From positions 1 through 64,000 of the forward strand of contig JAGTXO010000058.1 of the NCBI GenBank assembly GCA_019448385.1: a stretch of 64,000 nt of DNA, given 5' to 3'. The notes under the pieces were generated by a model that saw only the letters and a program-made list of their open reading frames with translations, was not told the origin of the DNA and searched no databases. Every line of letters begins with the position of its first letter. Positions within the stretch are counted from its first letter, which is position 1. Origin of the DNA: Diacronema lutheri (taxonomy: Eukaryota; Haptophyta; Pavlovophyceae; Pavlovales; Pavlovaceae). A program made the position numbers and the translations under genes. Positions 1 through 64,000 of the stretch are shown one piece after another.

Positions 1-721
1 GGCGCGGTCCGGGCTGGTCCGGCCAGTGTAAGGCTGAGAGTACGACCCGGTCGTACAATCAAGGGTTTTAAAAGCCAGCCAATGAGCGCTCGAGGGGTCG
101 GGGCGAGGGCTTATGACGAGCCTAGGACCGAGACACCCTCCTGACCGGCCGATTTGGATTAGAATTCGGTTGTCGAGCGGGCGCGGCGGACGGAGGGCCC
201 GAGCCGGGCCGACGGAGGGTCCGACCCCGGAATGCGGGCGACCGGAAGGGCTTGGGTGATTTACGCCTAGTAGAATAGAATGGCGGAATTCCGGGGGGGC
301 TCGCAACTGGCATCGCGCAAGCTGAGGCCCCCGGACTGACCGGACCGCGCCGAAGTGCGCGTGCACCCCGTGGAGGGCGCGGCCAGTCGTGACACTCTTC
401 GCGACTGAGCTCGCCGCGGCATACCGTGCGCTGCGCCGGCGCGCTACTTTGCCGTTGGCCGAGCTGCGGGTGTTGCGCACCGCCCGTGTTGCGCAGCCAG
501 CGGCTGGATGCGCCGGTGGCCGGAAACCTTGGCGCGCTTTGGCTAAGCGACCTCGGCCTGCACAGACTCGAACGCGTGCGTAAACTCGAGGCGTTGCAGG
601 TGGCGAGCACGTGAGTTCGCGTAGGAGGTCTTGTACTCGGTGGCCTGACTGTCGACCGACGAGAGCTTGGGCGAGTTCGGCGGCACGTTGGCTCACTTGG
701 GCTCGTGTGCGCGGCTCTGCC

Positions 722-754
<33 letters not shown>

Positions 755-2002
755 CTTCGGACTCGCTGCCCGGCTCTGCCTGTGCGGGCGCGATGCACTC
801 GGACTCGATGCCCGGCTCTGCCTTCGTGGGCGCGGTCGCGGGCACGGGCGCGCCCTCGACCCCGTCGCGGTTGAAGACATCGAACTCGACGCACACGCCG
901 TGGTCCTTGAAGTCGGTGGCCTCGCTGTCGTTCGCGTAAGCTCGGGCGAACTCGCAACGAGCGACGACATCTCGGCGTGGAGCCAGCACATCTCATGCTT
1001 GCACCGCGTGTTCAGGTTCTCGAGCGCTCCGTTTGAAAGAGTCACTCTCACCGAGGCGCTCGCTGCACCACACCAGATAGCCATCGAGCTTGTGAGCGTG
1101 CTCGTGCGCCCGTGCGAGGTCCTTGGAGAGCGCGTCGGCGCGCGCGCACATGCCGTCGCATGACTTGGCCGGTGTCATGCTGTGCTTCCAAGGCCTGGTG
1201 CTCGGCGTTGAGCGTGTCGTGATCCTCGCGAACGAGCTGCAACCAGCTGCAGCAGCCGCGCGACGCCGCTGTCGCCGACGATGCGCTGGAGCATGTGGCC
1301 CATGAGGTGTGCGCGGCACATGGCGAGCGCCACATTTTTGCGCAGCAGCGCGAGGATCCGGGCGCCGCGGACGAGCCGGCCCATGCACTTGAGCGCGTAG
1401 ATTCGGCCGCACATGCACGCGCCGACGACCGAGTCGGCGGGCCCGCCGTCGAGCCAAAAGTTGGCCTCGGCCGCATCGCGGCGGCGGGCGACGCGCTGAA
1501 GGATGCGCACGCGGTAGTGCCGGTCGACGAGCAGCTCGTCGCCGAAGATCTCGTCGGGCAGCAGCTCGGAGACGTTCTGGGGGTACATGCTGTGCGAGCG
1601 TGCACGCGACGAGATCTCGTCGGGCGTGCCGTCCGTTCGTTCAGAGCAGAGCGCGTCGGACCGGCAGACAGACGATGCAGCGCGCGAAGGCACCTGCGGC
1701 GCGCGGCGTGGCCTCGCGTGCCGTCACGAAGCCGCCTGCGCGCACTGCGGAGGCGGCGAGCGCGACGAGGGCGGGCGCGGACGAGGTGCTGAGCGGCGTC
1801 ACGTACGCGCCCTCGCTCGCCGAGCTCGACGCCGCGGCGCTGACGATGCGCGCGGCGTACCACACCGACCGCCCCTGAGACGATGCGCGGCGCCCGCGGA
1901 GGACTGGTCCGTTGGCGCGCAAACCGTGGGCGAAAGGGCGCGAAGCCAACGGCCGTCCGCGCACGTTCAAACGCGCGCATACGGGTGGCATCCTCCCACC
2001 TT
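1..2002 (-). pseudogene. Decayed minus-strand coding fragments, unknown family
   Basis: No intact gene is visible here. On the minus strand, protein-like text runs through different frames. The longest clean piece starts at a Met at 1588 (MYPQNVSELLPDEIFGDELL) and continues to about 1180. Helical, coiled-coil-like pieces follow downstream in other frames (for example LVREDHDTLNAEHQALEAQ near 1250-1190 and KHEMCWLHAEMSSLVA near 1005-955). The frame changes several times without splice sites that repair it, so I read this as a decayed gene rather than introns, although unrecognised introns remain possible. I do not recognise the family. A (GCGGGC)n-like stretch near 715-760 adds low-complexity Arg/Pro-rich shadow frames. 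Nothing else is supported. Confidence 0.3.
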
Positions 2003-2323
2003 CGGCGCCGCTTTCTAAAAGGGTGTAGGGTGTAGGGTGTAGGATGCAAACAAGCCCTCCCCACATTTGGGCCCGACGTCATTCCTTCTTCGAAGCCGTG
2101 ACGTTACTCACATACGAGTACCTTTACTTAGTGTAGGATGTATCTATTCTCTAGGTATTTGCATAGTGTAGGGTGTAGGATAAGTACGGTTATGAAAGTC
2201 CCATAGGGGGAGAAGGAATGACGCTGTGACGAAAGAAGGAATGACGTCGGGCCCAAATGTGGGGAGGGCTTGTTTTGCATCCTACACCCTACACCCTACA
2301 CCCTTTTAGAAAGCGGCGGCGCC
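2003..2323. mobile_element. MITE-like element, copy 1 (about 88-bp terminal inverted repeats)
   Basis: A 321-bp unit is bounded by near-perfect terminal inverted repeats. The left end reads GCCGCTTTCTAAAAGGG, then three tandem TGTAGGG heptamers, then a GCAAACAAGCCCTCCCCAC stretch. The right end is its reverse complement, ending CCCTTTTAGAAAGCGGC. The interior is short, AT-richer than the surrounding DNA and has no ORF, as expected of a non-autonomous DNA transposon (MITE). No target-site duplication could be fixed because the copy abuts a palindromic spacer. The superfamily is not assignable from the termini alone. Confidence 0.75.
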
Positions 2324-2550
2324 TCGGAGCATGGCGGCTCGACAGCATGGCGCCTATACAGCATGGCGTCGTCCAGCGTGGCGTCCAGGATGGCGACTGC
2401 GCCCGGGCCGTGACGCCGCGACGTCGTTCGGCTGCGTCACGGAGGAGCGCCATCCGTGCGCCACGGAGGAGCGGCAGGACCACGACGCGGCGTGACGCTG
2501 GACGACGCCATGCTGTATAGGCGCCATGCTGTCGAGCCGCCATGCTCTGA
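2324..2550. repeat. Palindromic spacer between the two MITE copies
   Basis: The roughly 65 bases at each end of this 227-bp spacer are reverse complements of one another. They contain GAGCATGGCGGCTCGACAGC on the left and its complement on the right, with repeated GCATGGC motifs. Only the central part, about 2395-2480, is less symmetrical. Together with the flanking inverted MITE copies it makes 2003-2874 one long imperfect palindrome. No coding sequence is supported. Confidence 0.75.
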
Positions 2551-2874
2551 GGCGCCGCCGCTTTTCAAAAGGGTGTAGGGTGTAGGGTGTAGGATGCAAA
2601 ACAAGCCCTCCCCACATCTGGGCCCGACGTCATTCCTTCTTTCGTCACAGCGTCATTCCTTCACTCCCTGTAGGACTTTCGTAACCGTACTTATCCTACA
2701 CCCTACACTATGCAAATACTTAGAGAATAGATACATCCTACACTAAGTAAAAGTACTCGTATGTGAGTAACGTCACGGCTTCGAAGAAGGAATGACGTCG
2801 GGCCCAAATGTGGGGAGGGCTTGTTTTGCATCCTACACCCTACACCCTACACCCTTTTAGAAAGCGGCGGCGCC
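2551..2874. mobile_element. MITE-like element, copy 2, inverted relative to copy 1
   Basis: This second unit is the reverse complement of copy 1 with only scattered differences (for example TTTTCAAAAGGG at its left end in place of TTTCTAAAAGGG). It has the same three TGTAGGG heptamers at the left and CCCTACA heptamers at the right, and the same AT-rich interior. Near-identity of the two copies suggests a recent duplication or a recently moved composite unit. It has no ORF. Confidence 0.75.
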
Positions 2875-2968
2875 TCAGAGCATGGCGCCCGCCCGCTCGA
2901 GCCGGACCTCCGCGCAGCCGGACTCGCCCCGCCCCGGGCTGCTCTGGCTGGGCGACGTCGTGCGCGCC

Positions 2969-3335
2969 TCAGAACGCCGCGCTCGCCACGCGCACGTAGC
3001 CCTCGTCCGGGTCCGGCTCGGGCGCCGCGTCGCGCACCGAGCGCGACGCGGCCTCGACGCCCGGCGTTTCGGCACGCGAGGCGACGGATGCCTCGTCCGG
3101 CCGGCCCCACGGCAGCTGCAGCTCGAGCTGGCGCTGGATGATGCGCGGCGTCGCAACGCGCCCGTGCTGCACCTCGCGACGTCGCGCGCGCACGTAGAGC
3201 ACGATCGCCACCGAGCCGCTGAGGCCCATCATCGCGCCGAGCAGCACCGAGATTGTGGTCTCATTGTCTGCTTGGGCGCGAACGGAAAACGCGCGAAGGG
3301 TGGCGACGAAGATCGTTGGGTTGGGTTGGGCCACC
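2969..3335 (-). pseudogene. Orphan 3' end of a membrane-protein gene
   Basis: A minus-strand frame ends at a stop at 2969-2971. It encodes a convincing single transmembrane segment (SVLLGAMMGLSGSVAIVLYV) preceded by ADNETTI and followed by a basic stop-transfer RARRRE and a roughly 60-residue tail ending YVRVASAAF. This looks like the C-terminus of a type I membrane protein. Upstream on the minus strand the frame becomes implausible and runs into the start of the helicase gene at 3444, so no 5' part is present unless an intron skips it. It lies between the MITE pair and the helicase, consistent with a host gene cut by insertions. The family is not recognised. Confidence 0.45.
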
Positions 3336-3443
3336 GGCTCCCGAGGATTGCTTGTGGCGCTCGACTGACCGTTGGCCCAGCTTTTTTTTTTCTCGAACCT
3401 ACTGTGGAGCCGCCTGCAGCGTGATCTCCCGCGCACAACGACC

Positions 3444-6128
3444 ATGGCCGCCATCGACCTGCGCGCCTTCGACGCGGCGCTCGTCAACTGCGAGATCGTG
3501 AGCACGCGGCCGGTCAAGCCGAGCGAGCAGGCGCGCACGGTCGACAAGCTGAGCTACGGGCCGTCGCGCCGCGCGCTCGCCTTCGTCTCGCCGCCCTGCG
3601 TCGTCGACTGGCCCGAGCTCACGGGCGACGGCAACTTTGGCACCATGTACGGGCCGACGGACGTCGACAAGGCGGCGTACACGGCCGGCGTGACCGACAA
3701 GGAGCTGCCGATTGAAGGCGCGCCGCTCGCGCAGATGGACGCCTACTTTGGCGCCCTGCGCGCCATCGACGATCAGCGCGTCGAGACGGTGCACGCGCGC
3801 CAGAAGGAGCTGCTCAACACGCGCGGCCTCTCGAAGGAGGAGGTGCGCGGCAAGCTCTCGCCCGCCGTCAAGCCCAAGTACGAGGACGACACGCTCGCGC
3901 ACACGCGGCTGAACATGTCGACGCGCACGTTCACGTGGGCGGGCTCCGAGCGCGTCGTGCCGCTCGTCGACGCGCGGCGCGAACCGGTCGACGAGATCCG
4001 GCACGAGGACGTCTGCGCCATCGCCACGCAGCTCGACCGCGTCTACACGGGGCTCACGGGCTCGATGTTTGGCACCAAGTGGAACGTGTGCGGGGTCATG
4101 CTCCTGAAGCGCGCCGAGCAGCGGCCGCAGCCCGGCTCGGACGCCTTCGCCTCGTACGGCGTGCCCGCCTGGGCCGACACGTTCGACTCCACGGGGCTGT
4201 ACGTGCCCGACGAGCGCGAGCGCGCGGCGGCGCTCGCGGCGGTGGCCGGTCTGCGCACGGCGCGCGCGCCGGCCGGGCCGGGCGGGCGCGAGCTCGCGCG
4301 CGCGCAGGGCTACCATCGCGCCGAGCGGGCTGCGAGCGCGGCGGCGGCGCGCGCGGCGATGGCCGAGGGCGGCCAGCAGTGCGCGCTCCACGGCGCGGTC
4401 GTCAAATCGGCGCTGCGCGGCGTGGGCAACCGGCTGCATCTTTGCGACGCGCCGGGCGGAACGGGCAAGACGTTCGTCGAGCGCGCCATTATCGCCGCCG
4501 TGCGCGCGGATGGGCACGCGGTCGTCGTGGGCGCGTCCTCGGGCGTCGCCGCCACGCTGCTGCCCGACGGCCGCACCTTCCACTTGACCTTCAAGGTGCC
4601 CGGCGGTGCCGACTCCGACGGGCAAGCCGTTCAATGGCGTGCCGCGCTCCGAGCGCGGGCGCTCCCTGGCCGCCGCGGCGGCTGGTCGTGTGGGACGAGG
4701 CGCCGATGCAGACGCGGTGCCACCTCGACTCGCCTGATCGGTGTTTGCGCGACGTGACGGGCGTCGACGAGCGCTTCGGCGGCGAGACGCTGCTGCTCGC
4801 CGGCGACTTTCGCCAGTGCTTGCCGGTGGTGCGGCGCGGCTCGCGCGCGCAGATCGTGCGCTCCTGCCTCAAGTACTCGGCGCCGTGGCAGCACGATCGG
4901 CAGCACGCCTTGGTCGAGAACGTTCGCGCCTCGAGCGCGGCGCGCGACACGGGCGACGCGCTCGGCGCGGGCGAGTGGGCGGAGCTGCTGCGCAGCCCCG
5001 GCGACGGCGCCGTTCCCGCGGCGGTGCCGGCGGCCGGGGCCATGCCCGGCGCATTCCCGCTCGATCCCGTGCAGCTGCCCGAGGCCGTCGGCGGCGTCCC
5101 CATCCGCGTGGGCTCGGCCTACCCGACGGAGCTCGTGACGACTTTGTCCACGGCGCGACGTGTTGGACCGACGACGGCTCGCTGTGCGACCGCGCGGTGC
5201 TCTGCGCCAAGCAGACGGACGTGGCGCGGATCAACTGGCTGGCGATCGGCCGCTTCCCGGGCGCGGCGGCGAGGTGCGCGTCGGCGGACGAGCTGGCGCG
5301 ACGACGGGGCGGGCAAGCAGATTGCGCGGGCGTCGGTCGAATTCCTCGACTCGCTCGAGCACGCGCAGATGCCGCACCGCGTCCTCGACCTGAAGCCCGG
5401 GATGGTGGTGATGCTGCCGCGCAACCTCTCGCCCGGCGAGGGGCTGTGCGGCGGCCCGGCGAGGGGCTGTGCGGCGGCACGCGGCTGATCGTGCGCGGCG
5501 TGCGCGCCGGCGGCCGGCTGCTCGAGTGCGCACGCCCCGGCGCGGCCGCCGGGCGCGACAGCACCGTGCTCGTCGCGCGTGTCGACCACCACTCGCCCGA
5601 CGACGGCACGTTCGCGCTTGTGCGGATGCGCCGCCAGTTCCCCGGTGCGGCCGGCGTAACGAGGCGCAGGGGCAAGCGCTCGGGTGCGCGGGCGTGTGGC
5701 TCGCCGAGCCGTGCTTCACGCACGGCCAGCTCCACGTGGCCGCTTCGCGCGTCGGGCACACGTCGCGCGTCCGCTTTGCGCTCGGCGCGGACCTCGTGAC
5801 GCGCAGCGTCGTCTTCAAAGAGGTGCTCCGCGCGGTCAGCGGTGGCGAGGCGGCGGCGGCGGCGCTCGCCGCGGCCGCCGTCGCCGCCGCGCGCGAATGC
5901 GCGGCGGCGGCGCGCGGTGGCGGCGAGCGCGGCGGGCGCGGCGCGGACGGCGCGCGCGGCGCCGGCGGCGGGCGGCGCGCTGGCGGCGGGCGCGCCGCCG
6001 GCGCGCGGTGCTGGCCAGCACCCGCCGGCGCGACGCCCGCCGCGCCGCTCGCGCCGACGCGCAGCCGTCGGGTGCTCGCCAGCACCGCGCGCCGCGCGAC
6101 CGGCCCGCGTACCTGCGCGCCCTTCTAG
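3444..6128 (+). pseudogene. Pif1-type superfamily 1B DNA helicase, broken copy
   Basis: ATP-dependent 5'-3' DNA helicase of the Pif1/RecD family, the type carried by Helitrons and several large mobile elements. All main motifs are present in order: Walker A DAPGGTGKTF (about 4446-4475), motif Ia ASSGVAATLLPDGRTFH (from about 4531), Walker B VVWDEAPM (about 4690), motif III LLLAGDFRQCLPVV (about 4790-4830), and the C-terminal module NEAQGQ followed by FTHGQLHVAASRVG (about 5660-5760). The first 300 or so residues (from MAAIDLRAF, good context ACCATGG) are an extra domain I do not recognise; no HUH Rep nuclease is visible. The reading frame is interrupted about three times, so this copy looks inactive. 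The tail after about 5830 is Ala/Arg low complexity. Confidence 0.85.
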
Positions 6129-7384
6129 GGCGCGCAGGGCGGCGCCAATGCGGCCGGCGCGCAGGGGCCTCACGCTGGCGCGCTGCCCGCCGCCGCGTGG
6201 GTCGCCGCTGCGCGCGTGCCGTCGGCGCTGCCGCCGCCCGGCGTCGCGCTCGCGCCGCAGCCGCAGCCGCCGCCGCCGCCGTCGCCGCCGCCTGCCGCCT
6301 GCCGGCAAGCTGGGCAAGTGCGCAGCGGCGGCGACGGCGGTGCGCGACCCGGCGAGCAGGCGGCGCGCCGCCGAGCCGGGGGCGGGCTCCGTGGGCGACG
6401 AGGCTCGCCCGCCACTCGCACTACTCGCGCGCCAAGTGCGCACAACGCGCCCCCCCCCCCCCCCCCCCACCCCACCCCCCGATGAATTTAATGCTCATAC
6501 CATGGCGTCGCGCCACGGCAGTACGCCCGTGGCCCCGGCGGCCAGCCTCGCGCCGCTACGCCGTGTCGTCGCGGCCGGCGCACACAGCGAACTGTGTTTC
6601 CGCGGCACATGCCCGGCTGCTCGCGCGCTGCAAGCTTGCCGAACTGCTCGCGCTGGAATGGCGCGTTGCGGGCGTGCCCGCGCACCGCGCGTGTGCCATG
6701 CGCGTTCCGGGAGCGCCGCGCCGCGCGCCAAAGCGGCGCGCGGCGGACGTGCGGCCTCGGGCCGAAGAGGGGCCGGCGCGACCGGCCGCGAGGCGGGCGC
6801 AGACGCTCGGCGTGCCGGTCGATGCGTCGTCCAAATCCGCGTCGGGCGGATGCGCGCCTGGGCCGGCGCTGCGTGCAGTCGGCGGGGCCCGGCCACGCGC
6901 TCGGGCGTAACGTTCGCGCCTGTTCGGCCGAGGCGCACTCGCCGTCCCCTCGCGCCGGCAACGTGCGTGCGGGCCAGCACGCAGGCAGCGTACGATGCCA
7001 CGGCAGCGGCGAGCGCGTCCCCGCCGGTGTGCCGCTCGGCGCCCCGTCACGCGCAACGTGCGCGCCGCCCGCTGCATGCGCACGCATACGCGCGCTGGCA
7101 GCGTGCGCAAAATTGCCCGGGCAAGATCGTCCCGCGCTCGCGCCGCCGACGCATCATTCCATGTGTCCGTTTCGGCATCTGCCACCATCCACCAGCCCTC
7201 GAAAGCCGGCTTGCGCGTGGGCGCCCGTCCGGTGCGAGAAGCGGCTCGCGTCCTCGCGCGGGGCGCCTCCGCGCCAGGCGCCCGGCGCGCGCTCGTCTTG
7301 CCGCGCCACCACGCTGATCTGCGCCCAACCCTCGCTCGCCAATTCCCCCGTCGTCCCTGCTGCGCAGCCCGCAACAGCGCGCGC
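6129..7384. other. No supported gene; C-rich tract
   Basis: This stretch has long open frames in several directions simply because GC content is extreme. None carries a recognisable motif or natural-looking composition. It contains a 6451-6480 homopolymeric C tract (interrupted by single A) of the kind seen inside introns elsewhere in this window. An unrecognised 5' exon or intron of the protease gene downstream could therefore lie here. Confidence 0.4.
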
Positions 7385-9050
7385 ATGGCGCGTGCACGGC
7401 GCGGCGCCTTGAGCAAGTTTTACGTCGTCGGTCGGCAGCCTGTGGAAGACGCGTTTGACGGCCCGATGTGGCCGGTGAGAGTGCCCGGCGTGCCGCGTGG
7501 TGAGCGCCTGCACGGCTTGCCGGGCTCGGCGCGCGCCCAGCCAGCCTCCCTCCATCCCGCCGCAAACCGTGCGTGCGCACCCCGCACACCCGGCGCTGCG
7601 CGGCGCGGCGCAGGCGCGAAAAACGAGGGCAGCGCGTGCTACACGACCGTCCTTATGCAATCGCTCTTCGCCCTGAACATGCTCCGTGCGATGCTTCGCT
7701 CCGCTTCGCGCCGTGCCAACAGCGTCGAGAGGGCGCGTTTTCGGGACTTTGGCACGCTGATCGAGGACACCAGGGCGCCGACACGGCTGTGTCTTGTGTC
7801 CGTCATCGACGTCATCTCGGGCCGTGGCGCGCGAAGGACGCCGCAGGATGCCGCTGAGTTCTTCCGGTTGCTGCTCGGCCGAGTGCCCGGGCTCGCTGCG
7901 GCCTTTGAAGCCGACACACGCGTCGGGCCAGTGCTCGAGCAGATCGCCGTGCCTTCAGAGGCCGGCGAGGGCATCGCCGTACTCGTCAGCGTCGGCGGCG
8001 ATGCGGCGCGCGCGCTTGCACACGCTCTGGGGGGCGCCGCTGGGCCGCCGCGGGATCGCCACACGAACGCGGGCCACTCGGGCGTGCTCACGCCAGCCAG
8101 CATTGCTGTCGAGGCGCCGCGCACGACGCGCGGCAATGGCTCGCAGTGCAAGAACAACCGCGCGCTCGTGTGCGCGCCGCGGCTGCTGCTCGGCGGGCGC
8201 GACCACCTCCCCGTCGCCGGCGTGGTGCACGTGGGCGAGGGGCCGATGAGCGGGCACCTTGTCGCCATCGTGCTCCGCAACGAGGCTTGGTTTCCGTGCG
8301 ACGACTACAACGTGCGGCGGCGCGCACGGTCGCTCGGTGCCGCGACCGGCGGTCGAGCGCAGCCGCGACCGCCCCGTCCTCCCGCGCGGCACGCGCGCGT
8401 GGCCTGAAAGCTCGCGCGCGCGCCTGCCGCACGCACGCGCGTTGCCCGCGCAGATCTACAACGTGCCTGAGTCCGACGCGCTGGCGTGGGCAAGTGGTGC
8501 GAGCATGCTCGTTCACAGCCGGCTCGACGTGGAGCCGTTGGACCCGGCGCTGGGCTCAGCGTCACCGCCGTCGGCCGCATCGCCTGCGTGGCCGAGCTCG
8601 GAGCCCGACGCGCCGACCTTGCCGGCAGCCTGGCCGCGGGTGCGGCAGATGGCAGCGGTGCCAACAGATGCGACGATCGGCATCGCGGAGACGGCTGCAG
8701 ACATCTCTACGGCGGCGATCGGCCCAGCTGCGTGCGAGGCCCGCCAAGTTGTCTCCGTGACGCGCGCATTGCCAACAGCGGTGAGTGCGTCCTCGTCTCC
8801 GGCGGCCGCTGTGCCCCCCCCCCCCCCACACACACACACACACACAACTCTCCCTACCTTCTTCCTCCTTTCGCACCTCGCACGCGCACGCCGTCCGCTG
8901 TCCGCTGTCCGCGGCCCAAATTGCCTTGCGGAAGCCGAGCAGGCAGAGCCCTGCTTGGATGGCTCCAGCGCGCATCTTGTGGATGGCGACGCTGTGGGCG
9001 AGCACGGACGCTCAAATGTGACCAGTGGCGCGCACGTGCACGTGCGCTAA
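7385..9050 (+). CDS. USP-like (peptidase C19) ubiquitin hydrolase, 3 exons
   Basis: Deubiquitinase-type cysteine protease. The Cys box reads KNEGSACYTTVLMQSLF (catalytic Cys codon 7637-7639), matching the family NxGxxCYxN signature. A TPQDAAEFFRLLL block (about 7835-7875) matches the QQDAxEF motif. The His box reads GPMSGHLVAIVL (His 8255-8257), followed by WFPCDDYN with the Asp pair. Exons are 7385-8311, 8454-8780 and 8943-9050. Both introns are phase 0 (GTGCGG..GCAG and GTGAGT..GCAG) and restore the typical ending YNVPESDALAWASGASMLVH. Intron 2 carries a poly-C/(CA)n tract. The Met at 7385 is the first plausible start, but residues before the Cys box look odd and the 5' end may be wrong. 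It sits between a broken Pif1 helicase and the Ulp1/Fanzor block and may be element-borne. Confidence 0.7.
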
Positions 9051-11770
9051 CTGGACGTCGAGCGTGTGCGCCTTGTCCGCACGTGTGCACTCACGTGCGT
9101 CTGCGGCGATCTGCCCGGCGTAGTAGTCCGCGCGCGCGGGAGCCGCGTCGGCAGTAGGAGCAGGATAACGTACTTGCGCCTGACGAGGACGGCGAGAAGT
9201 GCGGCTTTTCGCTCGGGGTCTACCATGCCGCCGAGGTTGGCGCTGGCGCGCGTGAGGCAGTCGGAGCGCGCTGGGCCCGGGTTGAAGGCCTCACCCCGGG
9301 GGACGGGAGGATTCAAGGCGCCGAGCCGCTGCGGGTGCGGCGGGAGGCCCCGGGCGGGTGTGCTAATGCGGCTCGATGGCCGCCTGCCGGGGGGGGGGGG
9401 GGGGGGGGGGGAGGGGGGGGGGGGGGGGGGGGGGCGTTGGGCCGCCCGCGGAAACGGAGGTGAGCGTGTGGGAGCGGCGCGCGTCGGCGCGCGCGGCTGG
9501 CGTGCAGCACGGATAAGTCTTGTGTGGACTTCGCGGGGCGGATCCCGGTGCAGGGATTGCCGACGTAGGCCGCGAGCGCGAGCAGGGCGGGGATGAAGAC
9601 GGATGATGGGGTTGGGGCCAAGGCCGCCGCACCCGCAGCTATCACGGTGGCAGCGACCGCCACGGTCAGTGCGAGGCTCGCGTGGCCGCTGCGCGGGCAG
9701 CTCGCCCGCCAGGTCCAGGAGGGCCGGCCTGCGGCCTCAGTGCCCAGCGTTGGGCATGTCAGCGTCTGCGTCTGCGGGCCCGCCACTGCGATGGCGCATT
9801 GAGCCTGGCGCACCAAAACGCAATCGGTCCGCCGATCGGGGGGGGGGGGGGGGGGGGGGGGGGGGCGAGGCGTGCGCGGGGGCTTGGGGTGGGCTCCGGG
9901 TGCCGGCGCTGTGCCAGCGGCGGGCTTGGTTGACGCCGTCTCGCCGGGGCCCTTGCGCCTTGCGGCGCGAGCGTCGCGGAGGGGCGTCGGCTGCGCTGGC
10001 TCCGCGTCGGCGGTGGCGTGGGGCAGGCTCTTGTGGAGGGCGGAGCGCTCGCGCACGAGTCGGTTGCCAAGGCGGGCTGTCTGCGTGCCGTTGGGCTGCG
10101 CTTGGGCAGGTAGGACCTGCGGCCTCGGGGGCGGGCGGGTTTTCGTGTTGGGCCAGGCGGCAACGCGCACCGGCCGTGTTCGCGGCCGGCAGGCGGACGT
10201 CCGCAGCGGGGCGGAGAATGCGGGTGAAGCGCTTGCACGGGCGCGGTTCGCACCTGGCGGCCAGGCGATCACGAACCGTTGGGTCGCCCGGCTGTTTGGT
10301 GGAGCCGAGGGCAGCAAGGATAGCGAGCTTGGCCGCCTCATCGGTGACGAGCGGCACTGTTGCCCAGCTCTGTACCTCGAAGCCCTGGATGTGCAGGCGT
10401 CGGGGAAGTTCCCGGCAGCGTCGCCTGCGTCCGTCGAGAGGCGGACCGAAGTCGCGCCCGTGCCCCCGTTGGCGACACCGAGCTCTCGCTCGTTCACACC
10501 GGCCCGCCGACGCGGGCGCGTGGTGCGCGCGCGTTGGGTGCGTGTCTGCCTCGAGCAGCGTGCCCAGTCGCAGTGTGGGCGCGTGTCCGTCTGCCTCAAA
10601 ACGCCACGTGGAGGGGAAGGCGCGGGGCGGGCTCGCCGAGGAGGTGCCGCCGCTCGCTGCCACCCGGCGCGGGCTCGGGGCAGCCGTCTTCGGGTGCCGC
10701 GCTCTTCGCGCCATGCACGAACGTTCCGCCGCGCTCGCAGCGCGCGAGCGCACACACAGAGCGCGCGGCGACCCCGGCGGGGGCAGTGCGTCCCGGTGGC
10801 ACTCGCGGGCGCGCGCCTGGCCTGGGCGCAGCTGGGCGCGTTGCCGCCCGCGCAGCGAGCCGCCCGCGCGCCTCGCCGCGCGCGCGCTTCGTCGCACGCG
10901 TGCGCCCTGCATGCACGCGCACAGCGCGCGGCGGCTCGGCGCAGTGCAAGGCAGAGCGTGCTGCAACGGTTGCAAGGGCGCGCACGCGCGGCGCGGCGCG
11001 CCCCTGTGTGGTCGCCTGCGCGCGGCGCGTGGTCCGGACGCAGCTCGGTGGCGTGATGCCGTTCGTGCAACACAGTGCGCGTGAGAGCCGCACGTGCACA
11101 CCTGCAGTGCAACGCGGCATTGCGCGCGTTGCGTGGGCGGAGCGCGGCTGGATGTGCTTGAGGTCGCGCAGCATGCCGCGCGCCGCGCGCTGTGCGGCGC
11201 AGCGAGTCGGCCATGCCCCTGGTCCTCGTCTCCGGGGGGGGGGGGGGGGGGTGGTGGTGGCAACCAGGATCCGCCAGCGCGTGGTGGGCGCCGTCCAACT
11301 CCCAGCCAGGATGCGCCCCGTTCTTCCCCGACACTCTCCGTCCAAACCCGCCGCCCAGCCTGCCGCCGCACCCGCCGCCAACGCCGCCGCGCACCCATCC
11401 GCCGAGCTCACCTCGCGCGCGCTCGCGCTCACGCTGCGCGACGAGGCTGCGCAGGCCGGCGCGCGGCCGTGCAGAGCAGCGCAGGCCGGCGCGCGGCCGC
11501 GCGCGCGCGCTCACGTTGCGGCCGCGCAGCGAGCTTTCGCCGCGTCGCAGCCCCTCCGAGCAGCCACGATGCACGCCCCCGGAGGACGTTGGCCGCGCTC
11601 GGAGGCCGCGCTCGGGCGCGCAAAGAGAGGCGGCGCGGGCAAACGAGTAGGCTCGGCGCGCTGGCGGGTCCTGGTTGTGGGAGAGCGGGGCATTCTCCAG
11701 GGCATCATGTAAATTCTCCCAAGTATCATCCGGGCCGCCATCCGGACACTGACGTGCCCACAGTCTGCAG
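9051..11770. other. Unresolved region with possible minus-strand exons
   Basis: No continuous gene is supported. Three minus-strand stretches look like protein. At about 9330-9094, RASANLGGMVDPERKAALLA leads into a hydrophobic run and ends at a GTGAGT donor, with a CCCGCAG acceptor at its upstream end. At about 9690-9520 there is a membrane-like VAVAATVIAAGAAALA followed by ALLALAAYVGNPCTGI. At about 10440-10215, ELPRRLHIQGFEVQSW and TDEAAKLAILAALGS appear. G-runs on the plus strand (about 9387-9434, 9838-9865, 11235-11250) are C-runs on the minus strand, like introns elsewhere here. A multi-exon minus-strand membrane-protein gene is possible but I could not join the pieces. Confidence 0.3.
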
Positions 11771-14700
11771 ATGGAGGACTCCGTGAAGGACGCTTTGCCC
11801 GGCGGGCGGGGCGGCTCGGACAGTTTCTCGCTGGCCCTCAGCACCATTCTGTCGCCGGGAGATACCCACCCCCACGTGGTCCCATCCACTTGCCTCATCG
11901 CCCTGCTGCGTTACGCGGATTTCGGCACGAGCAGGGTTAGGGTGGGCGACACGGGGTGCTCGCAGCATGCGCTCAAGGTGGCGCTGCGCAACCTGCGCAA
12001 AGCATGCGCGGATGCGGACCGGTTTGGGCAGGTGCTCGTGGTCGTGCTACCGCTCTGCCTCCGCGCGTCCAGCGGCCTCGTGCACTGGACGGCGGCGTAC
12101 CTGCTCCTCGCGCCGCCCGCGCAGCGCGGCGCGCCGCCCGGCGCCGCGCTCGCCCTGCTCGCCGATTCGCGCACCTTGGGCAACGGCGAATCGGCGTACG
12201 CCACGGCGGCCGGCGTGCTCATCAAGAAGCTTGCGCAGCGCATCGGCAGAACAGCGCCGCCCATCGATGCCTTCAAGGCGCCCCCGCAGAGTGGGGCCGC
12301 GTGTTGCTTCGCCGCGGCAACAGTCGCGGCCGAGGTCGTGGCGAGCGCATCGACGCTCTACGGCCGCCGCGCGAGTGTCCTTGTCGACATCAAGAAGGCT
12401 TTGGACGCGCGCCTCGCGCGCCTCACGACGGCCGCGTACGAGGAGACCCGCGCGCGCACGCTCCGCGCCGCCATCGGCGCTCTGCTCGGCGACCGCGCCA
12501 GGCGCTTCGGCCCGTTCACCCGCGAGGCCGCGCGGCTCGCCGAGGCCGCGCGGCTCGCCGAGGCGTGCGATGCCAGTGTCGGCGGATCCGCGCCCGACGG
12601 GCTGCTGCAGGCCGTCGAGGCGGCGCTGCGCGCGCCCGACGACCGCATCGCACGCACGGCCGCGCTCGACGCGCTCACGGGCGCTGCAGGCCGCGCGCTG
12701 TCGACGGCGGCCAGGCCGCGCGGCGCGGCGGCGCCAAGGCCGCCGTCGCGAGCGCCACCGCCGCGTGCGCCGCAGCGGCGCGCCGCCTCGGCGTGGGGGC
12801 CCCGACCATTCAGCAGCCTCGGCGGGGGCGAGGGCGACGGGGACGATGGCGACGCCACCACCGCTGACGACGGGGAGGGCGCGGAGGACGGGGACGACGA
12901 CCCCGCGGGCGCGGCGGCTGCGGCGGTGGCGACGGGCACGGCGGCGACGAGCGCGGTGGCGGCGGGCGCGGCGCCAACCTCGCCGGCGGCGGCGGACGGC
13001 GGTGGCTCGGCGCCGCTCGAACGCCGCTGCGTCTACACTGCGCCTGATGAGGGCGACGCGGACGCGCGCGTGTACGACGCCAAGGACCCCGAGCAGCTAA
13101 AAGCGGGCAGGGCGCGGCTACGGGCGAACAGCGGGCGCGCGCCCGCCGTGGTCGACACGCTTTTCGCGCACGCGACGGGCACGATCGTCACGCGGCAGCG
13201 CACGGAGGGCGTGACCGGCGCGGGCATGCACCACCTCGCCGCCCCGACGCAGGGCGCGGGGTACGGTGCCGTCGTGCGGGCCGAGCTGGGCGAGCCCGGC
13301 TTCGCGGGGACGACATGGCACATGACGTCGGGCGTGGAGAACCAGCCGCGCGCGGTACGAGCGGCCGCGCGCGCGTACGCGCACGACGGCTGGGGCGGCG
13401 TGTACAATGCGCACGAGGACTTTGCCGCCTTCGAGGGCTTGCCGCGGCTCGCCGCGCCCGAATCGCTCGCGGCCATCGCCGGCGGGTCGGCGGACGCGGT
13501 GTTCTGCTGGCGGTCCGGCCGGTCCGTCATCGGCGAGGTGACGACGGTTCACTTCAATGGCGACCGCGCCGCCGCCATCGACCACGCGCGGGCGCTGCGC
13601 GTCAGGCCCGATTGGCGCTCGCAGCCCAGGATCTACGAGGCGGCGTGCGGCGCGGAGGGCACGGTGCTGCTCGTGTGGGTCGTGCCCGACCGTCACAAGA
13701 ACCCGCGGCTGGACTGGGCGCCGATTCTCGTCGTGATCCACCTGCCCGCCGACCCCGACTGGCTCGCGCGCGCCACGCCGGCGATCGCGAAGGCGCGGCG
13801 CGAGGTCGAGGACGGACGCGCGCGCGCGGAGGCGCGCGGCGTGCCGCAGCACCTCGCCTACACGCTGAGCCCACGCTTCCGAGGCACCGCGCCGCGCGGA
13901 GCCGCGCGCGTGCCGCCGCGCCTCGGCGCGAGCGACGCGCGCGAGGCGCGCGCGCTCGCGGCGCTCGAGCCGGCGCTCATGTTCGCGCCGGCCTGGCGGC
14001 GCGCGGTGCGCGCGGCGAGCCGCGCCCCCGGCAGTGGCGCCGCGGCCGTCGAGCGCGCGCTCGCGCGCCTGCACAACGCGCTCGAGCCCGATGACGAGAG
14101 CGCGCCCGAGTCGACGCGCGTCGCGCCGCTCGCCGCCGCGCTCGAGCAGTCGGCGGGCTGGCCGGCGGGCACGGCGCGCATGGCGGCAAGCGTGACCAAG
14201 GGCCCCGGCGTCGGAGATGGCGCAGGTGGCGACGAAGTGACCAAAGTGGAGGAAACGGCGAAGACGAGCGGCGACGGCTGCACCGGCACGCCTCCTCTGC
14301 GCCCGGCCGCGCGCGCGGCCGGCGCGGCGGACGACGGAGGGGCGGCGGTCGTGGCGGGCGTCGAGGGCGAGCGCGACGCACTCGCCAAGACGGGTGCCGG
14401 CGGCTGCGACGACGACGCTCGCGAGCCGCTGTCGGCCGGCAAGCCCGGCGCACTCGCCGCCGCGGCGACCGTCGGGGGTCTCGGCGAGCTCGTCGGCAGC
14501 CTATGCGCGTGGCTGGCGCGCGGCGCGGCTGGCGGCGCCATCGCGGCCATCTCCCCCGGGACGGCCGCGCGCGGAGCAAACGGCACGCCGCAGCGCGCCG
14601 AGCCGCCGGCCGCCGGCGATCCCGTCGCTCCGCACGCGCGCGTCGCCGCTGCGGCGCCCTTGGCGGGCAGCGCGGCGGCGCCGTCGTCGGCCGCGCGCGA

Positions 14701-16700
14701 CGCGCAGCGCGGCGTCGCGGGATTCGACGCGGCCGCGCACGCGCACGCGCGCGACGGCAGGCGGGCGGCACGGCGGATGCGCGAGCAGGAGGGGGCGGTG
14801 CACAGGGCCTTCCGCATGTCCCTCTGGCGCGACGCGACGTTTGTCGAGTTCGTTGAGAAGCTGCGCCCCGACGGCGGCGCGCAGCTGCTCGCGCGCGAGC
14901 CCACGCGGCGCGCGGCGGCGGTGCTGTGCGAGCTCGCGCGCGGCCGCGACGGCGCGAGCGGCGCGGCCGGGCTGCTGCACGAGATGAGAGCCGCCGATGC
15001 GCGCGCGCGCGAGGCCGCCAAAGCGGCGGAGGCAGCGCGGCCTGCGCACGGGACGCTGCGCATCGTGGCAACCGTGGCGCTGGGCGGTGCGGTCTTCGCC
15101 GGCATGTCAGCGCTGGTCGTTGCTTGCGCGGCGCGCACGGCGACCGGTGCGCTTTTTGGGGCCCGCCGCCCGCGGGCGGCCGCGCGCGGAGCCGACGACG
15201 CGCTCGGCACGCTGCAGCGCGCCGAGCCGCCGCCCGCCGACAAGGGCAAGCGCAGGCGCGCCAGAGCCAACGACGACCCCGTCGACGCGGCGCGCAAGGC
15301 CGTGGGCAAGGCGGAGGGCAACTGCCGCAAGGCAGCCCGCCGGCTGCACCTCGCTGCACTGGGCGAGGAGGAGGCGCAGCAGCGCGTGCTCGACGCCGAG
15401 GCGGCGGAGCAGCTGGCGCGCTCGCGCGAGCCGGCCGGCGGCTGGGTAGGCAGCGCGCGCGCGCGCGCGCGCGCGCGCCCCGCCGCGCGCGCGCCCGTCG
15501 ATTGGCGTGCGCGCAGCGCAGAACGGCGCGCCAGCTCCGTCACCTGCGCGCCGCCGCGCCCGTGCCCCTCGCGCGCAGGGGCGCCCTGCGGACCTGCGGC
15601 TGCAACAGGCGCACTTTGGCATGCGCGAAGATGCCGACGCGGAAGTGCGCCGCGCGCACGAGGCGCTGCGCCGGGCGAGACAGGGTGTGGCGTGCGCCAA
15701 GGCCAGCGTGCGGCAGATGGAGGCGGCGTTGCTCAACGCGACGCGCTGCGCCACCGCGGTGCTCGCGCCGCGTGGCGTGCCGGAGGGTGACGAGCAGGCC
15801 GCGGCGAGAGAGCAGGCGGCGCTGGACCGGGAGGCGCCGCCGGCCGCGCAACGCGCGGCGCCGACGGCGCGCTCGCCCTCGGAGCCGCCGTCCGAGTGGG
15901 GCCCGCCAGCGGTCGGCCGGCGCCCGACGCCGCGTGCACTGTCGCACGCCGCGGGTCGCGGGGACGACAACCCGTTTGCGCCGCTCGCAACCGTCAGCGG
16001 CGATTGGTCGCCCACGCCGAGCTCGCGCTCGCCGTCCTCGCCGCCGCGGCAGCCGCCGTCCGACCGCCGCAGCGCGCAGCGTCGCAGCGCGCGCGCGCGG
16101 CCGCCGAGGCCGACCGTTTCGCCCGAGGACGCGCTCGCAGCCGAGCGCCAGGCGCGCGCGCTGTCGGAGCAGGCGGAGCAGAGGCGCGCCAAAAAGGCCG
16201 CCGCCAAGGCCGCGCGCCGCGCCGCGCGCGCCGCCGACAAGCGGACGGCGCGCGTCGTCCACGCGTGCGTAAGCGCCGCCTTGCGGCGCGTCTGCACGAG
16301 CGTCGCCACGGGCACGCCGCTCGCCGTGCTCCGCGAGCGCGCCGAGGGGCCGCGCGCGCCGAAGCCCGCGCCCGCGCCGCCACGCCGCGCAGCGGACGGC
16401 GGCCGCGCGCTCCGCCACGCGCGCCGTGCGGCCGCCGCGGCGGCGGAGCGCGAGGCGGCGGTGGCGGCCGACGCCGACGAGCGGTTCGAGCGGCAGCCCT
16501 CCGCCGCCCGGTTCGACGGCGGCGATGGCGGCGGAGGCGGCCACGTCGAGGCGAGCGCGCGACCGCGCGCCGGCGAGGCCGGCGAGGCTGGCGCGCACGG
16601 CGCGCCTGGCGCAGCGGGGCCCCCGGCGGCGTCGCTCGCGTCGCGCAGCCCGTGTGATGCGCGCCGCACGGCACGCCTCCCGCACGCACGCGCCGCAGCC
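11771..16700 (+). CDS. Ulp1-like (C48) protease plus coiled-coil protein, 5' part of a giant coding block
   Basis: Starts at Met 11771 (MEDSVKDALP); the base before is a CAG, so an upstream exon is possible. Residues 40-185 form a Ulp1/adenain-type cysteine protease fold with His105-Trp (SGLVHWTAAYLLL), Asp132-Ser (LLADSRT) and Gln173 with Cys179 (PPQSGAACCFAAAT), in the family order H-D-Q-C. An Ala/Gly linker follows, then an unassigned globular part (about 13300-13800, including GWGGVYNAHEDF and GEVTTVHFNGDR). Next are a hydrophobic segment at 15057-15170 (IVATVALGGAVFAGMSALVV) and a coiled coil. A 133-bp phase-0 intron, 15446-15578, moves the frame to ADLRLQQAHFGMREDADAE. After about 16700 the frame changes again and I could not fix the splice. 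The block probably continues into the next entry as one gene. Confidence 0.6.
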
Positions 16701-16747
16701 ACCTGCGCACGCAACGGCGGCTGGGGTGGCAACGTCGGCGGCGACGT

Positions 16748-19700
16748 GTGCGGCGGTTGTTTCGGCGGCGGCGGCGTCCGTCGCGACGCCTGCGGCGGCG
16801 GCGACGCCACCTGCGGCTGCGGCGATGGCGGCGTCGGTGCTGGCGCTGGCGAGGCCCCTGCACACGGTGCGCCGGCGCGCGCGACGGCGTCGCGCTTGCT
16901 GCGCTTGCTCGGCGCGCCACGCGCCGTGTCGGTGCGATGGCGCACGCCGCGGCCGTGTTGGCGCGCGGCGTGGCCGCAGCCGTCGCTGGCGTGCGCGCCG
17001 CCGCGCGCGCCGTGCGGCGCGCGCGCCGCCGAGCGCCTCGCGCGCGCCGCACGGCTGCGCGGCGGGCTCGCGGCCCGCCGATGCGCGACGTCGACGGCGC
17101 CCTGCGGCCCTCGCCGTCCTGGTTGCGCACACGCCTCGTCTGCGGCCGGCGCCTCGCGCCTCTGCGCCGCGCGGGCGCGCGCCCGCCGCCCGCACACGCC
17201 GCGCCGAGTTCCCGCGCGCGCGCTGCGCAACCCGACAGCGACGCGCCGGCGTGCGCGCCGCGGCGCTCGGCGCCTGTCGGTGCGCCGCCGCGCGCGCGTG
17301 GCCTGCGCGCGGCGCGCGCACGGCGCTTCCTCGACGTCGCCGGCCGCGCGGCGCGGAGCGCGCGCCTCGGCGCGCGCATCACGCGCCAGCGCACGCCGGG
17401 TTCGCCATCGGAGCCCTGCACGGCCGAGAGCGGCGACGGCGCGGGCGCCGGCGGCGTCGGCGCGGCGGCGCCTGGCGCGGCGACGATGCGCGCCACCGGC
17501 GCGCGCGCAGCGCGCGCTGCGGCGGCGGCGGTCGGTGGCGCCTCGCGTCTCGCGCGCCGCGCGATGGCAAGCGCCGCCGCCGCTGCCACCTCCATCGCCG
17601 GCGCTGCCGCCTCCACCGTCGCCGCCGCCGCCGTTGCCATCGGCGCGGCCGTCACGTCACCGGCGTTCGCCGCGGCGCGCGGCATGGCGGCCGCATGCGT
17701 CGCTGCCTGCGCCCGCCCCACCGCCGCGCAGGCGGCCGCGTCGCGCGCGCTCGGCGCGCTCTTCGTGCTCGTCGACGCGGCCGACGCGGCGGGCGACAGC
17801 GACGCCGCGCTCGGCGCGCTCGCGGCCGCGGTCGACGCGACGGAGCTGCGCCCGCCGCCGGCCTTTTGGCGCGCGGGCCGCGCCGCGGCGTACGCACCGC
17901 GTCCGCCGCCCCTCGACTCGGCGCGGCCGCGCTACAACCGGCGCGCGCGCGCACCTAGCCCTCCCGTCGCGGCCGCGCGGCGCAATCTCGCGCGCGCGGT
18001 GCGCGAGCTCACGCGCGCCGCGCGCGCTGAGCGCGAGCGCGCGCCGGCGCCGCGCGGCGCGCGCGGCGGCGTGCTCCACGCGCTGCGCGCGTCGCTCCCC
18101 GTGCACGCGCGTGCCGCGCTCGGCACGGACGCGGAGCTGCGCGCGGACATCGCCGCGTTCGCGCGCGCGCGCCGCGAGCTGCACAGCCTCACCGACGCCG
18201 AGGTGGCGGCGCTCGCGCGCCCGGACGGGCCGCCGCTGCCCGTGCGGCTCGCGTGCACGGCGGTCGCGCGCGCGCGCGGCGTGACCGTGCTGCTCGACAT
18301 CGTGCCGCGCGGCGGCGGCGCGCCCGAGCGGCTCGTGTGCCGCGCCCGTCGCCGCGGCGCCGCCACGCGCACGCCACGGCCGACAGCCGCCGTTATCGCG
18401 CGCGCGCCTTGCATAGCGGCGCGCGTTGGCCACACTGAGCCGGCGCGCGCGTGCGCGGGCGGATCGATCGGGGTCGCGCGCCTCCGTTCAGCGCGCCGCC
18501 GCTCTTGGCGTGGGGCGCGGCTCGACGTGCACACCCGCGAGCGGCTGGCCACACCGGTGCCAGGCCACGTCGTGGCCTGCGCCGCCGCCTCGGCCATCGG
18601 CGCGTGCGTCGCTCGCGCGCGGCTTGGGCTTGCACGGCTGGCGCGCGCGTGGCCCTGCGCCTCCGCTCCACTGGCCGCTGCTGCTGTCGCCTTCGCGCCT
18701 GCCGCCGACGGTGTTTTCTGCGCCCCGCTGGGCGCTCCTGCATCCGCCTTCGCGCCTGCCGTCGACGGTGTTTTCCCCGCCGCACTAGCCGCTGCTGCAT
18801 CCGCCTTCGCGCCTGCCGCCGATTTTCCCGCCCCACTAGTTGCTCCTGCATTCGCCTCCGCGCCTGCCACCGACGGCGTTTTCCCCGCCCCACTAGCCGC
18901 TGCCGCTGCCGCGTCCGCGCCTGCCGCCGCGGGCGCGTCTTCCGCCCCACCAGCCATCGCCGCCGCGCCCGCCGCCAACGCGCGCACCGCCAACGTGCCC
19001 GTTGCCAACGAGGCTACCGCCACCGAACCAGCCGCCCTTGAGCTTCCCCTCCAACCCGCCAACTCGGCGCTGCTTGCGTGGGCGGGCGACGCGGCTGCGC
19101 GCCGGCTGGCCGCCGCCGCCGCGAGCGCCGGCCTCCCGCAGGCAGAGGTGGAGCGCATCGCCAGCGGCGACATGCTCGCCTCAACCGTCGACGCGTGCTG
19201 CGAGGTCGTGCTGCGCGTGCACGGGCAGGCCGGCGGCGGGCATGTCTGCCACGTGCCGCTCGCCGCGCAACCCGCGGTGTTTCAGGACGACGCCGAGCGC
19301 GCCGCGCTGCTGCACCGCCTGCGCAGCGAGGCGACAACGCAGGCTGTCATCGGCGTGTGGAGCCCGTCGGACGAGCGCGGCGGCGCGGGCGGTGACGACG
19401 GCGCGCAGCTCGCCTCCGGCCATTTCACCGCGTTGCGCCTTGTGCGCGTCGCGCGCGCGGGCGAGCATCGCTACGACGCGGTGCTCGTCGACACGCTCGC
19501 GTCGCCCTGCAGGCAGGCGCTCATGCTCGCCAAGGCGATAACTGCCACGCTGCACGCGGCGGGTCTCGACATTTCGCGCGTGCGCCGCGCGCTGCTGCTC
19601 AACGAGGCGGCGCAGCGTGGCGCGACGTGCGGCCTCGCGATAGTGGGCGCGCTCAACGACGCGCTCGCCGCGGCGGGCTGCTCGTCCGCGCCGCGCACGT

Positions 19701-20025
19701 TCAGCGTGGCGGACATGTACGCTGTCGGCGAGCGCCTCCGCGTCGCGCTGACCGGCGCGGCCAGCGATCGTGCGCCGGGCGGTGTCTGCGCGGTCACGAG
19801 CGCGGTGCGCGGCGGGGGCAGCCCCGATGGCGCCGAAACGCCGCCGCAGACGCGCGGCGCCAAGGCCGCCGCTGGCGTCACCGCCGCCGCCACCGCCGCC
19901 GCCACGCCGCCGCCGCCCGCGCTGGGCGCCGCCGCCGCCGCCACCGCCGCCGCCGCCGCTGCTGCCGCCGCCGTGGCCGCGCCGCCACCGCCGCCACCGC
20001 CGCCGCCGGCCGGCGACGCGGGCGA

Positions 20026-20098
<73 letters not shown>

Positions 20099-23000
20099 GC
20101 CGCGCGCACGTTCTTGAAGCTCGCGCCCAGGGCGCGCGCGGCCGCCTCGGCGCGTGAGGCGTTGCGCGCCGCGTGTGCGCGCGCGGACGCGGCGGCGTCG
20201 TCACACGCGTCGGCGCCGCACGCGCCCGCCGGTGCGCGCCGCCGGCGGCGCGCGGGCGCAGGCGAGCTGGCGCTCGCGGCTGCGCGCGCGCTCGCCTCGA
20301 CGGAGCACGGCGATTTGACGGACGACGCGCTCGAGGCCGCCGTCGAGCAGGAGCTGGGCGACGAGCGCGGCCAACTGCTGCTGTGCACGCGGGGCGCAGC
20401 GGCGCAAAGGCCCGCGCTTTGCCGGCTCCTGAAGCACGCGTGCGCGTCGGCGCGCGCGGCGAAGCGCGCGCAATTCACGGTATTCGTCGTGCGCGCGGCC
20501 ACGCGCGGCGAGCGGGGGGGCGCCGCCGCGAGGCGCGTGGACTCGGTGGTCGAGCTGTCGTGCGCGCTGCACGAGAAGGCGGGCGCGCTCGGCGGCCTCC
20601 AGAGCGTCTGTGTGCGTGGCTTTGCCCTCGAGCGCCGCCGGACACTCGACGCTGGCGCCGAGGCCGGCGCGTCCGCCATCGGCCAGGACGAGCAGGTCGA
20701 GGCAGAGGCGGGCGAGGCGTGCGTCGCCGGCGTGACGATGGCCAAGCAGCTGCGTCAGTTTGCCGAGCAAGCTGCCCGCGACGACGTGCTCTTCCACGTC
20801 GCCGTGTCCGAGGCCGACGCCCACGCCCGGCTGGCGCGCGTTGCGGGTGACGATGTCGGCGCGTACAGCGTCGTGCTCGCAGTCGCCGGGCTCGTCTGGC
20901 TGGCCAAGGCCGACGAGGTTGCGCCGGCGGCCGCCCAGTCCGCCGCCGTGCCGCCCGCCGCCCCGCCTGCTGCCGCCACGTCCGCCGACGCCGAGCGCGA
21001 CGCCTCGCCTTACGACCGCCTGCGCGCGCTGACGCTCGCCGTGCGAGTCGCGCTCGCGCGCGGCGTGCTGCGCCACCTCCTCGCCGACGCGTCGCCGGGC
21101 GCGTCCGCGACCGCTGGCGGTAGTTGCGCGACGCCCGTCGAGGCGGCCGCGTCCGACGCCGCGCCGCCCGCCACGGGCGTCGTGACGAGTGGCGTTGCGG
21201 CGGGCGCTGTGGCGGCCGCACCGGCTGCTGCGGGCGGTGCGATGGCGGGTGCATCGCCCATCGCGCGGCCGGCGAAGCGCGCGCGGCGCACGCTCACCGC
21301 CGCTCCAGCCGCCTCGGCCGTTGCGGCCGCTGGAGGCGCACGCGCGGGCGCACGCGGCGCGGCCGGCGCGCCTCGCGCGCGCGCCGCGCGCGCGCCGGCC
21401 GAGTACGTCTGGCTTGCCATCGCGCGCCGGATGCTGGCGGCGCGACACGCGGCGGCCGCGGGCGGCGACTTTGTCGCGTCGTGCGTCGCCGCGATGCAGG
21501 CCGAGTACGGCGACGGCTGTGCCGTCGTCGTCGGCGACGCGCCTGGTGACGCCTTGGTCGAGGCTGCGGCGGCGGCGCTGCTCGAGGGCAAGCACGCGGC
21601 GGTGAGCCTCGGCTGCGTCGACCGGCCGGCGGTGCTCGTCGTGCAGCGCGCCGTGGACGCGCCCACGTCGCGCGTGCACGGGTGGTGCGCGCACGCGGCG
21701 GGCGCCGCCGAGTTTGACGAGGGCGCCGCGCGCGACGTGTTCAACGCGATCGTCGAGCGCGCGTGGGCGCTGCGTCCGGACCCGGCCGACGGCAGCCCGC
21801 CGCCCACGCGCACGTGGGAGGTCGAGCAAATCGCTGACGACGCGCCCGACCAGGCGGGCGTGGCCGCGCTGCGCGTGCTCTACGCGCTCGTCGCGGCGCA
21901 CGGCCGCTACCGCTCGGCCGCCGCGCTCTTTGGCGCGATCGCGCAGCTGCACGCGCCCGACGCCGCCGGCGCGCGCGCGGAGGTCGTCGCGGCGGCGTGC
22001 GCGGTGCCGCCCGGCGCGCGGCCGGGCGCCGCGCCGGCGGCCGCGCGGGACGACGCGAGGGAGCGCGCATGGGAGGGCGCTCAGATCGCCGCGCTCGCCG
22101 TCGGCGCGGACGCTGCGCGCAGGCGTGTCGCGCCCGTGCGCGCGCTCGTCGACGCGCTCGGCACGCCGCCGACCTCGGCGATCACGGGCGGGCCGGCGGT
22201 GCGGCTCGCGGGCGCGGGCGACGGCGGCCACGGTGCACGGTGGGTGGGCGGGCAGGCGGCGACGCCCGCCGAGCAGCTGCCGAGGGAGCTGCTGCGCGCC
22301 TACCACGAGGCGGTGCTGTGCGTCACGCCCGGCAGCCTCCAGCTCGGCCCGGCGGCGCTCGACGCGGTCACGCGGCCGCGCGAAAACGACACGCTGGAAG
22401 GCCTCCTCGCGCGCGTCAGCTGGCAGTGCGGCGCGAGGGCGAGCACGTGCGCCATGCTCGCCACGTTTTCCGAGCAGGCGGGCACCGGCTCGCGCGTCGC
22501 GCTCAAGGCCCTCCGCACGAGCTCCGACCTGGCCGGGCTGACGGCGGCTGCGGTCGGGCAGCAGGCGCCGCAGACGCCGCCGCCGCCGCTGCTCGTGATG
22601 CTCGGCCGCTGCCCCAGCCCGCTCGTCGGCGGTGGCCTCTTCCCGCCCGACCGCGCGACGGGCGAGCCGGCGGTGCACGCGGCGACGTCCGAGCTCGCCG
22701 TCGAGCTGCTGCGCGACGCGCGCGCGCTGGCCGGCACGGACGGGCGGCTCGTCGTGCTGTGCCTCGAGGCGTCCAACCCGCTCTGGTTCTGCCCCAAGGT
22801 GCGCGAGCTCGAGCTGCCGCGGACGCGGTCGGACGGCGTGCGCGCGTCCGGCTGCACCTGCCCTGCGACGTGCAGCGATGCGCGCGGCGCGGCGGGTGGC
22901 GCTGCCCGCGGCGCATCGACGCGGCCGGCGGCGCGCGCGATCAACAAGGCGGTGCTCGACCACTTCGTCGCGCTTTTCGGCCGCGAGGGCTTCGCGACCT

Positions 23001-26000
23001 TTGAGTTTGCGGGCGGCGGCGAGGCGAGCTGGCTGTGCGACAGCGCGGCCGGCACGACGACCGTCGCGGCGTGCGCGTCGCTGCCGCCGCGCATGGGCGA
23101 TGGGCAGCTGGCCATCCGGCGGCACACGCTCGGCACGGGCGCCGACGCGCCGGCGCACGCCGTCGTCTCGCTCCGCGTCGCGCACGTGAGCCACGCCATC
23201 CGCCGCGCGGCGGACGACGGCGGCGCGCGCGCCGAGCGGATGGCGCGCGCCGCGCGCGCGTTTTGCGATGTGGCGGCCGCGCTGCGCGTCGACGCGATCC
23301 TGGCGGAGGTGCCCGAGGACCGCCCGACGGGCACGCCCTTCCTTGGCGGGCTGCTCAAATTTTGGGACAAAGACCACGGGAGCTCGACGGCGCCAGCCAC
23401 GCTCGCGCTCGGAGACGTGCGCGAGGTGGCCAAGCGGACGGCCGACGCAGCGGCCGGCCGAGCGGACGAGGTCCCTGCGGCTGGCCGTCCGCAGGTCGCG
23501 GCGCGCGCGTGCGCTGGCGCGATTGGCGGCGGCGCGGGCGCGGCGGGCGCCTCGGACGCTGCGCCGCGTGCACTGGCGGGCGCGTCGGGTGCGCGCACGG
23601 ACGGCGGCCCTGCCGACGCACCGCGCCAGCTGGAGAGCCGCTACGGCGAGGCGAGCAAGCTCGACCTACCCCAAGATTCCACTACGGGCCGCGTCCTCGA
23701 CGCTCGCGAGGCCCAGGACCGCGCGCGCGTGCCTGCTGCGCCCGACGGCACAGCGCTGCGCCGCGTGCTCGACGCCGTCGGCGCGGGCGCGCCCGCGCAG
23801 CGCAGCCCGCGCTGGCACGACGAGCGATGGGAGGAGGTCACGGGCAGCAAGGTTGGCGACGTCGTGAACGACAACGCCGGCGTCGCGCACGAGACGCTCA
23901 CCGACGAGTACGTGCACCGGCGGCGGCGCGAGGTGCGGACCAAGGCGACGACCGCGGGCATCCTCGGCGAGGCCGTCGCGCTGCGCAAGCTGGCGGCCGC
24001 GTACGGCATCACCGTCGTGTGCAACCTGCCGATGGTGCGTGCGGACCCGCACGACAAGAGCGCGCCGTTCGCCTTCTCGCCGGACGGGCTCGCCATCCTC
24101 CCCGAAAACAACGAGCAGGTCCTCGTCGAGGTGAAGACGCTCACCAAGGCGGGCGCCACGGCGCACGAGGACGGGCCGCCGCAGCCGCACCGCGATCAGC
24201 TGCAGCTCGGCATGCACGTCCTCGGCGTGAGCAAAGCGCTCTACGTGCAGTACCTCAGGCACGAGGACCGGATCGTCGTGCACGTCGTGACGCGCGGCGC
24301 CGGCTGGCTTGCATTCGCGCAGCCGAGGGTGCAGGCCTTCTGGGCGCGCGTCGTCGAGCGGCGCGCGCGGCTCGAGCGCGCGCGCGCCGACCACCCGGCT
24401 GCGAGCCGGCGGCACCGGCGGCAGCAGACGCCGGCCGGGCCGCCGCTCGTGCTCGCGCTGGACGGGCGCATCCCCGCCGCGCGCGCCGCCGCGCTGCACG
24501 CCGTCGCGCACGGCACCGCGAGCGCGGCGGCGGTGACGGCGGCGGCGGCGACGGGCGACGCGACGGCGTTGCAAGACGCGATCGCGGCGCTGCGCGCGCC
24601 CGTCGGCAATGCGGCGATCGACAGCGCAGCGCGTGCGGAGCGCGCGGCCGTCGAGCGGGCGATCGCGTACCTCGGGCAGCCGGCAGGCGACGCCGCCGCC
24701 CGCGGCACGGCCGAGGCGGCCGAGGAGGAGAGGACGGTCGACGCCGACATCGGCGCGTTGCTGCACCAGCTCGGCGCGAGCGTGGCGCACGTGCACGTCG
24801 AGGACGCGGATTGCGTCACGCGTGAGCACTGGGGCGGGGCGGTGCTCGCTGCAGCGGGCGACCCGTCGAGCGCCCCCGCCATTTCGAGCGTCATCGTCGC
24901 GCACATCGTGCGCCTCGCCGGCTTTGGCGTCGAGCTCCCGCAGTCGATTCGCGTCGCCCCCAGCACGGCCGACTGGCACGAGGGCTGGCTCGACGTGCAG
25001 TGCGTGCTGCTGCGCACGCGCCGGCGCGGGCGGCGCGACGACGACTTTGTGGCCGTCGTCAGGCGCGGTGGGCGCTGGTTTGCGTGCGAGCCCGGCCGCG
25101 CGCGGCGGCTGCAGTGGCGGTCGGTCCTGCGCCGCGCGCGCGGCGGCGTCGACGGGACCGGCGAGGAGGCGTTCGCGGTCGTCTACGTGCGGCGCGGCGA
25201 CGCGGCCGGCGACGCGGCTGGCGACGCGCAGGCCGAACGGGCGCGCGGCGGGCGCGCGCGCAGGCGCACGCGCGGCGGCACGCGCAAGCGCAAGCGCGGC
25301 GCCTCCGCCGGGCTCGAGGCGGCCGCGCCCGCCGGCGCGCCGGCGGGCGCTGCTCACCGCCCGCCCGCCAGGCGTGCCACGGTCGCCGCGCGCACCACGC
25401 GCTCTGTGACCGACGCGCGGCACTCGGCGCCTGCCGCCACGGTTGCACCTGTCTTCGACTGGCGCGCCGGCCGCCCGCCCCCTGCCGCCGCCGCCGCCGC
25501 CAAGCGCGGCCAGGCGCTCGAGCCGGGGCAGTTCGCGCGGCCGCGTGGGCGCGCGCCATGGGGCAAGGTCTGGGACAGAGTCTCGGGTGCGTGGGCGGAC
25601 AAGCCGACTGGTGCTGCCGTCGCCGCCGCGCCGCCGCCGCTGCCGCCCGCCGCCGCGCCGCCGCCCGCCGCCGCGCCGCCGCCCACCGCCGCGCCGCCGC
25701 CCGCCGCCGCGCCGCCGCCCGCCGTCGCGCCGCCGCCCGCCGCCGCGCCGCCGCCGCCGCCGCCACCGGCGGCGCTCGGCCGCCGGCAGCACGTCGGCGC
25801 GGGCGGCAGCGCGGCGGGCCGGCGGCTCGCGGCCATCGCACGGCGGCAGCGCGGCGTGCGCGCGCCGCCGCCCGCCGCGCGCTTCCTCGCCACGCTGCCG
25901 CCACCGCCACGCGACGGCCTCGCGCGCACGAGCAAGCAGGCGCGCGCGAGGCGCAACGCGGACGGACGGCCGGCGCACGCGCGCGCGGCCAACGCGCGCG

Positions 26001-29000
26001 CCTTCTACCGCGGCGTGGAGCTCGGCGTGCACGCGACGCGCGCCATCGTCGACGCGCGCCACGCCGACCTGCCGCAGGCCGTCTTCGTGGCGGAGGCGCG
26101 GGCGATCGTCGCGCGCTCCGCCGGCGGCGGCGCGCTGCTCGCGCCGGACGACGTGCGCGACCTGTGCGACGCGCAGACGGACGCCGATCGCGCTGCGATC
26201 TGGGCGTCGGTGGGCGCGCACGAGGCGACGCGCATCTTCGCGCTCGTCACGCGCAACGCGAGCTTGGCGGGCGCGGCGCTGCTCGTGCTGCACACGCCGG
26301 CGGGCGCGCCGGCGCGCGCGCTCGGGCTCGTGGCGACGCGCTCGCGCGCGCCGTCGACGGGCGCGCCGCGCGACGCGCACAGGGCGCTGGTGCAGCGGTT
26401 GGACGTGCTGATGGACGCGATCGCCGCGGCGCGAGGCGCGTCGCCGCTCGAGCTCGAGCTCGCGCTCGCGCCCGAGCCGCAGAGCGCGTGCAACGCGCGT
26501 GCGGCCGCGCTGCTCTGCCTGCAGGCCGTCGCGGACGCGAGCGGCCGTCCCGCCGCTGAGGACGCGCTGGCCGCGCTCGACGACGCGCGCGGCATCGACC
26601 GGCACTGCCACGCCGTCCGGCAGCAGATCGAGGCGAAGCTCGCGTGGCGGCGCGCCGACGGCGCCGTCGGCGTTGACGGCGCCGACGGCGCGCCCGCGCT
26701 CGCGCCTGCCGCCGCACCGCCGGCGTGCGCGCCGGCGCACGCTGCCGGCGAGGCGGCGGTCGACCAGGCGATCGTCACGCGGGTGCGCGACGCGCTGCGC
26801 GCGTGGGCGACGACTGGCACCGCGCCCAGCGCGGCGGTGCTCGACGACGCCTGCGCCGCGTACACGGCCCGCGCACGCGCGCGCAAGGACGCGCGCACGG
26901 CGCTGGGCCCGACGCGCGCGGCCGAGCTGCTCGCCGCGGCCGCGCGCGGCGGAGCCGACGGGGCGGATGCCGCGCGCGCGCTGCTCGGCGGCACGCCGCG
27001 CCTGCTCGTCGTGCTCCTCTGCGTGCCCGTCGCCGCGCCGTCCGGCGAGCCGCCGCGCCCGGTCGGGCTGCTCGTCGCCGACCGGCCGACGGACGACTCG
27101 CGCCCGGCCGCGCTCGTGCGCTACGACTTTGCGCCGCTCGACGCGGACGTGGCCGTCGCGGTCGGCGCGCATGCCGTCGCGCTGGCCAGTGCGATCTGGC
27201 CGCTGCTCGCGGCCGAGGGGGAGCCGCGGCCATCGCCCGTCGTGCGCTCGCAGCCGCGCGGCGGCGACGATGGCGCGCGTGCGCTCGCAACGTTCGCGTG
27301 CCTCGACGCGCTGATGACCGCCAGCGTCGGCGCGCACGGCCTCGCGGGCGGCGCGGGCATGCTGCCCGCGCTGGTCGCGCGAGGCGCCGCGGCCGCCCAG
27401 CGCGAGCGGCAGCTGCGCGCGGCCGCCGAGAGGCTGGGCGGCACGGTCGCTGGGTGGCCGGACACGGGCGCGAGCGCGGCGGGCGCGAGCGTCGACGAGG
27501 AGGCGCGCACGTACGAGGTCGAGGCGGTCGTCGACGAGCGCCGCAAGGCGGGCAAGAAGGTGACGTTCCAGTTCCGGATCAGGTGGCGGGGCTACGACGA
27601 GAGCGCCGACACGTGGGAGCCTGAGGCCAACGTGAGCAGCGACCTCGTCGCCCAGTTCCGCAAGACGCGCGACGAGCAGAAGCGGCGCGCGGGCGTATCG
27701 GGCAGCGGCAGCGGCGGCGCGGGCGCGGCGTCGGCATTGGCGTCGGCGCCGCTTCGCGCGCACGGCGAGTCGGGCGCCGCGGGCAAGCGCGCCGCGGCGG
27801 GTGCCGCCGCGAGCGCGCGCGACGCCGCGGGCGCGCGCGCGCCGAGCGTTCCCCGCGCGCGCGGCGTCGAGCGCGCGCGCGTGGACGAGCCCGCTGCGCC
27901 GAGCGCGCGCGCCGCCGGCGGCGCGACGGCGCGCACGCGCGTCAGCGTGCTCCCGGGCTTCGTGGTCAAGCGCTCGACGCTCAACGCGGGGCCGCAGGCG
28001 GTGACGGCGCAGCCCGGTGCGCGGAAGGAGCTGCGGCGCATCGCGGCGGCCGTGCACAGGCTCACGACACAGGCGTACCGCGTCATCAACAAGGTGGTGC
28101 GCGACGAGGCTGCGGTGGCGAGCGCGCAGGCCGTCGGCGCGGCGTCGGGCGGCCCGTCGACCAGCGTGCACACGTCGACCACGATGGACAAGGGAACCGT
28201 CCGTGCGATCTTCTCGGCCATCGGCTGGCACAAGGACGAGAGCACGTACGGTGCAGCGCCCCGAGGCAAGCCCGCCGAGCAAGCCGCCGCGCAGACCAAG
28301 GCGGCGACGGCGCGCGCCGTCGGCGAGATGGCCGAGGGCGTCCAGCCCGTCTGCGCGGTGGGCCTCACGGAGATCCTCGAGGCGGAGGCGACGCAGGTGT
28401 CCACCGCGTGCCTGATGCATCCATCGCGCGTCGTGAACGGGCTGCTCCGCGACGTCGTCCGCGCGGCAGTCGAGCGCGACGAGGCGCTCGTCGCGCTGCC
28501 CGAGATGCAGCGAAACGCGCGCGTGCGCGAGCTGTGCGAGCGGCTGCTGCGCGGCGACGTGGAGGGCGCGCGCGTCGGCTGCCCCGCCGCGCTCGACCGC
28601 CACCTGCCCGACATGGTCCTCCACAAGATCGACTACAAGTGCACGCCCACGAAAAGGTGGAACTACGACCGGCACACGACGCGCTACTTCCTCGTGCAGA
28701 TCCGCACCCTGCAGCACGTGGCCGAGGGGCAGGCGCTGCTCTGCCGGCTCGCGCACATCCACACGCAGCTGACCGGACGGCCGCCGCGGTACAATGTGGC
28801 GCCGCTGCGCACGCACAATGTGCGCGCGAGGCGTGGCTGCCGCTGCCGCCGCCGAGCGCCCAAGCGCGCGCGCCGCCGCCGTGCGCGCCGCCCCGCGGCC
28901 AGGTTGGTCACGCGCCCGCGCGCTCGCGCGCCGCGCGCTGCGCGCAGGTGCCGCGCAACGTGCGCCTCGCCGCGAGCGCCATCTGGGTGACGCTTTCGGA

Positions 29001-30666
29001 TGACGAGCGCAAGGAGCTGCGCGCGCGGCTCAAGGCGCTGGACCTGCGCGACCACGATGGCGAGCCGATCAAGTGGACAGGCACAAACGGCAACACCCCG
29101 CCGATGTCGGACGTGCGCGTCAGGTACGCGGTCTTTGCGACGCGCTTCGACATCTCCAACCGCGTCTTCGACTACGCCGGGCGCGAGCGGCCGCCGGCCG
29201 ATCTGCCGTGGCACGCGCGGCGCTCGTGGGTTGGCCTCGCGCCGCTGCCGCGCGTGCCGCTCCCGGGCCGGCAGCCCGTCAAGTCGGTGGTGACAGATGG
29301 CGTCGCCGTGCACGCCGTCGGGACCGTCCTCGTGCCGAAGGCGCAGGCGCCGGCCGGCGGCTCGGGCGTCCTGCACCGCTGGCGCCGGCCGGACGGGCGC
29401 ATCGCCGTCGCGCTCGGCTCCGAGCTGCGGCGGGCGATCGACGTCGAGGCGGCGGTCGTCGTCGCGGCCGACCCGAACATGGGCAACATCACCACCTACT
29501 CTGCGCACGTCGGGCGGGCGGCCGTCTGGCGGCAGTTCACGCAGCGCGCGCGCGCGCGCGCCGCGGGCTTTGCGCGCGAGACGGCCAAGACCAACGCGGC
29601 GCGGCGGCGCGTGCGCAAGGACGGGCGCGGCGAGGAGTTCAGCGTGGAGGCGGACGAGGCGCGGCTTGGCGAGGCGCACAGCGCCAAGGTGCTCGACGCG
29701 GGCAAATACATCGCCTTCCACCGCGAGAGCGCGCGGGTGCGCGAGCGCGCCGCCGAGCACGTGTACGACGCGCCGGCGCGCCGGAAGGAGCGCTGGCGGC
29801 GCGACAGCGGCGGGCGGTCCAACGCGGCGCGCGTCGCCGAGGCGCTCATCGCGGCGCACTGCGTCGACGGCGTGACGCGCGACCGGCTGCTCGTGTGCGT
29901 GGGCAAGTGGCTGCGCGACCACAAGGGCGCGCAGCCCAAGGGCGCGCCGCCCGCCTTCCAGGTGGGGCTGCTGCGCGAGCTGCGGCGGCGCGGCGTCGCG
30001 GCCGTCTTCGTGCCCGAGCCGTACACGTCGATGCACTGCTCGATGCCGCGGCTCGCCAAGGGCGGCAGGCTGCAGCGCTGCGGCGCGGAGCTCGCGCAGA
30101 ACCCGCGCCTGCCCGTGGCAAAGGGCGGCACGCGCACGGTGCACGCGCTCGTCATCTGCCCGGCGTGCAACGGCGGCAAGAAGCCCGTGCACCGCGACTA
30201 CAACGCCGCGCGCAACATCTTCTACGACGTGCACGACATGGCGGCGCACGCGGCCGGGCGCGACACCACGTCGACGCCTGAGCGCTTTGCCCTCGTGCTC
30301 GCCTGGTGGGCGCGCGGCGAGGTGTGGGAGCGTGAGGAGCGCATGGTGCACGGCGAGGGCGACGACTGCGACGACGAGTGCGACGGCGACGACGAGGGCG
30401 ACGACGAGGGCGACGACGACGACGACGACGACGGCAGCGGCGACGGCGGCGGCGGCGAGGGCGACGGCGACGGCGACGGAGGCGGCGGCGGCGACGACGA
30501 CGATGACGGCGGGGGAGGCGGCGGCGGCGACGGCGGTGGCGACGACGGCGGCGGGCGCGGCGGCGGTGGCGGCGGCGGCTCTCGCGCCCGCACCCCCGCC
30601 CGCGGAGCTGCCAGCGCCAGTGCCGGCGGCGGCAGCGCGCGCGGGCCGAAGCGCGGCCGGCGTTGA
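16748..30666 (+). CDS. Giant multidomain protein: Ulp1-like protease, YqaJ nuclease, chromodomain, Fanzor
   Basis: One frame is open from 16748 to 28819, over 12 kb without a stop. It is joined by a 128-bp phase-0 intron (28820-28947, GTGCGCG..GCGCAG) to 28948-30666. That gives about 4,600 residues, or about 6,000 if fused to the block upstream. The first part up to about 16980 reads as another frame's shadow, so the true 5' exon junction lies near 16.6-17.0 kb. Domains in order: Ala/Arg-rich region, Ulp1-like protease (19.2-19.7 kb), poly-Ala (20.0 kb), unassigned globular parts with further Q-G-x-x-x-like protease-fold echoes, YqaJ nuclease (23.8-24.3 kb), Ala/Pro linkers, chromodomain (27.5 kb) and Fanzor (27.95-30.25 kb). 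An Asp/Gly acidic tail ends in basic PKRGRR, a likely nuclear signal. GC-rich DNA favours long frames, but domain matches along the whole frame show it is genuinely coding. It could still be split by unseen introns into more than one gene. Confidence 0.65.
19030..19720 (+). other. Ulp1-like (C48) protease domain 2
   Basis: Second Ulp1/SENP-type cysteine protease domain inside the giant frame. Catalytic-type residues are His 19421-19423 (ASGHFTALRLV), Asp 19490-19492 (YDAVLVDTLAS), Gln 19613-19615 and Cys 19628-19630 (AAQRGATCGLAIVGALNDAL). The Q-to-C spacing is one residue shorter than in yeast Ulp1, but the CG that follows matches the family. Activity would be removal of SUMO-like modifiers or self-processing; which one cannot be told from sequence. 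Confidence 0.65.
19900..20100 (+). repeat. In-frame (GCC)n trinucleotide tract encoding poly-Ala
   Basis: Imperfect then perfect GCC repeats (the purest run about 20029-20094) encode more than 20 consecutive Ala residues in the giant frame. A Pro-rich patch precedes it. It behaves as a linker between the second Ulp1-like domain and the next globular part and is likely length-variable. Confidence 0.8.
23800..24340 (+). other. YqaJ/lambda-exonuclease-type PD-(D/E)XK nuclease domain
   Basis: Recombination exonuclease fold found in phages, large DNA viruses and some eukaryotic mobile elements. Seen in order: SPRWHDERWEEVTGSKVGDV (the S..W...R...TGS entry motif), GILGEAVALRKLAAAYG with the conserved Gly-Glu, FAFSPDGLAI with the catalytic Asp, VLVEVKTL giving the E-x-K pair, and RDQLQLGMHVLGVSKALYVQ, the Q-rich helix that closes the domain. 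All metal-binding residues are present, so the domain looks catalytically competent. It lies in the same frame as the chromodomain and Fanzor downstream. Confidence 0.85.
27508..27661 (+). other. Chromodomain
   Basis: Canonical chromodomain of about 50 residues: TYEVEAVVDERRKAGKKVTF then FRIRWRGYDESADTWEPEAN and LVAQFRKTRDEQKRR. The aromatic-cage positions (Tyr of YEVE, Trp of RWRGY, Trp of DTWEP) are all present, which predicts binding to a methyl-lysine histone tail. Chromodomains on transposases and integrases steer insertion to chromatin with given marks. Here it sits about 100 residues before the Fanzor start in the same frame. Confidence 0.9.
27950..30666 (+). other. Fanzor (eukaryotic TnpB-like) RNA-guided nuclease module
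   Basis: N-terminal part from about LPGFVVKRSTLNAG through YKCTPTKRWNYDRHTTRYF to 28819; intron 28820-28947 (phase 0); C-terminal part from VPRNVRLAAS. RuvC-I Asp is at 29470-29472 in VVVAADPNMGNITTYSA. The strand where TnpB has its RuvC-II Glu reads LLVCVGKW with no Glu; an alternative Glu lies 38 residues on (30016-30018) in VFVPEPYTSMHCS. The zinc ribbon has Cys at 30037, 30079, 30157 and 30166 (TSMHCS, QRCG, CPAC). RuvC-III Asp is 30196-30198 in PVHRDYNAARNIFYDV. This pattern (moved Glu, TS.xC, RD.NAA.NI) is that of the Fanzor family. An acidic DDDD/GGG tail and a basic end follow. All catalytic-type residues are present. Confidence 0.85.
28820..28947 (+). other. Phase-0 intron inside the Fanzor coding region
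   Basis: Donor AAT|GTGCGCGCG and acceptor GCGCGCAG|GTG join LRTHN to VPRNVRLAAS exactly in frame, both sides at codon boundaries. The intron is 128 bp and GC-rich. Both flanking segments carry Fanzor sequence, which makes this the best supported splice in the mobile-element part of the window. Confidence 0.8.
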
Positions 30667-31080
30667 CGCACGGCCGAGCCGCGCAGCGGTCGACGCTTTG
30701 CGGGCTCTGCCCAGGTCGCGCGCGGCTGGCGACGCGTACCGCATTCGGCACGCCCGTGCACGCCGCCACCCGTGGCCGAGCGCGCCGCACCAGCCGGCCC
30801 GCTCCAACCGCCGTGCGGATCACGGACGCTCGCTACGGCTCGTCGGCGCGCGTCACCTGCGCCGGCGGCCACGGCGCCGTCTGCTCCGGCCTCGTCGCGA
30901 GCAGCCCGACCGCTGCTCGCCGCCCGCACGCCGCCGCAGCAACGCTGCGCGTCGTGCTCCCCCGCTCGCCAAACGCGAAGAGCTCCCTCACAAGGACGTC
31001 CTTCCGAACGGCCCGCGCTGCACTCGGGGCGCGATCGTGCCCCTGATCGGATTTGGCTTGACCATCTATAATACTCTGAT
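30667..31080. other. Intergenic, between converging gene ends
   Basis: 414 bp between the Fanzor stop and the end of the minus-strand K+ channel gene. A frame of 127 codons on the plus strand has no motif and looks like chance. The last 60 bases become AT-richer (ACCATCTATAATACTCTGA) and may hold 3'-end signals. If this Fanzor uses a guide RNA made from its 3' flank, as TnpB-family elements do, it would lie here; I see no clear hairpin or element end to prove it. Confidence 0.4.
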
Positions 31081-34000
31081 TCAGTCCCCGGCGAGCGAGT
31101 CGCGCGATCGTCGCGAGGCAGCCGAAGCGCCGCTCGCGCCGCTCGCGCCGCTCGCGCGCGCGTCATGCACGTCGTGCGCGTCGCCCGGCGCGAGGCCCAC
31201 GACCTCCGACGCCGCCGAGCTCACCGAGCCGCTACGCGACGGAGCGACGCCGACGGAGAGCCCGCCGAGCCGCATCCTTCCCCCCCCCACCATCGTCCTC
31301 GTCGCGAGGCCGCCGTCGCCCGCGCGCGCTCGTTCGGCTCCCGCTTCGCCCGCGCCGTCCGCGCCAGCGCCGTCCGCGCGCGCACCGTTCGCGTCCTCGC
31401 CGTGGGCGCGGGCGAAGCGGGAGCCGAACGAGCGCGCGCGGGCGGCAGCCGTCGCACCGTCCTGCGCGCACGGCTGCGCGCCACCGCCGTCGCGCTCGGC
31501 GCCGCCGGCCGCGCTGCCGCGCGCGCGGCACCCGCTCCCGCCCCCGCCCTCGCCCTCGCCCCCGCCCTCGCCCTCGCAGCCGCAGCCGCCGCCGCCGCCG
31601 GCGTCGGCGCCGATGGCGGACGCCTCGAAACGCACGCGGCCGAGCGCGACCGGCGTGGCAAGGTCGGTGCCGCCGCCGCCGGCGGCGGCTTCGTTCGCGG
31701 AAGTTTCGCGGAAGCGGACTCGGCCGGGCGTGCGGAGCGCGGATGGCGGCGCGGGCGATAGCGCACCGCCGCCGGGGCCGCCGGGGCCGCCGGGGCCGCC
31801 GGGGCCGCCGGAGCCGCCGGGGCCGCCGGGGCCGCCGGGGCCGCCGGGGCCGCCGGGGCCGCCGGGGCCGCCGGGGCCGCCGGGGCCGCCGGGGCCGCCG
31901 TCAGCGGGCACATTGAGCGCACCGGGCGCGGAGATGACTGTGTCGTCGATCGAGACGGGCTCGACGCGCCATGAGCGCCGCTTGGGCAGGCGCGGACCCG
32001 CGCCTTTCATGGGCGAGATCGGCACGGCGAACCCGCCCATTCCCCAGTCCGAGCCCGTCGAGTCGTCGGAGCGCGCGGCGGAGTGGCGCGAGACGCGCAC
32101 GTCGGCCGCGCCGTTCGTCGAGGCCCTTGTCGCCGCGCGGCGCTCCTCCGCCGCGCGGCCGCCGCCATCGCCGCTCAAACCGTTCCCAACGGCCGCGCAG
32201 CTGCCATTCGTAACGGCCGCGCCGCCGCCATGCGTAACGGCCGCGCCGCAGACATGCGTAACGGTTTGCGATCGCGCGTCGCCGCGCCGCTCGAGCAGAG
32301 CAGCGGCGCCGCCGCGCGCGCCGCCACCGCCGCCGTCGCGCCGCCGCCGCTGCAGCGCAGCCGACGCCGCGTCGCGCGTGAGGACAAACATGCTGCACGG
32401 GGAAGGGGGAAAATCAAGGAATGGGGGGAGGGGGATGGGGGGGGGGGGGGGGGGGGGGGGGGGGGGCGAAGGGGTGGGAAGGAAGGGATGTGATGGGGTG
32501 AATGACGGGCGCGGTGCGCGACGAGAAGGGCAAGGGCAGGAATGGTGAGGGGGTTGGGGGGGGGGGGGAAAGGGGGGGATGTGATGGGGTGAATGACGGG
32601 CGCGGTGCGCGACGAGAAGGTGTCACACGGTGCGCGCGGACTGCCACGCGCAGCGCGCGGCCAAGCCCTCGATGCGCGCGGCGCGGCGCGGCACGCGCCG
32701 GTCATTTGGCCCCACAACGCGCGACGGCTCCGGGTTGAGCAGCACGTAGAAGAGCGCCGGCTTGGTCGAGTCGGACGCGCCGTCCTCGTCCGCCGCCAGG
32801 TCGAGGAGCTCCCTGCCGAGCGCGGCGAGCACCTGTCGGATCTGCGCCTGCTCGCGCCTACGCCGGTCTTCGGCGCCGGCGCGCGCGCGCTGCCAGTAAG
32901 CCGGTGAGCCCGAGATGTGCGCGCCGTCCATTGGGCAATAGAGGCCGAGACAAATATAGCCCTCGGCAGCCATGCGCTTGAAAAGCTCTCCAAAGGAAAG
33001 GCGGCCAAAAATGGCGGGCACGGGCAGCTGCTCGACGCCGGCGGTGCGCTCGTCGCCGACGAGGAGGTTGAGGAGCGGGATGAGGTGCGGCATGAAGAAG
33101 TTGGCCGTGATCATCGAACACGTCATCTCCGCCGCGTACGCCGAGCCCGACGCGATCGCTGGCGACTGCAGGTAGTGCGGGAACGAATCGACCGCCGGCC
33201 ACCACTCGCGCCCGTCGTCGACGAAGCGCACGGCGCGCAGGTCGTCGAGGTCCGCGATGACGCGCACCGACGACGCGGCGCGACCCGCCGCGCGGTGCGC
33301 GCGGCTGCTCCTGAGCGCGTTGCGCACTTTGGTCACGGCGAGGACGAGGTGCGTGTCGCCGACGGCCGAGTCCGCGTCGGCGGCGCCCGCGCGCCTCGCG
33401 AGGTCCTCGCCACCGAAGAGCACGACGCACGACGCGTACGCGAGGCCCGCGCGCTCGAGGTCATGCTCGTCGAGCGCCGAGCCCGAGACAAAGTGCGTGC
33501 GCGCCGTCCTGCGCAGCGCGAGCAGCGACTCGCCCGAGTCCGCCGGTTCCGCCGGCGCGAGCACGACGATGCGATGCGCGCACAGCGACGCGGCGGTGTC
33601 GACGAAGGTGGCGAGGTTGCCGGGCCAGCCGCACACGAGCACGAGCTGCGCGTCCGCCGAGCAGAGCGGCCGCATGTCCGAGCGCACGACGTCGGCGAGC
33701 GCGCGCAGGCCGACGTCGCCGTCGCCGTCCGCCGCGCCGCCGCCCGCGCCGCCGTCGTCGCCGGCGGCCGCGCGGAGCGCCTTGGGCGCGAAGAGCATCG
33801 TCTGCCTGCGCTGCTGCAGCTGCTGCGCGTACGTGCCGTCGCGCGCGCCCTCCGCGCCGAAGAGCGCCGTCTCGTTCGTCCACGCCGCCATCTCGCCGAG
33901 CGGCGGGCGCGGCGGCGGCGGCTGCTGCGCCCGCGCCGCGTCGCACGCGCCCGCCGCGCCCGCCGCGCCCGCCGCTCCCGCCGCGCCCGCCGTCGGCGTC

Positions 34001-35218
34001 GGCGTCGTCGCCGTCGTCGCATCCGCCGCCCGGCCGCTCGGCGTGCACACCGCCACGGGCGGCATGGGCGCATGCGCACCGGCCCACCCGTTCCGAGCAG
34101 CCGCGGGCGCGCCCGCCGCCGCGCACGCCGCCGCGTCATCCGTGGCCCCCACACGCGCGCGCGCGCCCGCGCGCGCGCCCGCGCGCGCGCCGCGCTCGGC
34201 GGCGACGGCGTCCGGCGCGCTCTCGCGCCGCGCCTGCGCGACGGCCGCGGCGGTCACGTGTCGGAAGACGCCGCGCGTCGCGGCCGAGCGCGCCGCGCGC
34301 GCGCCAGGCGAGAGCGCGCCGAGCGTGAGGCGCGAGCCGCCGCGCCGCGCGCCGGGCATGTCGTGCTTCGCGGCCGTGGCAGAGTCGACGTGGCGCGGCG
34401 CGAGGCCGAAGCGCGCGCGCGCCGCGTCGATCATGGCGGCATCGATCGGCGCCGTGCGGAGCGCGTCGACGACCTCCGCGCGCTCGGCGAGGAGGAAGAG
34501 CTCGTCGTGCGCCCACTGCGGCACGAGCGCCGGGTTGAGCCGCGTGCGCTCCGCGTCGGACGAGCCGGCGGGGTGCGAGCCGAGGGCTATGACGAGGCCG
34601 GCGCTCAGCTCGTACAGCACGAGCGCAACGACGCCAAAGGTCTCGCCCGAGAGCGCAGCGGGCAGCGGCGCCGCGTACAGCTCAAAGGTCCACGTGCGCA
34701 CGTACTCGCGCCCCCACGCCTCCCTGGCCGCACCGCCGCTCGCCGCCGCGCCGTCGACCGACTCGTCGTCGAGGAGGAAGAGCGCCGTCATGACCGTCGT
34801 GAGCCCCATGCAGCCGGCCGCGCACTTTCCGAGAAGTGTCATCTTGAGCGTATTCTGCGCGAGTATATTTTGGACGCCCAAATCGGAGAGCGTTCGCCGG
34901 TGCTCGTCGCGGTTCAGCTGCACGTACAGCCGCGCGACGATGGCGCGGTTGTACTTGGAGAGCGCGAGGACGACGAGCGCGGCGCGCAGGTCGGCGCGCC
35001 GCTGCGCGTGCGAGCCGCGCTCGGCGGCGGCGATCACGAAGACGGCGATCGCCGTCGGCAGCGCGAGCTTCTCGATGAGCCCGACGTCCTGCGAGAGCAG
35101 GTCGCCGCGCAGCAGGCAGACGCGCCCGTCGTATCTGCGCCGGTACGCGGCCAGGTCGTACGACTCGAGCTCGAGCGGCGTGAGCACGATGCAGCGCGGC
35201 GGCGCGCTCCGCCGCGCC

Positions 35219-35263
<45 letters not shown>

Positions 35264-36560
35264 GCTGTGCCTGCAAACCGCCCGAAAAGGTCGCGCAGTA
35301 ACTGATCGAGCTGGTGCGGCGAGATATGGCCGACCATGACGAAATGGGGCTCGGCGGCGCCGGGCAGCGCGCCCGACCGCCGCTTTGCCGACGCGAGCAG
35401 CGTTGCGAGCTCGGAGAGCGCTGCGGGCACCTGCGCGGCGGTCGGGGGCGGCGCGGGTACACGCGCGCGAGCGCGCGCGCGCGCGCGCGTCGGTCCGCCG
35501 CGGCGGCGCGGCGCGGGAAATGGGGCGAGGGAATGCTGGACGCGAAGGTGGCGGCAGGCTACACGCGCGCGCCAGGCACCCGCCCGCGGCGGCGCGGCGC
35601 AGCGCGCACCGTCGTCATCACGAAGACGATGACAAGCATGGCTACCGCCCTCGAGAGCGGGTGTGATGGCGACCAATCGCCATAGCCGACGGTACTCATC
35701 GTGATGAACATGTAGTAGATGAAGTCAAAGTAGTTGACGAAACCGCGCGCGTGGTCCGGCGCCTCGACCTCGAAGAAGAAGCCGGCGAAGAGGAGCACGA
35801 CGCCGGCGAGCCGGACGGACGTGCGGACGACGAGGAGGCCCACCTCGTCGAGCCCGCGCAGCGCGGAGGACGTGGCGCGCAGGTCGAGAAGCGCGACCAT
35901 GCGGAGGTAGCCGAAGCGGGTGGACGAGCGCACGTAGCTCGCGTCGTCGATCAGCGCATACGTGAGCAGCCGCGCGACCGGCGAGAGCAGCGCGTCCGTG
36001 TAGGCCTCGCCCGAGAAGACGTACTCCGACTTGCGCTCGGCCGCCGCGTACCCGAGCGCGAGGTCGGAGCACACGACGGCGCCAAGGCCGAGCTGCAGCC
36101 AGACGAGCCAGGTGGGCATCGCGCTCACGTCCCACGCCTCATCCGCGCTCTCGCGCCGCATGTACGCCACCTCGACGACGTAGAAGACGCACCAGCACAT
36201 CCGCAGGTTCAGCCGCACGACCGCGCGCGCGTCGCCGGGCAGCAGGTGCAGGACGGTGCTGGCGAGCGCGCGTGGGTCCTGCCAGATCGCCGAGCCGTAC
36301 GTCGCGCGCTGCACGCGCACGATCGCGAGCGCGACCAGGCCGCACAGCAGCACGTGCGCGACGACGCACGCCGACGAAAACGCCGCGACCGCCTCGATGC
36401 GCATCGCGCCGTCGAGTGCGGCGGCCTCGAGGCGCGCGCCGCTGACGCGGCCGGCGGCAATGTAGACGTGCAGCACGAAGAGCAGTGCGAAGATGGCGAG
36501 CGCCACCGCCGTCGTGCGCGCGCCGCCGCGCCCCAGCATGGCGCCAGCAAAACCGCCCAC
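31081..36560 (-). CDS. BK/Slo-type potassium channel with tandem RCK domains, 3 exons
   Basis: Plasma- or organelle-membrane K+ channel of 1,688 residues. Exons (minus): 36560-35610, 35430-32627, 32392-31081. Introns are 179 bp (phase 0, GTGCGCG..GCGCAG) and 234 bp (phase 2). Residues 16-317 hold an S0-like helix, S1-S4 with spaced Arg (211-235), S5, pore helix and filter TVGYGD (290-295), then S6. RCK1 starts PHFVMVGHISPHQLDQLL, followed by the BK hallmark LKMTLLGKCAAGCMGLTTVM. RCK2 starts LVLVCGWPGNLATFVDTA and continues to SAYAAEMTCSMITANFFMPH. No obvious Asp-rich calcium bowl is seen. The last exon is a low-complexity cytosolic tail with (GGP)n. The 5' start MGGFAGAMLG is the first Met before S0. 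Intron 2's donor could shift by two bases; phase 2 keeps the frame. Confidence 0.9.
31771..31908 (-). repeat. 9-bp minisatellite encoding Gly-Gly-Pro repeats
   Basis: About 15 copies of a CCGCCGGGG nonamer in the last exon of the K+ channel gene, read on the minus strand as GGPGGP. One copy differs (GGS). It is collagen-like only by composition and lies in the disordered C-terminal tail. Confidence 0.85.
32393..32626 (-). repeat. K+ channel intron 2 with C tract and direct repeat
   Basis: Two G-runs on the plus strand (C-runs on the sense strand), one near 32438-32466 and one near 32557-32576. They separate two direct copies of a roughly 45-bp unit (GATGTGATGGGGTGAATGAC and onward, at about 32485 and 32576). 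The second copy ends next to the splice donor. The duplication suggests the intron grew by tandem duplication of donor-proximal sequence. Confidence 0.65.
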
Positions 36561-37367
36561 CCAGCCGGAACGGTTATCCGTGTACGAGCCGGAGAGATAC
36601 TACGGTCATTCGCAAGGGGTTAAAAAAAAGAAGGGTCAAAGACTCAAAAGTTGCAGATCTAGCCGCACGTTCTTGACATCATATTTATTTGTTTTCAAAA
36701 AGTTGCACCGTTTGGCCTAGCCTGTTCGGGACCCCGAGCTTAGAGAGGTCGGTCATCTCGACGCTCAACTTGTTGAGGCGGCTGCCGTCCACGTAGACAG
36801 CGCACTGCCCGTGCGCGGGCCTCGCCCGAATGCAACTCACTTCTTGCGCAGATCTGTGTGTGTGACCAGAACGAGGAGCGCGAGGCTGCACTTCGTGTTG
36901 AGCACCTGCTCCGCGCTGCGAGCCATGCGCCACTCATCGCCGGCACGCGCGGCGAACACGGATCGGCGCATAAGCTGAGCACTGCGGGCGCTTGCAGCTT
37001 CAGTAGAGTCAATGCGACGTCCTGATTTGGGACCTGCTCACCGCCGTGGAGACGGTGCACGTGCGCAGCTACCATGTCTAGGCAGCGCCGGGCGAGGTGA
37101 GCGTGCTTTTCGACGACTGCCGAGCCGCTGTCGCGCGCGATGGTGCTCAAGCTGCGCTCTGGTAGGCTTTGAGCGGTGAGCAACATGCACTGGCTGTATG
37201 ACGCCGTGCGTTTCGCCCTGATCCATTCGCTGGGCCATGAGGGCTAGAGGGAGGGCATCAAGCTGCGCGCACGCGCTGGCGCGCTCGAGGGCTGGGCTAG
37301 CCACGGTACGGTGCCCAAGTCCATAAAGGAGACGCAGGGCGCGATCCGGGCCTACTCTTCGCACTGG
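36561..37367 (-). pseudogene. Decayed minus-strand gene fragments between two host genes
   Basis: About 800 bp with natural-looking protein text on the minus strand in alternating frames: QLDALPLALMAQRMDQGETH, then HAHLARRCLDMVAAHVHRLH and QDVALTLLKLQAPAVLSLC, then EQVLNTKCSLALLVLVTHTD, then AVYVDGSRLNKLSVEMTDLS ending QLFENK and a stop at 36685. Base composition is less GC-rich than the neighbours. I found no splice sites that join the pieces in frame, so a decayed gene with three or so frame breaks is the simplest reading. The family is not recognised. The part from 36561 to about 36680 is AT-richer and should contain the K+ channel promoter. Confidence 0.4.
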
Positions 37368-38622
37368 TTACGCCCCACCCGCCCGCCCGCCCCCGCCGTG
37401 CAGCAGCAGCTCGTGCGCCTCCTGCACGCGCAAAAACTCGCGCTCCGCCGCCGCGCGCGCGCGCTCGCCGTGCGACCGCAGCTTGTCCGGGTGGTACCGG
37501 AGCGCCATCCGGCGGTACGCCTTGCGCACCGCCGCCGCGTCCGCGCGCGCGCCGACGCCGAGCACGCGCCGCGCCTCCGCCACGCGCATCGGCTGCGCGC
37601 GCGGCGAGAAGTCGGCGAACGACGCGCACACGCGCGGCGCCTCGCGGCCGGCGCGCGCCGCGCTCGGCTCGGCGGCGGTGAACGCGACGCAGATTTGCGA
37701 AAAGCCGCCGAGCGCGGCGCTGAGCGCGTCGCGCGCATGCACCGTCCACGCCGCGTTCCCGCCACCGCCACCGCCACCACCACCGCCGACACCGCCACGC
37801 CGAACGCGCTGGAGCGCGGCGCGCGCCCACGCGCACGCCGCGCGGATTGTCGACCAGCGCGCGAGTCGCAACGCGAGCTGCCCGAGGGAGAGGCGAATTG
37901 TCGGGCCGCCCGTTGGGCGGTAGACTTCGATCGCGATGAAACGGTCCGAGCCGTAGAGCAGCAGCGCCCAATAGGCCGACGAGATCGTGACATGCCGTAA
38001 CAGGCGTAACGCGAGCGTGACGCGTGCGTGACGCGTGCGCGCCGAGTGGCCCGCCGATCTGCGCAGCGCGAAGAGCGGGATAGGGCGGCCGACCGCGACG
38101 GCGAAAACGACGAGCATCGGCACGTACGCGTACGTCGCGACGAGCAGCGCGATCGCCGAGAGGGCGCCGCGCGGGCGCGCGATCTCGGCGGCGGCGAGGG
38201 CGACGACGGCGACGGCGGCGAGCGCGACGGTCGTGGGCGGCGTGCGGAAGCCCTGCGCGGCGGACGAGAGCGCGAGGACGAGCGCCGACGCGCCGAGCCG
38301 GCACACGTGCTCGGGCAGGCGGAGCACCATGGCGAGCGGATGCGCGAGGTAGTAACCGCCGACGAAACCGTCGGCGATTCGGCCAATCAGACGGCGCGCC
38401 GTGTCGCGCGCGGGGAGCGCGGGTTGGCGGCGGCCGTTGGAGACGGCGACGCGGCGTGGCATGGCGAGAAAGTCGAGCAGGTAGCCCGTGCAGAGCGCGC
38501 CGCCGAGTGTCAATCTGGGCGTGGCGCGGGTGCGCGCGGGGGTGGGGGGGGGGGGGGGGGGGGGGAGGCGGGGAGGGTCAGGTCAGCCTTGGGGGGTGGG
38601 GAAAGGGGGGGGGGTGGGGAAA

Positions 38623-38659
<37 letters not shown>

Positions 38660-39426
38660 AAGGGGGGTAAGGGCGTGCACGTGCTCAGCACAGCAAGGCA
38701 GCGCACGGATGGGCGGCAGGGCGGTGAGGAGAGGCGGCAGGGCAGCGCACGGATGGGCGGCACGGCGGTGAGGCGGGGCGGCACGGCGGTGAGGCGGTGC
38801 GGCACGGCGGTGAAGCGGGGCGGCACGGCGGTGAGGCGGGGCACGAACGCCGCGTGCGCGCACGTGCGGAGCAACGCGAGCGCGTCCTGCCCGAGGTACA
38901 CATGATGGAGGCCAAAGTTGCCGAGCGCGCTGACGAGCCAGAGCGCGTACGCGACGAGGAGACTATGCGGCCGGTCGGGCCGCCGCGGCTCCGCTGCGCC
39001 GCGCCCGCGCTGCTCGAAGCGCGCGCTGCTCGCGCGCGCGGGCGGAGGCGGAGGCGGAGGCGGAGGCGGCGGTGGCCATGGCGGCCACGACGGCGGCGCG
39101 TCGTGGGGCCAACGCGATGCGGCATGGCCAACACCATCAAACTGGCCGAGGCTCGAAGGCACCGCCGCTCGCTCTGCCGGCTGCTCCTCCACGCCGCCGC
39201 GCGTGGGTGCGAGCGCGACAGGCGCCGTGGCGCGGCGCGCGCCCTCCAACGCGGCGGCAGGCACGGGCAGCACCGGTTGCGACTGGATGGCGTCGCGCAG
39301 CGTAGGGGGCGTGGGCAAACCGCGCGACACAGGCGAGCGGCTGTGGCCGTCGCCTGCGCCCCTCGCGCCCGCCGCGAGCACCGCGACGAAGCCGAGCGCG
39401 CGGTGCGCGCGGCGCCGCGCGGCCAT
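37368..39426 (-). CDS. TM2-domain plus J-domain membrane co-chaperone (DNAJC22-like), 2 exons
   Basis: 569 residues. Exons (minus): 39426-38864 and 38514-37368; intron 38515-38863, phase 2, GTGCGCG..CCCAG. Residues 1-28 look like a signal peptide. A Pro-rich stretch follows. Residues about 154-210 form a TM2 domain split by the intron: SLLVAYALWLVSALGNFGLH, HVYLGQDALALLRT, then LTLGGALCTGYLLDFL, the TM2 consensus after splicing. Several more hydrophobic helices follow. A J domain at about 498-557 has HPD at 529-531 (LRYHPDK) and would stimulate Hsp70 ATPase. The order TM2 then C-terminal J domain is that of animal DNAJC22, an endomembrane/vesicle protein. The start Met is 66 bp from the start of the divergent neighbour. 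Confidence 0.9.
38515..38863 (-). repeat. Intron with C tracts and 21-bp tandem units
   Basis: On the sense (minus) strand the intron starts with tandem CCGCCTCACCGCCGTGCCGC-type units of about 21 bp (38700-38850). It then has long C-runs (38623-38657 and 38541-38565 as G-runs on the plus strand) before the CCCAG acceptor. The repeats give spurious open frames in several directions. Confidence 0.75.
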
Positions 39427-39492
39427 TCTTGTCCTATTTTTCACGTCTTTGTTTTCAAGGGGGGCGACGAATGGCGCGATGAGGCGCGCAGC
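39427..39492. promoter_or_regulatory. 66-bp divergent promoter with a minimal upstream ORF
   Basis: Only 66 bp separate the start codons of the minus-strand TM2/J gene and the plus-strand PP2C-like gene. It holds the sole AT-rich patch of the neighbourhood (CCTATTTTTCACGTCTTTG). On the plus side a three-codon upstream ORF, ATGGCGCGATGA (39471-39482, Met-Ala-Arg-stop), lies 10 bp before the main ATG. The two genes must share a bidirectional core promoter, or one promoter overlaps the other gene's 5' end. Confidence 0.6.
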
Positions 39493-42400
39493 ATGTCGGG
39501 CGCGCCGGCCGTGCGCGAGGCGGAGCTGGCGGCGGCGCTCTTGCACACGGAACGCCAGCTGCGCGCGACGCAGGCCGAGCTTGCGCGCACGCAGGCCATC
39601 CTCCTGCGCGTGACCCGCCTCATGCTCGCGTCCCCGCGCCGCGCCGGCGCGCGCGGCGAGGATGTCGGCGGCGGTGACGTCGACGGTGCGCCCGGCGCGC
39701 AGCGTATGGCCGCGCAGCGCGCAGCGCTGCGCTCGGCCGAGGCCGCCATCGCCTTGCGCTTGCGCCGAGGCGCGTGGCCGGAGGGTGCGAACGCGAGCCG
39801 AATGCGTCGCGACGTTTTGGCGGGGGCACGGCCGCCGGGCTCGTCGCCGCGCGCCGCCGCGGCGCGCGCTGCCGACGCGCTGCGTGCACGCGCCACGCTG
39901 GCACCGTCGGACGGCTCGGCCGCCGGCGCCAGTACCCCGCGCGCCGCGGCACGCGCCGCGGCGTGCGCCGCGGCCGACTTGACCGAAACGGCGGACGGCC
40001 CATCCATGGCAGCGTCGGCGGCGCGCGCTCTCGCGTTCGACGCGCAGGTCACGCGGCTCGAGACGGAGCTCGAGGCGGCGTACGCGCACGCCGCGAGCGT
40101 GGCGGCTCGTCTGATCGGCAGCAGCCGCGCGGACGTCGATGGCGGCGGCGCCGGCGCGCCGCGCGCGCGAGGCGCGGCTGGCGCGCTCGCCGACGCCGCC
40201 GCCATCGACGGGTTTGCGCCCCTTGAAACGGCTCTCGACGCCGCGCAGCAGCGCGCCGCGCGGAGCGCAACCGCCGCGGCGCGGGCCGACGGGCCGGAGA
40301 CCGCCGGCATGGGCGCACCGGATGCACTCGGCTCGGCGCGCGCCGACACGCGCGCCGCGTGCCGCGCGGCGAGCGCGGCGGCCGCCGCCTCCGAGGTGGC
40401 GCGGGCGGGCGCGCAGGCCGTGATCGCCGCGTCGGACGCGGCGGCCGACGCGGCGGCTGACGCGGTGGGCGGCGGGCGGCTTGGCGCGCGTGCGCGCGCG
40501 GAGGCGCGCATCGACGGTGCGTTGGACGCACTCGAACGGGCAGAGCGCCGGCGGCGCGGGGACGGCGCGGCCGGCGCGGCCGGCGCTGCGGCGCGCGCGC
40601 TCGGCGCGGCGTGGGCCACCACCGCGCCCGACGGCTGCGGCGCACGGTTGGAAAGTCCGGCTGCTGCGCTTGGGTCCGGGTCGGCACGCGCGGCGGCGAG
40701 GTTGTGGGAAGGCGGCCCGTCGCCAGCCGGCGGCGCGAGCATCGCACGCATGCTCAACTTTGGCGCGGGGGCAGGTGGAGTATGGGCGTGTGCTTCGCCG
40801 TCTGGGACAGCTGGGTTGCCACAGGCCGGCGGGGCGAGCGTGGCGCGCATGCTGGCATTCGACGCGCAGGCCACGTCGACAGCGGGCGCGCAGACCGCGT
40901 TGAACGCGCAGGCCACGTCGACAGCGGGCGCGCAGACCGCATTGAACGTGCAGGCCACGTCGACAGCGGGCGCGTCGCAGTCCGGCGGCCCGCCATTGTT
41001 CACCGCGACGGCGCGCGCGCAGTCCGTGCCGCACTCGCCGCCCGCAGCGCCCGCGGGCGGTTACGGTGACGCTGACGGTGACGGATTCGGTAACGGTGAC
41101 GGCACGATGGCGGGCGGCGCGTCGCTCAGCGCGCGCGCGCGCGCGGCGGCTGACGCGGAGGTGGCGCGCGCGCGCGCCGCGGAGCGCACGTTGGCGGAGG
41201 CGGCGCGGGCGGTGGCGGGCTGCGCGTGCGACGGCGAGGCGTGGACGACGGCGTCGACGGCGTCGACGGCGTCACGCGCGGACGCGGGCGGCGACGGCGC
41301 GCCGTCGCGGGCGCCGAGCGGCGTGTGCCGTGAGGCGGAGGCGTGGAGCCCGCAGCTCGCCGCGCCGGCATTCGCCTACTTCCGCGCGCGCGCGCTCGAC
41401 GGCGAGAACGCGCCGCTGGGCGACGGCAGCGGCACGAGCGCCGCGTGCGCCACCGCCGCGCGCGACGGCGGCGACGAAGACGAGCGCGGTCGTAACGGCA
41501 GCGGACGCAGCGGCGACGAGGCGAGCAGTTGCGGCGCGCGTGCGCGCGAGCTCGGCGGCGATGGCGTCGTGGCATCCGCGCGGTCGGCCCTGGCCGCCGC
41601 GGCTGCGGGCCTGGCCGGCCGGCCGACCGGTCGTGGCGGAGGCGGGGGCGGAGGGGCGTGGCCGGCCGGCGACGACGACGGCGCGGCAACGGCGGCCGGC
41701 AGATCGAGCGGGCGCGCGTGGAGCAGCGGCGACGAGCCGAGTACGTCCGCTTCGTGCGCGACAGGCAGGCCCGGCGCTGGCGGCGGGGCGATCAAAAAGG
41801 GGCGCGGTGCGAGCGCGAGTGCGAGCGCGAGTGCAAGTGGTGCGAGTGGTGCGAGTGGTGCGAGTGGTGCGAGTGGTGCGAGTGGTGCGAGTGCGAGTGG
41901 TGCGAGTGGTGCGAGTGGTGCGAGTGGTGCGAGTGGTGCGAGTGGTGCGAGTGGTGCGAGTGCGAGTGGTGCGAGTGGTGCGAGTGGTGCGAGTGGTGCG
42001 CGTGGTGCGAGTGGTGCGAGTGGTGCGAGTGGTGCGAGTGGTGCGAGTGGTGCGAGTGCGAGTGGTGCGAGTGGTGCGAGTGGTGCGAGTGGTGCGCGTG
42101 GTGCGAGTGGTGCGAGTGCGAGCGCGAGCGCGAGTGCGCCGCGCGGGCCGCGCGTTGCGTTCGGTGTGGCGGGCGCGGCGCAGCCGTCGATGGCGGGCGC
42201 CTTCGCCGCTGTGTACCGCAAGCAAGTCGGCTTGGTCGCGCAGCCGCGCTCGGCGCACGAGGAAGGGGGCGGCGCGGCGAGCAGCGCCGGCGACGCCGCC
42301 GGCGCCGGCGTCGCCGCCGACGCCGTCGCGCGTGAGGGCGACGGCACGCCCCTCGAACGATGGCTGGTCGTTTTCGACCCGCGCCTCGCCGAGGGGCGGC

Positions 42401-45009
42401 GTCGCAACGCGTTCGCGCGCGCGCCCGCGTCGGCCGCGGGCGGGCACGCCGCGTCGAGCGAGTGCTTGCCGCCTGGGGCGGCGCGCGCGCACGATGGCGG
42501 CGCGCACGATGGCGGCGCGCACGATGGCGGCGCGCACGATGGCGGCGCGCACGATGGCGGCAACGAGTGGGCGGGCGCGCTCGCCCTCGCCCTGCTGCAC
42601 GGGCACGGGCTGCACGGCGCGGTGGTCGCGGCGGCGGGCGCGCGCGCGCTGCGCGAGTGGCTCAGTTCGCGGCGAAACTTCGCGGCCGCGCTTGGTGACG
42701 GCGACATTGGCGGCACGGACGCAGAGCGCGCGATCGCGAGCGCCTTCGAAGCTGCGGATGCGGCGGCTCGCGAGGCGATTGTGAGCGCGGCGATGCGCGC
42801 GGGCACGCCGATGCGCACGGACGAGGGCGGCGGGCTCAAGCTCGTGCGCGCGCCCGCTGGGGGCGATGGCGGCGCGGGCGGCACGGGCGGCGCGGACGGC
42901 GCGCCGGCCGCCGTCGGCGCCGGCGACGTTGCCGTCCCGGTGGCGCTTGATGGCGGGGCGAGCCTCACGCTGCTGCTGCTGCGGCCGGAAAGGGCGGCAG
43001 CCGCCATCGGCGGCGGCGATGGCGGCGGAGGTGGCGATGGCCGCAACGCCGGTGCCGAGCGCGAGCGTGCCGGCGGGGCGGCAGACGACGGACAACCGCG
43101 CGCCGCGTTGCCCGCGCAGGCGTCGCTAATGGCACCACGCGGCTGGCGCTTGACTGTGGCGCACGTCGGTGACTGCGCGGTGGTGCTGGACGAACGCGCG
43201 CCACGGTCGGAGGGCGAGGCGAGTGGAGGCACGATGGCGTCACTGCGCTTGGCGGCACAGTCGGAGGGCGAGGCGAGTGGAGGCACGATGGCGTCACTGC
43301 GCTTGGCGGCACAGTCGGAGGGCGAGGCGAGTGGAGGCACGATGGCGTCTGAGCGCTTGGCGGCACAGTCGGAGGGCGAGGCGAGTGGAGGCACGATGGC
43401 GTCTGAGCGCTTGGCGGCACAGTCGGAGGGCGAGGCGAGTGGAGGCACGATGGCGTCTGAGCGCTTGGCGGCACAGTCGGAGGGCGAGGCGAGTGGAGGC
43501 ACGATGGCGTCTGAGCGCTTGGCGGCACAGTCGGAGGGCGAGGCGAGTGGAGGCACGATGGCGTCAGAGCGCTTGGCGGCACAGTCGGAGGGCGAGGCGA
43601 GTGGAGGCACGATGGCGTCTGAGCGCTTGGCGCCGCCGAACGGCGCGGGGCGCGCACGCGCGACGACGAGGACGGGCGCGCGGGCGGACGCGCGGGCGCG
43701 CGCGGTCACGCGAGGCGATCGCGTTGACGAAACACCACCGCTCGCGCCCGGCGAATTGACGTTACTCACGCCGTCGCACACGGCCGCGTCCGCCGCCGAG
43801 TTCGCGCGGATCGCGGCCTTCTCCGCCGCGCTGCGCGCCGCGGACGGCGCGCGCGGCGGCTCGGCGCCAGCGCGCGCCGGCGGCGGGTGCGATGGCGACG
43901 GGTACGATGGAGGCGGGTACAATGGCGGCGGGTACAATGGCGGCGGGTGCGATGGCAGCGATGAGCCGCGCGGCGCGGGCGGCAGGCTGCACGCGCAGAG
44001 CGGCTTGTCGCTCGAGTTTGTGTACGACGTGCGCGCGCGTCGCGCGCGTTTGTTGCGCTCAGCTGTGCACGCGGGCAGGGCGGGCGGTTCGGCGGGCGGA
44101 GGCGCGGGCGGAGGCGCGGGCGCAGGCGCGGGCGCAGGCGCGGGCGCAGGCGCGGGCGCAGGCGCGGGCGCAGGCGCGGGCGCAGGCGCGGGCGCAGGCG
44201 CGGGCGCAGGCGCGGGCGCAGGCGCGGGCGCAGGCGCGGGCGCAGGCGCGCTACTTCGGGTCCACCCACTGAGCAGCGGTTGTGCTTCGGACCGTGGCGG
44301 AGGCGCCGTCGGCGCACGCCCAGACGTCGCCGCCGGTGCCGCCGGCGGCGGCAGCGGCGGTCGCAGCGCGCGCGCCGCGGCGGACGCCGACGCGTCCGAC
44401 TCGCGCGGCGACGGCGGCGGCGCGTGGCAGGGCGAAGCCGACGAGCGGCGGAGCGCCGCGCGCGCGCGCGCGCTCCGTATCGGCGCGCTGTCCGTGCGCG
44501 GCGACGCGGACTTGCCAGCAGTCGCGCTGGCGCCGGACAACACCGCGACACGCCTCACGCGCTCGCTCGGCGATTTCCATTTTCGGCGGCTCGGCGTCAC
44601 TCCACGGCCAGAGATTTGTCACTGGCTTTTAGCGCCCGCGCAGGCCGGGGGTGGAGGGTTGGCGCTCGCGCCCACGCTGGGCGAAGCGGTTGCAGCGACG
44701 CCGGCGGCGGCGGGCAGCGCCGGCTGCGCAAGCGCCGGCGCGGACGCTGGCGCAGGCGAGGCGCGCACACGGTTGGGCCGGCTTTTGCTTCTTGGCAGCG
44801 CGCCACTGTGGGCAATGTGGGAGCATGGCGAGGTCGGCGCGCAGATGCGCGCTGGCTGCGCGACGGCCGAAACGCTCAGCCGCGCGGCGGGCTTGCAGGC
44901 GGCGGTGGCGCGCGTCGTGGCGACGTCGGCGGAGCGCGCCGAGCGCATCTACGGCACGGGCAGCGCGGACAGCCTCCTCCTGCTTGCGCTGCATGTGCCG
45001 GACGTGTGA
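39493..45009 (+). CDS. Degenerate PP2C-like protein expanded by coding minisatellites
   Basis: Single 1,838-residue exon, start SMSGAPAVREAEL at Met 39493. N-terminal half: helical Ala-rich sequence (ELAAALLHTERQLRATQAEL). C-terminal part from about 42340 follows the PP2C order but with altered metal sites: ALALLHGHGLHGAVV where DGHGG is expected, LTVAHVGDCAVVLDE for GDSR, LLTPSHTAASAAEFARI for LTxDHxxxxxxExxRI, ATRLTRSLGDFHFRRLGVTP for SRALGD, LLLLGSAPLWAMWE for LxLASDGLWDV, GSADSLLLLAL for SxDNIT. Two metal-binding Asp positions (DGH, SDG) are lost, so a pseudophosphatase is likely. Repeat arrays interrupt the fold between motifs without breaking frame. A true PP2C gene lies 14.6 kb downstream. 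Confidence 0.7.
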   Translation: MSGAPAVREAELAAALLHTERQLRATQAELARTQAILLRVTRLMLASPRRAGARGEDVGGGDVDGAPGAQRMAAQRAALRSAEAAIALRLRRGAWPEGANASRMRRDVLAGARPPGSSPRAAAARAADALRARATLAPSDGSAAGASTPRAAARAAACAAADLTETADGPSMAASAARALAFDAQVTRLETELEAAYAHAASVAARLIGSSRADVDGGGAGAPRARGAAGALADAAAIDGFAPLETALDAAQQRAARSATAAARADGPETAGMGAPDALGSARADTRAACRAASAAAAASEVARAGAQAVIAASDAAADAAADAVGGGRLGARARAEARIDGALDALERAERRRRGDGAAGAAGAAARALGAAWATTAPDGCGARLESPAAALGSGSARAAARLWEGGPSPAGGASIARMLNFGAGAGGVWACASPSGTAGLPQAGGASVARMLAFDAQATSTAGAQTALNAQATSTAGAQTALNVQATSTAGASQSGGPPLFTATARAQSVPHSPPAAPAGGYGDADGDGFGNGDGTMAGGASLSARARAAADAEVARARAAERTLAEAARAVAGCACDGEAWTTASTASTASRADAGGDGAPSRAPSGVCREAEAWSPQLAAPAFAYFRARALDGENAPLGDGSGTSAACATAARDGGDEDERGRNGSGRSGDEASSCGARARELGGDGVVASARSALAAAAAGLAGRPTGRGGGGGGGAWPAGDDDGAATAAGRSSGRAWSSGDEPSTSASCATGRPGAGGGAIKKGRGASASASASASGASGASGASGASGASGASASGASGASGASGASGASGASGASASGASGASGASGARGASGASGASGASGASGASASGASGASGASGARGASGASASASASAPRGPRVAFGVAGAAQPSMAGAFAAVYRKQVGLVAQPRSAHEEGGGAASSAGDAAGAGVAADAVAREGDGTPLERWLVVFDPRLAEGRRRNAFARAPASAAGGHAASSECLPPGAARAHDGGAHDGGAHDGGAHDGGAHDGGNEWAGALALALLHGHGLHGAVVAAAGARALREWLSSRRNFAAALGDGDIGGTDAERAIASAFEAADAAAREAIVSAAMRAGTPMRTDEGGGLKLVRAPAGGDGGAGGTGGADGAPAAVGAGDVAVPVALDGGASLTLLLLRPERAAAAIGGGDGGGGGDGRNAGAERERAGGAADDGQPRAALPAQASLMAPRGWRLTVAHVGDCAVVLDERAPRSEGEASGGTMASLRLAAQSEGEASGGTMASLRLAAQSEGEASGGTMASERLAAQSEGEASGGTMASERLAAQSEGEASGGTMASERLAAQSEGEASGGTMASERLAAQSEGEASGGTMASERLAAQSEGEASGGTMASERLAPPNGAGRARATTRTGARADARARAVTRGDRVDETPPLAPGELTLLTPSHTAASAAEFARIAAFSAALRAADGARGGSAPARAGGGCDGDGYDGGGYNGGGYNGGGCDGSDEPRGAGGRLHAQSGLSLEFVYDVRARRARLLRSAVHAGRAGGSAGGGAGGGAGAGAGAGAGAGAGAGAGAGAGAGAGAGAGAGAGAGAGAGAGAGALLRVHPLSSGCASDRGGGAVGARPDVAAGAAGGGSGGRSARAAADADASDSRGDGGGAWQGEADERRSAARARALRIGALSVRGDADLPAVALAPDNTATRLTRSLGDFHFRRLGVTPRPEICHWLLAPAQAGGGGLALAPTLGEAVAATPAAAGSAGCASAGADAGAGEARTRLGRLLLLGSAPLWAMWEHGEVGAQMRAGCATAETLSRAAGLQAAVARVVATSAERAERIYGTGSADSLLLLALHVPDV
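41812..42135 (+). repeat. 9-bp coding minisatellite, (Gly-Ala-Ser)n
   Basis: About 35 copies of a GGTGCGAGT nonamer with GCGAGT hexamer variants and a few Arg-converting CGT changes. They encode GAS and AS runs in the PP2C-like protein. Unit lengths are all multiples of three. Confidence 0.9.
42487..42561 (+). repeat. 15-bp coding minisatellite, (Ala-His-Asp-Gly-Gly)n
   Basis: Five nearly identical copies of a 15-bp unit (GCGCACGATGGCGGC) encode AHDGG repeats immediately before the DGHGG-equivalent of the PP2C-like protein. Confidence 0.9.
43207..43638 (+). repeat. 54-bp coding minisatellite, eight copies
   Basis: Eight copies of a 54-bp unit encode an 18-residue repeat (SEGEASGGTMASLRLAAQ, with Glu replacing Leu in later copies). 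It is inserted right after the GDS-equivalent motif of the PP2C-like protein. The copies differ at one or two bases, implying recent expansion. Confidence 0.95.
44098..44252 (+). repeat. 12-bp coding minisatellite, (Gly-Ala)n
   Basis: About 12 copies of GGCGCGGGCGCA encode an uninterrupted Gly-Ala run within the PP2C-like protein, between the ExxRI- and GD-equivalent blocks. Confidence 0.9.
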
Positions 45010-45102
45010 CGGGATGTGTCGCAGGGGGGCACGCACAATCCGACGCGGCTGAACAGCGTGCGCTCCACACATGCAGTGACCTATGATGCGAGGCGGGCGC
45101 GC

Positions 45103-45658
45103 CTAAAAAGGCGCCCGCGTGAGCTTGAGCCCCTTCGCCAGTGGCGGCGGCACGAGCGGCAGCCGTGCCTCAACGCCGCCCTCGCCGGCCGGTACGGCGC
45201 CGCTCGCGTCGATCACCTCCAAGTCGTCGAAGCCGTCGGTGGGCGCATCGAGCGCGTCGAGCGCGCCGGCAAGATTGCCAAACGTGATCACCTCGGTCAC
45301 ATGCTTGTGGTAGACCCCGCTTCCGTCCGTCCACCTTCGCGCGGCGCGCGCTCGCGGTGCGTAGGTGAGCGTGTCTTCGCGCGCGAGCGCACGAGGCACC
45401 TCGAGCTTCGCAGCGCGGCGCGCACTCGTCGACGTGGTAGTCGTCGTTCATCTTCATGTCATCGGGCACGTCGAGCGTGTCCAAAAAGCCAAAGCCCGGG
45501 AGGAGCATGAGCATGGCTTGCGCGTCTCGCTCGAGGCGGTGGGGCTCGAAGCCGGCGGGATGGATGGCCGATCCCGCGGAGCTAAGTAGCAGAATCCCGG
45601 ACTTTCCGGAGCTTCCGAGAAAATGCTCACAGTCACGCGCAGGTGAGCCGAAACTCAT
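45103..45658 (-). CDS. Small protein of unknown function, 2 exons
   Basis: 154 residues. Exons (minus): 45658-45426 and 45334-45103. A 91-bp phase-2 intron (GTGCGCG..CGAAG) joins DDYHVDE to WTDGSGVYHKHVTEVITF in frame. It begins MSFGSPARDCEHFLGSSG, with a hydrophobic GILLLSSAGSAIH near the start and MLMLLPGFGFLDTL in the middle, then an acidic loop and ends GLKLTRAPF. I do not recognise the family. Its start ATG overlaps the TGA stop of the PPPS gene as ATGA, unusual for a nuclear genome; an upstream exon or a different start may exist. It converges on the PP2C-like gene with 93 bp between stops. Confidence 0.65.
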
Positions 45659-48600
45659 GCAGACAGGTCGAAAAGCCGGCGGCGATGCGCGGCCAGCGCG
45701 CTGCAGGCCGCCAGCGCGACGGCGGCCGGCTCGATCGCGAGCAACTTGACGGCCTGCACGCCGAGCAGCAGCGGCAGCACGGCCGAACGCCACGCGGCCG
45801 AGCCATGCAGCGACGCGACGACGCAGACGAGGGGGCTCGCGACCGCGACGGCGAGCGCGACTGCCACGAGCCATCCGGCGCACAGCCGGCGGCGTGAGGG
45901 GGGCGCGCTCCACACCTGTAGTGCGTGTAGCTGAACCTCCGAGATGTGGCACTGGCTGTGCAGCGCCGCCGCGCCCGCCGGTCGACGCGCCTCAGCCGGC
46001 GCGACGCTCGTCGACGCGCTGTGCGTCACCTGCGCGGCCGCGGCGACGGCGAACCGCTCCGCGGACGAGCGGCGCGGCCGACGCACGGGGCTTGCCGTCG
46101 ACGCGTCGTCGCGCTCCTGCGCGTACGCGGCGAGCAGGCGCTCGCGAGCCTCGGTGGGGTGGTGCACCACCCCGCCGAGGCTCGCGAGCGCCTTGCCCTC
46201 GGCGGTGCCTTGCCCTCGGCGGTGCATGCACTGTGTCTCGCGCAACGCCTTGCCCTCGGCGGCGCATGCGCCGCCGAGCAGCGCGCAGCGCACCGTTACG
46301 CGGCCCGCCTCGCGGCCGTCCCCGGCGGGGCCACTTGGCGCGGCCGACGTTGCAGCGCAGCGCACGAGGGCGACGCGCACGAAGCGAGGCAGCTCGCGGC
46401 TGCCCGTGCGGGGTGAATCTGCATGCGCGTAGTCCGAAAGGGCGGTCGGTCCCTCACCTGCTTGACCACAGTCGGCGAAGAAGCCCACGGCCTCGCCACC
46501 CGTCGCCCCAGGCGCGCCGATCGCCGCCCAACGCGACGCGGGCAGAACGACCAGCGCGCTCGCTGGGAGCTCGAGCAGCTCGCGTGCGAGCAGAGCCTCT
46601 TGGTCGCCGTTCACCGCCACGAGCTCGAGAGGGTCGCACACGTGCAGCAGGCGGCCGCCCGCCTCGCCGCGCTCGCGCTCCGTGCCGCCGCCATCCGCCG
46701 CGCCGGCAAATGTCTCGCCGGCGCTGTCTGCACGGCTGGGGCGACGGCTCCCTGGCGTGTCCGGCGAGATGGCCGAGATCGAGAGGCGTGGGCGGCGCTC
46801 GGGCGCGGGGCTCGTCTGCTCCTTCTGCGTGCTCGGCGTGGCTGAGCGCGCGTCGCTTGCGTCGCACCGTTCCATCGCCGCCTCGCGTGCCGCTCCCGCT
46901 GCGCCTTGGCCGTGCGCGCGATCCGCGGACGAGTGCGATCCGCCGCTGGCGAGCTGCGCGGAGAGCGTTGGACGCCGCGCACCCCAGCGCAGCGCGGTGC
47001 GTGCGAGCGTGACGGCCAGTGCGCCCGCGGCCACGCCGAGCGCGACGACAGGCGCAAACACGGACACGACGGGCGCGGGCAGGCCGCGCTGGCTTGGGAG
47101 TTCATCGTGTCTTGCACCTCCAGCTGCTGCGTTGAATGCGCCCGCGAGTGCCACGCACGCGAGCTCGGCAAGTAGGCCGATGCCGAGCGCCATCGTGCGC
47201 TCGGCGGTCGTCGGTCGCTCGCCGGGCAGCCTGCACGCCAGCCAAGCGACCGACGAGCGCGCGCGCAGCGCGCCAAGAACCTCGCGTAGGCCGCGCGGCA
47301 CGCCACGAGACGCGACGAGCCGCCACCAGAATGGCGGTTGCTCGGCCTGGTCAACGAGCAGCGCGTCCCTTGCGCGTGACACGCGCAGCACGACAAAGCC
47401 CGCCACAAGGATGGTGCACAAGCCGACCACCGCCGCGGCCGCCGCTGCACCGCCGGTGACGCCCGGCGCAGGGACGCCGAGCTGCGCGGCAATGCGTGCC
47501 TGTGCCACGCGCTGAGCGGGGCCATCTTGTGGCTCCGTCGCCCGCGCAAAGGATGGCGTCGACGGCGCGGTGGTTATCGGCGCGCCCGCGTCGCCTCCGC
47601 CCGGCGCCTCGCCCGTAGCAGAACGCTGCGCGCACATGCCGCTAACGTGCAACTGTGCGGCCGCGTCGTACGCCGCATCGCCCTCGCGCATGCAGCCTGG
47701 ACGCAATCGGCGCGGCGCGCTCATCACCTCGACACCGATCGCGGCGAAGAGGCGCTCGCGCACCGCGCCGGACTCGAGCGCAGCGGCGAGCGCGGTGACA
47801 AGGTCGTCGTCGCCGAGCCCGCCAACGTCGCTCGTAGCCGCGCCCTGCGCCGCCGTAGCGGCGCGACTCACGGCAAAGACTGCCACGACAGACCCGGCGC
47901 TGATGTTGGTGACAACCACACCGTCTGCGGAGACGTTGAGCACGTTCGCCACGCCCGCTTCGAGTGCAGCGGTCGCATTTGCCGAGTCGAAGTCGGACAC
48001 GGAGCCGGACAGCTCGAGCGAAAAGTATTCTGCTTCCGTGGCTGGCTGCTCGAGGGCGCCCACCTGCAGCTGCAGCTCGGCGACTGCCGCTCGGCGCTCC
48101 GTCAAGTTGGCGTCGTACTCAACGCGCAAAGCTTCCATCTGGTCGAGGCAGCTGCGCACGTCCGGCGCCAAAGGCGGGCTCGGCGGCAAATTTGGCGGCG
48201 GGCGGGGCGGCGGGCTGGGTGGCGGCGGAAACGGTGGTGAGGTCGGCGGCGGCCGGCTCGGCGGCGGCGTGCGTGGCGGCGGCGGGCTGGGAGGCGGGCG
48301 CGGCGGCGGCGGGCTTGGCGGCACGCTCGGCGGCGGCGGGCGCCGCGGCGGCGGGCTCGGCGGCGGGCTCGGCGGCGAGCTCGGCGGCGGGCCCGGCGGT
48401 GGGCTTGGCGGCGGAGGCGCTGGTGGTGGTGGGCTCGGCGGGCACGCCGCGAGGCACTGAAAGCTCGCGACGCCGTCCCTGTCCCAGTCGACGAGGCACT
48501 CGACGAGACCTGCGCAGCAGAGCTTCTTGGCCGAGCTCGCCCATGGATCCGCGCCCGAGGCCGTGCACATGTCCTCGCTGGGCGGCTGGGCGCAGTCGGC

Positions 48601-51600
48601 AAGGCAGAGGAAGCTCGCGACGCCGTCCGAGTCCCAGTCGGACAAGCACTCCGTGAGCGACGGGCAGCACTCCACCTTGGGGAAGCCGTTGGCCCACGGA
48701 TCCATGGCGAAGCCCGAGCATGGTGGGGGGCTTGGCGGGTTCGGTGGAGGAGAGCTAGGCGCGGGCGGCGCTTTTGGCGCGGGCGGCGCCGATGGCGCGG
48801 GCGGGGCGAACGGCGCGGGCGGGGCGAGCGGCGCCGGAGGCGCAGAGGGCGATGGTGGCGCAAAGGGCGACGGTGGCGCAAAGGGCGACGGCGGTGCCAA
48901 GGGTGACGGCGGCAGCGAAGGCGTGGGCGGTGCAAGCGGCATCGGGCACGCCGCGAGGCACTGAAAGCTCGCGACGCCGTCCCTGTCCCAGTCGGCGAGG
49001 CACTCGACGAGACCTGCGCAGCAGAGCTTCTTGGCCGAGCTCGCCCATGGATCCGCGCCCGAGGCCGTGCACATGTCCTCGCTGGGCGGCTGGGCGCAGT
49101 CGGCAAGGCAAAGGAAGCTCGCGACGCCGTCCGAGTCCCAGTCGGACAAGCACTCCGTTAGCGACGAGCAGCACTCCACCTTGGGGTAGCCGTTAGCCCA
49201 CGGGTCGACCGCAGGGCCCGAGCACGTCTGCAACGCGCGCCCACGCGGGCCGCGCGCTGGCGGGGTCAGCGATGGCGGCGAAGCGCTAGGCGGTGGGTTT
49301 GGCTGCAGCCGCTCGAGCAGCAGCGCGCGGAGCTGCTCGATCTCCGTATCGAGAAGAGCTTGCTCCGAGTGGAAGTTGGCCGTCAGGTGTGCAGTCGCCT
49401 CGCGGCACGCGCGAAGCCCTGCGCTTATCGGCGGGGGCGGAAGCGAAGGTGGAGGCGGCAAGCTGGGCGGAGGCGAAAAGCACGGAATGCCGTCGAATGC
49501 AAAGTCGATGCAGCACCCGCGCTCGCCTCGCACGTTTGGCGTCGAGCAGTCGAGGAGCTGCGTGGCGGCGAAACGGCCATCGCTTGTGCCGACCGTCACC
49601 TCCGCAGTGAAGGGGCAATCGCGCACGTCGCCAGTGCTGCAGACGCGCAACGCAAGGCTGCTGCTCCCACCCGTGGGCTGCGCGAGGAATGGCGACACGT
49701 CAGGCAAAAGCGGGCATGCGTACAAGCCCTCCACTTTCGACGCGCAGAGGAGCGCGGGGTTGCCCTCGTCTGCGCAACCACCCATGAGCAGCTGCGGCGA
49801 CCTTGGGTCAAAGGCGCCCCTCACTCGGTCATACGGCAGCGCAAAGATGTTCGCGTACTCGAGCTCCGAATCCAAGTTGCCGCCAACGCGCACGCTCAGC
49901 CGAAGGCCTGCTGCAGAGGGGCAGAAGGGCGGCGGAGGAGGCGGCGGGCTCGGCGGTGGGCTCGGCGGTGGGCTCGGTGGCGGGCTCGGTGGTGGGCTCG
50001 GCGGCGTACTCGGTGGTGGGCTCGGCGGTGGGCTCGGCGGTAAGCTAGGCGGTGGGCTCGGCGGCGGGCTTGGCGGCGAGCTCGGCGGTGGGCTGGGCGG
50101 AGGGGAAGGCGGCGGCGGGCTCGGTGGTGGCGGGCTGGGCGGCGGGCTGGGCGGCGGGCTCGGCGGTGGGCTCGGCGGCGGGCTCGGCGGTGGGCTCGGC
50201 GGCGGGCTCGGCGGCGGGCTTGGTGGTGGGCTCGGCGGCGGACTCGGTGGTGGGCTCGTCAATGGGCTCGGCGGTACGCTAGGCGGTGGGCTCGGCGGCG
50301 GGCTTGGCGGCGAGCTCGGCGGTGGGCTGGGCGGAGGGGAAGGCGGCGGCGGGCTCGGTGGTGGCGGGCTGGGCGGCGGGCTGGGCGGCGGGCTCGGCGG
50401 TGGGCTCGGCGGCGGGCTCGGCGGCGGGCTCGGCGGCGGGCTCGGCGGCGGGCTCGGCGGTGGGCTCGGCGGCGGGCTCGGTGGTGGCGGACTCGGTGGT
50501 GGCGGACTCGGCGGCGGGCGTGGCGGCGGGCTCGGCGGCGGGCTAGGCGGTGGGCTCGGCGGCGGGCTTGGCGGCGGGCTAGGCGGTGGGCTCGGTGGCG
50601 GGCTCGGCGGCGGGCTCGGTGGTGGGCTCGGCGGCGGACTCGGCGGCGGGCTAGGCGGCGGGCTCGGCGGTGGGCTCGGCGGTGGGCTCGGCGGCGGGCT
50701 CGGTGGTGGGCTCGGCGGCGGACTCGGTGGTGGGCTCGGCGGTGGGCTCGGCGGTAAGCTAGGCGGTGGGCTCGGCGGCGGGCTTGGCGGCGAGCTCGGC
50801 GGTGGGCTGGGCGGAGGGGAAGGCGGCGGCGGGCTCGGTGGTGGCGGGCTGGGCGGCGGGCTGGGCGGCGGGCTCGGCGGTGGGCTCGGCGGCGGGCTCG
50901 GCGGTGGGCTCGGCGGCGGACTCGGTGGTGGGCTGGGCGGCGGACTCGGTGGTGGGCTTGGCGGTGGGCTCGGCGGTGGGCTCGGCGGTACGCTAGGCGG
51001 TGGGCTGGGCGGAGGGGAAGGCGGCGAGCTCGGCGGTGGGCTGGGCGGAGGGGAAGGCGGCGGCGGGCTCGGTGGTGGCGGGCTGGGCGGCGGGCTGGGC
51101 GGCGGGCTCGGCGATGGGCTCGGCGGCGGGCTCGGCGGTGGGCTCGGCGGCGGGCTCGGCGGCGGGCTCGGCGGTGGGCTCGGTGGCGGGCTCGGCGGCG
51201 GACTCGGCGGTGGGCTGGGCGGAGAAGCAGGCGGCGGCGGGCTCGGTGGTGGTGGACTCGGCGGCAAGCTCGGCGGCGGGCTCGGCGGCGGGCTCGGCGG
51301 CGGGCTCGATGGTGGGCTCGGCGGCGGACTCGGCGGTGGGCTGGGCGGAGAAGCAGGCGGCGGCGGGCTCGGTGGTGGCGGACTCGGCGGCAAGCTCGGC
51401 GGCGGGCTCGGCGGCGGGCTTGGCGGCGGGCTCGGCGGTGGGCTCGGCGGTGGGCTGGGCGGAGGGGCAGGCGGCGGCGGGTTTGGTGGTGGCGGGCTCG
51501 GCGGCGAGCTAGGCGGTGGGCTCGGCGGCGGGCTCGGCGGCGGGCTCGGCGGCGGGCTCGGCGGCGAACTAGGCGGTGGGCTCGGCGGCGGGCTCGGTGG

Positions 51601-54600
51601 CGGGCTCGGCGGCGGGCTCGGTGGCGGGCTTGGCGGTGGGCTCGGCGGTGGGCTCGGCGGCGGGCTAGGCGGTGGGCCCGGCGGCGGGCTCGGCGGCGGG
51701 CTCGGTGGTGGGCTCGGCGGCGGACTCGGTGGTGGGCTCGGCGGTGGGCTGGGCGGAGGGGCAGGCGGCGGTGGTCTCGGTGGTGGCGGACTCGGCGGCA
51801 AGCTCGGCGGCGGGCTCGGCGGCGGGCTTGGCGGCGGGCTCGGCGGTGGGCTCGGCGGTGGGCTGGGCGGAGGGGCAGGCGGCGGCGGGTTTGGTGGTGG
51901 CGGGCTCGGCGGCGAGCTAGGCGGTGGGCTCGGCGGCGGGCTCGGCGGCGGGCTCGGCGGCGAACTAGGCGGTGGGCTCGGCGGCGGGCTCGGTGGCGGG
52001 CGTGGCGGCGGGCTCGGCGGCGGGCTAGGCGGTGGGCTCGGCGGCGGGCTTGGCGGCGGGCTAGGCGGTGGGCTCGGTGGCGGGCTCGGCGGCGGGCTCG
52101 GTGGTGGGCTCGGCGGCGGACTCGGCGGCGGGCTAGGCGGCGGGCTCGGCGGTGGGCTCGGCGGTGGGCTCGGCGGCGGGCTCGGTGGTGGGCTCGGCGG
52201 CGGACTCGGTGGTGGGCTCGGCGGGGGGCTCGGCGGTAAGCTAGGCGGTGGGCTCGGCGGCGGGCTTGGCGGCGAGCTCGGCGGTGGGCTGGGCGGATGG
52301 GAAGGCGGCGGCGGGCTCGGTGGTGGCGGGCTCGGCGGCGGGCTAGGCGGTGGGCCCGGCGGCGGGCTCGGCGGCGGGCTCGGTGGTGGGCTCGGCGGCG
52401 GGCTCGGTGGTGGGCTCGGCGGCGGACTCGGCGGTGGGCTGGGCGGAGAAGCAGGCGGCGGCGGGCTCGGTGGTGGCGGACTCGGCGGCAAGCTCGGCGG
52501 CGGGCTCGGCGGCGGGCTTGGCGGCGGGCTCGGCGGTGGGCTCGGCGGTGGGCTGGGCGGAGGGGCAGGCGGCGGCGGGTTTGGGGGTGGCGGGCTCGGC
52601 GGCGAGCTAGGCGGTGGGCTCGGCGGCGGGCTCGGCGGCGGGCTCGGCGGCAGGCTCGGCGGCGAACTAGGCGGTGGGCTCGGCGGCGGGCTCGGTGGCG
52701 GGCTCGGCGGCGGGCTCGGTGGCGGGCTTGGCGGTGGGCTCGGCGGTGGGCTCGGCGGCGGGCTCGGCGGCGGGCTCGGCGGCGGGCTCGGCGGCGAACT
52801 AGGCGGCGGGCTTGGCGGCGGGCTCGGCGGCGGGCTCGGTAGCGGGCTCGGTGGTGGGCTCGGCGGCGGGCTCGGCGGTGGGCTCGGTGGCGGGCTTGGC
52901 GGCGGGCTCGGCGGTGGGCTGGGCGGAGGGGCAGGCGGCGGCGGGCTCGGTGGTGGCGGGCTCGGCGGCGGGCTCGGCGGCGGGCTCGGCGGCGGGCTCG
53001 GCGGCGGGCTCGGTGGTGGGCTCAGCGGCCGGCTCGGTGGTGGGCTCGGCGGCAAACTCGGTGGTGGGCTCGGTGGTGGGCTCGGCGGCGGGCTCGGTGG
53101 TGGGCTCGGTGGTGGGCTCGGCGGCAAACTCGGTGGTGGGCTCGGTGGTGGGCTCGGCGGCGGGCTCGGCGGCGGGCTCGGCGGTGGGCTCGGCGGCAAA
53201 CTCGGTGGTGGCGGACTCGGTGGTGGCGGACTCGGCGGCGGGCGTGGCGGCGGGCTCGGCGACGGGCTAGGCGGCGGGCTAGGCGGTGGGCTCGGCGGCG
53301 GGCTCGGCGGCGGGCTCGGTGGTGGGCTCGGCGGCAAACTCGGTGGTGGGCTCGGTGGTGGGCTCGGCGGCGGGCTCGGCGGCGGGCTCGGCGGTGGGCT
53401 CGGCGGCGGGCTCGGTGTTGGCGGACTCGGTGGTGGCGGACTCGGCGGCGGGCGTGGCGGCGGGCTCGGCGGCGGGCTAGGCGGTGGGCTCGGCGGCGGG
53501 CTTGGCGGCGGGTTCGGCGGTGGGCTGGGCGGAGGGGAAGGCGGCGGCGGGCTCGGTGGTGGCGGGCTGGGCGGCGGGCTCGGTGGTGGGCTCGGTGGCG
53601 GGCTAGGCGGCGGGCTCGGTGGTGGGCTCGGCGGCAAGCTCGGTGGTGGGCTTAGCGGTGGGCTCGGCGGTGGGCTGGGCGGAGGGGCAGGCGGCGGCGG
53701 GCTCGGTGGTTGCGGACTCGGCGGCGGGCTCGGCGGCGGGCTCGGCGGCGGGCTCGGCGGCGGGCTAGGCGGTGGGCTCGGCGGCGGGCTCGGCGGCGGG
53801 CTCGGTGGTGGGCTCGGCGGCAAACTCGGTGGTGGGCTCGGTGGTGGGCTCGGCGGCGGGCTCGGCGGCGGGCTCGGTGGTGGGCTCGGTGGTGGGCTCG
53901 GCGGCGGACTCGGTGGTGGGCTCGGCGGTGGGCTCGGCGGTAAGCTAGGCGGTGGGCTCGGCGGCGGGCTTGGCGGCGAGCTCGGCGGTGGGCTGGGCGG
54001 AGGGGAAGGCGGCGGCGGGCTCGGTGGTGGCGGGCTGGGCGGCGGGCTCGGTGGTGGGCTCGGTGGCGGGCTAGGCGGCGGGCTCGGTGGTGGGCTCGGC
54101 GGTGGGCTCGGTGGTGGGCTTGGCGGTGGGCTCGGCGGTGGACTGGGCGGAGGGGCAGGCGGCGGCGGGCTCGGTGGTTGCGGACTCGGCGGCGGGCTCG
54201 GCGGCGGGCTCGGCGGCGGGCTCGGCGGCGGGCTAGGCGATGGGCTCGGCGGCGGGCTCGGCGGCGGGCTCGGTGGTGGGCTCGGCGGCAAACTCGGTGG
54301 TGGGCTCGGTGGTGGGCTCGGCGGCGGGCTCGGCGGCGGGCTCGGCGGTGGGCTCGGCGGCGGGCTCGGTGATGGCGGACTCGGTGGTGGCGGACTCGGC
54401 GGCGGGCGTGGCGGCGGGCTCGGCGGCGGGCTAGGCGGTGGGCTCGGCGGCGGGCTTGGCGGCGGGTTCGGCGGTGGGCTCGGTGGCGGGCTCGGCGGCG
54501 GGCTCGGCGGCGGGCTCGGCGGCGGGCTCGATGGTGGGCTAGGCGGCGGGCTCGGCGGTGGGCTCGGCGGTGGGCTCGGCGGCGGGCTCGGTGGTGGGCT

Positions 54601-57600
54601 CGGCGGCGGACTCGGTGGTAGGCTCGGCGGTGGGCTCGGCGGTAAGCTAGGCGGTGGGCTCGGCGGCGGGCTTGGCGGCGGGCTCGGCGGTGGGCTCGGC
54701 GGTGGGCTGGGCGGAGGGGCAGGCGGCGGCGGGTTTGGTGGTGGCGGGCTCGGCGGCGAGCTAGGCGATGGGCTCGGCGGCGGGCTCGGCGGCGGGCTCG
54801 GCGGTGGGCTCGGCGGCGGGCTAGGCGGTGGGCTCAGCGGCGGGCTCGGTGGTGGGCTCGGCGGCGGGCTCGGCGGCGGGCTCGGCGGCGGGCTCGGCGG
54901 TGGGCTCTGCGGCGGGCTCGGTGGTGGCGGACTCGGTGGTGGCGGACTCGGCGGCGGGCGTGGCGGCGGGCTCGGCGGTGGGCTAGGCGGTGGGCTCGGC
55001 GGCGGGCTTGGCGGCGGGCTAGGCGGTGGGCTCGGTGGCGGGCTCGGCGGCGGGCTCGGTGGTGGGCTCGGTGGTGGGCTCGGCGGCGGGCTAGGCGGCG
55101 GGCTCGGCCGTGGGCTCGGCGGCGGGCTCGGTGGTGGCGGACTCGGTGGTGGCGGACTCGGCGGCGGGCGTGGCGGCGGGCTCGGCGGCGGGCTAGGCGA
55201 TGGGCTCGGCGGCGAACTTGGCGGCGGGCTCGGCGGTGGGCTCGGTGGCGGGCTCGGCGGCGGGCTCGGTGGTGGGATCGGCGGTGGGCTCGGCGGCGGG
55301 CTTGGCGGCGAGCTCGGCGGTGGGCTGGGCGGAGGGGAAGGCGGCGGCGGGCTCGGTGGTGGCGGGCTGGGCGGCGGGCTCGGTGGTGGGCTCGGCGGCG
55401 GGCTCGGTGGTGGGCTCGGCGGCGGGCTCGGCGGCGGGCTCGGCGGTGGGCTCGGCGGCGGGCTCGGTGGTGGCGGACTCGGTGGTGGCGGACTCGGCGG
55501 CGGGCGTGGCGGCGGGCTCGGCGGCGGGCTAGGCGATGGGCTCGGCGGCGAACTTGGCGGCGGGCTCGGCGGTGGGCTCGGTGGCGGGCTCGGCGGCGGG
55601 CTCGGTGGTGGGCTCGGCGGTGGGCTCGGCGGCGGGCTTGGCGGCGAGCTTGGCGGTGGGCTGGGCGGAGGGGAAGGCGGCGGCGGGCTCGGTGGTGGCG
55701 GGCTGGGCGGCGGGCTCGGTGGTGGGCTCGGCGGCGGGCTCGGCGGTGGGCTCGGCGGCGGGCTCGGCGGCGGGCTCGGTGGTGGGCTCGGCGGCGGACT
55801 CGGTGGTGGGCTCGGCGGTGGGCTCGGCGGTAAGCTAGGCGGTGGGCTCGGCGGTGGGCTTGGCGGCGAGCTCGGCGGTGGAAAAAAAGGCGGGCTGGGT
55901 GGCAAACTTGGCGGCGGGCTCGGCGGCAAGCTCGGCGGCAAGCTCGGTGGTGGGCTCGGCGGCGGGCTCGGCGGTGGGCTCGGCGGCGGGCTCGGCGGTG
56001 GGCTCGGTGGTGGGCTCGGCGGCGGGCTCGGCGGTGGGCTCGGCGGCGGACTCGGTGGTGGGCTCGGCGGTGGGCTCGGCGGTAAGCTAGGCGGTGGGCT
56101 CGGCGGCGGGCTTGGCGGCGAGCTCGGCGGTGGCCTGGGCGGAGAAGAAGGCGGCGGCGGGCTCGGTGGTGGCGGGCTGGGCGGCGGGCTGGGCGGCGGG
56201 CTCGGTGGTGGGCTCGGCGGCGGGCGCGGCGGTGGGCTCGGCGGCGGGCTCGGCGGCGGGCTCGGCGGTGGGCTCGGCGGCGGGCTCGGTGGTGGCGGAC
56301 TCGGTGGTGGCGGACTCGGCGGCGGGCGTGGCGGCGGGCTTGGCGGCGGGCTAGGCGGTGGGCTCGGCGGCGGGCTTGGCGGCGGGCTCGGCGGTGGGCT
56401 CAGTGGCGGGCTCGGCGGCGGGCTCGGTGGTGGGCTCGGCGGCGGACTCGGCGGTGGGCTGGGCGGAGAAGCAGGCGGCGGCGGGCTCGGTGGTGGCGTA
56501 CTCGGCGGCGGGCTCGGCGGCGGGCTCGGCGGCGGGCTCGGTGGTGGGCTCGGCGGCGGGCTAGGCGGCGGGCTCGGTGGTGGGCTGGGCGGCGGGCTCG
56601 GTGGTGGGCTCGGCGGCGGGCTAGGCGGCGGGCTCGGTGGTGGGCTCGGCGGCGGACTCGGTGGTGGGCTGGGCGGCGGACTCGGTGGTGGGCTTGGCGG
56701 TGGGCTCGGCAATGGGCTCGGCGGTGGGCTCGGTGGTGGCGGACTCGGTGGTGGCGGACTCGGCGGCGGGCTCGGCGGCGGGCTCGGTGGTGGGCTTGGC
56801 GGCGGACTCGGTGGTGGGCTTGGCGGTGGGCTCGGTGGCGGGCTTGGCGGCGGGCTCGGCGGTGGGCTCGGCGGAGGGGCAGGCGGCGGTGGGCTCGGTG
56901 GTGGCGAACTTGGCGGCGGGCTTGGCGGCGGGCTGGGCGGCGGGCTCGGTAGCGGGCTCGGTGGTTGGCTCGGCGGCGGGCTCGGTGGCGGGCTTGGCGG
57001 CGGGCTCGGCGGTGGGCTGGGCGGAGGGGCAGGCGGCGGTGGTCTCGGTGGTGGCGGACTTCGGGGCGGGCTCGGTGGTGGCGGGCTCGGCGGCGGGCTC
57101 GGCGGCGGGCTCGGCGAAGGCGGGCTGGGCGACGGTGGTGGGGGAGGCGGGCTTGGCGACGGTGGTGGTGGACTCGGCGACGGCGGCGGCGGGCACCGCG
57201 GGCGCGGAGGTGGACTCGGTGGTGGGACTGGCGGCGGCGGCGGCGGCGGGCTGGGAGGAGGTGGCGGGTCGTTTGGTGTCGGCGGCGGCGAGGGTGATGG
57301 TGGCGGTGGGCTCGGCGATGGTGGCGGCGGCGGCGGGCTTGGCGACGGCGGAGGCGGGCTGGGCGACGGCGGTGGTGGAGGCGGGCTCGGCGACGGTGGT
57401 GGTGGACTCGGCGACGGCGGCGGCGGGCACCGCGGGCGCGGAGGTGGACTCGGTGGTGGGACTGGCGGCGGCGGCGGCGGCAGGCTGGGAGGAGGTGGCG
57501 GGTCGTTCGGTGTCGGCGGCGGCGAGGGTGATGGTGGCGGTGGGCTCGGCGATGGTGGCGGCGGCGGCGGGCTTGGCGACGGCGGAGGCGGGCTGGGCGA

Positions 57601-58053
57601 CGGCGGTGGTGGAGGCGGGCTCGGCGACGGTGGTGGTGGACTCGGCGACGGCGGCGGCGGGCACCGCGGGCGCGGAGGTGGACTCGGTGGTGGGACTGGC
57701 GGTGGCGGCGGCGGCGGGCTGGGAGGAGGCGGCGGGTCTCGCGATTTCGGCGGCGGCGAAGGCGAGGGTGGCGGTGGGCTCGGGGAAGGCGGCGGCGGTG
57801 GCGGGCTCGGCGAGGGTGGTGGCGGGCTAGGCGATGGTGGGGGCGGGGATTTCCTGCTTGCCTTTGGTGGCTTGTTGGCGCTCTTCAGCTGCCGTCGGCT
57901 GCTGGATGCGCGGCCGGGCTCGAACAACGGGCTCGGCGCGCCGTGCTCGACGCTGATGGCTCGGGCGAGGCGAGCCTCGGAAGCGGAGGCCGAAGGGCAA
58001 ACGCACAAAACGATCATGACGAGCAGCACAAAGCTCGCTCGGCGCGTGCCCAT
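45655..58053 (-). CDS. Giant PPPS-repeat (hydroxyproline-rich) surface protein with Cys-rich modules and C-terminal membrane helices
   Basis: About 4,130 residues in one exon. Start chosen at Met 58053 (MGTRRASFVLLVMIVLCV, a clear signal peptide; in-frame Met at 58116 is less likely). Then about 2,640 residues of PPPSPPP repeat. Next is a Cys-containing globular domain (SVRVGGNLDSELEYANIF, to about 49480), then four copies of a Cys module (DPWANGYPKVECC..LTECLSDWDSDGV) at 49230-48440 in two pairs. Another Pro-rich linker leads to a SEA-like fold (FSLELSGSVSDFDSANATAA) and a TM helix near 47450-47380. A PFWWRLV/VAWLACRLP..TTAERTMALG segment resembles the polycystin-1 membrane region. Further TM helices lie near 47190, 47050, 45870 and 45720. 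Likely a secreted-face cell-wall or scale-associated membrane protein. No PLAT domain or ion pore was recognised. Confidence 0.85.
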   Translation of the reverse strand: MGTRRASFVLLVMIVLCVCPSASASEARLARAISVEHGAPSPLFEPGRASSSRRQLKSANKPPKASRKSPPPPSPSPPPPSPSPPPPPPSPSPPPPSPSPPPKSRDPPPPPSPPPPPPPVPPPSPPPRPRCPPPPSPSPPPPSPSPPPPPPSPSPPPPSPSPPPPPPSPSPPPPSPSPPPTPNDPPPPPSLPPPPPPVPPPSPPPRPRCPPPPSPSPPPPSPSPPPPPPSPSPPPPSPSPPPPPPSPSPPPPSPSPPPTPNDPPPPPSPPPPPPPVPPPSPPPRPRCPPPPSPSPPPPSPSPPPPPPSPSPPSPSPPPSPPPSPPPPSPPRSPPPPRPPPPAPPPSPPPSPPPSPPPSPPPSQPPSPLPSPPPSPPPSPPPSSPPPSPPPPAPPPSPPPSPPPSPPPSPPPSPPPSPPPSPPPSPPPSPPPSPPPPSPPPPSPPPSPLPSPPPSPPPSPPPSPPPSPPPSPPPSPPPSPPPSPPPSPPPSPPPSPPPSPPPSPPPSPPPSPPPSPPPSTPPPSPPPPASPPSPPPSPPPSPPPSPPPSPPLSPPPSPPPSPPPSPPPSPPPSPPPRPPPSPPPPSPPPPSPPPSPPPSPPPSPPPSPPPRPPPSPPPSPPPSPPPSPPPPSPPPPSSPPRPPPSSPPSPPPSPPPSLPPSPPPSPPPSPPPSPPPSPPPSPPPSPPPSPPPSPPPSPPPSPPPSLPPSLPPSPPPSLPPSPPFFPPPSSPPSPPPSPPPSLPPSPPPSPPPSPPPSPPPSPPPSPPPSPPPSPPPSPPPSPPPSPPPPSPPPPSPPPSPPPSSPPSPPPSPPPSPPPSPPPSPPPSPPPSPPPSSPPSPSPSPPPSPPPRPPPSPPPPSPPPPSPPPSPPPSPPPSPPPSPPPSPPPSPPPSPPPSPPPPSPPPPSPPPSPPPSSPPSPPPSPPPIPPPSPPPSPPPSPPPSPPPSSPPSPSPSPPPSPPPRPPPSPPPPSPPPPSPPPSPRPSPPPSPPPSPPPSPPPSPPPSPPPSPPPSPPPSPPPSPPPSPPPSPPPRPPPSPPPPSPPPPSPPQSPPPSPPPSPPPSPPPSPPPSPPLSPPPSPPPSPPPSPPPSPPPSPSPSSPPSPPPPNPPPPAPPPSPPPSPPPSPPPSPPPSPPPSLPPSPPPSLPPSPPPSPPPSPPPSPPPSPPPSPPPSPPSSPPPSPPPSPPPSPPPSPPPNPPPSPPPSPPPSPPPSPPPRPPPSPPPPSPPSPSPPPSPPPSPPPSPPPSPPPSPPPSLPPSPPPSPPPSPPPSPSPSPPPSPPPSPPPSPPPSPQPPSPPPPAPPPSPPPSPPPSPPPSPPPSPPPSPPPSPPPSPPPSPPPSPPPPSPPPPSPPPSPPPSSPPSPPPSPPPSLPPSPPPSPPPSPPPSPPPSPPPSPPPSPPPSPPPSPPPSLPPSPPPSPPPSPPPSPPPSPPPSPPPSPPPSPPPSPQPPSPPPPAPPPSPPPSPPLSPPPSLPPSPPPSPPPSPPPSPPPSPPPSPPPPSPPPPSPPPSPPPNPPPSPPPSPPPSPPPSPPPRPPPSPPPPSPPTPSPPPSPPPSPPPSPPPSPPPSPPPSLPPSPPPSPPPSPPPSPPPSPPPSPSPSPPPRPPPSPPPPSPPPPSLPPSPPPSPPPSPPPSPPPSPPPSLPPSPPPSPPPSPPPSPPPSPPPSLPPSPPPSRPLSPPPSPPPSPPPSPPPSPPPSPPPPSPPPPAPPPSPPPSPPPSPPPSPPPSPPPSPPPSPLPSPPPSPPPSPPPSSPPSPPPSPPPSPPPSPPPSPPPSPPPSPPPSPPPSPPPSPPPSSPPSLPPSPPPSPPPSPPPSSPPSPPPPNPPPPAPPPSPPPSPPPSPPPSPPPSPPPSLPPSPPPPSPPPPASPPSPPPSPPPSPPPSPPPSPPPSPPPSPPPGPPPSPPPSPPPPSPPPPSHPPSPPPSSPPSPPPSPPPSLPPSPPPSPPPSPPPSPPPSPPPSPPPSPPPSPPPSPPPSPPPSPPPSPPPSPPPSPPPSPPPSPPPSPPPSPPPSPPPRPPPSPPPSPPPSSPPSPPPSPPPSPPPSSPPSPPPPNPPPPAPPPSPPPSPPPSPPPSPPPSPPPSLPPSPPPPRPPPPAPPPSPPPSPPPSPPPSPPPSPPPSPPPGPPPSPPPSPPPSPPPSPPPSPPPSPPPSPPPSPPPSSPPSPPPSPPPSPPPSPPPSSPPSPPPPNPPPPAPPPSPPPSPPPSPPPSPPPSPPPSLPPSPPPPSPPPPASPPSPPPSPPPSPPSSPPPSPPPSPPPSLPPSPPPPSPPPPASPPSPPPSPPPSPPPSPPPSPPPSPPPSPPPSPPPSPSPSPPPSPPPSPPPPSPPPPSPPPSPPPSSPPSPPPSPPPSVPPSPPPSPPPSPPPSPPPSPPPSPPPSPPPSPPPSPPPSPPPSPPPSPPPPSPPPPSPPPSPPPSSPPSPPPSPPPSLPPSPPPSPPPSPPPSPPPSPPPSPPPSPPPSPPPSPPPSPPPSPPPSPPPSPPPSPPPSPPPSPPPSPPPSPPPSPPPRPPPSPPPPSPPPPSPPPSPPPSPPPSPPPSPPPSPPPSPPPSPPPSPPPSPPPPSPPPPSPPPSPPPSSPPSPPPSPPPSVPPSPLTSPPPSPPPSPPPSPPPSPPPSPPPSPPPSPPPSPPPSPPPSPPPPSPPPPSPPPSPPPSSPPSPPPSPPPSLPPSPPPSPPPSTPPSPPPSPPPSPPPSPPPSPPPPPPPFCPSAAGLRLSVRVGGNLDSELEYANIFALPYDRVRGAFDPRSPQLLMGGCADEGNPALLCASKVEGLYACPLLPDVSPFLAQPTGGSSSLALRVCSTGDVRDCPFTAEVTVGTSDGRFAATQLLDCSTPNVRGERGCCIDFAFDGIPCFSPPPSLPPPPSLPPPPISAGLRACREATAHLTANFHSEQALLDTEIEQLRALLLERLQPNPPPSASPPSLTPPARGPRGRALQTCSGPAVDPWANGYPKVECCSSLTECLSDWDSDGVASFLCLADCAQPPSEDMCTASGADPWASSAKKLCCAGLVECLADWDRDGVASFQCLAACPMPLAPPTPSLPPSPLAPPSPFAPPSPFAPPSPSAPPAPLAPPAPFAPPAPSAPPAPKAPPAPSSPPPNPPSPPPCSGFAMDPWANGFPKVECCPSLTECLSDWDSDGVASFLCLADCAQPPSEDMCTASGADPWASSAKKLCCAGLVECLVDWDRDGVASFQCLAACPPSPPPPAPPPPSPPPGPPPSSPPSPPPSPPPRRPPPPSVPPSPPPPRPPPSPPPPRTPPPSRPPPTSPPFPPPPSPPPRPPPNLPPSPPLAPDVRSCLDQMEALRVEYDANLTERRAAVAELQLQVGALEQPATEAEYFSLELSGSVSDFDSANATAALEAGVANVLNVSADGVVVTNISAGSVVAVFAVSRAATAAQGAATSDVGGLGDDDLVTALAAALESGAVRERLFAAIGVEVMSAPRRLRPGCMREGDAAYDAAAQLHVSGMCAQRSATGEAPGGGDAGAPITTAPSTPSFARATEPQDGPAQRVAQARIAAQLGVPAPGVTGGAAAAAAVVGLCTILVAGFVVLRVSRARDALLVDQAEQPPFWWRLVASRGVPRGLREVLGALRARSSVAWLACRLPGERPTTAERTMALGIGLLAELACVALAGAFNAAAGGARHDELPSQRGLPAPVVSVFAPVVALGVAAGALAVTLARTALRWGARRPTLSAQLASGGSHSSADRAHGQGAAGAAREAAMERCDASDARSATPSTQKEQTSPAPERRPRLSISAISPDTPGSRRPSRADSAGETFAGAADGGGTERERGEAGGRLLHVCDPLELVAVNGDQEALLARELLELPASALVVLPASRWAAIGAPGATGGEAVGFFADCGQAGEGPTALSDYAHADSPRTGSRELPRFVRVALVRCAATSAAPSGPAGDGREAGRVTVRCALLGGACAAEGKALRETQCMHRRGQGTAEGKALASLGGVVHHPTEARERLLAAYAQERDDASTASPVRRPRRSSAERFAVAAAAQVTHSASTSVAPAEARRPAGAAALHSQCHISEVQLHALQVWSAPPSRRRLCAGWLVAVALAVAVASPLVCVVASLHGSAAWRSAVLPLLLGVQAVKLLAIEPAAVALAACSALAAHRRRLFDLSA
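49926..57846 (-). repeat. 7.9-kb coding satellite encoding PPPSPPP
   Basis: About 12-bp units (sense CCGCCGAGCCCG and variants) are tandemly repeated for 7.9 kb. A higher-order structure of near-identical blocks of a few hundred bases carries the same variant pattern (PPPPSPPPPSPPPSPPPSSP). Ser codons are usually AGC and Pro third positions vary, so translation is conserved while DNA drifts. The other strand is also open throughout and reads GGGLGGGLG; that is an artefact of composition. Confidence 0.95.
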
Positions 58054-58116
58054 GGCCGAGATGCCCGAGGCGCGCGCGGTCGGTATCGAGCTATGGACCT
58101 CTGCGGACGGGGCCAT

Positions 58117-58461
58117 TTTGTTGTTACGGCGGTTTTACGTTTTGCCACGGTTCCTGGACCCTTGCCGCCCTCTCGCGTCGGAGTGCGCCATCGCCACCGA
58201 CCGGGCCCCATTTGCGCGCCGCACGCGCCCAGCGTGCGCCGGGCGCGCGGTCGAATTGCGAAGAGGTCCCTCGCGAGCGCGAGCGCATTCGCGCGCGACT
58301 CGGGCGCCTGTGGACGATGGGTCGGCGACAGTGGGGTCCGCCGCGCGCGCTTCTGATCTGTCACAGAAACGAGGAATAGCAGCTGGTCTGGCGGTTACGG
58401 CCCGTAGGCATGGCGGCGGCACTGTGGTAGGGGCGCTTGTTCTTCTGGGAGAGGCCGTTCC
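58117..58461. promoter_or_regulatory. Divergent intergenic region
   Basis: 345 bp between the start of the PPPS gene (minus) and the EF-hand gene (plus). AT-richer patches (TTTTGTTGTTACGGCGGTTT near 58118-58140) suggest promoter sequence for the minus-strand gene. No TATA box, CpG-free block or other named motif is evident. No coding sequence is supported. Confidence 0.45.
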
Positions 58462-59395
58462 ATGTCAGCGGAGACGCTGACCAACGAGGAGATCGAGGCG
58501 TGCCGCGAGGCCTTCCAAAAGTTCGACCGCGACGGCTCCGGCGCCATCGACTCGTTCGAGCTCCGCGCCACGCTCCAGTCGATGGGCCAGCAGCCGACGG
58601 ACGAGGAGCTCTTCGACATGATCGCGGAGGTCGACGCCGACGGCTCCGGCGAGATTGGTGCACGCATACGCTCGCACGCGCTCGTCGCAATGCTCCGCAT
58701 TATTTGCCGACCGCACGCGAGCCGCCCGCGCACTCGCATCCGCACGAGCGCGCGCGCGCGCGCGCACAGTTGAGGGTGCACGCGTCGCGCGGCGCGCGGC
58801 GCGCGGCGCACGGCGCGCGGTGCGCGGTGCGCGCGCAGACTTTCCTGAGTTCCTCAAGGTGATGATTGCGCAGAAGGAGAAGCAGGCCGCCGCCTCCGAC
58901 GAGTCGGACACCATCGACGCGTTCGTTGCGCTCGGCGGCGCTCCGGACAAGTCCGGCGACATCTCTGCGGACAAGCTGCGCAAGGCGCGCGCCTGCGGCG
59001 CCGGGAACGCGTCTCGAGAGTGATGGAGCGCGGGGCGTGGCGAGCGGCCACCCCTTCCCGCTGCCCTCCCGTTTCAACTCAGGCGCGCCTCGCATGGGGG
59101 GGGGGGGGGGGTCTAGGCTTTGCGAGGTCGCGCGCCTACGGGGCGACTCTCGCCCTTCGCCCCCGCCCTTCCTTCTGGCGGTTGTCGCGGCCTGCCCGCC
59201 GCGCGCACCACCACCGCAGCTCATGTGCATGCGCCCCCGACCGCCCCGCCGGGCCCGGCGCGCGCCCGCCCCGTGCGCTCGCAGGTCGTGCGCGAGTTTG
59301 GTCTGACAATAGACATCGACACACTGATCCGCGAGGTGGACACGGACTCGTCCGGATTCATCGAGTATGACGAGTTCCGCAGGATGATGACGTGA
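58462..59395 (+). CDS. Calmodulin-like EF-hand protein, possibly axonemal outer-arm dynein type, 3 exons
   Basis: 150 residues. Exons 58462-58657, 58839-58984, 59285-59395. Intron 1 (181 bp, phase 1, GT-AG) splits the Asp at position 9 of EF-loop 2; intron 2 (300 bp, phase 0) has a GC donor (AAG|GCGCGC) and AG acceptor. EF1 DRDGSGAIDSFE and EF2 DADGSGEIDFPE are canonical; EF3 APDKSGDISADK lacks the first Asp and final Glu; EF4 DTDSSGFIEYDE is canonical. Length and the ADKLRKVVREFGLTIDIDTL linker recall EF-hand subunits of flagellar outer dynein arms (LC4/docking complex) more than calmodulin itself, but a centrin or calmodulin-like role is not excluded. Intron 2 holds a G-run at 59097-59111. 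Confidence 0.85.
58985..59284 (+). other. GC-AG intron
   Basis: The only reading that joins ISADKLRK to VVREFGLTID uses a GC donor directly after AAG, with acceptor CGCAG|GTC. GC donors are a known minority class of U2 introns. The intron also contains a 15-base G-run on the sense strand, opposite to the C-runs of most other introns here. Confidence 0.75.
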
Positions 59396-59578
59396 GCGGC
59401 GGCAAACGTGACGGTCAGTGTGCGCCCGTGTGGGGATGCGTGAGTCACGGACAGGGTTACACTGAGAATGTCCCCTCACCGCGCTCATCAGTCGAAAATT
59501 GCGCCCCCCATATTTGTTCGTGCCCGCGCCAGCCGGCCTTGCTCAAGCTGTCGGCCTGGGGAGGGCTCGGGGCCATCC

Positions 59579-60521
59579 ATGTTCGCGCCGGTCGCGCTGT
59601 GCGCGGGCCGGCTGGGCAAGTCGTGGAGCGTCTCGACGATTCAGGGCAGGCGCGAGGAGCAGGAGGACCGGTACGCCGTGCTGCCGCGCTTGCCCATCCG
59701 GCGGCGGCCGTCGGCGGCGGCTGGCGGCACTGCTGACGGCGGGGGCAGCGCGGGAGGGCTCGCCTTCTTCGCCGTGTACGATGGGCACGGTGGCGCGCAC
59801 TGCGCGCGCTACGCTGCCGCGACGCTCCACGAGCACCTGCTCGCCTCGCCCGCCCTCGCCGCCGGCGACGTGCGCGGCGCGCTCGCCGACGCCTTTCGGA
59901 ACACGGAGGCGGGCTTCTTGAAGCTCGCGCACGCGCAGCGGCTCTCGTCGGGGACGACAGCGCTCGCGGCGGTGCTCGCGCTGCCCGCTGGTAACGCCGC
60001 CGCCGGCTCGGGCGGCGCGGGCGCCGGCGCGAACGGCGAGCTCACCGTCGCGCACGTGGGCGACTCGCGCGGCGTGCTGTGCCGCGGCGGGCGGGCGGTC
60101 GCGCTCACGGCGGATCACAAGCCAGAGGATACGCTCGAGCGGGAGCGGATCGAGGCGGCGGGCGGTTTCGTCACCGAGCGCGGCTACTGCATGCGCGTGC
60201 AGGGCGTGCTCGCCATGAGCCGCGCGCTCGGCAACCGGCTTTTAAAACCCTTCGTGTCTGCGGTGCCCACTGTCTCGAGGTGCGGGTGTTGCGTGCGCCC
60301 CTGACCCCCCCCCCCCCCCCCCCCCCTTTGCGCGCCGCCCCCCCTGTTGCCCCCTTCTACCCTCCTGCCCCCCCCCCCTCTGCTCCTCTGTCCCCCTGTC
60401 CCCCTGCCCCCCAGCCTCCCAGCCCCCCCCCCCCCCCCCCCCCCCTTCCCCCCCCCTTCGCCCTCTGCCCCTCTGAGCCCCTCCTCCACAATGGCAGCCT
60501 CCTCCCCCCCTTCCCCCTCTC

Positions 60522-60558
<37 letters not shown>

Positions 60559-61421
60559 TTCCCCCCCTTCCCCCTCTGCCCCTCTGAGCCCCTCCTCCAC
60601 AATGGCAGCCGTCCGCTTCGGAGGCCATCCGCCGCCCCGCCGCCTCGTGCACGCCACCCCAACGCGCTGCGCGTTCCATGCGTTAACCCCGCTGCGCCTT
60701 CCCGCACTCGTCCCGCCCTTTTGCTCGTCCCGCCCTTTCGCTCGTCCCGCCCGTTCGCACGTCTCGCCCCCCACGCGCACCTCCGCGCGGTACCCATCAC
60801 GTCTGCAGCTACACGCTGCAGGCGGATGACCAGTTCTTCGTGCTCGCGTCCGACGGGCTGTACGACGTCTTCTCCAACCAGAAGGTTGTCGACATCGCGC
60901 AGCAGGCGGCAGGGCCGCAAGGTGCGTGCCGCGCGTCGCTTGGATCCGACGCCGCGGGCGGTTGGGCGGTTGGGCGCGCGGTTGGGCCGGCGGTTTAGCA
61001 GTTAAGCGAATAGGGTGGGCGGGCGAACCGGCGGGCGGGCAATGGGGCGGACGGCGGCGGACGGGGCTGGCAAGTGCGCGGGCCGGCCACGCGGCGCGTC
61101 CGCTGCGCGCCGTCACGCCGTCACACCGTCACGCCGTCACGCCGTCACGCGGCCGCGTTAAGGCCGCGCGATGCGTGCACGCCACGGCGCACACCGGTGC
61201 GGGCGCCGGACTGTGCGGGCACCGGACGGTCCGGACGCCGGATGGTCCGGACGCCGGACGGTCCGGATGTCGGACGGTCCGGATGTCGGACGGTCCGGAT
61301 GTCGGACGGCTGAGCCCGCCCTGCCGCGCGCCGCGCGCAGACGCGTCCAAGCTGCTCGTCGCCAAGGCCTTCGAGGCGGGCAGCTGCGACAATATTACCG
61401 TGATCGTCGTCGCGCTCAAGG
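59579..61421 (+). CDS. PP2C-family Ser/Thr protein phosphatase (3' end outside window)
   Basis: Metal-dependent protein phosphatase. Exons seen: 59579-60279, 60809-60921, 61341-61421; introns phase 2 (529 bp), phase 1 (419 bp), and a third phase-1 intron running past the window. All metal-site motifs are intact: GRREEQEDRYAV, FFAVYDGHGGAHCARY, SSGTTALAAVL, LTVAHVGDSRGVL, LTADHKPEDTLERERIEAAG, MSRALGN, FFVLASDGLYDVFSNQKVVD, GSCDNITVIVVALK. The chosen start is Met 59579 (MFAPVALCAGRLGKSWSVST); an in-frame Met at 59468 gives 37 extra residues of poor composition. Only a short C-terminal exon should be missing, because the catalytic core is complete at DNIT. Confidence 0.92.
60280..60808 (+). repeat. 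C-rich PP2C intron 1
   Basis: 529-bp intron with long C-runs (60304-60326, 60425-60444, 60525-60557) and two copies of a CTCTGCCCCTCTGAGCCCCT block followed by CCACAATGGCAGCC. It starts GTGCGG and ends TCTGCAG. The direct copies (about 60470-60500 and 60575-60610) suggest local duplication. Confidence 0.8.
61194..61312 (+). repeat. 16-bp tandem repeat in PP2C intron 2
   Basis: About six copies of a GGACGGTCCGGATGTC unit (with GCCGGA variants), each self-complementary at its CGGTCCGG core, inside the 60922-61340 intron. A short GTCACGCC array at about 61112-61149 precedes it. Confidence 0.8.
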
Positions 61422-61427
61422 GTGCGC

Positions 61428-64000
61428 TTCCCTTCTGCCCTTCTGCCCCCCTGCCCTTCTGCCCCCCCTGCCCTTCTGCCCTTCTGCCCCCCCTGCCCTT
61501 CTGCCCCCCCTGCCCTTCTGCCCCCCTGCCCCCCCTGCCCTTCTGCCCCCCCTGCCCTTCTGCCCCCCTTCCCTTCTGCCCCCCTGCCCTTCTGCCCCCC
61601 TGCCCTTCTGCCCCCCTGCCCTTCTGCCCCCCTGCCCTTCTGCCCCCCTGCCCTTCTGCCCCCCTGCCCTTCTGCCCCCCTGCCCTTCTGCCCCCCTGCC
61701 CTTCTGCCCCCCTGCCCTTCTGCCCCCCTGCCCTTCTGCCCCCCCTGCCCTTCTGCCCCCCTGCCCTTCTGCCCCCCTTCCCTTCTGCCCCCCTGCCCTT
61801 CTGCCCCCCTGCCCTTCTGCCCCCCTTCCCTTCTGCCCCCCTTCCCTTCTGCCCCCCTGCCCTTCTGCCCCGCTGCCCCCCTGCCCCCCCTGCCCTTCTG
61901 CCCCCCTGCCCCCCCTGCCCCCCCTGCCCTTCTGCCCCCCTGCCCTTCTGCCCCCCTTCCCTTCTGCCCCCCTTCCCTTCTGCCCCCCTGCCCTTCTGCC
62001 CCCCTGCCCTTCTGCCCCCCTGCCCTTCTGCCCCCCTGCCCCCCCTGCCCTTCTGCCCTTCTGCCCCCCTGCCCTTCTGCCCCCCTGCCCTTCTGCCCCC
62101 CTGCCCTTCTGCCCCCCTGCCCTTCTGCCCCCCTTCCCTTCTGCCCCCCTGCCCCCCTGCCCTTCTGCCCCCCTGCCCTTCTGCCCTTCTGCCCCCCTGC
62201 CCTTCTGCCCCCCTTCCCTTCTGCCCCCCTGCCCTTCTGCCCCCCTGCCCTTCTGCCCCCCTTCCCTTCTGCCCCTCTGCCCCCCTGCCCTTCTGCCCCG
62301 CTGCCCCCCTGCCCCCCTGCCCTTCTGCCCTTCTGCCCCCCTGCCCCCCCTGCCCCCCTCTGCCCCCCTCTGCCTCCCTTCCCCGCTGCCGCCTGCCCCC
62401 CTGCCCCCCTGCCCTTCTGCCCCCCTGCCCCCCCTGCCCCCCTCTGCCCCCCTGCCCTTCTGCCCCCCTGCCCCCCTGCCCCCCCTGCCCCCCCTGCCCC
62501 CCTGCCCCCCTGCCCTTCTGCCCCCCTGCCCCCCCTGCCCTTCTGCCCCCCTCTGCCCCCCTGCCCCCCTCTGCCCCCCTCTGCCCCCCTTCCCCGCTGC
62601 CGCCTGCCCCCCTGCCCCCCTGCCCCCCTGCCCTTCTGCCCCCCTGCCCCCCCTGCCCCCCTCTGCCCCCCTGCCCCCCTGCCCCCCTGCCCCCCTGCCC
62701 CCCTGCCCTTCTGCCCCCCTGCCCCCCTGCCCTTCTGCCCCCCTGCCCTTCTGCCCCCCTGCCCCCCCTGCCCCCCTCTGCCCCCCTCTGCCCCCCTGCC
62801 CCCCTGCCCCCCTGCCCTTCTGCCCCCCTCTGCCCCCTTGCCCCCCTCTGCCCCCCTCTGCCCCCCTTCCCCGCTGCCCTTCTGCCCTTCTGCCCCCCCT
62901 GCCCTTCTGCCCCCCTGCCCTTCTGCCCCCCTGCCCCCCCTGCCCTTCTGCCCTTCTGCCCCCCTGCCCCCCTGCCCCCCTGCCCTTCTGCCCCCCTGCC
63001 CCCCCTGCCCCCCCTGCCCCCCTGCCCTTCTGCCCCCCTGCCCCCCTGCCCCCCTGCCCCCCTGCCCTTCTGCCCCCCTGCCCCCCCTGCCCCCCTGCCC
63101 CCCTGCCCTTCTGCCCCCCTGCCCCCCTGCCCTTCTGCCCCCCTGCCCCGCTGCCCCCCTGCCCTTCTGCCCCCCTGCCCTTCTGCCCTTCTGCCCCCCT
63201 GCCCCCCCTGCCCTTCTGCCCCCCTGCCCCCCCTGCCCTTCTGCCCCCCTGCCCCCCCTGCCCTTCTGCCCCCCTGCCCCCCCTGCCCTTCTGCCCTTCT
63301 GCCCTTCTGCCCCCCTGCCCTTCTGCCCTTCTGCCCCCCTGCCCCCCTGCCCCCCTGCCCCCCTGCCCTTCTGCCCCCCTGCCCCCCCTGCCCCCCCTGC
63401 CCCCCTGCCCTTCTGCCCCCCTGCCCCCCCTGCCCCCCTGCCCCCCTGCCCTTCTGCCCCCCTGCCCTTCTGCCCCCCTGCCCCGCTGCCCCCCTGCCCC
63501 CCTGCCCTTCTGCCCCCCTGCCCTTCTGCCCTTCTGCCCCCCTGCCCCCCCTGCCCTTCTGCCCCCCTGCCCTTCTGCCCTTCTGCCCCCCTGCCCCCCT
63601 GCCCCCCTGCCCCCCTGCCCTTCTGCCCCCCTGCCCCCCTGCCCCCCTGCCCTTCTGCCCCCCTGCCCCCCCTGCCCCCCCTGCCCCCCTGCCCTTCTGC
63701 CCCCCTGCCCCCCCTGCCCTTCTGCCCTTCTGCCCTTCTGCCCCCCTGCCCTTCTGCCCTTCTGCCCCCCTGCCCTTCTGCCCCCCTGCCCTTCTGCCCT
63801 TCTGCCCCCCTGCCCCCCCTGCCCCCCTGCCCTTCTGCCCCCCTGCCCTTCTGCCCTTCTGCCCCCCTGCCCTTCTGCCCCCCTTCCCTTCTGCCCCCCT
63901 GCCCTTCTGCCCCCCTGCCCTTCTGCCCCCCTTCCCTTCTGCCCCCCTGCCCTTCTGCCCCCCTGCCCTTCTGCCCCCCTTCCCTTCTGCCCCTCTGCCC
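61428..64000 (+). repeat. C-rich 8-bp satellite filling PP2C intron 3 to the window end
   Basis: More than 2.5 kb made almost only of two interleaved 8-mers, CCCTTCTG and CCCCCCTG (with 7-mer and CTTCCC variants). It begins just after the GTGCGC donor at 61422 and continues beyond the window. The sense strand is pyrimidine-rich with a G every eighth base. Copies are shuffled rather than in fixed order, as expected from slippage and unequal exchange. No coding potential. Confidence 0.95.

Follow-up and report, generated by a model that had tools for sequence, protein, structure and literature searches.

The genome of the haptophyte Diacronema lutheri contains about 200 young copies of a 31-kb element, at the 3' side of which lie a YqaJ exonuclease domain, a chromodomain and a Fanzor nuclease. 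On the best reading of the sequence, which is well supported, the Fanzor is predicted to be covalently joined to the other two domains. We propose, with a probability of roughly 0.5, that this is a giant Fanzor element that uses RNA-guided cutting and resection to keep its copies. The copy analyzed here lies at the start of the window, i.e., the whole 64,000-nt stretch of DNA under study (positions 1-64,000 of contig C49), and all features below are given in window coordinates on the plus strand. A preliminary description had confined the unit to 23,800-30,666; these limits were too narrow, and the whole element spans 1-31,070.

The extent of the element (31.07 kb) was determined from copy alignments and terminal k-mers in 43,492,796 bases on 103 contigs; a GC content of 73.25% is given for the published assembly of strain NIVA-4/92, and RNA-seq from three strand-specific libraries of the species is published as well (PMC8379373). 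The window contig begins at the left end of its copy. Six copies were homologous to it up to 31,068-31,070 on the right, two of the six began at window position 1-2 on the left, and the sequences diverged beyond these points. Identity to the window copy was ~97-99.7%, and among 431 candidates for the RuvC part, the 86 matches that were scored had 99-100% protein identity. Exact genome matches numbered 208 for the left-end 26-mer, 210 for the right-end 24-mer, 222 for a RuvC 32-mer and 215 for a YqaJ 31-mer; with at most one mismatch, marks for the chromodomain, a PIF1 helicase and an upstream protease-like stretch matched 226, 146 and 135 times, respectively, and reversed-pattern controls for the mark and end searches gave 0. 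The copy number of marks and ends across the genome ruled out an assembly artefact. When the first 100 left and right ends listed were paired with their nearest partners, 68 pairs resulted, of which 34 measured 30.4-31.6 kb, 9 measured 29.1-29.4 kb, 7 measured 26.0-26.9 kb, 12 measured 21.4-22.2 kb, one each 14.6 and 12.6 kb, and 4 more than 32 kb. Assuming a mean length of ~28 kb, we estimate that the family occupies roughly 5-6 Mb. Over 27,400-31,070, the window copy is identical to one at the end of contig C71, and C71 stops at the element end; thus C71 and C49 probably adjoin through the window copy. Searches of viral contigs with PIF1, RuvC and YqaJ pieces, and of phages with RuvC and a piece of the PIF1 ORF, yielded no confirmed relatives, and two unknown segments had no match in a PDB sequence search.

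The YqaJ/RecE-like exonuclease domain (23,813-24,223) was recognized by PHROG, TIGR and Pfam profiles. It matched PHROG 434 (RecE-like) at E=4.1e-15 and TIGR03033 at 2e-5 (24.7 bits, under the cut-off of 68); the Pfam YqaJ model scored 0.00042 (21.0 bits), just short of its cut-off of 22, which the YqaJ of another copy (C71:175,587) clears at 28.2 bits. A PDB sequence search with this domain found no match, and a phage search returned 20 weak Escherichia-phage records, the ten listed having 27.1-27.7% identity and a best E of 6e-5. The chromodomain (27,512-27,664) matched PF00385 at 6.5e-12 (45.6 bits, cut-off 25.1), and its best PDB match was CDYL (2dnt, 3.6e-11). Alignment to CDYL and HP1 showed that the conserved Tyr, Trp and Tyr, which we take to be the methyl-lysine cage, are present.

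The N-terminal half of the Fanzor, the expected WED/REC region, was placed at 27,905-28,819 (start approximate) by its position and continuous coding bias, and had no family match in the Pfam scan. The RuvC and zinc ribbon (28,948-30,330) were identified by PF07282 and a published motif, and an Asp/Gly-rich C-terminal tail with the stop codon follows (30,331-30,666). The zinc ribbon (TNB) matched PF07282 at 1.9e-6 (28.3 bits, over the cut-off of 26.3). The Fanzor motif D-x(125-275)-[TS][TS]-xx-C4 zinc finger-RD, as defined in PMC3627910, was present with a D-TS spacing of 184, four Cys and the RD, and was found in 0 of 20,000 shuffled sequences. The predicted RuvC residues are a D (codon 29,470), the glutamate E-alt (30,016) and the D of RD (30,196); E-alt, which stands exactly six residues before the first zinc-finger Cys, is called a Fanzor hallmark in PMC10711439. 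RuvC-I reads DPN and not DPG, which the same source describes as near exclusive in Fanzors; since the SpuFz1 active site includes D383 and N385 (PMC10432273), the G of DPG is not absolute. The NCBI TnpB model NF040570 gave only 14.4 bits against 100, and a PDB sequence search with the joined Fanzor retrieved no Fanzor, the best nuclease being Cas12f1 (E=0.42). Judged by most of the features checked, DPG excepted, the nuclease is a Fanzor.

The YqaJ domain, the chromodomain and the N-terminal part of the Fanzor all lie in phase 2, within a stop-free stretch of 4,110 codons found by ORF scan (16,658-28,990), and the RuvC and zinc ribbon are carried by a phase 1 ORF (27,625-30,666). At ~28.8 kb, phase 1 takes over from phase 2 as the frame marked by third-position GC. 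Among six frame-restoring GT-AG pairs listed for this region, two look the most natural from the sequence, namely 28,820-28,947 (a 128-nt candidate phase-0 intron within the Fanzor, GTGCGC...GCGCGCAG) and 28,820-28,902 (83 nt, with the alternative acceptor), and the predicted splice probably joins both Fanzor halves in one frame. Upstream, a candidate intron of 133 nt (15,446-15,578, GTAGGC...GCGCGCAG), one of seven frame-restoring GT-AG pairs listed, would add a 1,345-codon ORF and bring the predicted product to ~6,200 aa. Predicted exon 1 of this giant gene (11,771-15,445) is open in phase 2, shows coding bias and matches no Pfam family; predicted exon 2 (15,579-28,819) is an open frame that is broken upstream of 16,658 in the window copy. 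The giant ORF also includes a 57-bp tandem repeat (18,663-18,929).

Several observations argue for one continuous coding region. The open run at 16,658-28,819 comprises 4,054 codons, versus a median of 684 and a maximum of 1,497 for the longest plus-strand ORF in 200 first-order Markov simulations of the 12.2-kb stretch; these simulations and the coding bias ruled out a chance ORF. Antisense ORFs reach 1,787 aa, and ORF length by itself was therefore not trusted as evidence of coding. From YqaJ to the candidate intron there is no stop codon, and wobble-position GC was at least 0.87 in every 300-nt bin, the linker included. In five of six other long copies the stop-to-stop frame extends over 4,500-4,918 codons, the longest being that of the C71 copy, in which an upstream internal segment is deleted; the frame of the sixth is split into 1,795 and 2,843 codons. 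Furthermore, the YqaJ mark lies 6.0-6.1 kb upstream of the RuvC mark at 90 of the 100 RuvC places listed. The frame change at 28.8 kb, the break upstream of 16.66 kb in the window copy and the split in one of the six other copies would fit separate neighboring genes, or an assembly error, that only look like a fusion; we consider this very improbable in view of the same order and spacing at those 90 places and a coding bias unbroken by any stop up to the candidate intron. Thus, the preliminary description named the YqaJ exonuclease, the chromodomain and the Fanzor correctly, and their junctions, with marks present 215 and 222 times and linked at 90% of the RuvC places listed, are not artefacts of assembly. 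Its statement that all of them share one reading frame applies to YqaJ, the chromodomain and the N-terminal Fanzor part and is not literally right for the RuvC and zinc ribbon, because this half lies in another frame and is joined only if the 128-nt (or 83-nt) intron is spliced. Likewise, the covalent link that it claimed is supported by order, spacing, open frame and coding bias, with the amendments that the shared frame needs splicing and that the predicted product is far larger than was described.

Variation among the copies was less favorable to the fused frame. The YqaJ-RuvC spacing differs from that of the window by a multiple of three in 71 of the 90 linked copies, and by distinct values only 6 of 17 are such multiples; the gaps in the linker, where the alignment is repeat-rich, are multiples of three in only 6 of 27 cases. 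Copy alignments of the giant ORF revealed no wobble-position excess of SNPs, so that selection on the fused frame was not shown; the copies are too young for such selection to be detectable. Loci L002-L021 contained 5 SNPs in RuvC, 4 of them at third positions, and the low RuvC variation there means little, as these loci were chosen by RuvC similarity.

Two further genes were recognized in the upstream part of the element. A PIF1-like helicase (4,377-5,455) matched PF05970 at 3.7e-14 and 1.4e-24 and Pif1 2B at 1.5e-9, and since these matches lie in two frames, at least one intron or frame change is implied. A ubiquitin-specific-protease-like (UCH) domain (7,613-7,879) matched PF00443 at 4.3e-8 (33.5 bits, cut-off 23.9). 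Cysteine-protease-like stretches were seen, by eye only, at ~11.9-12.4 and 19.0-19.9 kb. It is possible, if somewhat unlikely, that the giant product is a polyprotein cut perhaps by its own cysteine-protease-like domains, in which case Fanzor, YqaJ and chromodomain would be separate proteins that are merely co-expressed. The predicted length of ~6,200 aa, the protease-like stretches and the USP-like domain are consistent with such processing; against it, no Pfam family model recognized those stretches.

The contents of 60 of the 68 end-to-end pairs were examined, six pairs on contigs beyond C40 and two longer than 33 kb being dropped. The YqaJ and RuvC marks were present between the ends in 60 of 60, the PIF1 mark in 37 (missing in 23) and the upstream protease-like mark in 35. 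Both marks, YqaJ and RuvC, are also present in every one of the shorter copies, which fall into five size classes (two of them single-copy), and no small derivative consisting only of ends was found among the 68 pairs. Ordinary DNA transposons freely shed their genes, and the retention seen here is therefore a hint of a cis requirement for the YqaJ-chromodomain-Fanzor part, or of a loss of copies that lack it. The independent deletions are few in number, and a founder effect of these few events may account for the retention. Broken copies do exist, since for 10 of the 100 RuvC marks listed a YqaJ mark is missing at the usual spacing.

The element ends in GGCGCGG... on the left, where the terminus (1-26, GGCGCGGTCC...) was established from the left-end 26-mer and flank reads, and in ...CCATCTATA on the right; a comparison of the two ends revealed no terminal inverted repeats. 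The TAM of Fanzor and TnpB elements is located at their left flank. Here, TATATA[C/G] stands immediately before the left end in 168 of 208 cases genome-wide and ends 21 of the 23 left flanks that were read; of these 23, 16 have C at the eighth position ahead of the element. The left flank of the window copy ends in TATATAG, if C71 adjoins. On the right, TATAC follows immediately after the element in 31 of 34 distinct right ends read, after which the sequences differ, and the exceptions are the window copy (TATAATAC), one TAACG and one end cut by a contig end. A short direct repeat, TATA, is thus present at both ends. CTATATA[C/G] matched the genome 193 and 206 times on the two strands, versus 41 and 43 for the reversed control, and 33 of 75 distinct such octamers on contigs C1-C18 abut a left end. 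A clean empty site was not found in the sequence searched, which yielded only a repeat sharing flanks with the copy at C4:40,361. TATATA[C/G] is a candidate TAM on this evidence, the left side being the TAM side of Fanzor/TnpB elements in PMC10711439; it may be the target sequence or partly element sequence, and it may be only the target of a recombinase. The same source describes how, in IS607 elements and in Fanzor elements of eukaryotes, bases that are fixed on the right flank become part of the RNA scaffold.

The Fanzor is the final ORF of the element and reads toward the right end, the side on which guide RNAs of Fanzors originate; the 3' non-coding right end directly 3' of its stop codon (30,667-31,070) is the expected place of an omega or right-end RNA. 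A hairpin lies at 31,026-31,043, about 25 nt from the 3' end, and 30,892-31,068 contained no SNP across 21 other loci, one of which is probably the same physical copy. The fold of the right-end RNA was not better than that of shuffles (z = -1.0; 35 of 200 folded at least as well), and Rfam had no match in the window. Promoter targeting was rejected, as twenty right flanks displayed neither a clear pattern of ATG ORFs nor any mutual similarity.

The enzyme that moves the element was sought by Pfam scans limited to 32 of the larger ORFs and 10 sub-segments; these recognized no recombinase of the DDE, tyrosine, serine or HUH type, and a scan for HUH and YxxKY motifs gave nothing convincing. The lack of visible terminal inverted repeats, the TATA direct repeat (TATATA[C/G] on the left and, in 31 of the 34 cases read, TATAC on the right) and the giant size would fit a Crypton- or Starship-like tyrosine recombinase too diverged for Pfam, with the Fanzor-YqaJ-chromodomain part as accessory cargo. 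We regard this as unlikely, given that no recombinase family matched in the ORFs and sub-segments scanned and that YqaJ and RuvC marks persist in all 60 end-to-end copies, unlike dispensable cargo. A rolling-circle element of the Helitron type that has captured a Fanzor, comparable to Helitron2 of Chlamydomonas, is suggested by the PIF1 helicase, by the hairpin ~25 nt from the 3' end and by the Fanzor1 in Helitron2 that is described in PMC3627910. This appears quite unlikely, in that Pfam found no Rep/HUH domain (a diverged Rep could be present), the left end is not TC, and the right end is not CTRR save in 1 of 34 cases (CTAA).

In the proposed copy-keeping mechanism, transcription across the right end would produce an RNA whose 3' end derives from the host flank, so that the guide would be the host DNA just outside each copy. 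Fanzor with this RNA would cut DNA in which TATATA[C/G] is followed by that flank, i.e., the matching empty site, which could arise after excision or be found on an allele lacking the copy. YqaJ, as part of the same protein, would resect the cut end, repair would then copy the element back in from a filled site, and the chromodomain might hold the enzyme on methylated-histone chromatin. Such coupling of cutting, resection and chromatin targeting is inference, as the preliminary description also stated. Insertion at new sites would be performed by a separate recombinase or, on the boldest reading, by the YqaJ-chromodomain-Fanzor machine itself. We consider copy-keeping the best explanation because of the Fanzor motif with E-alt, PF07282, YqaJ and the chromodomain in one coding run, the YqaJ-RuvC linkage, the Fanzor as last ORF at the right end, TATATA[C/G] at left ends and the marks in 60 of 60 copies. 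The points against it are the fold no better than shuffles, the lack of an Rfam match in the window, DPN, the missing wobble excess, the low share of multiples of three among linker gaps (6/27) and spacings (6/17), and the 10 unlinked RuvC marks among 100. The boldest reading, in which the YqaJ-chromodomain-Fanzor protein spreads the element without a conventional transposase, by breaks beside TATATA[C/G], resection and PIF1-helped copying, strikes us as a long shot; if true, replicative insertion of a 31-kb element would define a new transposition class.

A real fusion would mean that a cell already produces an RNA-guided nuclease linked to an end-resecting enzyme and a histone reader, a combination that would be attractive to genome engineers seeking to favor templated repair. 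With about 200 young copies, each having its own potential guide, the proposed copy-keeping role of Fanzor could be tested in one culturable alga; both the fusion and the 200-copy system lend themselves to direct tests.

Finally, we compared the element with known systems. Starships are giant elements, and Starships and Cryptons have no inverted repeats and have short direct repeats. The present element resembles Starships in size and both groups in its ends; they use a tyrosine recombinase, whereas none was recognized in the ORFs scanned here, where a diverged one could be present. As no defining enzyme was found, we did not assign the element to the Helitrons, Cryptons or Starships. Chlamydomonas Helitron2 with Fanzor1 (CRe-1, 2 and 3) shares with it an algal host, Fanzor1, many young copies, a 3' hairpin and a helicase, which in the autonomous Helitron2 is RepHel; the present element differs in its ends, in its target motif and in that no Rep/HUH was found. 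Eukaryotic Fanzor1 elements, as described in Bao & Jurka 2013, Saito 2023 and Yoon 2023, have in common with it the RuvC D-E(alt)-D, the C4 zinc ribbon, a Fanzor gene reaching the right end and a conserved left-flank motif. The examples given there are proteins of their own (SPu-1: 633 aa in a 2.1-kb element); here, Fanzor is predicted to form the C-terminal end of a giant product with several domains, encoded by a 31-kb element, and RuvC-I is DPN. Fanzor1 is carried by Helitron2 and other transposons according to PMC3627910. A chromodomain in the protein of an LTR element is likewise known (PMC6338049); here the mobile-element chromodomain is predicted to be fused to an RNA-guided nuclease. 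ISL2EU elements are eukaryotic DNA transposons that encode a YqaJ exonuclease (PMC4482050) and are ~4.8 kb long, with a separate YqaJ ORF beside a DDE transposase and with inverted repeats, in contrast to the predicted YqaJ-Fanzor fusion and the lack of a recognized DDE here. A literature search (mostly open-access) gave, among the matches listed, no paper with Fanzor and YqaJ together and no title that described such an element. Altogether, Fanzor1 in transposons and a separate YqaJ in ISL2EU were known already, and what appears to differ here is their predicted fusion in a 31-kb element.

The ends of contigs C1, C3, C5, C6, C8, C10, C12, C14, C32, C33 and C71 of the D. lutheri assembly were found to lie within a few bases of the 3' end of the giant transposon. 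Because these 11 contigs terminate at this end, the element, as a repeat, is probably the cause of many of the assembly breaks. With respect to the surroundings of its insertions, we observed that a repeat containing GCGCCGTTAGT adjoins several of them (at locus L027, positions 1,100-1,210 and 3,290-3,340, and in the left flanks at loci L044, L047 and L049); this repeat is perhaps another mobile element that serves as a landing site. The copy at position 2,907,808 of contig C9 (loci L058 and L013) carries an additional direct duplication, GCGAGGACTATAT, which is present in both of its flanks and was absent from the other flank pairs read.

Within the element, strong coding bias was found at window 3,420-4,376, upstream of the PIF1-like helicase motor. 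This segment had no family match and may represent an accessory DNA-binding domain. A weak coding signal was also seen on the minus strand close to the left end of the element (window ~100-1,900); it may reflect a small gene that is spliced and whose sequence resembles a coiled coil.

Close to the right end of the element, on the opposite strand, is a BK/Slo-type calcium-activated potassium channel gene (window 32,626-36,599, minus strand), whose BK_channel_a, Slo-like RCK and Ion_trans_2 domains are spread over two ORFs. Further downstream, several tandem repeats (window 41,806-44,250), with units that include 9, 54 and 12 bp, lie inside a 2,093-aa ORF in which no Pfam family was found. Finally, very long GC-rich tandem arrays occupy window 49,940-57,834 and 61,435-64,000, with units of 12 bp (~581 copies), 234 bp and 8 bp (CTGCCCCC); these arrays show extreme strand skew and are overlapped by giant ORFs.
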